Shown one piece after another: positions 1-34,154 of a stretch of DNA of 34,154 nt. The DNA lies in the IMG/VR virus record IMGVR_UViG_3300032046_000115, positions 1 through 34,154 of that record; one strand, written 5' to 3'. The stretch comes from a virus. A model generated the notes under the pieces. That model saw only the letters and a list, made by a program, of their open reading frames with translations, had not been told where the DNA came from and made no database searches. Both the position numbers and the translations under genes were made by a program. How positions within the stretch are numbered: position 1 is the first letter of the stretch; each line of letters opens with the position of its first letter.

Positions 1-165
1 CCTCTTTGAATCGCCATAGGGTGATTGTGGAGTAGGACCCTCGACAATTACGCCTGTAAGTTGTGGGCCAGGCAGGAGTTGCGCGCGAGCAAACCATAAC
101 CCACACCAGCCCGCGACTTGCCTCTCCAGTCGGACCATGATAACTAAACCCTGATGTTCCGGCAT
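1..165 (-). CDS. Partial hypothetical protein running off the left edge
   Basis: An open frame starts at an ATG (165) just after the stop of the upstream gene at 174 and stays open to base 1, giving 55 codons with no stop. The visible N-terminus is MPEHQGLVIMVRLERQVAGW. A weak GAG lies about 7 nt upstream of the ATG. Same-strand position and the 8-nt gap suggest it belongs to the same operon. I do not recognise the family, and the gene is incomplete here. Confidence 0.45.
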   Translation of the reverse strand, partial: MPEHQGLVIMVRLERQVAGWCGLWFARAQLLPGPQLTGVIVEGPTPQSPYGDSKR

Positions 166-173
166 GTTACATC

Positions 174-1376
174 TCATAGCTGCCGCCCGCTCATACTGTC
201 CTTCGTCATCGCCGCCAGCTCGCCGGGAATGATCTTCTGGTAGGCAACCTTACTGAGGTTTCGAATCGACCGAACCTTTCGCTTCTTCGCAACCGCCACG
301 AAGCAACGATCCTCGAACGCGACGTACCGGTCCGCCCGGATCGCCCCCTGCACATGCTTGATCCAGAAGTGTACCCCCACCCCAACGTCCCCCTTATCCT
401 CATCATGTGCCGCCATCAAATCCGCCGGCGGCGCCCTACCCTTGATCGCCTCGTACATCCGCCGACCGAATGACACCGCCGCCGGATGATTCCAACCCAG
501 TGCCTCACCCATAGGCATAGCGTCACCTGTTCGCCCCGCATGGGTAACTGACCCGGGCCGCGACGCTTCGCGTTGTGGGCCTCTGGCGTGCCACATGGCA
601 CGAGCTCGGCCCGACGCGGCCCGGTGGTCAGATTTGGGCAGGTTCGCAGGTTCTGTGCTGTGCTGGGCTGTGGCTTGGGCCTGCTGTGGCTTGGCTTGAC
701 TTGCTTGCTCTGCTTGCTCTGCTTGCTCTGTTTCCCCTACTGAATCTGAAATCTGCATTGTGCGCGCGGGGAGGTCTGAAATCTGATTAGGCATAGGCTT
801 GTCTTGCTTGCTTGCTTGCTCTGCTTGCTCTGCTTGTTTCTCTCCCCCCTTTCCAGATTTCCCCCTACCCCCTTTTGGTTTTCCCCCCTCTCTTCTCTCT
901 ATTTTACGGCCCGCAACCCGCTCTTGCCACGGCCGCCACATGATCGCCGCATCCCGCTCAGCGTACGTCAGGTAGCAGGCCAAGCCCGCCTTGATCATCC
1001 AGTCCATCCGCTGCGTGAACGTCGCGACGTCCAGATGCCATTCCCAACAGAGCCGTCCGGGATCGCCCCAGACGATGCCCCAATCGTCCTCTCTCGCAGC
1101 GTTCATCCACACGGCCAAGCAGAATGCCTTCTCGCCATCGCTCGCCCTTTGCCAGAATTCTTTGGCCAGCAGGCCCCTGCACAGCGGGATATACGGCGGA
1201 TTCGCGGTGTCGTGCTTCCACACCGCCCAAGGGCCTCTCGCGTTCACCACTGCCAGGAATGGCGATGGCGACGCCAGCGAGTCGTACCGCTGATCTGGAT
1301 TCGCCGGCCACGGGAACCGCCGATGCTTCACGTCCACCACGCCCGCCGCCGGGGCGACCTTTGCCGATTGTGCCAT
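174..1376 (-). CDS. Hypothetical early protein, possibly replication-associated (winged-helix-like N-terminus)
   Basis: 400 aa. Residues about 60-160 are rich in Trp and helical segments (GLLAKEFWQRASDGEKAF, then a WEWHLDVATFTQRMDWMIKAG segment), as in N-terminal helix-turn-helix regions of phage replication-initiator proteins. This is resemblance only. Residues about 165-240 are low-complexity, with Lys/Gly-rich then repeated Glu-Gln-Ala triplets from a 9-bp DNA repeat. The C-terminal 110 residues are again compact (SFGRRMYEAIKGRAPPADL). The two-ordered-domains-plus-linker layout fits a replisome-organiser type protein, but no catalytic motif is visible. The start has no strong ribosome site; an A-type repeat lies just upstream. 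Confidence 0.6.
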   Translation of the reverse strand: MAQSAKVAPAAGVVDVKHRRFPWPANPDQRYDSLASPSPFLAVVNARGPWAVWKHDTANPPYIPLCRGLLAKEFWQRASDGEKAFCLAVWMNAAREDDWGIVWGDPGRLCWEWHLDVATFTQRMDWMIKAGLACYLTYAERDAAIMWRPWQERVAGRKIERREGGKPKGGRGKSGKGGEKQAEQAEQASKQDKPMPNQISDLPARTMQISDSVGETEQAEQAEQASQAKPQQAQATAQHSTEPANLPKSDHRAASGRARAMWHARGPQREASRPGSVTHAGRTGDAMPMGEALGWNHPAAVSFGRRMYEAIKGRAPPADLMAAHDEDKGDVGVGVHFWIKHVQGAIRADRYVAFEDRCFVAVAKKRKVRSIRNLSKVAYQKIIPGELAAMTKDSMSGRQL

Positions 1377-1389
1377 CCATATGCCTGCG

Positions 1390-1427
1390 TATTTACGATC
1401 TGCGATTTACGATTTTGCATTTGCAAT
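1390..1427. repeat. A-type intergenic repeat (ATTTACGAT family)
   Basis: Degenerate tandem copies of the ATTTACGAT/ATTTGCAAT motif fill the gap between two minus-strand genes. Similar copies occur at many other gene borders in this window. Confidence 0.7.
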
Positions 1428-1687
1428 CACGCCGCGCCATTGAAGTCCACGGATTCCCGGCTGCCGTCTGCCTTGCGAATCTTCCAGGTCCCGCGCCACC
1501 CCTTTCTCAGCAGGTGCCCGAACAGCCGCTCGGTGCACTGTTCGCAGAACCAATAGACGACGCCGGCGTTGCCGCCAACGTCAACGGCCGTGAGTATCTC
1601 ATGGAGCTCGAAGGGTTGCCCACACTCGCAACAGGGCTTCCACGTGCACTCGACCTCCGTCGCGACGATCCGCCGATGGAGTTTCAT
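1427..1687 (-). CDS. Small zinc-ribbon-like protein
   Basis: 86 aa from the ATG at 1687, chosen over an upstream ATG at 1747 because AGGAGG sits 6-7 nt before it and because this avoids overlapping the upstream gene. It contains two Cys pairs (CCECGQ and CEQC) about 30 residues apart, which would suit one zinc site, and a C-terminal WRGTWKIRKADGS segment. The function is unknown. Its neighbours are other small Cys-rich phage proteins. Confidence 0.6.
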   Translation of the reverse strand: MKLHRRIVATEVECTWKPCCECGQPFELHEILTAVDVGGNAGVVYWFCEQCTERLFGHLLRKGWRGTWKIRKADGSRESVDFNGAA

Positions 1688-1733
1688 CCGAGGGCCTCCT
1701 GGGTCAGGCTCACTTCGCGGCCCCATGATCTGT

Positions 1734-2171
1734 TTATGGATTTTCACGGCGCTGCTCTCCCTCCATTCGCTCCATGGCGAGTTCTTCCTCCGTCACCGGG
1801 TTCGTGGCGGTCGATTTCAGCCGCGTCGGGAACGGCAGATCCCAGTGGGCGGCGATCGCGGCCCAGTCGATCTCCTCGAATCGGGCGTCCGTCCCGGCCA
1901 TCCGGCAGATTTCGAAGAACTGCCGCTGAATGTGCGGCAACGCCAGCCCCTTGGGCCCGGATCTCGCCAAAATCAGGTTCGCCGGGTACAGATGCCGCAG
2001 TTGATCGTGCACCGCGCAGTTGACGCACAGGCCTTTCGGCTTCGCACTTCGCTTGAGCATCCTCGCCCCCGACCCGGGCACCGGATCGACCTTGCACGGA
2101 CGCCCACACCGGCCGCAGGAGCACCCCTGCCCGGAACCCGCAAACGCGAACGCCGCCTGTTTCTTCGGCAT
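1734..2171 (-). CDS. Hypothetical protein with N-terminal Cys clusters
   Basis: 145 aa from MPKKQAAFAFAG at 2171. The upstream ATG at 2216 would only add residues encoded by an A-type repeat, so I reject it. A GGA lies about 9 nt before the chosen start. The N-terminus has CSCGRCGRPC and later CVNCAVH, suggesting a zinc-binding head. The rest is helical, with no recognised motif. Probably an early phage protein of unknown function. Confidence 0.6.
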   Translation of the reverse strand: MPKKQAAFAFAGSGQGCSCGRCGRPCKVDPVPGSGARMLKRSAKPKGLCVNCAVHDQLRHLYPANLILARSGPKGLALPHIQRQFFEICRMAGTDARFEEIDWAAIAAHWDLPFPTRLKSTATNPVTEEELAMERMEGEQRRENP

Positions 2172-2174
2172 GGT

Positions 2175-2210
2175 CGATTTCCGATCTAAGATTCCTGATT
2201 TACGATTCCA
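2175..2210. repeat. A-type intergenic repeat
   Basis: Degenerate ATTTACGATT copies. They supply the last codons and stop of the truncated gene on their right and lie directly before the start of the gene on their left. Confidence 0.65.
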
Positions 2211-2389
2211 AGACACCCTTTATGAACTCCGCCGCGTGGAATATCCCATGTGAACGCGACCGAGACGCGGACCGGCAACTCGGGCAGATCGAACAGCGGC
2301 GGCTCATCGCAGAACGCCAGCTCATCCGTCGGCGTCATGCTGGTCCGCCGGGCGAAGACCCGAATAATCTTGTCATTTGTCGTGGTCAT
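2186..2389 (-). pseudogene. 5' remnant of a phage radical-SAM-like gene
   Basis: 67 codons from an ATG at 2389, 5 bp after the stop of the upstream gene. The N-terminus (RVFARRTSMTPTDELAF, then DEPPLFDLPE and FTWDIPRG) resembles, from memory, the start of a phage protein family that continues into a CxxxCxxC radical-SAM-like domain. Here the frame runs into an A-type repeat after about 45 family-like residues and stops. No Cys-rich domain follows in any frame before the next gene. It is either a decayed gene or a short protein derived from one. The family match needs a database search. Confidence 0.5.
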
Positions 2390-2394
2390 CGTCT

Positions 2395-2859
2395 TCACCG
2401 ACTCGCTGGTGCCGCGGCGGGCAGCAGGGCCTTGAATCCATGCTCTTTGATGCTCTGGAAATAGGTCTGCTGACGGCCGTGATCGTAGACGTAAGGCAGG
2501 AAGACCTCCATCAGCTCCACCTGCGACAACTCGATCATCGCCATCTGGGCATCGATCCAGTCCGCCAGGATCTTCCACGCCGTTCGCCGGGCCTGGTCGC
2601 CGATCTTTCGCAGGGTCTCCGGCCTGGGGCGCCGCATATTCGCCCGCAGAGTCCGCTCCACCGCCGCGACTTGGCACGGTAGACGGAACGGCATATCCAC
2701 CTCCCCGATCCGAACGATGAAACAGATCGCATCGACTGTGCCCTCCGGCGAGTATATCTTGAGGATCTGCGTCGCCTTATGCCCGGCGAGCTTGGCCTCG
2801 ATGTAACTGATCGATCTATCCGCCGAAATCCCGCTCGTGTAATTCTTCAATGGCATCAT
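2395..2859 (-). CDS. Hypothetical phage protein
   Basis: 154 aa. GGAGAGAC precedes two adjacent ATGs (2859 and 2856). The protein has a beta-rich first half (AGHKATQILKIYSPEGTV, CFIVRIGEVDMPFRLP) and a helical second half ending in KEHGFKALLPAAAPASR. The layout is like small phage proteins that accompany recombination or replication genes, but I see no diagnostic motif. Clearly coding by frame and start context. Confidence 0.65.
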   Translation of the reverse strand: MMPLKNYTSGISADRSISYIEAKLAGHKATQILKIYSPEGTVDAICFIVRIGEVDMPFRLPCQVAAVERTLRANMRRPRPETLRKIGDQARRTAWKILADWIDAQMAMIELSQVELMEVFLPYVYDHGRQQTYFQSIKEHGFKALLPAAAPASR

Positions 2860-2895
2860 GTCTCTCCATGTCCTTGCGGGCGGGTTTGCCCCCCC

Positions 2896-3810
2896 CTATA
2901 ATGGCTTGCCCGGCTGCTTGCTGCCGGGGCAGGGCCGCTTTCTGTTGCCCCGACCAGCACAGTATGCAACGCCGTCGAGGTCATGCGGATAGATGCCGCG
3001 ACTCGATACGGTGAAGACCCGCCCGCATGCCGAACATTTGCCCTTGGGGCGAGGCCCTTTGGACACGGGTTCCGTGGAGCATCGCGTCACACGGCCGCGC
3101 TTGGGCTCATGTTCATCTTCTCCCTCCGACTCGCCCTTGTCGGCCGAACGGATGCGGGCGGTACACGTCTCGCCGCCCCGGCGGGTCTTGCCGTACTGGG
3201 GACTCTTCGGGTTGGCGCAGGTCCCGTACATGCTGTTGCCGACCGTTAATTTGAAGGCGCCGCAGCCGACGCAGTGGCCCGCCTCAAGAATCTCTTCGTG
3301 TCTTTCGCGCTCTTCGTGGTTCACCTCCGATTTATGATTTACGATTTCCGATTTACGATTTAGGGTTCGGGGTTTCGGTTGCCCGCCCTTCCCATCGACC
3401 ACCCGCACTTCCTCTTTCACCCGCGGCGTCGCCGGCATCTGGTCGGTAGGCAACGTAGTGGGTGAGGGCAGGATCGTGACGATCCGGTTGCCGGTCCAGA
3501 TGCCCCCGACCCGGAATGCAGCTTTGGGGATCAGGCCGAAATCCTTCAGAGCGCTGTGCGCGGCCAGTCGAATGCCTTGGGTCCCCCTGCGCATGATCGC
3601 AATGGAGCCCGGCTCGATCTTCGAATCCGTCGGCTCGAAAACCAAGCGCCTCGACTCGGCGCCGTAGCCGATCAGTATGCGACTGGCCGTTTTGGGGATG
3701 TTGCCGGCGAGCGATCCGCCGATGTAGACGCCGCCGTGCGTGTTGATCGCGATGGAACTCCCCGCTTGGTTGCTGTGCACGAAACCCTTGAAGAACACGA
3801 TGTCATCCAT
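2896..3810 (-). CDS. Two-domain protein with an in-frame repeat linker; C-terminal zinc fingers
   Basis: 304 aa; GAGG lies 8 nt before the ATG. Residues 1-145 form a beta-rich domain (GGVYIGGSLAGNIPKTASRI). Residues about 150-175 are encoded by an A-type then a B-type repeat, which elsewhere are intergenic. Residues 176-304 carry at least three Cys clusters (CVGCGAF, CSACGRVF and C-terminal Cys residues), a zinc-ribbon pattern. The gene may be two ancestral genes fused by read-through of the repeat. An internal GTG at the junction has GGAG too close to be a good start, so I keep one ORF. Function unknown. Confidence 0.6.
   Translation of the reverse strand: MDDIVFFKGFVHSNQAGSSIAINTHGGVYIGGSLAGNIPKTASRILIGYGAESRRLVFEPTDSKIEPGSIAIMRRGTQGIRLAAHSALKDFGLIPKAAFRVGGIWTGNRIVTILPSPTTLPTDQMPATPRVKEEVRVVDGKGGQPKPRTLNRKSEIVNHKSEVNHEERERHEEILEAGHCVGCGAFKLTVGNSMYGTCANPKSPQYGKTRRGGETCTARIRSADKGESEGEDEHEPKRGRVTRCSTEPVSKGPRPKGKCSACGRVFTVSSRGIYPHDLDGVAYCAGRGNRKRPCPGSKQPGKPL
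3288..3362. repeat. B-type half-site followed by A-type repeat, inside a coding frame
   Basis: A TTCGTGTCTTTCGCGCTCTT-type unit ending in CGTGGTT, then about 35 bp of ATTTACGAT copies. Both are read in frame within the gene spanning 2896-3810. Confidence 0.75.
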
Positions 3811-3861
3811 GACTCAAACCTCAATTTTCGAAACCACGAAGCTCACGAAGAGCACGAAGGG
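3808..3861. repeat. 54-bp direct repeat, copy 1 (start codon, RBS and B-type unit)
   Basis: Differs from bases 5408-5461 at one position (A at 3831, G at 5431). Each copy holds the start codon and GAGG ribosome site of a minus-strand gene followed by a B-type repeat unit. Confidence 0.9.
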
Positions 3862-4454
3862 TTCGGCAGATAGGCCCTGCCGATGATCCGCTCGATACAA
3901 TTGCCTGTGACGTCGGCCCAGATCATGGCTTTTCCCTGAATGCGGCCGGCGTGCAGGCGAGGCTTACCATCGGGGCGACGCACGCAATACTTGCGGGCGA
4001 ACAATGGCATCCAGTCATATAGCGATTCATCGAACAGCCCTGGCGGATGGACTGGGAACAAAGCCATGATCGGCTCCCGCAATCGCATCTGCCCCGAGTA
4101 GTCCCGAAGATCGCGCACCTGAATGCTGATCCCACGCCCGACCAGGTACGTCCACCAACCATAATAGGCAACGCCGTCCACGCCCGGGCAGTGGAATACC
4201 CAAACGTAGAGCGCCCGCCGTTCCGTGCGTCCGCACCCTTCCCGCCGCCAACTCAAGGACTTCGCTTGACGTTCCCGCTTTTCTCGACCAAGATCCTGCC
4301 ATGTCGTCACTCTCGGCTTCGCGCCCGGGTGGTCGATCTCCACCACCGCCGCATCCGGACCGAACCGGTCCCAGAACGATTCCGGTATGATCGAGGGACC
4401 CTTGCCCCGGTCCCGTTTTCGCGAGTTGACGTAGATCGCGCCCGCGGCTCTCAC
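3843..4454 (-). CDS. Hypothetical phage protein
   Basis: 203 aa from the GTG at 4454, which overlaps the upstream stop as GTGA and has AAAGGG about 9 nt before it. A longer frame from a GTG at 4490 lacks a usable ribosome site. The protein contains ALYVWVFHCPGVDGVAYYGW and a C-terminal LHAGRIQGKAMIWADVTGN. The last residues (PNPSCSS) and the stop come from a B-type repeat. It is translationally coupled to the DUF5131 gene, so the two may act together. No family recognised. Confidence 0.65.
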   Translation of the reverse strand: MRAAGAIYVNSRKRDRGKGPSIIPESFWDRFGPDAAVVEIDHPGAKPRVTTWQDLGREKRERQAKSLSWRREGCGRTERRALYVWVFHCPGVDGVAYYGWWTYLVGRGISIQVRDLRDYSGQMRLREPIMALFPVHPPGLFDESLYDWMPLFARKYCVRRPDGKPRLHAGRIQGKAMIWADVTGNCIERIIGRAYLPNPSCSS

Positions 4455-5410
4455 AATCTCAACCCTTTCGGCTTTTCCTGAATCCGACACTCCGGCGGGA
4501 ACTCCGCCGCGTCCTCCGTCACCCGCACCCGACTGCCTGTGGGCGGTACTCTCGGACCCTGCTTCATCCAGACCGGCACGCCCGCATCACGGCAGGCCGT
4601 GACAATCCCCTGGGCCTCCTCCCACCAGTTCACCGGGTCAATTCCTGTCCACCGGCCCGCCCTGCCGCCCGCCAGTTTCTCGCACCCCACGACGACCCAG
4701 TCGAGCAGCTCATCGAGCGGCACAGCGTCGGTATCCTCGCCGCACTTGGGGCATGGATATGCCTGACCATGCTTTGGATCTCCATCATCCTCGCCCCACC
4801 AATAGCAGGCGGGACAGACGTTGTAACCCTCCGCGATGAACGGAGTGACAGCATCGGAGACCCGTGAGATCAACGGTTCGAGACTCACGCCTCGCATCGC
4901 CGCCGGAATCCGCCGCAACGTCTCGATGCGAGAGATGTATTCCGGCCCCTCGACACTGACCATCAGAATGACGTGCGGGAAATCGTCGGGCCAGACCGGT
5001 ATGCGGCGCTGCTGATACCATTCGATGAACTCCGCCATCCGCCCCGGCTCTTTCGTCAGCACCATGAACCGATGCTGCCGGCAATTGCACATCACATCGA
5101 ATGCCCGGGCGATGAACTCGAAGGGAACCCGCTCATCGAACAGGTCGCTCTTGCTGTTGACGAAGACGAAGGCCGGCTTGCGCCAGTGCAGAGGCCGAGA
5201 CAGATTGCACACCAGGCAATTGACTTTCGAGGTAAAAAGCCAATCCCCCCCGGTGCATGCCACTTGGTCCTCGTAACCAGACAACCCTCTGCCCGCCAGC
5301 CGGTGGACCGTCCGGCAGGCCCAGCAGTTGTCGCAGCCCGGCGACCGCTTGCGGCAGCCGATGGTCAGATCCCACGTCCGATCGCAATACGGAATGCCCG
5401 TTTCAGCCAT
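4451..5410 (-). CDS. DUF5131 / phage Gp37-Gp68 family protein
   Basis: 319 aa. The N-terminus has the family pattern: a TIGCRKRSPGCDNCWACR segment (residues about 15-32), then LFTSKVNCLVCNLSRPLHW, FVNSKSDLFDERVPFEF and RFMVLTKEPGRMAEF. In the family this fold is radical-SAM-like and its role in phages is not settled. A CPACYWWGEDDGDPKHGQ and CPKCGED insert near residue 195 adds a zinc-ribbon-like pair. GAGG lies 8 nt before the ATG. The gene and its downstream partner are bracketed by near-identical 54-bp direct repeats. Confidence 0.85.
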   Translation of the reverse strand: MAETGIPYCDRTWDLTIGCRKRSPGCDNCWACRTVHRLAGRGLSGYEDQVACTGGDWLFTSKVNCLVCNLSRPLHWRKPAFVFVNSKSDLFDERVPFEFIARAFDVMCNCRQHRFMVLTKEPGRMAEFIEWYQQRRIPVWPDDFPHVILMVSVEGPEYISRIETLRRIPAAMRGVSLEPLISRVSDAVTPFIAEGYNVCPACYWWGEDDGDPKHGQAYPCPKCGEDTDAVPLDELLDWVVVGCEKLAGGRAGRWTGIDPVNWWEEAQGIVTACRDAGVPVWMKQGPRVPPTGSRVRVTEDAAEFPPECRIQEKPKGLRL

Positions 5411-5461
5411 GACTCAAACCTCAATTTTCGGAACCACGAAGCTCACGAAGAGCACGAAGGG
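5408..5461. repeat. 54-bp direct repeat, copy 2
   Basis: 53 of 54 bases match 3808-3861. It contains the DUF5131 gene's start codon and ribosome site plus a B-type repeat unit. Confidence 0.9.
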
Positions 5462-5466
5462 AATTG

Positions 5467-5661
5467 CTATCCTCGACTTCGCAATTTGTGCAAGGTTCGC
5501 CGGGGCACCGGCACCCGCCGAATGCCGCCGTCCATCGTCACGACGCCCTTCGCCGGCGTCGTGTAGCCCGGCTCCCGGACCGCAAGGATCGATGCCTTCT
5601 GCCGCTGCATCGACCGGATCATCTGCCCGATTACAGTCGTCCCGAATCTGAATGGTTCCAT
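5467..5661 (-). CDS. Small basic hypothetical protein
   Basis: 64 aa beginning MEPFRFGTTVIGQM. GGAAGGA lies 11-17 nt upstream. The composition is Arg-rich at the C-terminus (RRVPVPRRTLHKLRSRG), suggesting nucleic-acid contact, but no motif is identifiable. Supported by strand, position between two genes and lack of a better frame. Confidence 0.45.
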   Translation of the reverse strand: MEPFRFGTTVIGQMIRSMQRQKASILAVREPGYTTPAKGVVTMDGGIRRVPVPRRTLHKLRSRG

Positions 5662-5691
5662 CGGTTCATGTCCTTCCCGGTTTACGTTCTT

Positions 5692-6186
5692 TCAATACAG
5701 CACCGGCTGCAGGTTCGTCGGCTCGGGGACGCGGAATAGAATCGTCACGACGCGCTTCGCGGGCAGACCGAATCGCGGCCGGTTCGTCGCCTCGAAGTAC
5801 AAGAGCTGATCGCCCGGCACGAGTTCCGCCGCGCAGCTCCACGTGTGATCCGCGTTGTTGACATCGACGGTCACATTGCTCAGCGTCCCGCCGGCGTAGA
5901 CCACGTCGACGTCATAGCCGTTCGGATCGCAGCAGATCGCCCGGGGCCGGTTCCATTTGCCCGGCCTCAACATCCAGATCGACGGCTCACCGGGCACCGG
6001 CGGCAGGAGCGAGCCGCGGACTGCTGCGGGATCGATGGCGTACGGAACCAGCCGAACGTCATAACCGACCTGCACGCAGTCCGCCCCGCCCGCCGCCAAA
6101 ACAACCAACTGCCGAGCCATGCCGGAGCCCGCGAGGACCACGGCCGCCAGGCACAAACCTCGGATCGACGATTTACGATTCACCAT
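5692..6186 (-). CDS. Predicted exported protein
   Basis: 164 aa from the ATG at 6186 (GGAG about 10 nt upstream). The N-terminus is a Sec-type signal: basic MVNRKSSIRG, then hydrophobic LCLAAVVLAGSGMA. The first residues are encoded by an A-type repeat. The mature part is beta-rich with paired Cys residues (ADCVQVGYDVRLVPYAID, RAICCDPNGYDVDVVYAG), in the style of small jelly-roll or bacterial SH3-like domains. Function unknown; probably periplasmic or surface-located. Confidence 0.6.
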   Translation of the reverse strand: MVNRKSSIRGLCLAAVVLAGSGMARQLVVLAAGGADCVQVGYDVRLVPYAIDPAAVRGSLLPPVPGEPSIWMLRPGKWNRPRAICCDPNGYDVDVVYAGGTLSNVTVDVNNADHTWSCAAELVPGDQLLYFEATNRPRFGLPAKRVVTILFRVPEPTNLQPVLY

Positions 6187-6195
6187 TTTCGATTT
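6171..6195. repeat. A-type repeat forming an N-terminus
   Basis: ATTTACGATT copies overlap the first codons of the exported protein ending at 5692 and the last codons of the 37-aa gene upstream. Confidence 0.6.
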
Positions 6196-6286
6196 CTCCT
6201 TCCTCCACAGCATCCGGCCCGATGGCCTTCTTAGTCGCCGCCAACATTCTGCGTAGGTACTTTGTTGATAGTTCTGTGATCAGCAT
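6173..6286 (-). CDS. Small hypothetical protein (37 aa)
   Basis: Reads MLITELSTKYLRRMLAATKK and ends EEGEIENGES. The ATG (6286) follows the upstream stop by 4 nt and has GAGG 9 nt before it, so it looks translated in the operon. It has an amphipathic basic helix then an acidic tail. It ends inside the start of the next gene. Function unknown. Confidence 0.55.
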   Translation of the reverse strand: MLITELSTKYLRRMLAATKKAIGPDAVEEGEIENGES

Positions 6287-6290
6287 GGTT

Positions 6291-6539
6291 TCAATCCTCG
6301 ATCAAACTTTCCATCCGGTTGGCGAGTTTGCTCACGGATAGGGCCAACAGATCCAGGGCCTCGCGTCTGTATGCCTCGGCCGTCGAACCATCACTACTCA
6401 GCCCCGCCGCGGTCAGCGATGCGATCGCGGCCTCAGCCAGTCGCCGGGCCTCGAACTTCTCCCTGTGAATCTTCTTCGTCAGGCAGCCTGCCGCGAATTC
6501 GGCCACAGGCAGGGCCTTCAATCTCTTTTTCGTTGTCAT
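6291..6539 (-). CDS. Small hypothetical protein, paralogue of the 8013-8162 product
   Basis: 82 aa, helical. The C-terminal REALDLLALSVSKLANRMES matches the C-terminus of the gene at 8013 (REALRHLCAAVDKLAEQMES), both followed by a Leu/Met-hydrophobic-Glu-Asp end. The ribosome site is weak (GAG about 10 nt upstream). The amphipathic C-terminal helix could mediate oligomerisation. Function unknown. Confidence 0.6.
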   Translation of the reverse strand: MTTKKRLKALPVAEFAAGCLTKKIHREKFEARRLAEAAIASLTAAGLSSDGSTAEAYRREALDLLALSVSKLANRMESLIED

Positions 6540-6585
6540 AGGTCATTTCTCTTCGTGTCTTTCATGCTCTTCGTGGTTTTGCCAT

Positions 6586-6879
6586 TCATTTGATACGGTC
6601 CCGCTCGGCCCGGGCCGCCTCAACGGACAATTGCTGATCGCGCAGGGCGGCAGTGAGCTGATCGATGACCGCCCGCGTTCCAGGGCACTCGGGCATCCCC
6701 TTCGCGGTTTCCAATTTCCGCCGTAGAGCGGTGTCTTTATCGAGCTGCCTCGCGTACTCCTGATTGGCCGCCTCACGATGGATCCGCAGACTGCCCCGGC
6801 GTTCAACTGTCAGAAAGATCAACGCCACAATCGCCCCTCCCCAGATAATCGCAAGACCCATTGCCACGATAGTGTTCAT
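6586..6879 (-). CDS. Membrane-anchored coiled-coil protein (Rz/i-spanin-like layout)
   Basis: 97 aa with a perfect GGAG 7 nt before the ATG. Residues about 4-24 form one N-terminal transmembrane helix (IVAMGLAIIWGGAIVALIFL). The rest is a long charged coiled coil (LRIHREAANQEYARQLDKD, then QLTAALRDQQLSVEAARAER). This is the layout of inner-membrane spanins and other phage anchors. Directly upstream in the operon is a lipoprotein, which would suit a two-component spanin, but the lipoprotein is larger than known o-spanins. The role is inferred from architecture only. Confidence 0.6.
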   Translation of the reverse strand: MNTIVAMGLAIIWGGAIVALIFLTVERRGSLRIHREAANQEYARQLDKDTALRRKLETAKGMPECPGTRAVIDQLTAALRDQQLSVEAARAERDRIK

Positions 6880-6921
6880 CCACGACTCCTTTCGACCGAC
6901 GTTCCGATCCGTTCGCTCACA

Positions 6922-7617
6922 TCACGCCGCCGGGGTTTTCGCCCGTTGGACCGCCTCGGCTGCGCCCGTGCCACTCTTGATCTGGCTATAGGCCAGGTCC
7001 TTTTTCGCCGCTGCCGCATCCGTCACGAGCGTCTTGTTGGCCAGCAGGGCATCGACGCTGTCCACGATTCCCCGTATCGATGCCTCCTCCGTCGCCTGGT
7101 CCGCCTTCGCCTTGCGGCCGCGCACGATGGCGCCGCCGATGGCCCCGCCGAACGTAGTCACCAGACCGCCGAGCAGCGCCGCGTAGACGTTCCATGGGGC
7201 GGGCAGCGATGCACCGAAGGCGCTGATGCCCTTGCCGTACAGTTCCGCCTCGATCTTCGGGTCGATGCCGCCCGTGGCGACGGCCTGGTCGAGTGCTGTG
7301 CGATACGTGGCCAGCTTCTGGTCGAACAGCGCCTTGATCGGCTTCGCCGCTATCAGCTTCGCCTGGAGCGCAGCGTTCTCCTCTCGCAACCGCGTCATGA
7401 CCTCACCCGTCGCGTTCGGATCGCCGAGCAGTTTCGCATTGGCCGCCAGCAGTGCCTCGATCTGAACGACTTTCACATCCAGGGCCACCGATTGCTGCTC
7501 GATTAGCGAGATCGCCGACTGCAAGGCGGTGACCCGCTGCGTGCCGTCCATCCCACATCCGCCCACCGGCAATACCGCCATCAGGAATACCACCAGCCCA
7601 AACGTCCGCGTCTTCAT
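6922..7617 (-). CDS. Predicted lipoprotein with coiled coil and glycine-rich membrane segment
   Basis: 231 aa; AAGGGG precedes the ATG. The signal has a lipobox, LPVGGC with Cys21. Residues about 28-115 are heptad-rich (LQSAISLIEQQSVALDVKVV, MTRLREENAALQAKLIAAKP). Near residue 150 there is a hydrophobic glycine-rich stretch (AALLGGLVTTFGGAIGGAIV) followed by RGRK, a likely membrane segment. The unusual lipoprotein-plus-transmembrane design suggests an envelope-spanning protein. With its downstream partner it could be a lysis or exclusion module. No family recognised. Confidence 0.6.
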   Translation of the reverse strand: MKTRTFGLVVFLMAVLPVGGCGMDGTQRVTALQSAISLIEQQSVALDVKVVQIEALLAANAKLLGDPNATGEVMTRLREENAALQAKLIAAKPIKALFDQKLATYRTALDQAVATGGIDPKIEAELYGKGISAFGASLPAPWNVYAALLGGLVTTFGGAIGGAIVRGRKAKADQATEEASIRGIVDSVDALLANKTLVTDAAAAKKDLAYSQIKSGTGAAEAVQRAKTPAA

Positions 7618-7636
7618 GTGAGAGCCCCTTCAAAGA

Positions 7637-7667
7637 ATTTACGATTTACGATTTATGAATTACGATT
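7637..7667. repeat. A-type intergenic repeat
   Basis: Three ATTTACGATT-like copies between two minus-strand genes; they overlap the end of the 36-aa ORF. Confidence 0.7.
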
Positions 7668-7763
7668 GTCCATTTCGTCCGTGTCCGTTTTTTTTGCGAA
7701 GAGCGATCCGGATTGCGCCTTTGGGCTGCGCTCCAGCTCCACGATCCTGTCTTGCGCGTCCAT
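7653..7763 (-). CDS. Small hypothetical protein (36 aa)
   Basis: Reads MDAQDRIVELERSPKAQSGS and ends at an A-type repeat (MDNRNS). GGGGAG lies about 8 nt before the ATG at 7763, which is 5 nt after the upstream stop. Too short for family assignment; supported by start context and operon position. Confidence 0.5.
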   Translation of the reverse strand: MDAQDRIVELERSPKAQSGSLFAKKTDTDEMDNRNS

Positions 7764-7768
7764 GCCGT

Positions 7769-8008
7769 CTACTCCCCGCATTTAGAGCCCAGCGACGCGA
7801 ACCCGTGCGCCGGCCCGAGGTCCTCCTTCCGGCCCTCCACGATCGCCTCGACCTGGGCGACGTACGAGTCGTGCTGCTTCGCCGAACGCCGAAGACGCCG
7901 GCAGTCGTCGCACAGGAGGCTCTTGCCCGTCTCCCGGAACGTCTTTCCGCAGCCCGGCCAGTCCCCTATGCCCACGCACACCATCTCACACTTTCGATGC
8001 CGACCCAT
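7769..8008 (-). CDS. Small zinc-binding protein
   Basis: 79 aa; GGAGG lies 9 nt before the ATG. The pattern CxGIGDWPGCGKTFRETGKS then LLCDDCRRLRR looks like a treble-clef or zinc-ribbon module that could bind DNA. The C-terminus is helical (HDSYVAQVEAIVEGRKEDLG). Several phage small proteins share this design, and no specific function can be assigned. Confidence 0.6.
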   Translation of the reverse strand: MGRHRKCEMVCVGIGDWPGCGKTFRETGKSLLCDDCRRLRRSAKQHDSYVAQVEAIVEGRKEDLGPAHGFASLGSKCGE

Positions 8009-8012
8009 GTCG

Positions 8013-8162
8013 TCAATCCTCCATCAGCGATTCCATTTGCTCGGCGAGTTTGTCCACGGCGGCGCATAGGTGCCGCAGCGCCTCGCGCTCCATTAGCCGG
8101 GCCCCGCCGATTTGCATGGCGGAATCCGCTTTCTTCGTCCGTGTCCGTCCAGTCCTGTCCAT
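8013..8162 (-). CDS. Small helical protein, paralogue of the 6291-6539 product
   Basis: 49 aa from the ATG at 8162 (GGAG 8 nt upstream), chosen over a longer frame from 8324 that would overlap the methylase gene. The C-terminal 24 residues align with those of the gene at 6291. Function unknown. Confidence 0.5.
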   Translation of the reverse strand: MDRTGRTRTKKADSAMQIGGARLMEREALRHLCAAVDKLAEQMESLMED

Positions 8163-8182
8163 AGCGTCCACTCCAGGTCCAC

Positions 8183-9358
8183 TTATTGTCCATCGAACAG
8201 CGACATCCGATCGGCGGGCTTCCTGCAATGCGGAGAGAAGAACAGGGCTTCTCGATGCCGATTCCTTTGCCCGCGAGATTCGGCGCCGCCGGCTATATGG
8301 CTGTATCCGCCTACCGCAGACCATCTGTAAACGGTCCAGCCCTCTCGCAACAGGGACTCGTGCTCCTCATAGTACCCGGCCAGGACGATGCGATAGTCCG
8401 GGTCCGCCGCGCGCGTCCTGCACCACTCGCGAACGTCGTGGGCAACCGTCTGCGAATCTACGGCGTACAGGGCTTTATCGCGGTCTGCCACGTCTGAATA
8501 AGGCGGATCGAAAAAGATTCCGCACGGCCTGCCCGGCCTGGTCTGCCAGTTGCCGCCGCAGACCCGGCTCCAGTCGCCGCAAACGACGCGAACGTACCGC
8601 AGGCGCTCGCTCAATCGCCGAAACCATGTGTAGATGTTCAGAGTGTACGGCTCCCGGACATCCTTGCCGCCGCCGTTCCCCAGGTTCGGTATCTGGCCCT
8701 TCGCGTGGACGCCCTTGCCGCCGTCCGCCAGGTGCGGTATCTTGCCCTTCGCGTGGACGCCCTTGCCGCCGTCCGCCAGGTGCGGTATCTTGCCCTTCGC
8801 GTGGACGCCCTTGCCGCCGTCCGCCAGGTGCGGTATCTTGCCCTTCGCGTGGACGCCCACGCCGCCGGTCCCCAGGTGCGGTATCGCGCCGGGGCAGATT
8901 AGGCCGTGCCCGATCCAGCATGAGGCCGCCCAGATGTAGTACCCGGCCAGCTTGGCGTCGAAATAGGAATCGTCGGCGCAGAGCTTTTCGAGCAGCGCCC
9001 CGTTCTGCTCGTTCAAGACCCGCTTACGGCACATCAAGTCCGCATGGTTCACAGGCCAGTCGCACCGCTTGGCGACGGCATCGGGGTCCGTTTGAAGACT
9101 GCGCCACGCGTTGCAGATTTGACCGTCGGAATCGTTCACCGTTTCCACATGCCGGGCCGGGTCCCAATCCGGCCTTGACAGCAGCACCGCGCACGAGCCG
9201 CAGAAAGCCTCGACGTAATGCCCGACGTCGCCAAGTGCCGCCCAAACGATGTCCGCCACGAGACCCTTGCCTCCGAAATACGCTACGGGAACGGAGCTTT
9301 GAGGCCCCGTTCCGTCGTGCTCCTTTCGATCGTCATGCTCGGCATCCTTGAAGTCCAC
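8183..9358 (-). CDS. dam: D12-class DNA adenine N6-methyltransferase
   Basis: 391 aa from a GTG at 9358 with GGAG 8 nt upstream. The frame stays open to 9652, but that part reads through the end of another gene. Motif I is YFGGKG (residues 27-32), followed by VEAFCGSCAVLLSR; the catalytic motif is FFDPPYSDVADRDKALY. It transfers a methyl group from S-adenosylmethionine to adenine N6, protecting phage DNA or altering expression. Between WAASCWIGHGLICP and the LNIYTWFRRLSERLRYVRV segment lies an array of 16-residue repeats (IPHLADGGKGVHAKGK). No restriction enzyme gene is adjacent, so this is an orphan methylase. Confidence 0.88.
   Translation of the reverse strand: MDFKDAEHDDRKEHDGTGPQSSVPVAYFGGKGLVADIVWAALGDVGHYVEAFCGSCAVLLSRPDWDPARHVETVNDSDGQICNAWRSLQTDPDAVAKRCDWPVNHADLMCRKRVLNEQNGALLEKLCADDSYFDAKLAGYYIWAASCWIGHGLICPGAIPHLGTGGVGVHAKGKIPHLADGGKGVHAKGKIPHLADGGKGVHAKGKIPHLADGGKGVHAKGQIPNLGNGGGKDVREPYTLNIYTWFRRLSERLRYVRVVCGDWSRVCGGNWQTRPGRPCGIFFDPPYSDVADRDKALYAVDSQTVAHDVREWCRTRAADPDYRIVLAGYYEEHESLLREGWTVYRWSAVGGYSHIAGGAESRGQRNRHREALFFSPHCRKPADRMSLFDGQ
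8645..8884 (-). repeat. 48-bp tandem repeat inside the methylase gene
   Basis: Four 48-bp units begin at 8884, 8836, 8788 and 8740, with a degenerate fifth at 8692. Units two to four are practically identical and encode 16 residues each, so copy number changes keep the frame. Confidence 0.95.
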
Positions 9359-9572
9359 GTCCGATTCTCCGACACGCCCTGATCCACAATCCCTCGACCC
9401 GACGATCCGCCGGAATCGCCCCAAGCCGGATCGCTTGCCTTCTCTCGGTTCCCGTGAGGTCATGATGGGGCATAGACGCCTTGTCCTGAAGCCATTCCCG
9501 ACGGAGACTGAGCTTGGCCGCGAACGCGTGAAGCTCATCGAGGTCTCCGCCGCGGAGCCAGTGCCCAAATCT
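9333..9572 (-). pseudogene. DUF4031 gene lacking its start
   Basis: A 79-codon open frame reads LDELHAFAAKLSLRREWLQD then MPHHDLTGTERRQAIRLGAI, the hallmark of DUF4031 proteins. These are small phage and bacterial proteins of unknown function. The family's N-terminal 15-20 residues are missing: a TGA lies at 9573-9575, no ATG, GTG or TTG precedes the conserved part, and a B-type repeat lies about 15 bp beyond. It overlaps the methylase start by 26 nt. Probably a decayed gene truncated at the repeat. Confidence 0.6.
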
Positions 9573-9590
9573 TCATGTTCGGCAAATCCG

Positions 9591-10019
9591 TCACTTCGTG
9601 CCTTTCGTGCTCTTCGTGGTTTCAACCTTTTTGATCCAGTCCAGCTCTTCATTCATCGCCCGGATCTTCTGGACCTGCTCGACCGTCATCGGGCCCCGGG
9701 CGTCGTACAGAATGATCCGGGCGATGCCGAACCCCGCCATCAACTCCTGCAACGTTCGGATCGCCTTGGCCCGGCCGGCATCTCCTTTGCCCGCGATGAT
9801 CTGCCGAACATCGACGCCTTGGTCCCGCAAGCCGCTCTCGTACTCGCAGCGGTACGTGAGCTCCCAGACCGCGATATTCTCCGGACCGTACGGCTCGCCG
9901 ACGAGCTGCATCAGCCGGATGCCGTCGTATTCCTCGGGCCGCTCGATGACCTCCGGCAGGCTGACGAGCAATCGACCCGGCTGGCGGCGAGGTCGGGCGT
10001 AACGATTTTTGATGGCCAT
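9591..10019 (-). CDS. Hypothetical phage protein with repeat-encoded C-terminus
   Basis: 142 aa. The core (LPEVIERPEEYDGIRLMQLV, AVWELTYRCEYESGLRDQGV, GFGIARIILYDARGPMTVEQ) reads as a well-formed globular domain. The last residues, ETTKSTKGTK, and the stop come from a B-type repeat, so the original C-terminus may have been replaced. There is no clear ribosome site at the start, where an A-type repeat lies. Family not recognised. Confidence 0.6.
   Translation of the reverse strand: MAIKNRYARPRRQPGRLLVSLPEVIERPEEYDGIRLMQLVGEPYGPENIAVWELTYRCEYESGLRDQGVDVRQIIAGKGDAGRAKAIRTLQELMAGFGIARIILYDARGPMTVEQVQKIRAMNEELDWIKKVETTKSTKGTK
9596..9622. repeat. B-type half-site
   Basis: A single TTCGTGCCTTTCGTGCTCTT-type unit ending CGTGGTTT. 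It encodes the tail of the gene at 9591-10019. Confidence 0.75.
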
Positions 10020-10046
10020 TTGTCATTTGCGATTTACGGTTTTTGA

Positions 10047-10135
10047 AACCACGAAGGACACGAAGCTCACGAAGGAAAACCCAAAATGGCTTTCTCGTTT
10101 TTCCTTTCTTCGTGTCTTTCGTGCTCTTCGTGGTT
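10047..10135. repeat. B-type hairpin element (89 bp)
   Basis: Left arm AACCACGAAGGACACGAAG and right arm CTTTCGTGCTCTTCGTGGTT are inverted copies around a centre containing AAACCCAAAATGG. It lies between two co-directional genes. Four similar elements occur in this window. Confidence 0.85.
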
Positions 10136-10144
10136 CACACATAC

Positions 10145-11245
10145 CTAAACGGTCCCGGCCGCATCGATCAGCTTGTCGAGCTCGGCGTCGATCTGCTCTC
10201 GCATCTGCTCGCGGCGGGCCTGGATGCTCCGCTTATGGTCTGCCGTCCCGGTGATCTCCAATTCATCGAGCCACGTATCGACCCGATGCCGGAGGTCCGC
10301 CAGGCAGGCGTGCCGGCTGGGATAGCTCTCCATGATCACTTTGCCCTGGGCATAATTGCCCATCTGCACTTGATATTCCAGCCGCCGCAGACCGTCCTTA
10401 CTTATGACCATCGCGTTCAGCCGCGCCTGCTTCATGCCCTTGCACTTGATCTCAATCCGCTCGGCGGTCTCCTCTGCGCCCCCGGTCGGGACATCCTCAG
10501 CGAAACTTTCCGGCTTCGTTGCTGCGGGCGATTTGCCCGCGCACGGTTTGCAGAGGTCCGGCTCGGCCCAATCGCAGGCGGCCGGCCCGCATTGCCTCTG
10601 GCCTTCGCAACCTTCGCAGGTCTCGTCGTTCATTCCGCAAACTCGGCAGGTCCGGCCCCGCTTCACATCGTTCGTACTCTTCGTGGTTCCATCCTCCAGT
10701 CCCTGGAGCAGCGGCCGCTGGGCATCCTCGATCCCGGCCTTGGCCAGGTCCGAGAGGTCATCCTGCCAACCGTATTTTTTGACGACGGACCGGAAGTCCT
10801 CGATGTTGTGTTTCCGGATCCGGCAGACGGGGCGGTTCTGATCGTTGAATTTCGGCTGGCCGTCGACGTCCGTGACGATCTGAGCGTGTTCCAACTCATG
10901 GTACATCAGACGTTCGCGATTCGGTTCCTTGAGGCCGATCCAGGCTTCCCGATTGAGGACGACGATGAAATCGTAGCCATCGAGGCTGCGGTCGAGATCG
11001 CTTCGCTTGCGGCATTTGCCGAGCGATAACCGGCCGTCGGCATCGGCCCGGATGCCATCCTGCCAGGCGATCCCGATCCGGGCGGGCTTCAGATCCGCCC
11101 GCTCCACCGCGATGATCCGCTCCATGATCTCATACGGCGCGATAACCTTGCCCGCATTCATTCGTTCGGCCAGTTTGATTTTGACGACTTTTCGCTTCGG
11201 CGGTTTGCCGCCGTCGCTCTTTCTCGGTCTGCCCCGTTTCGCCAT
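10145..11245 (-). CDS. Phage metallopeptidase-like N-terminal domain fused to a zinc-finger/helical C-terminus
   Basis: 366 aa; GGGGAGG precedes the ATG. The N-terminus has an AT-hook-like KRGRPRKSDGGKPPKRK. Residues 116-120 are HELEH (the HExxH type written HELxH), within DFIVVLNREAW and ERLMYHELEHAQIVTD, typical of the putative phage metallopeptidase family; its substrate is unknown. Residues about 185-194 (DGTTKSTNDV) come from a B-type repeat read in frame. Residues 195-240 hold a Cys-rich block (CRVCGMNDETCEGCEGQRQC). The last 110 residues are helical. It may be a fusion of two early proteins. Confidence 0.75.
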   Translation of the reverse strand: MAKRGRPRKSDGGKPPKRKVVKIKLAERMNAGKVIAPYEIMERIIAVERADLKPARIGIAWQDGIRADADGRLSLGKCRKRSDLDRSLDGYDFIVVLNREAWIGLKEPNRERLMYHELEHAQIVTDVDGQPKFNDQNRPVCRIRKHNIEDFRSVVKKYGWQDDLSDLAKAGIEDAQRPLLQGLEDGTTKSTNDVKRGRTCRVCGMNDETCEGCEGQRQCGPAACDWAEPDLCKPCAGKSPAATKPESFAEDVPTGGAEETAERIEIKCKGMKQARLNAMVISKDGLRRLEYQVQMGNYAQGKVIMESYPSRHACLADLRHRVDTWLDELEITGTADHKRSIQARREQMREQIDAELDKLIDAAGTV

Positions 11246-11248
11246 CTG

Positions 11249-11374
11249 TCACCTCCCCGCCCGCACGCCGCAGCGCCGCCAGTCCTCACAGCTCGGGCAG
11301 ACCATTGCCGCCAGACCTGCGCAGACCGCGACCGCGGCCGTCCTTAGCGTGTGAAAAATCTTCCTTGCCATCAT
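11249..11374 (-). CDS. Small membrane or exported peptide (41 aa)
   Basis: Begins MMARKIFHTLRTAAVAVCAG; AAAGGACCC precedes the ATG at 11374. It has a basic start, one hydrophobic stretch ending in MVCPSC, then a short basic tail. The MVCPSC site does not fit a lipobox well. It ends 3 bp before the metallopeptidase gene's start, implying coupled translation. Function unknown. Confidence 0.5.
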   Translation of the reverse strand: MMARKIFHTLRTAAVAVCAGLAAMVCPSCEDWRRCGVRAGR

Positions 11375-11839
11375 GGGTCCTTTCAGAATTGATGATTTGT
11401 GATTTGCGATTGATGATCGTAAAGCTGGCGGGCCGCATCGATGCCTCGCGTGACTGGTCTTCGCCACGCTATACCGTATGCTGCTGATGCGGCACAGCCA
11501 CGGGCCCGGAGTCCATCGCCGCCAGCGAAACTTCAAAACGCGGCGATCAACCGGTCGCCGCGTTCGGAGGAGGGTGATGAAAATATTGATGATTTATGAT
11601 TGATGATCGATGATTGAAATAGACTGGCGGGCCGGATTCCCCACCCGGCTCCAATTTCGATTGAGCGGTTTTTCGCCGCTCGCTCCGCCCCCTCGACCCA
11701 GCGCTCGAAACGCGCCGCCGCCAGCGATGATGCCGGCCCGGCCTTCCGAGGAAGCCGGGCGTGATGAAGGAGGCTTGCAGCTACTCCTTCGGTATGACCA
11801 ATGGATTTTCGCAAGTGACCAGGGGATCAGACCAATTTC
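11375..11839. other. Non-coding attachment-site flank with hairpins and A-type repeats
   Basis: 465 bp with no convincing gene. It contains two A-type repeat patches (11385-11420 and 11585-11620) and three hairpins: 11537-11564, 11662-11681 (GAGCGG/CCGCTC) and 11736-11760 (GCCCGGC paired with GCCGGGC, stem extended by TTCC/GGAA with a bulge). A minus-strand frame (11533-11814) exists but reads through a repeat patch. The region borders the att core, so protein-binding arm sites could lie here. Confidence 0.5.
11537..11564 (-). terminator. Possible intrinsic terminator downstream of the integrase
   Basis: A perfect 10-bp stem, AACGCGGCGA/TCGCCGCGTT with an 8-nt loop. On the minus strand it is followed by a short T run (TTTTGAAGTTT). 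It lies about 280 bp past the integrase stop. Confidence 0.55.
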
Positions 11840-11881
11840 CTCATAATCCCTTGGTTGTAGGTTCGAATCCTACCGGGCCCA
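11840..11881 (+). other. Probable attP core: 3' half of tRNA-Met(CAT)
   Basis: These 42 bases read as a tRNA from the anticodon loop (CTCATAA, anticodon CAT) through the stem half TCCCT, a variable region TGGTT, the T arm GTAGG-TTCGAAT-CCTAC, the acceptor strand CGGGCCC and A73. The 5' half of a tRNA is absent upstream: no matching GGGCCCG acceptor or D arm. Such 3' tRNA segments are the usual identity block of integrases that target tRNA genes. The integrase stop codon (TGA, 11843-11841) lies inside it. Confidence 0.8.
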
Positions 11882-12842
11882 GCGGCAGGTGATTGAACGC
11901 GTTACGGGCATTGTCCATCGACAATCGCTTGTCTACTGCGACGTAGTATTGGTTGGTCGTCTGCATGGATGCGTGCCCGAGGATGGACTGGGCGTGGGGC
12001 ATCGGGACCCGCTGCTCGGCCAAATGCGTGCCGGCATTCTTCCTCAGCGTGTGGAAGGTGCCGGCTTTTATTTTGGCCGCATCGCGAATCCGGTGAAACT
12101 CACGCCAGAAATTGCAGTAGGGATAGTTGCGGATCCGCTCGGGCAGCGGCCAGGGCTGGGCCAGGCGAAGCTCGTACGTCACTCGCTTCAGGAAGGGATA
12201 CAACCAGCCCGCGTGAACCCGCAGCCGCCAGAAAAAATTGACCAGGTCCTCGGACATCGGGACATCCCGATCCGAGCCGCCCTTGGTGCCCCACTGCCAC
12301 CAGCCCGATGCCCGGTCGTCATCGCGGTACTGGATGCGCAGGATTTCGGCGGCCAGATCGATGTCATGGTCCCATCGCAGATTCCAGATCTCGCCTTCCC
12401 GCAGACCGTGTAGGCCGACCAGGAAGAATCCGGTCCACCGCAGCCGCGTCAAGGGGTCCTGGAAACCGGCCCCATCCACCGCATCGAGCATCGCGTGCAG
12501 ATCGCTCGGCGAGTACACCTGCACCAGCCGCCGGTCCGGCTTCATCCGCTTGACCCCGGTGAATGGATTCACCGTTCCGGCATACTCCGGCTGCTCGCCG
12601 AGCCAGCGATAGACCTGGCTGACCGCCGCGCAGTAACTGTGCACCGAAGTCACCGGGTGCCCGTGGGCCTCCCGGCACTTGGCATGATCTCGGAGCCAGA
12701 CCTGGAACTTCGCCGCCCCAGCACCGGGGTACTGGCCGCAGAACGCCATCCATTTCTTCCAGGCGCTGCGGCACTTGTGCTTCGTCGCCCCTTTCACGGG
12801 CGACCACGATTCGAACTCTCGAAACGATTCAGGTAACGTCAT
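11841..12842 (-). CDS. int: Tyrosine recombinase (phage integrase)
   Basis: 333 aa; AAAGGAGG precedes the ATG. The N-terminal 105 residues form a SAM-like core-binding domain (SVHSYCAAVSQVYRWLGEQP). Catalytic residues fit the family: R148 in GLREGEI, K187 in GTKGGSDRD, H264 and R267 in FHTLRKNAG, H290 in LGHASMQTT, and Tyr299 or Tyr300. It would integrate the phage into a host tRNA-Met gene. Its C-terminus (GPVGFEPTTKG) is encoded by the complement of the tRNA segment, so the 3' end is part of the att site. Being next to att fits a classic int-attP arrangement. Confidence 0.93.
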   Translation of the reverse strand: MTLPESFREFESWSPVKGATKHKCRSAWKKWMAFCGQYPGAGAAKFQVWLRDHAKCREAHGHPVTSVHSYCAAVSQVYRWLGEQPEYAGTVNPFTGVKRMKPDRRLVQVYSPSDLHAMLDAVDGAGFQDPLTRLRWTGFFLVGLHGLREGEIWNLRWDHDIDLAAEILRIQYRDDDRASGWWQWGTKGGSDRDVPMSEDLVNFFWRLRVHAGWLYPFLKRVTYELRLAQPWPLPERIRNYPYCNFWREFHRIRDAAKIKAGTFHTLRKNAGTHLAEQRVPMPHAQSILGHASMQTTNQYYVAVDKRLSMDNARNAFNHLPLGPVGFEPTTKGL

Positions 12843-12940
12843 AGAGGTCCTCCTTTCATCGAGAGCAGCTGCAAGCCATCTCGCAGACTACCCCGGAGTC
12901 CCCGTCAACGCTACCGTTGAGTTACAGAGATATGAACTTG

Positions 12941-13042
12941 TCAAAGATCATCCTTGATCCTATCGCCGACCGGCGAACCGGGGGGCCGCGCCTTTGGCGC
13001 CATGGCCGCCATACCGTTCATTCGCTCGATCTGCAAAGTCAT
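12941..13042 (-). CDS. Possible small protein upstream of the integrase (33 aa)
   Basis: Reads MTLQIERMNGMAAMAPKARP and ends DRIKDDL. GGCGAG lies close before the ATG at 13042. It lies in the otherwise unassigned 224-bp gap before the integrase. Supported only by its start context and codon choice. Confidence 0.35.
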   Translation of the reverse strand: MTLQIERMNGMAAMAPKARPPGSPVGDRIKDDL

Positions 13043-13066
13043 CACTCGCCGGGTGGCGAGATCATT

Positions 13067-13450
13067 TCACGTGTACCCAGCTTTGTTTGTCCCTTCGCGG
13101 CCTTCGTGCTCTTCGTGGTTCGATTTCGGATCTACAGTCACTTCGCATTTGCCCTCGCCCGCCTCCATGATGACGACCTGATTGCCCGCAGCCTCCTCCC
13201 GCTCGATCAGGGCCTTCAGGACCGCCTGGTCGCGGTCTGCCGCCACCTGCTGCCGGAATCGCCGGATCGCCGTCCGCTCCGTCATCCACGCCGGCAACTG
13301 CACGATCCCGCCCCGGCCAATCACCATCCGCCGCTCGTACCCGTGGCTCGTCATCATGATCAGCAACGAGTGCCCGCCGGTCCGCTCGTACTGGCCCTTC
13401 AACGCCTGCTCCAGGGCCTCGATCGCGTCGAAAACTTCCGTGTTGACCAT
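13067..13450 (-). CDS. Hypothetical early protein with repeat-encoded tail
   Basis: 127 aa; GGAG lies 5 nt before the ATG. Residues 1-108 form a compact domain (FDAIEALEQALKGQYERTGG, MTSHGYERRMVIGRGGIVQL, AIRRFRQQVAADRDQAVLKA). The C-terminal NHEEHEGREGTNKAGYT comes from a B-type repeat. Family not recognised. Confidence 0.65.
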   Translation of the reverse strand: MVNTEVFDAIEALEQALKGQYERTGGHSLLIMMTSHGYERRMVIGRGGIVQLPAWMTERTAIRRFRQQVAADRDQAVLKALIEREEAAGNQVVIMEAGEGKCEVTVDPKSNHEEHEGREGTNKAGYT

Positions 13451-13464
13451 GACGGCTCCGCCTT

Positions 13465-13498
13465 GGATTTACCATTTACGAGTTACGATTTACGATTG
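13465..13498. repeat. A-type intergenic repeat
   Basis: Several ATTTACGATT-like copies between the acidic protein gene and the gene at 13067. Confidence 0.7.
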
Positions 13499-13504
13499 AC
13501 CGCA

Positions 13505-13702
13505 TCACGGCCACTCATCCTCATCCTCATCCTCATCGATCTCGTCATCATCCTCATCCCCGTTCTCAACATAGTCCTCGTCCACATCGTCATGATGATC
13601 TTGTTTCCATCCCGGATCTGGGTCGTCGAAGTCCAGGTCTACCGCCGATCCCTCGGCATCCTTGAGGATAGGCTCGATTATGACTTCTGCCAGGGACTTC
13701 AT
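13505..13702 (-). CDS. Strongly acidic small protein
   Basis: 65 aa. Residues 1-30 begin MKSLAEVIIEPILKDAEGSA; the rest is almost entirely Asp/Glu, from tandem GAT-GAG codons. The ATG overlaps the upstream stop (ATGA). The charge pattern is compatible with a DNA mimic or a binder of basic proteins, but no family can be assigned and it could be a low-complexity tail only. Confidence 0.6.
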   Translation of the reverse strand: MKSLAEVIIEPILKDAEGSAVDLDFDDPDPGWKQDHHDDVDEDYVENGDEDDDEIDEDEDEDEWP

Positions 13703-13914
13703 CGGGTCGCCCCCCTCTGAGTCGCGGCCGGCCGCCTGTATCGAACCTCGATACCCAGCCTCCGGAGTTCCTTCTGCGCGTTGGCCGCCCGCTCGAAGTT
13801 GCCGCGCTTGCGGGCCAGCTCAAGAACGCAGAACCACGCTACCGGGCTTTCATTGTAGTCAATTTCAACCGGCCGGTCACCGTCATCGATCTTCGATCCA
13901 TCCCTTCGTGCCAT
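13699..13914 (-). CDS. Small hypothetical protein
   Basis: 71 aa; GAGG lies 6 nt before the ATG. The middle part, SPVAWFCVLELARKRGNFER and AANAQKELRRLGIEVRY, is a helical module common in small proteins next to phage early genes. It is coupled to the acidic protein gene by a 4-nt overlap. Function unknown. Confidence 0.65.
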   Translation of the reverse strand: MARRDGSKIDDGDRPVEIDYNESPVAWFCVLELARKRGNFERAANAQKELRRLGIEVRYRRPAATQRGATR

Positions 13915-14219
13915 GTGCGGTCCTCAGTCAACCTGAAATCATAAATCACCCGGGCCTCGGCTTGGGGCCTCCTTGCCCCGCGCCGCAAGCCCACGATCAG
14001 GAAAGCATCCCTGTACCAGCGAATGATTGCGATGGCGTGCCGCCGGATGTGACCCTCCTTGCCAGCGGCCGCCGGCCGGCGGCTCCATCCGCCGCCCTGG
14101 AATCTGAAATTCGAGATCGACGATGTATGGAAAACGGACTGCGCCGAAGACGGGGTAGCGGGTCGCGAGTCGGCGCAGTCCGACGGTATTCTGGGGCAGG
14201 CGGCGTTTTGAAATGCCAT
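13839..14219 (-). CDS. Doubtful ORF in the 13.9-14.5 kb gap
   Basis: 126 codons. Only the second half (GHIRRHAIAIIRWYRDAFLI and ARVIYDFRLTEDRTWHEGMD) looks like real protein. It overlaps the next gene by 76 nt and has no good ribosome site at its ATG. An AAGGAGG at about 14062 has no start codon after it in this frame. Two other minus-strand frames also span the gap. It may be a decayed gene. Confidence 0.25.
   Translation of the reverse strand: MAFQNAACPRIPSDCADSRPATPSSAQSVFHTSSISNFRFQGGGWSRRPAAAGKEGHIRRHAIAIIRWYRDAFLIVGLRRGARRPQAEARVIYDFRLTEDRTWHEGMDRRSMTVTGRLKLTTMKAR
14135..14182. other. 13-bp perfect inverted repeat
   Basis: CGGACTGCGCCGA (14135-14147) and TCGGCGCAGTCCG (14170-14182) enclose a 22-nt loop. 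There is no T run on either side, so it is not an obvious terminator. It is the strongest structure in a gap of over 500 bp. Confidence 0.75.
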
Positions 14220-14403
14220 GGATGGTATCTCTTTTTGCCTGTGACTGCCCCATTTTCGAATGTGGGCCGCGCGATGGAGAACGAAGAGGTAGGTACGCGC
14301 GGCCCGCGTGGTCGTGCATGCCGGCCCCGGTCAGTGATGGCACTGGGGCACAGATCGTCACGATTCCGAAAAGCGGATATCGCGCCGAGGCCGGCGACGG
14401 TCT

Positions 14404-14438
14404 TCGATTGTCGATTTACGATTGACGATTTACGATTC
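14404..14438. repeat. A-type intergenic repeat
   Basis: CGATTTACGATTGACGATTT-type copies directly before a truncated B-type unit (CTTCGTGGTT). Confidence 0.7.
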
Positions 14439-14467
14439 AACTTCGGGCCCTTCGTGGTTCAATCCGG

Positions 14468-14800
14468 TCAGTTCGGGTTCGCGATCTCCCGCTTGATCCA
14501 ATCTAAAAACGTATCGATCTGCATGCCGAGCGTGACGGCCTTCGACCCGGCCGGAGGGTCATTGCCTGCCGCCGGCGGCGGAATGGCCACGCCGGGCGAG
14601 ATCAAACCCATCACCGCGGCATCGACCTCCGCCTTGTGCCTCGCCCGGAACAACCCGATCTGGCCCGCCGTCAACATCATAGCAGCCTCCAAACTGGCAT
14701 CCCAGCCCTGTCGCCTCGCCTCGACGAGCCAGGCGTACACGGCCTCCTGCAGGTCCCGCAGGGTCAGATCGCACATGACGATACTCGATGGATCAACCAT
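14468..14800 (-). CDS. Hypothetical early protein
   Basis: 110 aa from the ATG at 14800 (GGAG 8 nt upstream). A longer version from 14827 adds only repeat-derived codons. It contains LTLRDLQEAVYAWLVEARRQ and EAAMMLTAGQIGLFRARHKA, both helical, and a Pro-rich middle (AIPPPAAGNDPPAG). No motif recognised. Confidence 0.6.
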   Translation of the reverse strand: MVDPSSIVMCDLTLRDLQEAVYAWLVEARRQGWDASLEAAMMLTAGQIGLFRARHKAEVDAAVMGLISPGVAIPPPAAGNDPPAGSKAVTLGMQIDTFLDWIKREIANPN

Positions 14801-14834
14801 AATGATCTCCGGTTTGTCATTTAGCATTTACGAT

Positions 14835-14963
14835 TTACGATTCCGCCGGCGGCAACTGGTCCAGCTCCCGGCGGAACTCCTCACACCGGCCGCAACCCAC
14901 GGGACAGCGGCCGTCCACCCACAACACACAGGGCCCGTCGCCGGGCACCGGCACCGCCATCAT
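14835..14963 (-). CDS. Small Cys-rich protein (42 aa)
   Basis: From the ATG at 14963: MMAVPVPGDGPCVLWVDGRC, then PVGCGRCEEFRRELD. The four Cys could bind zinc. The frame is open upstream to 15161 through a B-type repeat, but GAGACGCGG before the paired ATGs makes the short form more likely. Confidence 0.5.
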   Translation of the reverse strand: MMAVPVPGDGPCVLWVDGRCPVGCGRCEEFRRELDQLPPAES

Positions 14964-15047
14964 CCGCGTCTCGGCGCCGCCCCAGACATCCAGGTCTTCG
15001 CCGCTCCGCGGCGATCCGCGATCCGTGATTTGCGACTGCTGATTCAC

Positions 15048-15075
15048 TTCGTGCCCTTCGTGCTCTTCGTGGTTA
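15048..15075. repeat. B-type half-site
   Basis: A single TTCGTGCCCTTCGTGCTCTT-type unit ending in CGTGGTTA, just upstream of the rightward promoter. Confidence 0.75.
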
Positions 15076-15108
15076 AAGGTCCGCTCTGTGAATTTGGGCA
15101 ATTTACTA

Positions 15109-15136
15109 TTGACATTTCCGAACGCCACGCTATACT
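15109..15136 (+). promoter_or_regulatory. Predicted rightward sigma70-type promoter
   Basis: TTGACA (15109-15114), a 16-bp spacer, then TATACT (15131-15136); expected start near 15143. An AACGG-5-CCGTT inverted repeat at 15151-15165 lies just past the start and could be an operator. It points toward the plus-strand operon at 15500. Confidence 0.65.
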
Positions 15137-15182
15137 GTACCGCTATCGCGAACGGACTCACCGTTACACCCGGCGGCCCGAA

Positions 15183-15341
15183 TCAACTCGGCTCCTCGCA
15201 GGGGCAAGGAGGCAATCCCATCAGCACAACTCGTTCGGCCTTCGCGGCGTCTCGTACACGCCTCAAGGGCTGCTCTTCGCCAGGCTCCTCCGAGCCATCC
15301 ACGGCGATGCTCTGCCGGGACCGTCCTTGATGCTCAGCCAT
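15183..15341 (-). CDS. Possible leaderless small ORF (52 aa)
   Basis: Starts MAEHQGRSRQSIAVDGSEEP and ends GLPPCPCEEPS. No ribosome site precedes the ATG, but the predicted leftward transcription start lies about 6 nt upstream, which would give a nearly leaderless mRNA. It would be the first product of the leftward early transcript. Weakly supported. Confidence 0.3.
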   Translation of the reverse strand: MAEHQGRSRQSIAVDGSEEPGEEQPLRRVRDAAKAERVVLMGLPPCPCEEPS

Positions 15342-15353
15342 CCATTGCGTGTG

Positions 15354-15382
15354 AGAGTACAGAGGCGGGGAGGTAATGTCAA
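15354..15382 (-). promoter_or_regulatory. Predicted leftward promoter
   Basis: On the minus strand: TTGACA (15382-15377), a 17-bp spacer and TACTCT (15359-15354). The -35 is perfect and the -10 is poor. The three TTGTC sites lie just upstream of its -35, where activators or repressors bind. It faces the promoter at 15109. Confidence 0.45.
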
Positions 15383-15390
15383 CTGAAAAG

Positions 15391-15453
15391 TTGTCTTTTA
15401 AGGCAAAATTGTTGTCCTAAAGGATTATCGGATTGTCCAAGACGGATCATTAA
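15391..15453. promoter_or_regulatory. Three TTGTC direct repeats at 21-bp intervals
   Basis: TTGTC begins at 15391, 15412 and 15433, each about two helical turns apart. The bases after TTGTC are similar (TTTTAAGG, CTAAAGG, CAAGACGG). The spacing puts all copies on one face of the helix, the usual design of an operator for a small cooperative DNA-binding protein. Confidence 0.6.
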
Positions 15454-15499
15454 CTGCCCGTATCATAATGACTTAAACGCAGTTCTGGAGGCCGTCGGC

Positions 15500-15880
15500 A
15501 TGGGTGAGAAAAAACGCAAAAAGAGGCCAACCGTCACGTTGCACGCGGGCGTGAACGCGGCAGTTGCAAAAAAATGGAAGGCGATTTGCGGCCGCCGCGA
15601 CAGAACGGCGTACAAGATGCTCGGCCGCATGGTGACGCTTTACACCATGCTCGAAAAGGATGCGCAGGATGCCGTGTACGACATCACGCGAGAGATCGAT
15701 GGCGATCTCGTCCAGGGGTTCAGGCGGGCTGTGGATCGGGCTGTCTCTGCCCGGATAATGTCCTTCCTGCCCCAAACGGAAGAGGTGATCCAGGAGTGGC
15801 TGCGGATCGCGAAATCCGCCGGGCTACCTCCTGAAGGAGCTGCAGATGATAAGCCGAACAAACTGTCATCGCTGCAGTGA
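15500..15880 (+). CDS. Probable DNA-binding regulator, ribbon-helix-helix-like
   Basis: 126 aa on the opposite strand to almost everything else; GGAGG lies 8 nt before the ATG. After a basic start (GEKKRKKRPT), residues about 10-52 read as strand-helix-helix: TVTLHAGVN, AVAKKWKAICGRR, DRTAYKMLGRMVTLYTMLEK. The rest is an acidic helical domain (ITREIDGDLVQGFRRAVDRA, TEEVIQEWLRIAKSAGLPPE). The fold is inferred from the pattern. Its place at a divergent or face-to-face promoter region with phased repeats suits a phage repressor or switch protein binding there. Confidence 0.6.
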   Translation: MGEKKRKKRPTVTLHAGVNAAVAKKWKAICGRRDRTAYKMLGRMVTLYTMLEKDAQDAVYDITREIDGDLVQGFRRAVDRAVSARIMSFLPQTEEVIQEWLRIAKSAGLPPEGAADDKPNKLSSLQ

Positions 15881-16023
15881 AGCAATTCAGGCAGGAAATC
15901 TGTCAGGAGACGAGGGTTGCCGAGGTTGACTCCTCGTCTCCTGGCGACGTTCTCGACGCAGTCGAAGCTCGTCAAGAAGAGCAACCCGGTAGGAGTGGTC
16001 ATAAAAAAGGAGCTCGTCGATGA
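15877..16023 (+). CDS. Candidate small ORF coupled by a GTGA overlap (48 aa)
   Basis: A GTG overlapping the upstream stop begins VKQFRQEICQETRVAEVDSS and the frame ends RSGHKKGARR, with its stop overlapping the next ATG. It is hydrophilic and probably disordered. All three plus frames and one minus frame are open here, so the true coding content is uncertain. A 12-bp hairpin lies inside. Confidence 0.3.
   Translation: MKQFRQEICQETRVAEVDSSSPGDVLDAVEARQEEQPGRSGHKKGARR
15904..15943. other. 12-bp perfect inverted repeat
   Basis: CAGGAGACGAGG (15904-15915) and CCTCGTCTCCTG (15932-15943) with a 16-nt loop, 23 bp past the regulator stop. No T run follows, so it may be a processing or attenuation structure rather than a terminator. 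Confidence 0.75.
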
Positions 16024-16214
16024 TCTGCAGGGAGGTGAAATCGATTGTCGAGGGTCCGCTGCGATGGTCGCTCGCTACCATAAGGCTCTCCAGCACATTG
16101 TCAGTCAAGATGTCCCCAACCACTGCCGAGCAGAATAGTGCCGTGGGATGTGGATGTCAACACTTTTTAACCACAGAGGGCACGGAGGCCGCAGAGAAAA
16201 GGACCGGAGAATGA
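16020..16214 (+). CDS. Candidate small ORF with excellent ribosome site (64 aa)
   Basis: AAAAAAGGAG lies 7 nt before the ATG, which overlaps the previous stop as ATGA. It reads MICREVKSIVEGPLRWSLAT and ends in TTEGTEAAEKRTGE, whose codons come from a CACAGAGGGCACGGAGG-type repeat. Its stop overlaps the next ATG. Overlapping alternatives are a plus-strand frame (15917-16138, containing VVIKKELVDDLQGGEI) and a minus-strand frame (15887-16123). Function unknown. Confidence 0.4.
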   Translation: MICREVKSIVEGPLRWSLATIRLSSTLSVKMSPTTAEQNSAVGCGCQHFLTTEGTEAAEKRTGE

Positions 16215-16456
16215 CCGAGACGGTTCCCATGTGTCATCTGTGCCATGCGCCACTGGCGAAGAAAACCATTACGACTGGGAACGCATCGGGCCTCGCCCTT
16301 GGGTTCATCTGCCTGGCCGCCGGAATCTGCCTATGCGTGACCGGGGTCGGCATCATCATCGGGGTGCCCCTTATCATCTGTGCCCTGTTCATGGGCGGGA
16401 AACGCCAGAAGTTTCTCTGCTGTCCAAATTGTGGGGCGAAGACACCAGCGGTGTGA
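16211..16456 (+). CDS. Small membrane zinc-ribbon protein with LITAF-like layout
   Basis: 81 aa from the ATG at 16211 (AAAAGGA 7 nt upstream; ATGA overlap). A longer frame from 16148 is repeat-derived. CHLC near the N-terminus and CCPNC near the C-terminus flank about 35 hydrophobic residues (LALGFICLAAGICLCVTGVG, then IIIGVPLIICALFMG). In LITAF-type domains two halves of one zinc site are joined by a membrane-embedded hydrophobic segment, as here. It would sit in the membrane. A role in superinfection exclusion is conceivable, because it travels with a regulator-like gene on the opposite strand. Confidence 0.65.
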   Translation: MTETVPMCHLCHAPLAKKTITTGNASGLALGFICLAAGICLCVTGVGIIIGVPLIICALFMGGKRQKFLCCPNCGAKTPAV

Positions 16457-16487
16457 TGCGCGATTCTCGCCGGAATGAAAAGCCTTC

Positions 16488-16566
16488 AACCACGAAGAGC
16501 ACGAAGGACGCGAAGAACCCCTTTCCTCTCCTTCCGGCCTTCGTGCTCTTCGTGAGCTTCGTGGTT
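16488..16566. repeat. B-type hairpin element between convergent genes
   Basis: AACCACGAAGAGCACGAAGG and its inverted copy surround AACCCCTTTCCTCTCC. It lies between the stops of a plus-strand and a minus-strand gene, where it could serve as a two-way terminator. Confidence 0.85.
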
Positions 16567-16579
16567 TGAACTCTTTCCG

Positions 16580-16786
16580 TCATTTGAGGGCCAGGGTCAA
16601 TAGCAGGCCGGCGAGGAAGGTGAGGAGACTGATCACGGTCGTCGCCCACAGGGGCAGGCGGTTGCGGATCGTATTGATGGCGGTCCACTGCTGCTCATCG
16701 ATATCGTGAAGCGCCTTATCCTTTTCCTGCAGGCCCTTGATCGCCTCTTCGTGCCGGGCCCCGATGATACACTCGCCATTCGCCAT
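16580..16786 (-). CDS. XhlA-like membrane protein (holin-associated candidate)
   Basis: 68 aa; TGGAGG lies 6 nt before the ATG. The N-terminal 45 residues are charged and helical (RHEEAIKGLQEKDKALHDID) and the C-terminus is one transmembrane helix (LPLWATTVISLLTFLAGLLL). This matches the length and layout of XhlA-type proteins, which are often next to lysis genes. No endolysin is recognised nearby, so the role is inferred from architecture. Confidence 0.6.
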   Translation of the reverse strand: MANGECIIGARHEEAIKGLQEKDKALHDIDEQQWTAINTIRNRLPLWATTVISLLTFLAGLLLTLALK

Positions 16787-16832
16787 TCTATCCTCCAGGG
16801 TGGGTTTGAAACACGGCCCCTACAAACTCTAT

Positions 16833-16868
16833 CTGAAATCGTAAATCATAAATCGTACATCGTAAATC
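16833..16868. repeat. A-type repeat, opposite orientation
   Basis: AAATCGTAAATCATAAATCG-type copies, the reverse complement of the usual orientation. Confidence 0.7.
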
Positions 16869-16874
16869 CCGGCA

Positions 16875-17714
16875 TCAGCCGGTCAGCAGCAGGTTGGTGA
16901 CGCTGTCGTAATTCTCGCCGTCGGGCAGGATGTATCCACTGCCCTCCTGGACCGGCCGCCAGCCGAGCAGCTTGCCCGTCCCATCGACCGTCGTGCCGAG
17001 GAAGTCGATCCGGGCGCGCACCCAGTCGGCCCCGACAGCGCTGAACGTGGTCTCCGCACTGACGAGCTGATAATCGCCCACGCCAATGCCTTCGCCATCC
17101 CAATCGATGCCGTCGCTGGCCAGGGGATCGCGGGCATAGCCATCGCCGGCCAGCTCCGCAATTGAGGCGAGAGTCGCGCCGTCGGCCAGGCTCGTGTTCG
17201 TACCGAGTCCGCGATAGAAGCTCGCGGGGACGCTCTGCTGCTCCGTGAACGCGACTTCCAGCAGGTACTGAAGGCCCGCCAGGACCCAGCCGCTCGTGAT
17301 GACCAGGCGGATCTCCACCGTGACGTCGTATTTCTTCGTATCGAGCAGCGTGACGCCGGCCCCACCGTTCAAGGCGCCGGAGGCGATCAGCTTGCCGGCG
17401 CCGCCGGAACTCGTCGCCAGGAACCAGCGGCCTGCCGCGGACCAGTTGCCGCCGGCGGCGAGGAACGTGCAGACCTTGCTCGTCACCTTGCGGCCGTTGG
17501 TGCTATAGGTTGCGCTGGTCCAATCGACGGCGTCCGAGTTGATCGCGATCCGGGCGTAGCCGTTCGTCGCGGCCAGCTCCGTCAGATCGGCGAGCGAGGC
17601 ATTCTCGTCGAGCGACGCTTCCGTGCACCAGCCGAGATAGTAGGCGGCGGGCACCGTCTGCGTCTGGCGAATCGCGACGTCCAAGATGAACTGGCGGCCT
17701 TCAGTGTGCAGCAC
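16875..17714 (-). CDS. Tail-associated structural protein with an internal duplication
   Basis: 279 aa from a GTG with AAAGGA upstream. Residues about 10-135 and 148-275 are two copies of one beta-rich domain: VPAAYYLGWCTEASLDENAS with GGNWSAAGRWFLATSSGGAG, and VPASFYRGLGTNTSLADGAT with GADWVRARIDFLGTTVDGTG. This domain occurs in phage tail-fibre and tail-tip proteins. It is the last gene of the tail module, directly after the tail-tip gene, as expected for a distal fibre component. Confidence 0.7.
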   Translation of the reverse strand: MLHTEGRQFILDVAIRQTQTVPAAYYLGWCTEASLDENASLADLTELAATNGYARIAINSDAVDWTSATYSTNGRKVTSKVCTFLAAGGNWSAAGRWFLATSSGGAGKLIASGALNGGAGVTLLDTKKYDVTVEIRLVITSGWVLAGLQYLLEVAFTEQQSVPASFYRGLGTNTSLADGATLASIAELAGDGYARDPLASDGIDWDGEGIGVGDYQLVSAETTFSAVGADWVRARIDFLGTTVDGTGKLLGWRPVQEGSGYILPDGENYDSVTNLLLTG

Positions 17715-17725
17715 GGCAATGTCCT

Positions 17726-19294
17726 TTAGTAGGGTCCGGTTTCCGTAGCGACGGCGGTGCCGTCCGCCTCGATCGTTCCTTCGTCCAGCGGCCGGTCCGT
17801 AATCGTCTCGGTCGGCGGCCCGGCCCCGGCCGCCGGCGGCGTCCCGTAGGACGTATATGCCTGGCCGAAGACGTCCTCGATCACTTCAATGATGCACTCG
17901 CCCTCGGTCAGACTGCCGCGGTCAATCGTGACCACTCGAACGATCATACTGGCGATGTTCAACTCGGGGTAGGCGATCTCGATCACGCTGGTCTCGTGCA
18001 GGTGGGCCATCGTCCGCAACGCATGCAGGGTCAGCCGCTTGGGCATTGCGGAGATCTGCTGCTGGATTCGGGCGGCGATCGTATTGGCCAAATCGCCGTC
18101 GCAGACGAAGGCACTGTAATCGAGCTCCTGGACTATCGGGTGACCGCCCTGCCGGGCCAGTAGGGCGATATCGTCTGCCACCGCCGGGCGGCTCTGATCC
18201 GTGGTCCGGTCGTGCCACAGCACCACGGTTCGCGATGGAATCGTGCCGGGCGAGCTGGTCGGCATGGACTCGACCCAGAAGTCGCTCTCATCGAAGATAT
18301 CCAGCGGGAGGTCGTAATCCTGGCGTATGAGTCCGATCTCGAATTTGCCCGTGGCCGGATCCGTATAGACCTTGCCGTCGATGATCTGCTCGACCTGGTG
18401 GATCATGTCGTCGATGCCGTCCGGGGCACTGTCCCAGGCGTACGATAGGCCCATGCCCTCGTCATAGCAGGTCTCGGCGGCCGTCGCGAAGGTGTCCCCG
18501 ATCAAGCCGGGGTCCTTGCCCATGCCGATGATCGGACAGGTGATCCACTCGTAGATCATGTGGATCGCGTTGAAGTCGGCGTACGCACCGACCGGGGCCT
18601 TGGCGATGTACCACATCGCGTCGCCATCGACGAGCTTCTTGGTCGCTTTGACCAGGAACGACAAGGGCTTGAGCTGGGGAACGCTGCCCATATATACGTC
18701 AGCCAGAATGACGCCGGTGAATCCGCGATACGCGGGCTGGTCCGCGCCGAGCCAGGCCTCGAGGTAGCTGTCCAGGGTCTGGGTGATGCCGCCGTATTGG
18801 ATGTGCACGACGCCGGAAACGCCGCCTTCACGTTCGTACCCGCCGAAGCAGTACGGGGCCGCGATCGTCGCCGTAGTGACGCCATCCGTCGCCCGGGCCG
18901 TCGGATCGTTCAGGACCGGCCAGACGCAGGTGTCCGCAACCCAGATCTGAAGAACGCCATCGACGTTCGCCTGGCAGATGCCCATGTGCAGACTGAGATT
19001 GTAATAGAGCGCGATGGATGCCCCGTGGTTCTTCTCTTTCTTCTCGACGTGATAATTGAAGATGGGACTGATCGCATTGGGTCCGCGATACCGTCGGCAG
19101 CCGCGGATCACGGGCAGCGGGCGACCCTCCGTGGCGGTCGGCAGATTGAATGCGGATGAGCCGGCGGGATTGCCCTTTGGTTTCTGGCGTAGAAGATATG
19201 CAATGCCGGTTGAAACCGCCGTGGCAATAAGTGTCCAGACGAGCCATACCACCAAAGCCGGCCAAACGGCGAGAATGCATGGAGCCATCATCAT
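17726..19294 (-). CDS. Tail-tip / host-specificity protein (J-like role)
   Basis: 522 aa from the first of three adjacent ATGs (19294, 19291, 19288), overlapping the upstream stop by one base. The frame is open to 19534, but that part lies inside the upstream gene. The N-terminus has a hydrophobic segment (MAPCILAVWPALVVWLVWTL). It is followed by EGRPLPVIRGCRRYRGPNAI and a large mixed domain with KPLSFLVKATKKLV and PDGIDDMIHQVEQIIDGKVY. The layout resembles phage tail-tip proteins that follow a DUF2163 gene. The N-terminal hydrophobic helix is characteristic of several of these families. Confidence 0.72.
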   Translation of the reverse strand: MMMAPCILAVWPALVVWLVWTLIATAVSTGIAYLLRQKPKGNPAGSSAFNLPTATEGRPLPVIRGCRRYRGPNAISPIFNYHVEKKEKNHGASIALYYNLSLHMGICQANVDGVLQIWVADTCVWPVLNDPTARATDGVTTATIAAPYCFGGYEREGGVSGVVHIQYGGITQTLDSYLEAWLGADQPAYRGFTGVILADVYMGSVPQLKPLSFLVKATKKLVDGDAMWYIAKAPVGAYADFNAIHMIYEWITCPIIGMGKDPGLIGDTFATAAETCYDEGMGLSYAWDSAPDGIDDMIHQVEQIIDGKVYTDPATGKFEIGLIRQDYDLPLDIFDESDFWVESMPTSSPGTIPSRTVVLWHDRTTDQSRPAVADDIALLARQGGHPIVQELDYSAFVCDGDLANTIAARIQQQISAMPKRLTLHALRTMAHLHETSVIEIAYPELNIASMIVRVVTIDRGSLTEGECIIEVIEDVFGQAYTSYGTPPAAGAGPPTETITDRPLDEGTIEADGTAVATETGPY

Positions 19295-20112
19295 CACGCG
19301 ATCCCCCAGGGACTGAATGGGTCGGTGTCCGGGATGTTCTTCTGGCCGCGATAGTTGTCGCCGTTGCCGAACTTCACATCGCAGGTGGTGAAGAGGTGAT
19401 CGCAGCCAGGATAGACATCGAAGGTCTGATCTGCGGCCACACCCGGCGCCGAGGGCGAGATCGTGACGTCCTGGCCGATGTGCCGAATGATTTTGCGGCG
19501 GCGGCCATTGACCACGATATCGCCGCCGGTCCACCAGCCGTCGGTCTGATATCCGAACGCCATGGCCGTGAGCACGTTGCCGCTGACGGCCGATAGCACG
19601 CCGCTCACCTTATAGTCGGCCCGGACCACGCCGCACAGCACGGGAGTATAGAGCTCGACTCCGCACTGGCGGCCGTAGCGAGTGACCAGGCCGGCTCGCT
19701 GCATCGCCGCCGTAGCCGGATCGATCACGATCTCGGACCAGCGGTCGCCCCGGCGGCTCTGCTGCCGGAAGACCACGTCGAGAACGTCACCTTTGAAAAT
19801 CGCTTGGACGTCCGAGCCGTGGCCCTTGTACCGCGCGTAGTGGATGATGTCCTCGGGGGCGGCGACGGTGTACTGCCAGGCGAACGGATTACGCCAATCC
19901 ATCTTGACGATCGTGCGGCTCTTGAGTGCGGTCGTCCCCTCCTCGATCCGTCCGCCGGTGCAATAGCACTTGGTGTAGTCATTGCCGCCGTAACTCACGT
20001 CGGCGGGCGCGTCCGCGTATCGCCACCAGGTGCTCGTCGCGCCGAGTTGGAATGCGTGCAGCTCGAACGGGACGCCCTCGGCCAGCGAGGCCTCTTTCGT
20101 CGCGAAACTCAT
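19294..20112 (-). CDS. DUF2163 / phage BR0599-family tail protein
   Basis: 272 aa from the ATG at 20112 (GGGAGG 5 nt upstream). The N-terminus starts MSFATKEASLAEGVPFELHA; the C-terminus has GCDHLFTTCDVKFGNGDNYR and NIPDTDPF, the conserved Cys-rich end of this family. In gene transfer agents and siphophages these are tail-tip hub components next to the tail-tip protein, as here. Confidence 0.82.
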   Translation of the reverse strand: MSFATKEASLAEGVPFELHAFQLGATSTWWRYADAPADVSYGGNDYTKCYCTGGRIEEGTTALKSRTIVKMDWRNPFAWQYTVAAPEDIIHYARYKGHGSDVQAIFKGDVLDVVFRQQSRRGDRWSEIVIDPATAAMQRAGLVTRYGRQCGVELYTPVLCGVVRADYKVSGVLSAVSGNVLTAMAFGYQTDGWWTGGDIVVNGRRRKIIRHIGQDVTISPSAPGVAADQTFDVYPGCDHLFTTCDVKFGNGDNYRGQKNIPDTDPFSPWGIA

Positions 20113-20126
20113 AGGCCCTCCCGGCA

Positions 20127-20158
20127 TTTTCGATTTACGATTGACGATTTACGATTTG
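20127..20158. repeat. A-type intergenic repeat
   Basis: CGATTTACGATTGACGATTT-type copies upstream of the DUF2163 gene. A diverged patch (TTCGTAATTCGTACTTCGTA) follows at 20213-20240. Confidence 0.7.
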
Positions 20159-20244
20159 AGAGGGAAGAACGACGGACCCTCCCATCGTCGCGGCCCCCGG
20201 CTCTTCCCCAATTCGTAATTCGTACTTCGTACTTCATAAATCTC

Positions 20245-22230
20245 TCACGTCACTCTCACCAGCTTCACGGCGCAGTCCAGGGTCCCGCGGTCCTGCCATT
20301 CGAACGTCACGTCATCGCTCGCCAGCCGGCATTTGTCCACCCAGCAGAGACTCTGCCCCGCGTCGAATGCCTGCCCCGGCGCCGTGAGCAGATCGATCCG
20401 CTCCTCGGCATCGCTGATGACCGCCAGGCCGGTCACCTTGCTGGGGATGATATCGGCGAGCGGCGGGCGGAACGCCAGATAGGTCCGCAGGGCATTGAAC
20501 CCCATGTTGCGAGTGAATCCGCGATTGGCGACGTAGAGACTCGTATCGCTCGATCCGCAGGGCCGCGTGAGCGTCAGATCGGCCGCAAACGTCGGGACGA
20601 GGAACGCCGTCTGGCAGCCCTTGATCGCGTACAGGAACTGCCGCAGCCGCCAGCATGCCTGCATCGTCCTCGGATGCCAGATGTGGCCCTGGATCGTTGC
20701 GTTGAAGTCGGCGTTGCGTACCACGACGAACGGGCCGGTGCCGGCGTCGAGAACGGCGGCATCGGGATCATGCTCGAGCTCGCCGTGATCGCTTGGCCAA
20801 TAGGCCGGATCCGTCAGGACCGTCATACCGTCATAGGTCATCGCGGCGGCGAAGCCGGTCACGGCGGCGAGATCGACGACGTCGACCTCCCAGGTCAGAT
20901 CGATCAGGGCGGCATCTCTGTACCGCTCCACCCGACCCGCGCCCAGGCACCAGCCGATCCGGCAGGGCATGATCCACGGGCTACCGCTATAGGCGCGCAC
21001 CGTGGGCATCGATAGGGTCAGGGCTGCATCGGCCACGCCGGCGACCTCGACGATCTCATACAGTTCCTGTGATTGCCAGATCATGGCGTAACTGCCGACG
21101 CGGTAATCGGCATAGCGCGTGTCGATGGCGATGGCACTGCTGCCGGCGGGCAGAACGGCCGTGTGGGCGGTGGACTGCGACCCGAGAGGGATCGGCCAAG
21201 TATTCGACAGCCAGCCGTGAAGAACGGCCTCGAAGGCCGCGTAATCCGCGTCCCCGTCGATGAAGACCTGCGTCGTGAACGCCTGGCGGGGGAACCCGAG
21301 ATGGTGGGCGATCCGCTGCTCGGTCCGGTCGTGGGAATCCAGTATCTCCGTATTGAACCGCAGCCGTTCAGTCACCGGCCAGGTCCATCGGCCGATGGAT
21401 GGGGCGAAACTGATGACGTTCAGGTCCGCGGTCATCGAGCACTCGGCCCGGAAGTGCGCTTGCCATGAGATCATGTACAGGCCGTGCCGAATGAGATCGA
21501 TTTCGGCAGGGGTCAAAATGTCATTGAAGACCGCCAACTCATCGAGGTGCATGTCGGAGTAGCCGCCGCCGGCGTCGCCGCGGATCCCGCTGTTGATCCG
21601 CGTACTATTCAGCGAGATGCTGTTCGCCGCGTTGCCGGTCTGCAGGGCGCCGCCGCCAAGCCGGGCATCGGCGGCAAGGTCCCAGCACTCGAATTGATAA
21701 CTCTTGTCGGCGTCGTCGTACGTGTAGGCGACGAAATACCAGGTCCCGATTGCCGGCGCACCGCCTGAAAACGTGATCACCTCGTTCAGTGTGCCCGATG
21801 TATGGCCATGATAGACCCGCAACGCAATGGTCCCGCTGGTATTGTTCACGTGGAGCCACAGACTACGCCCGCCGGAAAGCGTGTACTTGCTGTACAGCGT
21901 GGCATTGCGACTGGTCAATAGCGCATCGAGACGAAATATGCCGGTGATACTGATCTTTTTGACCGAGTCATCGCTTTTGAGGGGAAAACCCGTGGAAAGA
22001 TCGGCATCGTTGAGATAGGCGGAAACTCCTCCCGCCGTGGTGAATATCCCGGCGGCATCACCCTCTTTATGATCGGCGGCGTCCGTATCGAGCGTGAGCG
22101 CGGAGAAATGCAGATGATTGCCATTGCCCGACACGTCGTAGAGGTGTCCCGCAGTCGGATTATCGAGGTCCGCCGTGTTGAACTGCCAGGCGGCCTTACA
22201 GTTCGAATCCAACTGGAATTGATTGGCCAT
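20245..22230 (-). CDS. Tail protein with N-terminal LamG-like (concanavalin-type) domain
   Basis: 661 aa. Residues about 10-250 form a LamG/concanavalin A-like fold (AAWQFNTADLDN, GFPLKSDDSVKKISI, TWYFVAYTYDDADKSYQFEC, HLDELAVFNDILTPAEIDLI), usually a glycan or surface-ligand binder. Residues 260-661 form a tail-assembly domain (SFAPSIGRWTWPVTERLRFN, ACWRLRQFLYAIKGCQTAFL), in the position of a distal tail hub protein upstream of DUF2163. The LamG part is a clear paralogue of the secreted protein at 30237, so this is a good candidate for a virion receptor-binding element. Confidence 0.75.
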   Translation of the reverse strand: MANQFQLDSNCKAAWQFNTADLDNPTAGHLYDVSGNGNHLHFSALTLDTDAADHKEGDAAGIFTTAGGVSAYLNDADLSTGFPLKSDDSVKKISITGIFRLDALLTSRNATLYSKYTLSGGRSLWLHVNNTSGTIALRVYHGHTSGTLNEVITFSGGAPAIGTWYFVAYTYDDADKSYQFECWDLAADARLGGGALQTGNAANSISLNSTRINSGIRGDAGGGYSDMHLDELAVFNDILTPAEIDLIRHGLYMISWQAHFRAECSMTADLNVISFAPSIGRWTWPVTERLRFNTEILDSHDRTEQRIAHHLGFPRQAFTTQVFIDGDADYAAFEAVLHGWLSNTWPIPLGSQSTAHTAVLPAGSSAIAIDTRYADYRVGSYAMIWQSQELYEIVEVAGVADAALTLSMPTVRAYSGSPWIMPCRIGWCLGAGRVERYRDAALIDLTWEVDVVDLAAVTGFAAAMTYDGMTVLTDPAYWPSDHGELEHDPDAAVLDAGTGPFVVVRNADFNATIQGHIWHPRTMQACWRLRQFLYAIKGCQTAFLVPTFAADLTLTRPCGSSDTSLYVANRGFTRNMGFNALRTYLAFRPPLADIIPSKVTGLAVISDAEERIDLLTAPGQAFDAGQSLCWVDKCRLASDDVTFEWQDRGTLDCAVKLVRVT

Positions 22231-22242
22231 AGTCCCGCTCGC

Positions 22243-22620
22243 TTACGTCTGAGTCACCGTAATTTCGCCGATAGGAAAGCTCGGCGCGATGCTCGTGCCG
22301 GTAACGATCTGGGGGAACGGTAGCGGCGTCGAGTGGATCAAATTGCCGCCGGAGGCGGCGTCGAACAGGCAGACGTGCGTGATCGTGCCCCAGGCCCCCG
22401 TAGGTGTGGGAAACGTCACGGCGGCGACGTTGCTCTTGACGCCGGCGGCGGCCGCCGTCCAATCCGTCGTCTCGATCTCGACCCGGTCGTACGATCCGCT
22501 CGACGGCTCCGCCAGACCGCCGCCGTCCACGCCCGGATCGGCGGTGGACAATCCCGCCCAGACACTATCGGCGAGCAGGTATTCGACCAGTAGATTTGCG
22601 GCATAAGTGCTTAGGCTCAT
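22243..22620 (-). CDS. Phage tail fibre-type protein
   Basis: 125 aa; GGAGG lies 8 nt before the ATG, which overlaps the tape measure stop (ATGA). It reads WAGLSTADPGVDGGGLAEPS, then YDRVEIETTDWTAAAAGVKS and GAWGTITHVCLFDAASGGNL, a pattern typical of small phage tail-fibre/appendage proteins. It would be incorporated into the distal tail. Confidence 0.72.
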   Translation of the reverse strand: MSLSTYAANLLVEYLLADSVWAGLSTADPGVDGGGLAEPSSGSYDRVEIETTDWTAAAAGVKSNVAAVTFPTPTGAWGTITHVCLFDAASGGNLIHSTPLPFPQIVTGTSIAPSFPIGEITVTQT

Positions 22621-25145
22621 CCTCGGTTCCTCCCGGTGTGGTACATCACCAGTTGCTCACCCTCACGCCCTTCCATATCCTTGCGGTGCAGCAGGTCCCG
22701 CCGATCCACGATCGTCGCGTTGATCTGCATCTGCTTGGCGGCGATCTGCTTCAATACGGCGAGCATCTCACCGAAAGCCGGATTACCCCCGCCGCCGGCA
22801 TGGACGCCCAACCGGCCCGCATTGTCCCTGGCGAGAGGCAGGATGCCTTCCTCGCCCGCCTCGCCCATGACGCCCGTGCCCCGGGCGAACGGGAATAGCG
22901 TCGGCCGGTCGATGACGGTTCCCCGGCCGAAGGGGATGATGCCCCGCGTGCCGAAGACGTTGCCCAACCGGCTGACCGGGACGTCGTAATTGCCCGCGGC
23001 GGCCCCCGTGGATGTCATACCGCCACCGCCGCCACCGAACCCGCCGGCGATGCTGCCGCCCAGGTTCTTCAGGAACGTCGTCCCCAGGTCCATACCCTGC
23101 GTGATGATCGGCTTCCAGAGTTGCTCCTGCATCCAGTATTCGAGCATCTTGAGGCCGACCCGCTCCAGGGACTTGCCGAGGTCCTCACTGCGAAAGACCG
23201 CGTCCGAGAGGGACCCGACGATCCCATCCCGCATCTGGACCGCCAGTTGGCCTGCGATCTGGGCGGTCGTCAGGAGCGACTCCTGCATCTCCTCAATACT
23301 CTGCGACCAGCCCTCGCCGAACGTCACGTCCGCCAGGTCCCGGGCCCGCTGCATCTCGTTGACGACCCGCGTCAATTCCTCCCGCTGGGCGGCGGTCAGC
23401 TCCACACCCCGCTTGAATGCCTCGTTCGTCGCGTTCTGAATGACGGTCTGCCGCTCCCGCTCTTTATTGGTCAACCCGGCCAACCGGGCCTCATCCTGCA
23501 TCGCCCTCGTCGTCTGCTCGAGCTCGGCGTTGAAGTCCGCTTGCGCCGCCTTCAAGACGAGTCCCTCTATCTCCTGCCTCTCGGCAGCCGTCAGGTCCAC
23601 CGTGGTGCGCAGACCTTTGTTGTAATCCTCCTGAACGGCGGCGGCGGCCTTATCGAGCGACAATGCCTGCTGCCTCTGGAGTGCGTTCGTGCCGCGAATT
23701 TCGGACTCCAGACGCAGTTTATTCAGCACATCGCTCATGGCCGTGAGTTGCGATTCGGCCTGATCGCCCGCTCCTTCACGCCCGGCCCCGCCGGCCGTCG
23801 TGCCGCCGGGGAATAGATTGCGGGGCAACATCAGACCCGGACCCAGCACGCCGGGAATCGTTATGGTCTGACTGCGGATGTACTCCATTTGCCGGCGGGC
23901 CTTGCTCTCCTCGGCCCGCTTGCGCATCTCCCCGAAAAAGGTCTGCGTCCGCGTCACGTTGTCCGGCTGCTGCGCAATGGACCCGGATGGAGGCTGACCG
24001 CCCATCGTGCCAGCTACCTGGTCCACCAGCAAGCCCCTCCGCTCATTACGGAGTTGTCGATGGATTCGCTCGTACTCCGCCGTATCCTGGGGCGGCATCG
24101 TCTCAAAATGACCACCCCAACCCTGGCCTCGCCATTCCTCTTTGAATGCCCGCGGTTCTTCCGGGTGCAGCACGCGATATCGTTCTTGAGCCGCCTGCTG
24201 AGTCATCATCGGTCCAGCAAGCATCTCCGCCGTCGGACCAGCACCCCGCTGGGCTTCGCGGTATTTATCCACAACCCAGATGAGTGACGCCATAGGCTTC
24301 AGGATATCTGTCGTCGTTCGCTCGATCTGCGAGAGGAGATCGAGCACTTTGGCGGCAGCTACGCCGACGCTTTCCATCGCGGTCGTGCCGGTCGAACCGA
24401 ATCCCTCACCTGCCGTCGCCGCATCCGTGATCTGACCCGCGAAGGCTTCGACGTATGGAGCCAACTCGATGACGGCGCGATACAGTACTCCGGTCATGAT
24501 CCCGCGCATTTTGGCCAGTTCGACATTCGCGGCCCGCACGGTGTCGACGTCGAGCTGCGTCAGGACCAAACCCAGCTTGCGGCCCTCTTCCGCCTGGGCC
24601 GTCAAGGCGGCCGAACCCTTTTCCAACAGATCGAGGACCTCGGACTGACCCCGGCCGAAGACGTCATAGGTCAATCGGAGCCGGTCGCCCCGGTTCGTCA
24701 CCTGGGCCATCGCATCCGCGACCGAATAGAATACCTGGGCGGAGTCCATCTTGGACAATTGGCGGGCATTCAGACCGAGTTCCGCAAAGGCATACCGGGC
24801 CTCGCCGGCGCCCCGGCTCGCTTCCGATAGCCGCCGGGTCATCGCCTCCATACTGCGGTTCACCGTATCGGTTGCCAGGCCGGTCCGCCGGGCCGAATAC
24901 TGCAAGGCGGTCAGACCCTCCGTCGTGGTGCCGAGTTTCTCGGAGGCGTGGCCGATCTCTCCGATGTCCTTCGCGGTCTTCTGGAGTACGTAGCCTATCG
25001 AGCCGATACCGGCCAGGCCCACCGCCGTGACGGCGAGGGACTTCAGCGACCGGCCGAGCGTCGTCATCCCGCGGTCGATGCTCGACAGGCCCGCGGCACC
25101 GCGATTGAAAACTTCGAACACGATTCCAACGGTTGTCGTCGCCAT
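22617..25145 (-). CDS. Tail tape measure protein
   Basis: 842 aa, the longest gene of the tail module. The N-terminus (IVFEVFNRGAAGLSSIDRGM, TAVGLAGIGSIGYVLQKTAK) and KLGTTTEGLTALQYSARRTG are typical of tape measure proteins. Long coiled-coil stretches follow (QDEARLAGLTNKERERQTVI), and the C-terminus is Gly-rich (GGSIAGGFGGGGGG). It sets tail length and is ejected during DNA entry. It lies directly downstream of the frameshifted chaperone pair, as in lambda-like tails. Confidence 0.9.
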   Translation of the reverse strand: MATTTVGIVFEVFNRGAAGLSSIDRGMTTLGRSLKSLAVTAVGLAGIGSIGYVLQKTAKDIGEIGHASEKLGTTTEGLTALQYSARRTGLATDTVNRSMEAMTRRLSEASRGAGEARYAFAELGLNARQLSKMDSAQVFYSVADAMAQVTNRGDRLRLTYDVFGRGQSEVLDLLEKGSAALTAQAEEGRKLGLVLTQLDVDTVRAANVELAKMRGIMTGVLYRAVIELAPYVEAFAGQITDAATAGEGFGSTGTTAMESVGVAAAKVLDLLSQIERTTTDILKPMASLIWVVDKYREAQRGAGPTAEMLAGPMMTQQAAQERYRVLHPEEPRAFKEEWRGQGWGGHFETMPPQDTAEYERIHRQLRNERRGLLVDQVAGTMGGQPPSGSIAQQPDNVTRTQTFFGEMRKRAEESKARRQMEYIRSQTITIPGVLGPGLMLPRNLFPGGTTAGGAGREGAGDQAESQLTAMSDVLNKLRLESEIRGTNALQRQQALSLDKAAAAVQEDYNKGLRTTVDLTAAERQEIEGLVLKAAQADFNAELEQTTRAMQDEARLAGLTNKERERQTVIQNATNEAFKRGVELTAAQREELTRVVNEMQRARDLADVTFGEGWSQSIEEMQESLLTTAQIAGQLAVQMRDGIVGSLSDAVFRSEDLGKSLERVGLKMLEYWMQEQLWKPIITQGMDLGTTFLKNLGGSIAGGFGGGGGGMTSTGAAAGNYDVPVSRLGNVFGTRGIIPFGRGTVIDRPTLFPFARGTGVMGEAGEEGILPLARDNAGRLGVHAGGGGNPAFGEMLAVLKQIAAKQMQINATIVDRRDLLHRKDMEGREGEQLVMYHTGRNRG

Positions 25146-25164
25146 TAAAAAACCTCGGAGAGCG

Positions 25165-25245
25165 AACCACGAAGAGCACGAAGCTCACGAAGGGAAACCC
25201 AAAGAAGATTTTTCCCTCTTTCAGTTCTTCGTGTCCTTCGTGCTT
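25165..25245. repeat. B-type hairpin element, right arm shortened
   Basis: AACCACGAAGAGCACGAAGC and an inverted CTTCGTGTCCTTCGTGCTT around a centre with AAACCCAAAGAAG. It lies between the chaperone and tape measure genes. Confidence 0.8.
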
Positions 25246-25251
25246 GCATCT

Positions 25252-25952
25252 TTACGTCCTTGTCTTCGGTCCTCGTCGCCGCTTCTTCGGGGCCGGGCCC
25301 AGGAGCTGCCGCAGAATCCTCCCGGCTTCTTCCCCGGCTTTCTTATCGCCCAGCATCGCCCGGACCACATCGGCCAGGTAGATCGTTCGCAGGTTCTCAG
25401 CCGATTCGCCCCACGGGCATTCCCACTCGGCCAATTCCAGGCGGCGAAGCTCATAGTCGCTGAACCGCGTCTCGATCTCGCCAATAGGCAACCCATAATG
25501 AGCGCTCAGGCGAACGAGGAACCGCTCATGAACATCACTGCGAAGTTTTTTAGTATCTCGGGGTCTGCCTTACCCCCGACGGCGGAGACCTTCATGCACA
25601 AAGCCGTGAGCGGCGCCAGAATGATGGGGGGCCATTCGATCATCCGCATCAGGTCGATGTCCTTAAACAACAGCGTGCCGGCCTCGTCGCGCACGGAGCG
25701 GATGATCAATTTGACATCGGCGAACGCATCGTCGATCCGCTCGTCGCCATCGGGTTCGCGGACCTTGACGCACGAATCATACCATGCCCTCTTCTCGGTC
25801 GGCGTGAGGCCCCAGACCCAACCCTGTTTGCCGCTGGGCAGCATGAACGGCTCTTTCGGCCGCGCGTTGCGGTAGACCATGAAGTCATCGGCGGTCGCCT
25901 GCGGCGGTTTGGCCGCGGGCCGGGTCTCCGGAACTTTGATTTCTTCGGTCAT
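25252..25952 (-). CDS. Tail assembly chaperone, -1 frameshift product (G-GT type)
   Basis: Reading the gene at 25952 in frame 0 to codon AAC (25547-25545) and then slipping back one base continues in frame for 97 codons: LRSDVHERFLVRLSAHYGLP, then ETRFSDYELRRLELAEWECP. The slippery heptamer A AAA AAC is in the correct phase. The product is about 233 aa. The extension ends in a basic tail (PAPKKRRRGPKTRT). Long chaperone forms of this kind bind the tape measure protein during tail assembly. The extension is not independently started: only a TTG exists (25491). Confidence 0.85.
25506..25952 (-). CDS. Tail assembly chaperone, short form
   Basis: 148 aa; AGGAG lies 5 nt before the ATG. Contains FMVYRNARPKEPFMLPSGKQ, LTPTEKRAWYDSCVKV and a helical C-terminus (LKNFAVMFMSGSSFA). 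Position between the major tail protein and the tape measure, plus the slippery heptamer near its end, identifies it as the G-like chaperone. Confidence 0.8.
   Translation of the reverse strand: MTEEIKVPETRPAAKPPQATADDFMVYRNARPKEPFMLPSGKQGWVWGLTPTEKRAWYDSCVKVREPDGDERIDDAFADVKLIIRSVRDEAGTLLFKDIDLMRMIEWPPIILAPLTALCMKVSAVGGKADPEILKNFAVMFMSGSSFA
25545..25551 (-). promoter_or_regulatory. Programmed -1 frameshift site AAAAAAC
   Basis: On the minus strand the bases read CTA AAA AAC in frame 0, giving the X XXY YYZ heptamer A AAA AAC. It lies 39 nt before the frame-0 stop. Confidence 0.85.
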
Positions 25953-25965
25953 CGATTCTCCTGTG

Positions 25966-25985
25966 GATTTACGAATTACGATTTT
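25966..25985. repeat. A-type intergenic repeat, short
   Basis: GGATTTACGAATTACGATTT just upstream of the chaperone gene. Confidence 0.6.
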
Positions 25986-26007
25986 CCGTCGTCTGCACTA
26001 CCCGCGA

Positions 26008-26415
26008 TTACGCCGCGGCGGTGTAGGTCCACTTGGTGACGGGGGCGATCGTGACGTCGAAGGTCATCTCGTCGCTCACCTCCATCGAGACGGCGCCGAC
26101 CTTGGCGATCCGGCCGAGACCCACGTGCGTATTGCCGATGGAGTCGGTGATCGTGAAGGTGTCTTGGGTATTGGCGCCGGCGTTGGTCCGCAGGGTGCCA
26201 TACAACGTCTTGGTCGTGGCGTCATAGACCATTTTGACCTGGGCGTTGCCCTCATCGAGCGTCGTCGGCAGCCGGGTGCCAATCCGGTCGGTGTCCGTGA
26301 TGCAGCGGACGACCTTGACTGCGGCCTCCAAACCCTCGATGGTGACGCTCTCGATGTTCGGGAATGTCCCGAGGGCATTGCCTACGACTGAACCGCCGTA
26401 TCCGGTACTGGGCAT
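26008..26415 (-). CDS. Major tail (tube) protein
   Basis: 135 aa; AAGGAG lies 7 nt before the ATG. A beta-rich protein (SVTIEGLEAAVKVVRCITDT, DEMTFDVTIAPVTKWTYTAA) at the position of the tail tube gene, directly before the chaperone pair. Short length and small-residue composition fit. The call relies mainly on gene order. Confidence 0.7.
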   Translation of the reverse strand: MPSTGYGGSVVGNALGTFPNIESVTIEGLEAAVKVVRCITDTDRIGTRLPTTLDEGNAQVKMVYDATTKTLYGTLRTNAGANTQDTFTITDSIGNTHVGLGRIAKVGAVSMEVSDEMTFDVTIAPVTKWTYTAAA

Positions 26416-26431
26416 GATGAACTCCTTTCTG

Positions 26432-26923
26432 CTACGCTTGCGCGTATGGGTTGGTGATCAGAACCTTGTAACTGATACTCACCGGCAGCGCGACGACCGT
26501 CGCCTGCCGGACCCTGTCGATCCAAATCTGGGCGTTGCCGACCTCGATCCAATAGGCCAGGCCCCCGCACATCCGGTCCGGGCCCGGGTTCGCCGCGATC
26601 TCCAGGCCCAGCCGCTTCTCGATGTCCGCGATGATCCTGTTCTTCCTCTGATCCACCGGAACCGCAGGCTCCGCCGAGGCGATCAGATACGTGCTCACCA
26701 TGAAAGGCTGTGACTTGAACCGGTGGGTCAATGTCGGCTTCTTCGCCTCCACGGCCTCATCATCCTCGATGAACACGGTCAGGTCGCCCACGGTCTCATC
26801 CATCCCGTATAGCACTTCGTTCCGGCTGACCTTGAGCCCGTAGTGATAACCCCCGGCCGTCGTGATCCCCTGCAACGCGGCCAGCAGCCATTGTGCGATC
26901 CGTTCCACGATCGGCTCAGGCAT
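26432..26923 (-). CDS. Tail terminator-like protein
   Basis: 163 aa. The N-terminus, IVERIAQWLLAALQGITTAG, then LTHRFKSQPFMVSTYLIASA and RIIADIEKRLGLEIAANPGP, follows the pattern of gpU-type tail terminators and similar minor tail proteins. Located between gpZ-like and tail tube genes, as expected. The ribosome site is weak. Confidence 0.65.
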   Translation of the reverse strand: MPEPIVERIAQWLLAALQGITTAGGYHYGLKVSRNEVLYGMDETVGDLTVFIEDDEAVEAKKPTLTHRFKSQPFMVSTYLIASAEPAVPVDQRKNRIIADIEKRLGLEIAANPGPDRMCGGLAYWIEVGNAQIWIDRVRQATVVALPVSISYKVLITNPYAQA

Positions 26924-26937
26924 CGGCGGGGCCTCCG

Positions 26938-26972
26938 CGATTTACGATGTACGATTTATGATTTACGATTTG
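26938..26972. repeat. A-type intergenic repeat
   Basis: Four ATTTACGATT-like copies between the tail terminator-like and gpZ-like genes. Confidence 0.75.
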
Positions 26973-26977
26973 AGATC

Positions 26978-27625
26978 TCATCGCGGCCACTTCCTTTCCA
27001 GCTCGTACTTCACCTGGCCGTCGATCTCCTTCGTGAGCCGCTGCTGGCCTTCGCCGTGGACCGCTGCCAAGAGATCGGGAGCATCCGTGACAATCTTGGC
27101 GATGGATGGACCCCGCAGGTACATCAGGGGCATACGCCGGACCAGATCGCCGCGACGCGTCAGCATGTCATCGCTGACGCCTTTCTCGCCCTTCTTCTTG
27201 CGTCGCCAAGCGGCCCGGCTCTCGATATACTCGCCGCTCTTGCTCTGCGTGAATCCCTCCGTGATGAAGGCCCGGGGGATCAATCGCTGGCCTATGGCGC
27301 CGCCGCCGTAGACCACCCCGGCCCGAGTCTGCCGGGCGTTGAGAAAACTCGTTACGGACAATCGCCGGGCGCTCACGTCCAGCCGCCATCGCCAGTGGGT
27401 GTAACTGGCCTTCTCGGCGTCGACGATCCGGTCCATGACGCTTCGCTTTCGCAGCGGGGCCCTGGCGCGGATCAACCGGTCGAGCTGGGTCCGGCCGCCG
27501 GCGGCCGTGTGCTGCAATGCCCGGTAGACGATTCGGGGCAACACGCGGGGGCAATCCGCCAGGGCACGCTCCACGGCGGCCAATTTCGCCTTATCGAACG
27601 TCACTCGGATCATCGGTTCAGCCAT
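26978..27625 (-). CDS. gpZ-like minor tail protein
   Basis: 215 aa; AAGGTGACTC precedes the ATG. It is basic, with VLPRIVYRALQHTAAGGRTQ, ARAPLRKRSVMDRIVDAEKA and QRLIPRAFITEGFTQSKSGE, the pattern of prophage minor tail protein Z. That family helps connect tail and head or complete the tail. Order (head-tail joining, Z, terminator, tube) agrees. Confidence 0.72.
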   Translation of the reverse strand: MAEPMIRVTFDKAKLAAVERALADCPRVLPRIVYRALQHTAAGGRTQLDRLIRARAPLRKRSVMDRIVDAEKASYTHWRWRLDVSARRLSVTSFLNARQTRAGVVYGGGAIGQRLIPRAFITEGFTQSKSGEYIESRAAWRRKKKGEKGVSDDMLTRRGDLVRRMPLMYLRGPSIAKIVTDAPDLLAAVHGEGQQRLTKEIDGQVKYELERKWPR

Positions 27626-27637
27626 GAGTCACCTTGA

Positions 27638-27704
27638 AACCACGAAGAGCACGAAACACACGAAGAACTGAAAGAGGAGACGGTTTTGGTTTCCCTTCGT
27701 GGTT
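27638..27704. repeat. B-type hairpin element, shortened
   Basis: AACCACGAAGAGCACGAAAC at the left and CCCTTCGTGGTT at the right, with a centre containing AACTGAAAGAGG and GGTTTTGGTTT. Lies between two neck/tail genes. Confidence 0.75.
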
Positions 27705-27712
27705 AATTCTCA

Positions 27713-28060
27713 TCAGTTCAGCTCCCACGTCACCAGCCCGCCGTCCTGGGCCACGGGCCGAACGATCCTCAGCTTGACCAGCGCCCCGCCCATCTGGAGT
27801 CGCACGCTCATCATGTCCCGATCCGTCCACGTGCCCGGCACGATCCCTTCCGTTGCGCTAGGCTTCGCCTGCACCTGCATGGGCTGCATCCGGGCCCGGG
27901 GTTCCGCCTGGCGGTCCGGCGGCTGACGCATGACGATGATCGTAATGGCCCGCTCGACGCCGACGGCCGGGTGATAGATCCCCTGTTCGCCGTACTCCGA
28001 GAGGAAGAAGTCGGCGTCGCCGGCCAACAATTCATCGAAGGGACTGAGATCGATCGTCAT
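27713..28060 (-). CDS. Head-tail joining protein candidate
   Basis: 115 aa; GGAGG lies upstream and the ATG overlaps the previous stop (ATGA). Its beta-rich second half (IVPGTWTDRDMMSVRLQMGG, LVKLRIVRPVAQDGGLVTWE) resembles neck proteins of the gpFII/Gifsy-2 type. The role is inferred from size and order between head and tail genes. Confidence 0.55.
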   Translation of the reverse strand: MTIDLSPFDELLAGDADFFLSEYGEQGIYHPAVGVERAITIIVMRQPPDRQAEPRARMQPMQVQAKPSATEGIVPGTWTDRDMMSVRLQMGGALVKLRIVRPVAQDGGLVTWELN

Positions 28061-28377
28061 CCGCTGATCCTACCTCCCGCCACTTGGAACGACTGGCTAT
28101 CGACGATATTGTCCGTCGCCGCCGGCGCAGCGCCGGCCTGTGCCCTCAACAGCATCCGGTAGAAACCGGCGGGCATGGCCGAAGGCAGGGCGACGCCCAT
28201 GATTCCGGTTCCCGCGTGCTCCGTCACCGTCAGTGCCGTGTTGCCGTAGGTCGGGGCGGCGGCGAGGGCCCCGGCGACGCCGTCCCAGAGATAACCGTCG
28301 CTGGTCCGTATGATCTGGCCGTAATAAGTGGATGTGTCATGCCCTGTTTTCAGGGCAAAAGTGAACTCATAAGCCAT
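28057..28377 (-). CDS. Small beta-rich structural protein
   Basis: 106 aa; AAGGAG lies 7 nt before the ATG. Contains STYYGQIIRTSDGYLWDGVA and HAGTGIMGVALPSAMPAGFY, a carbohydrate-binding-like beta-sandwich style seen in phage appendage proteins. Translationally coupled to the head-tail joining gene. Could be a neck appendage. The following gene is exported, so its membership in the virion is uncertain. Confidence 0.55.
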   Translation of the reverse strand: MAYEFTFALKTGHDTSTYYGQIIRTSDGYLWDGVAGALAAAPTYGNTALTVTEHAGTGIMGVALPSAMPAGFYRMLLRAQAGAAPAATDNIVDSQSFQVAGGRISG

Positions 28378-28392
28378 GATCGGACTCCTTCA

Positions 28393-30234
28393 TCATCTAA
28401 TTGGATCGTAGATATCCTGGAACAACTCTTCGATCGTGATGCCGATGCCCGGGATCACAACATCGAGGATCTTCGCCAGATCGATCGTAGCGGTACCGAT
28501 GTCCGTGTGCAGGGCGCTGAGGCCATAGGTGCCATTCGCCAGAACACTGTTCGCGTCCATATCGACTTGAACCTTGTCCCCGATTTGCGAAATGCCTGCA
28601 AGGTCGGTGATGATGAGCGCCCGGGCTTGGGTCCAGTTGACCAGCAGACTGTTCGCGTCCATCGCCGCCTGGACATTGTCTTCGATATTGTTCAACGTCA
28701 GGTTGGCCAGCAGACTATTCGCGTCCATATCGGCGACGATCTTGTCCCCGATCTGCGAGATACCTGCAAGGTCGGTGATGATGAGCGCACGGGCTTGGGT
28801 CCAGTTGACCAGCAGACTGTTCGCGTCCATCGCCGCCTGGACATTGTCTTCGATATTGTTCAACGTCAGGCGGTCGGTGATCGCCTTGATGAGCGACTGG
28901 TTTGGCTCCGTGGCCAGTTCAATGTTGGCACCGACCAGCAGTGTGCGGAGTTCCGACGCAGTATCCACCGCGCCCGTATCGGTCAGAATGTCCGTGATGT
29001 TGCTGTTCGCCGTGCCGAGGTTCGTGGCGAGCGTGGCACTGTAGCCATAGGCCGTCAGCGCCGCCTGCGCGGCGGCCTGGGCATCGGCGGCGGTCAGGCC
29101 CGGATTTGTGGTGGTCGTATCGGTGACGGTCCCGCCATTCGGCACGAAGGCATAGTAGGTCGTCGTGTCGGGAGTGGACCCAGCCCACGAGCCCGAGATC
29201 ACCAGCGTATCGTTGGCGTCATAGCTATCCCGGACGGCGTAGACATCCGTGCCGGATCCCGTCCCGCTTCTCAGGGCCACGAGCCCGGTCATATTGTCGG
29301 CTCGCACGTCGCCGCTGGCACATTGGATCGTGTTCGCCGTTCCGGCCTGGGCAACGCCCTCACAGGCCAGATAGCTCGACGGCGACATCTCGATCAGGTA
29401 GGTCGTCGTGGCGTTCGGCGTCCCAAGCGGCCAGGTGCCCACGATGGTCATTGCCTGAGTCGCACCGTTGTACGACAAACCCGTCTGGCTCGTCGGCGAG
29501 CCCGTACCGGTCAGTATTTTGATCGTGCAGGGAATGTAGGCACTGTTGTCTGTAGAGCTTCCGGCTGCCAGCACTATCGTATTGCTCGTTCCGCCCGCTC
29601 GCGCTGTGCCCGAAATCTGCAACGGGTCGCCGCCGCCCGCCCTCTGCGCGTACCACGCCAGCGATTGCTTGATCTTGTTGTTGGTGAGCGTGTTGTCGAG
29701 AATCTCGTCGATGGCGCCGGTGGCCAGTTCACTCGACCCGATGGCGTCGGCGGCGATGGCCGCCGCGTTGATGGCCCCGCTCGCGAACGTGCTGGTCGTG
29801 ATGGATGAGTTCGTCGGACTGACCGTGGCCGTGCTCAGGTCGAAGACCCAGGCCCCGCTGGCATTGCCGAACGTCGGGATGTAATAGATTTCGTCTCCGA
29901 ACAGTGGCGGGGCGCTGGCGTCGTTCACGTCCACCGCGACGACGGCCGCCGTCATTTCCGTGGCGCTGAGCACCAACGAGAAGGACCGGCCCAGGTCAGT
30001 GACGGCGTTCGCGGCCCGCGCCTCGCTCGCCCCGTCCTGAAAGACGTGGACGTCCGCCAAAGCGGGCGCAGTCTCATAGAACCGCCACGGGGAGTTGCTG
30101 TCGGCCACGGCGAAGTACAGCGTGTATTGAGTCGCGTACTTGGCGGGGGGAAGCCAGTGAACGGTCGCCGAAGCGATTGTCGCCAACAGAAGCCCCAGAA
30201 CGATTGCGAGTGCCGTCTTTTTCATGGCTTGCAT
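28393..30234 (-). CDS. Large exported repeat protein
   Basis: 613 aa from the ATG at 30234 (AGGAG about 9 nt upstream); an alternative ATG is at 30225. The N-terminus is a Sec signal (MKKTALAIVLGLLLATIASA). The first 130 mature residues form a beta domain (YATQYTLYFAVADSNSPWRF), the middle is Thr/Ser/Gly-rich with repeated ISGTAR and VISGSW strands, and the C-terminus has two near-identical 56-residue repeats (LNNIEDNVQAAMDANSLLVN, then ALIITDLAGISQIGDK). The content resembles phage appendage proteins, but the signal peptide implies export to the cell surface. It may be a host-altering protein. No homologue recognised. Confidence 0.7.
   Translation of the reverse strand: MQAMKKTALAIVLGLLLATIASATVHWLPPAKYATQYTLYFAVADSNSPWRFYETAPALADVHVFQDGASEARAANAVTDLGRSFSLVLSATEMTAAVVAVDVNDASAPPLFGDEIYYIPTFGNASGAWVFDLSTATVSPTNSSITTSTFASGAINAAAIAADAIGSSELATGAIDEILDNTLTNNKIKQSLAWYAQRAGGGDPLQISGTARAGGTSNTIVLAAGSSTDNSAYIPCTIKILTGTGSPTSQTGLSYNGATQAMTIVGTWPLGTPNATTTYLIEMSPSSYLACEGVAQAGTANTIQCASGDVRADNMTGLVALRSGTGSGTDVYAVRDSYDANDTLVISGSWAGSTPDTTTYYAFVPNGGTVTDTTTTNPGLTAADAQAAAQAALTAYGYSATLATNLGTANSNITDILTDTGAVDTASELRTLLVGANIELATEPNQSLIKAITDRLTLNNIEDNVQAAMDANSLLVNWTQARALIITDLAGISQIGDKIVADMDANSLLANLTLNNIEDNVQAAMDANSLLVNWTQARALIITDLAGISQIGDKVQVDMDANSVLANGTYGLSALHTDIGTATIDLAKILDVVIPGIGITIEELFQDIYDPIR
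28540..28878 (-). repeat. 168-bp tandem duplication in the exported repeat protein gene
   Basis: The segment around 28661 recurs at 28829, exactly 168 bp apart (56 codons), with very few differences. Edges are approximate. Confidence 0.85.
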
Positions 30235-30236
30235 GG

Positions 30237-31037
30237 TTAATTTCTCCTGCGCCACCACCAGTTGTTGATGTTGGAAGATGCTCCGTATGTCCCGCCGCGT
30301 ATCTGGTCGATCTCGGCGCTCGTGAGGATATCGTTGAAAACGACAGTCTCGTCGATGAGGCCGTCAAAGCGAAAGGCCCCATCTGAGTTCGCTGCGACAG
30401 CAAAGGCTTGAGTTCCTAAATAAATCTGGTTCGTAAATGTTCCAGACGAGGTATAGGCGGTTGCTCCATCCCAGGAATAAAGTGCCCAAGCGTGTGTAAC
30501 GTCATCAAACGTGAAAGCCAGACTATACCAAGTTCCAGTCCCCACGGTAAACGTAGCAAGGGTTTTCGTCTCTTTGGAATTTCCGGAATTGTATCCAATG
30601 GCGAGCGACAGAACATTTTCGGAGGTCGTAAATAAATCTAAAGTCCTTCCGCCTCCTGCCGCGAAGTATTTGCTGAATAGAGTTTGTTCCACCCCGACAC
30701 TTTCGAACTTCGCCCAGAGGACCACGGAAATCGTTTTGTTCGTAGTCCCGGATTTGAGCGGGAATCCGGCGTCCAGGGCGGCGTCAGCTATCGTGAATCG
30801 GTCGCCGTCCGACAACTCGAAATCGCAGGAGGCCGCTCCTTGCTGAAAATTCACGGTGTCCGCAACGGGAGTATTGACGGCGGTGAGTGTATTCGTTCCG
30901 ATGGAATCGGTGGTCAGCGCCCCGCTCTCGAAATTCCACAGTGCCACGCAGTTGGCATCCCCAGAGAAGTCGTTCGCCCCCCACGCCGCGCTCGACAGGC
31001 CCATCAAGATAAGAACAGATGCGAAAATGCGTTTCAT
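30237..31037 (-). CDS. Secreted LamG-like protein
   Basis: 266 aa from the ATG at 31037 (AAGGA about 8 nt upstream, ATGA overlap with the lipoprotein gene). A Sec signal (MKRIFASVLILMGLSSAAWG) precedes a single LamG/concanavalin-type domain (VALWNFESGALTTDSIG, GFPLKSGTTNKTISVVLWAK, TGTWYSLAFTFDDVTHAWAL, GLIDETVVFNDILTSAEIDQ). It aligns along its whole length with the N-terminus of the tail protein at 20245. It would be exported and bind a surface glycan or similar ligand. One possibility is blocking the phage's own receptor. Confidence 0.8.
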   Translation of the reverse strand: MKRIFASVLILMGLSSAAWGANDFSGDANCVALWNFESGALTTDSIGTNTLTAVNTPVADTVNFQQGAASCDFELSDGDRFTIADAALDAGFPLKSGTTNKTISVVLWAKFESVGVEQTLFSKYFAAGGGRTLDLFTTSENVLSLAIGYNSGNSKETKTLATFTVGTGTWYSLAFTFDDVTHAWALYSWDGATAYTSSGTFTNQIYLGTQAFAVAANSDGAFRFDGLIDETVVFNDILTSAEIDQIRGGTYGASSNINNWWWRRRN

Positions 31038-31225
31038 GATCTGAATCCTTTCCGATATAACCACTCGCGGTCGATCTGCGTTTGCCGATCCGTGTAGCCG
31101 ATGAGTCGGCCGATGTCCGGGTCCGGCCGCGACCGGCATCCAGCCGAGAGCAGGGTCAAGACCAGCCACAGGAGCCAGATGGCGACCGCGGCCGCGATGA
31201 CCGGATATTCGTACCGATGTTTCAT
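31034..31225 (-). CDS. Small lipoprotein (63 aa)
   Basis: From the ATG at 31225 (AAAAGGACC upstream). MKHRYEYPVIAAAVAIWLLW is followed by LVLTLLSAGC, a good lipobox, then a charged tail (RSRPDPDIGRLIGYTDRQTQ). Overlaps the secreted LamG gene start by ATGA, so the two are translationally coupled. An o-spanin or an envelope anchor is possible; its position within an exported cassette argues for surface function. Confidence 0.65.
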   Translation of the reverse strand: MKHRYEYPVIAAAVAIWLLWLVLTLLSAGCRSRPDPDIGRLIGYTDRQTQIDREWLYRKGFRS

Positions 31226-31319
31226 GGTCCTTTTCCCCGCTCGTAAATCAATACGGCATGTCGTCAATCGGGGCCATCAGCACGTCGAGGACGATCCCCG
31301 CTCCCGTTCAAGTTGCCCA

Positions 31320-31550
31320 TCATTTCTCCGTAACCGAAATGACGGTTTCCGGCGACCCGTTCTGTTTACCCGGCATCCGCAGGTCCAAAATCGTCTGGCA
31401 GACCAGGTGCAGCGCCGCCAGTCCGGCAATCAGCAGTTGCGTGGTCAGCGACCCCTCGGGCGTCATTTGGGAGATGATGAACATGGCGGCCAGGGCCACG
31501 CCCAGTTTCTTGCTCACGACCTGCTCCAGAATCGCCGTCATCGCAGCCAT
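31320..31550 (-). CDS. Small membrane protein, holin-like in layout
   Basis: 76 aa; GAGG lies 8 nt before the ATG. Two hydrophobic helices: KLGVALAAMFIISQMTPEG and LTTQLLIAGLAALHLVCQTI. A charged C-terminus follows. Two short transmembrane helices with a basic start and polar tail are common in holins, but also in many small phage membrane proteins. No lysis enzyme is next to it. Confidence 0.55.
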   Translation of the reverse strand: MAAMTAILEQVVSKKLGVALAAMFIISQMTPEGSLTTQLLIAGLAALHLVCQTILDLRMPGKQNGSPETVISVTEK

Positions 31551-31609
31551 GGGTTACACCTCGTTTCTGCTTCGTGCTCTTCGCGTCCTTCGTGGTTTCA
31601 CCGTCACCG

Positions 31610-32104
31610 TCAATCGAGTCCGAGGGCGATGATCTCGTACGTGTGGGTCGCGCCGGTACTGCCGAACTCGAATTTCAGGTTCTTGTTCGTCGTCAGTACG
31701 ATTCCGCCGGCACTGGGATCGTGAAAGATCATCGTACCGAGGGCCGGCAGGGTCATGATATCCGAAGCGTTGGCGAACAGCCCGACCGGGGTCGTGCCGC
31801 CGCCGATGAGCAATGCCTGAGTCGGCGAGAGGTTCCGAACGAACAGAAACTTCAGGGCCGCCATGGTCAGGACATCCTTGCGCAGATTCAGCAGCGTGCC
31901 CGAGGCGTAGAGGTCCAGGACCTCGTTGGCCCCGAGGGCCAGGCTGCGCGTCGCGGCGTAGCCGACGTTGGCCTGGTTGGCGCCCGTGCCGTTCGCGAAC
32001 GCGATGGCGCGGGACAGGTTCGCGATGAACGACTCGGCTCCGAGATCCGCCGTATCGACGTCCGTGATGCTGAACCCTAAAGCGATCGAGGCTGTGAGTG
32101 ACAT
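31610..32104 (-). CDS. Head-associated structural protein (decoration-type)
   Basis: 164 aa; AAGGAGATC lies 4-5 nt before the ATG. A beta-rich protein (IANLSRAIAFANGTGANQAN, GANEVLDLYASGTLLNLRKD, LKFEFGSTGATHTYEIIALG) of a type often found directly after capsid genes. Its likely role is capsid decoration or head assembly, judged from position. Confidence 0.6.
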   Translation of the reverse strand: MSLTASIALGFSITDVDTADLGAESFIANLSRAIAFANGTGANQANVGYAATRSLALGANEVLDLYASGTLLNLRKDVLTMAALKFLFVRNLSPTQALLIGGGTTPVGLFANASDIMTLPALGTMIFHDPSAGGIVLTTNKNLKFEFGSTGATHTYEIIALGLD

Positions 32105-32329
32105 ACGATCTCCTTTCCAAGAGTTTCAACCACGAAGGGCACGAAGCTCACGAAGAGAGAACTGCAAAGGGGTTTTCCCTTGGCGTTCTTCGTGTCTTTC
32201 GTGCTCTTCGTGGTTCATTGTTTTCGATTCCTCGCGGCTATAGACCAGTCCGCGCAGTCCGGGCATCGGCAGGGGCAGACTCCGCATCCCGGTCCGCCTG
32301 CCCCGCCGCATGGTTCACCTCGATCAGCG
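32105..32329. other. Gap after the capsid gene with a B-type hairpin
   Basis: 225 bp holding the hairpin at 32128-32215. On the minus strand a Cys-rich frame (CGGAGGPGCGVCPCRCPDCA) runs between stops without a standard start codon. Two other short frames with ATG or GTG starts overlap it (GAGGTGAACC before the ATG at about 32311). None is convincing. Confidence 0.5.
32128..32215. repeat. B-type hairpin element (88 bp)
   Basis: Left arm AACCACGAAGGGCACGAAGC and inverted right arm with TTTCGTGCTCTTCGTGGTT around a centre with AACTGCAAAGGGGTTTTCCC. The most complete copy of the family together with 10047-10135. Confidence 0.85.
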
Positions 32330-33292
32330 TCAGTCGATTTTCAGGAGGTGACCGAAATAGGCGTCGCAGATGAACTCGCCCACGTACTCCTGCACGCGGA
32401 ACACGTCGCTCTGCGTCTGCTCCTCGCGATACTGAACGACGGTCTCCAGGCCGTTGACCAGCACGCCGGCCGGGCCCGTCCAGCGGACCGTCCGGCCCAG
32501 GCCGGGCATCGCCAGCGAGCCGTTCTGACGTTTGAAGATCAGGGCGTAGTCGTCGGACCAGATATCCGATGCGCTGAACGTCTGGCCTTCCAGGGCGGAG
32601 TCGTAGACCCCGTCGGCCACGAAGATGTTGCGGAGGTCCAGGATCTCGGCGATGTACTGTTTCCAGACGCTCGCGGTGAGTACCTGCGGATTGCTTGAGA
32701 ACTTGCCGAGGATCGCCGTGTTGTGCTTGAGGTTCTTGTACGTCACCGGCCCGATGACGATCGAATCCGCCACCATGCCCGTATTCCTGCGGATCACCTC
32801 GACCGCGGCCTCCACGTGGCCGAGGACATCGGAAGCGGCGGCGTCCCAGGGGGCAGCGCTCACGTCGGTGTACAGGCTGCCGCCGGCCCAGGTCGTCGTA
32901 TTGAAGATCGCCGCGGCGGCCCGAATCTCCTTGGCCATCTGCATGTGCGTCTTGACCACTTGAACGGTCTCGACCTCGGGACTGTAATCGTCCACGAAGC
33001 GTGCGCGATCCTTGTCCGTGAGCTGCCCTTCGAGGCCGTAATCCGCCGTGGTGTAACTCTTGTCCTCGCTGCCGAGAGTCACCCGGCCGAACATGCCGCC
33101 GTTGGCGTGCCGGTTGTCCACGGTCCGGGCGTTCTCGCGAGTGATCACGCTGATCGTGGCGGCCTCCTGGGGCACGTCGAGGACGGGAAGGACCTGCTCG
33201 GCCACGAAGTTCATGCCGTCCGGACTGAACTCGTGAAAGGCGACGCCCAGATCGGCTCTCGGCGTGCTCCGCGTTGCTTGTTGAATAGGCAT
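32330..33292 (-). CDS. Major capsid protein
   Basis: 320 aa; AAAAAGGAG precedes the ATG by 7 nt. Contains FHEFSPDGMNFVAEQVLPVL, DYGLEGQLTDKDRARFVDDY, a helical spine-like stretch (ETVQVVKTHMQMAKEIRAAA), IVIGPVTYKNLKHNTAILGK and a final domain with WTGPAGVLVNGLETVVQYRE. The pattern fits HK97-fold major capsid proteins of siphophages. It has no obvious N-terminal delta-domain, so a separate scaffold or protease may lie to the right. Confidence 0.85.
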   Translation of the reverse strand: MPIQQATRSTPRADLGVAFHEFSPDGMNFVAEQVLPVLDVPQEAATISVITRENARTVDNRHANGGMFGRVTLGSEDKSYTTADYGLEGQLTDKDRARFVDDYSPEVETVQVVKTHMQMAKEIRAAAAIFNTTTWAGGSLYTDVSAAPWDAAASDVLGHVEAAVEVIRRNTGMVADSIVIGPVTYKNLKHNTAILGKFSSNPQVLTASVWKQYIAEILDLRNIFVADGVYDSALEGQTFSASDIWSDDYALIFKRQNGSLAMPGLGRTVRWTGPAGVLVNGLETVVQYREEQTQSDVFRVQEYVGEFICDAYFGHLLKID

Positions 33293-33345
33293 TTTAGATC
33301 TCCTTTTTCATTGCCCCGTTTTCGGGATTCGGTTCGGGCAAAAGA

Positions 33346-33385
33346 AAAGCGGCAATCAGATGATCAGGCACCTGATTGCCGCTTT
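33346..33385 (-). terminator. Strong intrinsic terminator upstream of the capsid gene
   Basis: A 14-bp perfect stem (AAAGCGGCAATCAG with CTGATTGCCGCTTT) and a 12-nt loop. On the minus strand the stem ends in a T-rich run (TTTTCTTTTG). It lies between two head genes. Confidence 0.85.
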
Positions 33386-33456
33386 ATCTTTCGTGGTGTC
33401 TCGCCCCGGGTTTGGACCCCAGCGCGAGCCCGGTTATTCGATTGTCATCAGATCGA

Positions 33457-34137
33457 TCAGGCGGTGCCCTGCGCCACGCGGATCCAGTCCACGGTGACGG
33501 TGAAATCGTCGGCGTGGCCCGCCTTGAGGGCGATCGTCGGCACCAGGATCAGGCCCGCCGGGAAATCGGCGACCGCGATATCGATCGCCGTCATCGCCGT
33601 GCCGGACAGAACGCCGTTGAGATAGCCCTGAACGGTGGTCCCGTCGTAGTGCATCCCGACGGTGAAATAGGTGTCCGCCGCCTGCGTCACGTAGTCATCG
33701 TCGTGCTCGTTCTGCGCCTGGCCCGTCGTGTCGTAGACGAGGTCGACCTTGTCGCCGTCGGCCTCCTTGGCCTGGAACCCGATCGAGCCTTCCGTCTGAA
33801 GGGTCGCGCCATCGACGATCAGATCGCCCGTCGGAAACGCCGCGCCCAACATCAGACCGGCGAACCATCCGCACTTGGCGTCGGTGATCACCGACTGCTT
33901 GATGCGAATCTCGAAGGCCCACGGGGCCCCGCCCGACACCGTGATCGGGCAACCGGCCCACTGTATCTCGGCCGCCTCGTTGTCCGCCGTGGTGAACAGC
34001 TTCACCACGCCCTCTCCGGCGACACCCGGGAAAACGATGATCGTCGAGGAGGCGTCCCTGAAAACGCTGTCGGGGAGTTTCTCGCCGTGCGTGAAGTCCT
34101 CGTCGAGGAACGATCCGGTGAACGCATTCGCGCGCAT
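33457..34137 (-). CDS. Beta-rich head/appendage structural protein (possibly 5' incomplete)
   Basis: 226 aa from an ATG at 34137; the frame is open upstream to the window edge, so the real start may lie outside. It has a concanavalin-like strand pattern (SFLDEDFTHGEKLPDSVF, WAFEIRIKQSVITDAKCGW, DTYFTVGMHYDGTTVQGYLN, DDFTVTVDWIRVAQGTA). Such jelly-roll proteins next to capsid genes usually decorate heads or form appendages. Followed by a strong terminator. Confidence 0.65.
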   Translation of the reverse strand: MRANAFTGSFLDEDFTHGEKLPDSVFRDASSTIIVFPGVAGEGVVKLFTTADNEAAEIQWAGCPITVSGGAPWAFEIRIKQSVITDAKCGWFAGLMLGAAFPTGDLIVDGATLQTEGSIGFQAKEADGDKVDLVYDTTGQAQNEHDDDYVTQAADTYFTVGMHYDGTTVQGYLNGVLSGTAMTAIDIAVADFPAGLILVPTIALKAGHADDFTVTVDWIRVAQGTA

Positions 34138-34154
34138 CCCGCAGAGATTGAAAT

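Follow-up and report, generated by a model that had tools for sequence, protein, structure and literature searches.

A probable mosaic accessory locus with a gene for a LITAF-like membrane protein, beside the late genes of a likely planctomycete phage

Introduction

LITAF-type proteins have been studied in animals, in which their mutation leads to nerve disease. Small extra genes of phages, the morons, include superinfection-exclusion genes, such as those for Ltp-type lipoproteins or SieA. In PMC5142333, the LITAF domain is presented as conserved in eukaryotes, with a hydrophobic stretch of 22 residues. Among the top-ranked PMC matches listed, none dealt with LITAF-type proteins in bacterial viruses. 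Here we describe a locus that brings these two subjects together. It lies in IMG/VR record IMGVR_UViG_3300032046_000115, a virus contig of 34,154 bases, open at both ends, that was analysed over its whole length and that we call the window.

The phage and its relatives

The late genes of the window are read leftward, from the major head protein (32330-33292) through the tape measure and the tail proteins to a small protein of 68 aa. The integrase gene (12842-11841; Pfam Phage_integrase, E 4.5e-19) is found further left, on the same strand as the late genes, and it is because of this gene that we take the phage to be likely temperate and able to form lysogens. The host is likely a planctomycete, since the best match of the tail protein among 11 cellular-genome loci is in a Pirellulales MAG (72% identity). 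Neither an Rfam family nor a tRNA was found in the window. On the late side, the structural protein at 28393-30258 carries a long internal duplication, in which NLTLNNIEDNVQAAMDANSLLVNWTQARALIITDLAGISQIGDK is found nearly twice. The locus of interest, 15500-16456, sits between the late genes and the integrase arm, on the strand opposite to the late genes, and holds four frames, which are given here with the last gene of the late direction.

15500-15880, plus strand: ORF1, 126 aa (P0002)
15877-16023, plus strand: ORF2, GTG start, 48 aa
16020-16214, plus strand: ORF3, ATG start, 64 aa
16211-16456, plus strand: ORF4, ATG start, 81 aa (P0001)
16580-16786, minus strand: final gene in the late direction, for a 68-aa protein that has one transmembrane segment at its C-terminus; conserved in both related contigs (L003 and L002)

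Family searches with the 68-aa protein gave no significant match. It has what we take to be an XhlA-like look and is perhaps lysis-related.

Two other IMG/VR records share this region, contigs of 25,888 bases (L003/L005), hereafter the sister phage, and of 4,982 bases (L002). Where matches between the sister and the window exceed 1 kb, their identity is 97.0 to 98.9%. Between 5686 and 23828, the stretches of at least 20 bases without a counterpart in the sister are 7672-9549, 15383-15998, 16204-16579 and 16787-17802, block limits being set as window DNA that the sister leaves uncovered at blastn E 1e-20 and 90% identity. As the sister lacks 15383-15998 and 16204-16579, the four frames extend over two exchange blocks and the core between them.

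15383-15998, no strand: exchange block 1 (blastn coverage), ORF1 and its upstream region; in the sister, other DNA with a 153-aa frame
15999-16203, no strand: conserved core between the blocks, 95.6% identical to L003 8320-8116 (9 of 205 positions differ)
16204-16579, no strand: exchange block 2 (blastn coverage), ORF4 and the hairpin behind it; in the sister, DNA with a 74-aa lipoprotein

The second block reaches from a ribosome-binding site to the stop codon of the 68-aa gene, which is convergent with ORF4. For both blocks, the comparison with one full sister finds replacement in a close relative between conserved flanks. It shows two neighbouring blocks, with one predicted plus-strand gene each, swapped as units around the 205-base core, and we regard the two outer genes as accessory because both are exchanged in the sister. 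The finding of exchange rests essentially on this single full sister, since only two other records were found and L002 is cut inside ORF4: its shared DNA starts within that frame, and the last 30 codons are left, with a stop just upstream. The 145-aa tail-side gene next to the locus is in L002 like that of the sister and not like that of the window (97.1% over 689 bases), so that the blocks are shuffled independently in the three records. An attachment site within ORF4, which the L002 breakpoint might suggest, is not supported: there is no tRNA, the integrase is about 3.5 kb away and the sister has no ORF4. A weak match, L006 (50% over 30 residues), belongs to an unrelated phage and was set aside.

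Several features of these contigs can be mentioned beside the two blocks. Just left of the L002 breakpoint, at L002 480-680, a direct repeat of about 110 bases with GCAACAAAGTGCAACAA-type runs was seen by eye. On the tail side (window 16787-17802 and 17726-19534), the tail protein has 602 aa in the window, versus 877 aa in the sister and 854 aa in L002; the C-termini differ, and the adjoining gene encodes a different protein. This variation looks like an exchange of receptor-binding parts. The variable block 7672-9549, absent from the sister, holds a match to a D12-type adenine methyltransferase (Pfam E 0.0055, below the cut-off), with an internal run of a repeated KIPHLADGGKGVHAKG-type peptide.

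The chain of overlapping frames

The first-pass annotation had read the four frames as a lysogenic-type cassette, with a regulator first and a membrane protein last, joined by overlapping starts. The 4-nt overlaps GTGA, ATGA and ATGA are indeed in the sequence, as is AAGGAG shortly upstream of the ORF3 start. When frames of at least 45 aa are considered, the window contains one chain of four such frames per strand, and such a chain is found by chance in 14% (plus) or 28% (minus) of local codon shuffles (n=200), in which codon-sized units were permuted within 900-base blocks. The overlap pattern is thus weak evidence and, as a chain, not above chance.

Codon usage separates the four frames. The log-odds model was trained on 24 hand-picked ORFs of the window and is hence in-sample; it gives +0.132 for ORF1, +0.052 for ORF4, -0.042 for ORF3 and -0.181 for ORF2, while reference windows of 60 codons have a mean of 0.196 in the true frame and of -0.273 in wrong frames (95th percentile 0.031). 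Judged against the wrong-frame range, ORF1 is therefore clearly coding-like and ORF4 marginally so, ORF3 is doubtful and ORF2 is not coding-like.

The sister phage adds to this. ORF2 is probably not a gene: no Shine-Dalgarno motif was seen for it, and it has no conserved counterpart in the sister. ORF3 is probably not a gene either. Its sister version meets TGA at codon 3 and has lost AAGGAG, and its C-terminus is a copy (16169-16188) of a dispersed repeat described below. The conserved frame of this middle part appears to be on the other strand.

16081-15887, minus strand: probable real middle gene, 64 aa, convergent with ORF1, conserved as protein in the sister
16132-16160, minus strand: promoter-like TTGACA-17-TATTCT upstream of this gene (10 of 12 consensus positions)

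A translationally coupled plus-strand operon of four genes (regulator, two small proteins, membrane protein) would account for the exact overlaps and for the good AAGGAG ahead of ORF3. But such chains arise in 14-28% of shuffles, the ORF3 of the sister stops at codon 3, ORF2 scores as non-coding and the conserved frame is the minus one, so that this operon is very improbable and, on sequence comparison, already largely refuted; the chance that ORF2 and ORF3 are both genes is equally slight. The two middle frames are probably antisense to the minus-strand gene. What stands of the lysogenic-type cassette is the direction against the main one, the promoter-like site TTGACA-16-TATACT upstream and the exchange of both outer genes; the single four-gene operon does not. 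Nor does the sister show the four frames to be one frameshifted gene, a refuting outcome that had been foreseen: ORF1 and the 153-aa frame of the sister are not alignable above shuffles. There is also a lesson on method in this result, which is that a tidy chain of overlapping frames can mirror a gene on the opposite strand.

The minus-strand gene of the core

The AAGGAG motif is the complement of two leucine codons of the minus frame (...DELLFY...), and the sister has the same peptide with other codons; the motif was thus lost through silent changes in the opposite-strand frame. Over 16000-16083, the eight base differences from the sister alter 6 minus codons and 1 amino acid (P 0.0008, random placement), and the same test gives P 0.46-0.98 in the other five frames. 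Past the core, the minus peptides can still be aligned despite the diverged DNA (YDHSYRVALLDELRLRR and YEPAFRRAMLNQLRLGR), down to their ends PSSPDRFPA and PSPPDRFPA. The score of this diverged C-terminus is 62 versus a shuffle mean of -16.6, and it was matched in 0 of 5000 shuffles (z 8.77). In this DNA, a pair of plus-strand frames interrupted by stops likewise scores above its shuffles (local score 39, z 4.55), so part of the signal of the minus pair is plain DNA similarity. At the three codon positions of the minus frame, the differences number 13, 7 and 26 (P 0.002, uncorrected for the six possible frames), in a count that left out eight poorly aligned codons (47-54). The frame has its ATG at 16081 with GGAG six bases upstream, and the stretch 16041-16203, which holds the promoter-like site, has a single difference from the sister, at 16113.

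An unlikely alternative is that, with the outer genes real, the middle 205 bases are conserved just as non-coding DNA, for regulatory reasons or by chance, and hold no minus-strand gene. The codon log-odds of the minus frame are atypical in both phages (-0.215 in the window, -0.144 in the sister), no family matches it, and no homologue was found in 294 Planctomycetota genomes, in which the one match (L029, E 0.0091) was taken as noise and offers no defensible similar frame. Against a non-coding middle, the silent-change pattern, the protein-level conservation of the diverged part and the promoter-like site and Shine-Dalgarno in place all argue for translation of the minus frame, and we think that this gene is quite probably real.

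The left block and ORF1

ORF1 is preceded by a GGAGG Shine-Dalgarno motif. A single-sequence model (pLDDT 65.9) predicts it to be all-helical after a basic N-terminus, with helices at 16-30, 35-63 and 69-106, and no confident structural match was found for this model. Searches of Pfam, PHROG, NCBIfam and PADLOC gave no significant family; the only PADLOC match was GajB, at an E of 0.015 that is not meaningful. No relatives of ORF1 were found among named phages and plasmids, and neither ORF1 nor the 153-aa frame of the sister has IMG/VR relatives beyond its own record. At an E of 0.01 or below, 294 Planctomycetota genomes gave 5 matches to ORF1, the best at 0.0053, and 4 to the 153-aa frame, the best at 5.4e-4; all were taken as noise. 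The two were also rejected as remote homologues of each other (z about 0.4 to 1.5 versus shuffles; blastp E 0.11). That ORF1 starts with a ribbon-helix-helix, as a DNA-binding regulator might, is a guess from its sequence, and family and structure searches lent no support to this or another DNA-binding domain.

15109-15136, plus strand: promoter-like TTGACA-16-TATACT, reading towards ORF1 (11 of 12 consensus positions; it may not suit the host's sigma factor)

This site is identical in the sister and belongs to the shared flank, not to the ORF4 block. Promoter-like sites number 5 within 14300-17000 versus 1.1 expected. A structured leader RNA between the site and ORF1 (15143-15385) was considered and rejected, as the fold (z +0.78) has no structure.

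The right block: ORF4 and the lipoprotein of the sister

In ORF4, C8xxC11 is followed by a hydrophobic stretch some 36 residues long, then by GGKRQK and C71xxC74 (CPNC). The earlier reading of the last frame as a zinc ribbon of the membrane, with a hydrophobic hairpin between its halves, is supported, and its LITAF-like character comes through its homologues. One of these, L034, is in another IMG/VR phage contig, with an identity of 43% by search and 40% by alignment. Two more were retained of the three matches in 294 Planctomycetota genomes (L026, 47%; L027, 27%), and a search of 166 genomes from one order of Planctomycetota added L050, in a single genome. A second match beside L050, L051, was rejected as having no second cysteine pair, and L028 (by look a sodium-pumping enzyme subunit), L024 and L025 were rejected as chance matches. 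Among named phages and plasmids, no relatives were found for ORF4 or for those homologues that were searched. In the L034 contig, by look, the LITAF-like gene comes after look-alikes of a uracil-DNA glycosylase, a family A DNA polymerase and a clamp loader (359-4234).

The four cysteines (C8, C11, C71, C74) are invariant in the 4-row alignment of ORF4 and its homologues, and three of the rows match Pfam zf-LITAF-like (PF10601), with 24.0 bits for L034, 15.4 for L026 and 11.8 for L027; the gathering cut-off is 23.8 bits, which L034 alone exceeds. ORF4 itself has no PF10601 match up to E 5. It is because ORF4 is below the Pfam threshold and one homologue is over it that we call it LITAF-like and not a member of the family. 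PF10601 is rare in Planctomycetota: with a limit of E 0.001, it was found in 3 of 246 genomes, in 2 of them over the cut-off, and in 0 of 14 controls; one of these two, L045, was rejected as a LITAF relative, being a soluble zinc-ribbon protein. In the same 246 genomes, phrog_10121 gave 3 weak matches (0 of 14 controls).

The structure prediction that had been proposed for the 81-aa protein places a strand, a helix at 25-42, a second helix at 47-61 and further strands, but it was made from 2 sequences, with a pLDDT of 65.4 and a pTM of 0.31. When the low-confidence stretches are set aside, the two halves of the model can be superposed on the zinc ribbons of RNA polymerase subunits, with 1.6 A over 40 residues and a Z of at most 5.8, which is lower than the tool's note regards as safe. 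The top match among viral structures is the LITAF protein of Singapore grouper iridovirus, a weak one (E 0.37, TM 0.53). A sequence search of solved structures with the 4 homologues gave 2 matches, both rejected as chance. Taken together, sequence and model have ORF4 as a LITAF-like membrane protein with a predicted four-cysteine zinc ribbon that is split by a hydrophobic hairpin.

At the place of ORF4, the sister phage has a 74-aa lipoprotein with an LLPGC motif, the cysteine of which is the likely lipid site. It starts right after the same dispersed-repeat copy and the same AAAAGGA ribosome-binding site as ORF4, and its codon score of 0.36 is strongly coding. A relative with 48% identity was found in 1 of 149 Planctomycetota genomes; among named phages and plasmids, there was a single weak match, to a phage (E 0.2). 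Its PHROG match to Cor, at an E of 0.26, is not meaningful. PADLOC gave nothing for ORF4 or for this lipoprotein.

16488-16566, no strand: hairpin of two inverted dispersed-repeat copies, between the convergent ORF4 and 16786-16580 genes (fold z)

Folded as 16480-16580, this hairpin has a z of -5.2 on the plus strand and -4.0 on the minus strand, and 0 of 200 shuffles were as stable on either strand. The terminator scan did not call it; it is a possible two-way terminator.

The repeat from which the hairpin is built has a periodicity of about 9 bases (consensus AACCACGAAGAGCACGAAGG) and is found at many gene borders on both strands. Its copies are at 3302, 3832, 5432, 6559, 9602, 10047, 10116, 10669, 13101, 15055, 16169, 16488, 16547, 25165, 27638, 31578, 32128 and 32196, among others; raw matches with up to 6 mismatches, which overlap, number 16 on the plus strand and 25 on the minus strand, and some of them are due to chance. 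The copies that bound the ORF4 block may be recombination points. A second dispersed repeat, with a 7-base periodicity (ATTTACG / CGTAAAT), is intergenic, at 14401-14438, 14806-14843 and 16831-16868.

Possible function of the locus

We consider it rather probable that a mosaic accessory locus lies here, between the late genes (tail, possibly lysis) and the integrase arm, with a right-hand gene that acts at the host envelope. The ORF4 homologues in the L034 phage contig and in Planctomycetota genomes (L026, L027, L050) support it. The left block would give ORF1, expressed from the plus promoter-like site 15109-15136 and encoding a small helical protein of the cytoplasm, and the minus gene would be transcribed from its own promoter-like site. 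ORF4 would be expressed through read-through or from a promoter not seen here, and the hairpin 16488-16566 would end transcription. The right block would supply an envelope protein, which in the window would be a LITAF-like zinc ribbon anchored by its hairpin at the inner membrane face and in the sister a lipoprotein. The weakest step is the last one, in which host-derived genes, expressed in the lysogen against the lytic direction, would alter the envelope and most plausibly hinder superinfection.

An exclusion or envelope-modifying role is proposed because unrelated envelope proteins share one slot beside exchanged tail genes (16787-17802). PADLOC and PHROG gave no meaningful match to exclusion or defence families for ORF1, ORF4 or the lipoprotein of the sister, and a part of ORF4 in superinfection exclusion is a tentative assignment to which we give clearly less than even weight. 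Two other roles can be weighed against it. ORF4 might be neutral host cargo, moved by recombination at the dispersed repeats and without function for the phage: copies of the repeat flank it (16169, 16488, 16547), L002 keeps just its last 30 codons and it has relatives in host genomes. The frame of ORF4 is nevertheless intact and has a ribosome-binding site, its four cysteines are conserved, and the sister holds an intact envelope protein at the same place, which makes mere cargo an unlikely explanation. ORF4 and its lipoprotein counterpart might also act in lysis, as holin or spanin beside the 16786-16580 protein, and not in lysogeny or exclusion. Outer-membrane spanins are lipoproteins, and the locus is at the end of the late genes, adjoining a small transmembrane protein. 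But ORF4 is on the strand opposite to the late genes, it and the lipoprotein are unlike each other, and its L034 relative is found among replication-type genes; we thus consider lysis less likely still than neutral cargo.

The mosaic accessory locus, our preferred reading, marks a swap site at the late-gene edge in phages of a bacterial phylum that has been little studied. A broader proposal can be made from it, although we find it doubtful: phages of Planctomycetota, and possibly others, would carry a prokaryotic LITAF-type branch as swappable envelope-targeting genes, which act at the inner surface of the host membrane (exclusion or stress buffering, for example) and whose genomic slot can be taken instead by a lipoprotein of the same function but of no relation to them. 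A compact viral or bacterial LITAF version would be a small system in which to ask about the role of a membrane-split zinc ribbon and the origin of the domain.

Comparison with known systems

The locus resembles phage morons, including superinfection-exclusion genes such as those for Ltp-type lipoproteins or SieA, in that a small extra gene is missing from a close relative while the flanks are conserved, and in that ORF4 would be an envelope protein encoded against the late direction. It differs from them in that ORF4 has no sequence relation to any exclusion family searched. The family phrog_10121 matches ORF4 residues 28-80 (E 0.00012), but the match spans just the hydrophobic part and the second cysteine pair, and this PHROG has no known function.

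The nearest described likeness is with zf-LITAF-like (PF10601) and the LITAF/SIMPLE proteins of eukaryotes. The hydrophobic part of ORF4 is longer, with two predicted helices (25-42 and 47-61), compared with the 22 residues of LITAF as given in PMC5142333, and there is no proline-rich N-terminus. ORF4 comes from a bacterial virus, whereas that article presents the LITAF domain as one conserved in eukaryotes (PMC5142333). What ORF4 shares with LITAF is the arrangement in which cysteine pairs flank a hydrophobic stretch, here predicted to be embedded in the membrane; the two halves of ORF4 would probably form one zinc ribbon.

Follow-up and report, generated by a model that had tools for sequence, protein, structure and literature searches.

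A probable lambda-like G/GT tail assembly chaperone gene with a −1 programmed frameshift in a previously unannotated virus

Results

Two chaperone frames overlap at a slippery heptamer

Our combined findings indicate that the window, a 34,154-base virus record, very probably carries a lambda-like G/GT tail chaperone gene with a −1 programmed frameshift, as judged from its sequence and that of its relatives. The structural genes of this genome (61.6% G+C) lie on the minus strand. Among them, a zero-frame ORF of 148 codons (25506..25952, minus strand) encodes a G-type tail assembly chaperone whose C-terminal sequence ends in ADPEILKNFAVMFMSGSSFA before the stop codon. Near its 3′ end, at nucleotide 402 of the ORF, is the heptamer A AAA AAC (25551-25545, minus strand), read in the zero frame as CTA AAA AAC. 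From the last C of this heptamer the −1 frame continues for 97 codons, beginning with LRSDVHERFLVRLSAHYGLPIGEIETRFSDYELRRLELAEWECPWG and ending with a TAA at 25254-25252 (the T-type extension, 25252..25545, minus strand). The predicted GT fusion is 233 aa long, and G alone is 148 aa. Both frames are open over 64 nt (25506..25569, minus strand), between a −1 stop at 25572-25570 and the zero-frame stop at 25508-25506. Since the −1 frame is closed 7 codons upstream of the slip, slippage would be confined to this overlap, and the heptamer lies inside it.

There is no ATG near the beginning of the T frame, the earliest being codon 63. The first start codon of any kind is a TTG at 25491, 18 codons past the slip, with no Shine-Dalgarno sequence ahead of it. 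The phase of the heptamer, the 97 open codons after the slip and the lack of an ATG start for T, all described in an earlier note on this DNA, were thus borne out. T is overlapped, in an incorrect frame, by a spurious 91-codon ORF with an ATG start (25496-25221). Calling the G/T frameshift corrects the annotation here, since ORF-calling programs would overlook the gene or call it wrongly.

The chaperone ORF sits between a tail tube gene, assigned by position, and the tape measure gene. Directly upstream is the probable major tail protein (26008..26415, minus strand), which was assigned from position only, had no match in the family search and shares 34% aa identity with its counterpart in a divergent relative, L014. 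Directly downstream is the tail tape measure protein (22617..25145, minus strand; phrog_9483, 7.7e-47). The G protein matches the tail assembly chaperone family phrog_344 at 6.4e-6, a modest profile score of 27 bits, and its L014 homologue matches the same family at 3.6e-13. A structure model of G, predicted with moderate confidence (mean pLDDT 60), has its best PDB match in 2OB9, the tail assembly chaperone of HK97. Foldseek gave this match a probability of 1.00 and an E value of 0.018, with 14-17% identity over 90-98 alignment columns. For T, no Pfam, PHROG or NCBIfam family matched, and its model, an all-helical prediction of fair confidence, found no match among viral models with Foldseek. 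We named it T because of its position and conserved frame; the T-type domain proposed in the earlier note therefore stands as to frame and position, and not as a match to a known T family.

The junction is conserved in a divergent relative

We estimated how often such a junction would arise by chance by recoding the same G protein with the window's own codon usage. AAAAAAC fell at the observed site in 0.8% of the recoded trials, and any in-phase heptamer fell within the overlap in 12%. In a genome of 61.6% G+C, the −1 frame was open for at least 97 codons from 21.5% of positions, so the window sequence by itself is suggestive only.

The same junction was found in two relatives. One, L012, is an independent, near-identical contig with 2 differences in 901 bases, none of them at the junction, and 94-98% aa identity to the window in two upstream proteins. 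The other, L014, was the one clearly divergent homologue found for this particular G/T pair, with protein identities of 44% for G and 50% for T (tblastn E 1e-22 for the latter). Its junction has the identical CTA AAA AAC, again with T in the −1 frame, which is closed 5 codons upstream of the slip. In five L014 genes, G among them, CTA accounts for 1 of 127 Leu codons, and that single CTA is thus the heptamer's. Retention of CTA AAA AAC in a relative with 44-50% identity puts the heptamer beyond chance. Protein homology between the window and L014 also runs unbroken over the slip point, from EILKN into LR(S/G)D.HERFL, and the differences in the first 67 T codons (24, 23 and 37 at codon positions 1, 2 and 3) fit the pattern expected of a coding frame. 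For a reading drawn from sequence comparison, conservation in L014 is decisive, and together with the arrangement of the frames it supports the central proposal of the earlier note, that a −1 frameshift joins two tail chaperone frames.

Homopolymers are common sites of error, and the change of frame could in principle come from faulty sequencing or assembly of the A run, or from an indel there that inactivates the gene. Yet the run of six A is short, and the same junction recurs in the independent contig and in the relative of ~50% identity. We consider the chance of such an artefact practically negligible, the reading being largely refuted by L014.

A separate T protein, translated from the TTG at 25491 or through restart coupled to the stop codon of G, is highly improbable. 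The TTG does exist 18 codons into the T frame, and coupled restart is conceivable in more distant loci (below), many of which have a GTG or ATG past the G stop. However, the conserved T sequence LR.D.HERFL begins at the slip, upstream of the TTG, which itself has no Shine-Dalgarno sequence and no counterpart in L014, where the earliest start in the T frame is codon 35. An internal start also leaves the heptamer unexplained. The earlier note had regarded a homologue with its own start for the second frame, and no heptamer, as telling against frameshifting. Part of this check was carried out, and the closest divergent homologue retains the heptamer and lacks the alternative start. With the TTG both unconserved and downstream of the conserved T sequence, the comparison favours frameshifting.

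A AAA AAC recurs in a wider clade

Wider loci were gathered through the capsid protein. At the gene junction that precedes the tape measure, 26 loci of this clade carry A AAA AAC and 4 carry A AAA AAA, and no clear A AAA AAN site was seen there in L044, L059, L064 or L075. In the 26 loci the heptamer is immediately followed by the stop codon of G (A AAA AAC TGA or TAA, as at L022:6193, L039:14030, L050:7769 and others), with a −1 frame of ~95-116 codons leading to the tape measure gene; some of these loci are near-duplicates and hence do not represent 26 independent events. In L015, L016, L018 and L061, A AAA AAA lies 87-93 nt before the G stop. In many loci of the clade the T frame offers a GTG or ATG shortly past the G stop, making coupled restart conceivable in that group. 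The window T, used as a query, had no match in that frame at any wider-clade locus.

Scanning genomes with the capsid protein gave 7 loci, mostly in Omnitrophota MAGs, and a scan with the G-T fusion as query gave none. The window G and T had no tblastn match in 50,697 phage records, and neither did the L014 T when searched against phage records. The L014 G had weak matches only, one of them to an annotated chaperone in phage Shagrat, in whose G no in-phase XXXYYYZ heptamer turned up; T has a weak motif likeness to the T frame of this Rhodococcus phage. Six phage records whose tape measure is related were also examined; at the equivalent place every one has a heptamer in phase together with a −1 ORF (CCCAAAG, GGGAAAA, TTTTTTC, AAAAAAG, GGGAAAG and AAAAAAC).

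Dispersed and tandem repeats in the window

Apart from the chaperone genes, the window contains dispersed elements composed of 9-nt CACGAAGNN units between 3294 and 32212, mostly in intergenic gaps (e.g., 10047-10136, 16488-16567, 25165-25246 and 32128-32216). With up to 3 mismatches, 39 matches to CACGAAGRACACGAAG were observed versus 0.6 expected. Several of them are arranged head to head in pairs that form long hairpins when folded, and the elements as a whole resemble REP- or MITE-like repeats within a phage genome. The stretch separating T from the tape measure gene holds one of them, which is present in L012 and absent in L014. A second dispersed family, of ~7-nt ATTTACG units, occurs in about 15 places between 1386 and 26975. 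Tandem 48-nt repeats at 8669-8860 add 16-residue repeats (GKIPHLADGGKGVHAK) to a probable DNA adenine methylase gene (8183-9652, minus strand), a function guessed from sequence, and a tandem 168-nt duplication, 92% identical, lies at 28535-28870 within an ORF at 30258-28393 (minus strand).

Discussion

From the observed gene order, frames, heptamer and conservation, we infer that most ribosomes would stop at 25506 and produce the 148-aa G-type chaperone. A minority would shift back by one base at the A AAA AAC heptamer, re-pair on AAA AAA and continue for 97 codons to yield the 233-aa GT fusion. In lambda, gpG and gpGT are made at 30:1, with G binding the tape measure and T binding the tail tube protein (PMC5009743). 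By analogy, G may coat the tape measure protein in this virus, and the T part of GT may recruit the tail-tube subunit.

The earlier note took A AAA AAC to be an efficient slippery sequence, which holds for eukaryotic ribosomes and not for E. coli, where it scores as a low-efficiency motif (PMC4066793, PMC5009743). A low slip rate would be in keeping with a chaperone requiring only small amounts of GT. We looked for a conserved stimulatory RNA structure past the heptamer and found none, and downstream RNA folding was nothing unusual (z of −0.97 and −0.87 in the window, +1.8 and +1.6 in L014). Many wider-clade loci have a Shine-Dalgarno-like GGAGG ~7 nt upstream of the heptamer; the window lacks it, and we therefore do not claim it as a stimulator there.

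The A run could also act at the level of transcription, with RNA polymerase slipping to give mRNAs with altered numbers of A, as in some IS elements and in T. thermophilus dnaX (PMC5009743). Reports of high-efficiency slippage of this type concern runs of 9 A or T (PMC5009743), against 6 in the window, and the conserved codon phase and the final C fit tandem tRNA slippage. Polymerase slippage is thus exceedingly improbable here, and we retain ribosomal frameshifting as the explanation.

The use of A AAA AAC is already known from bacterial IS elements (PMC4066793). Tentatively, a sizeable group of phages without cultured representatives, prophage-like loci in Omnitrophota MAGs among them, may have settled on this heptamer despite unrelated T domains, often placing it right against the stop codon of G. 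If so, the ribosomes or tRNAs of their hosts may slip on it far better than those of E. coli. Our findings add a conserved case in which phages of uncultured bacteria use A AAA AAC. The mechanism is a textbook one, and in this previously unannotated virus the G/GT junction is a solid but ordinary example, within an already known kind, of the frameshifting common to many tailed phages.

Similar to the G/GT system of phage lambda, the window has its chaperone gene before the tape measure, a heptamer near the 3′ end of G, and a T that is reached only by a −1 slip. The lambda heptamer is G GGA AAG, whereas that of the window is A AAA AAC, and, unlike in the lambda system, the window T has no detectable similarity to a known T family. 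The likeness of G to the HK97 chaperone 2OB9, its best structural match, is known here from a model of moderate confidence. The haloarchaeal virus HCTV-2 differs in being an archaeal virus; its g-t frameshift uses the same heptamer, A_AAA_AAC, in a tail chaperone gene (PMC5009743).
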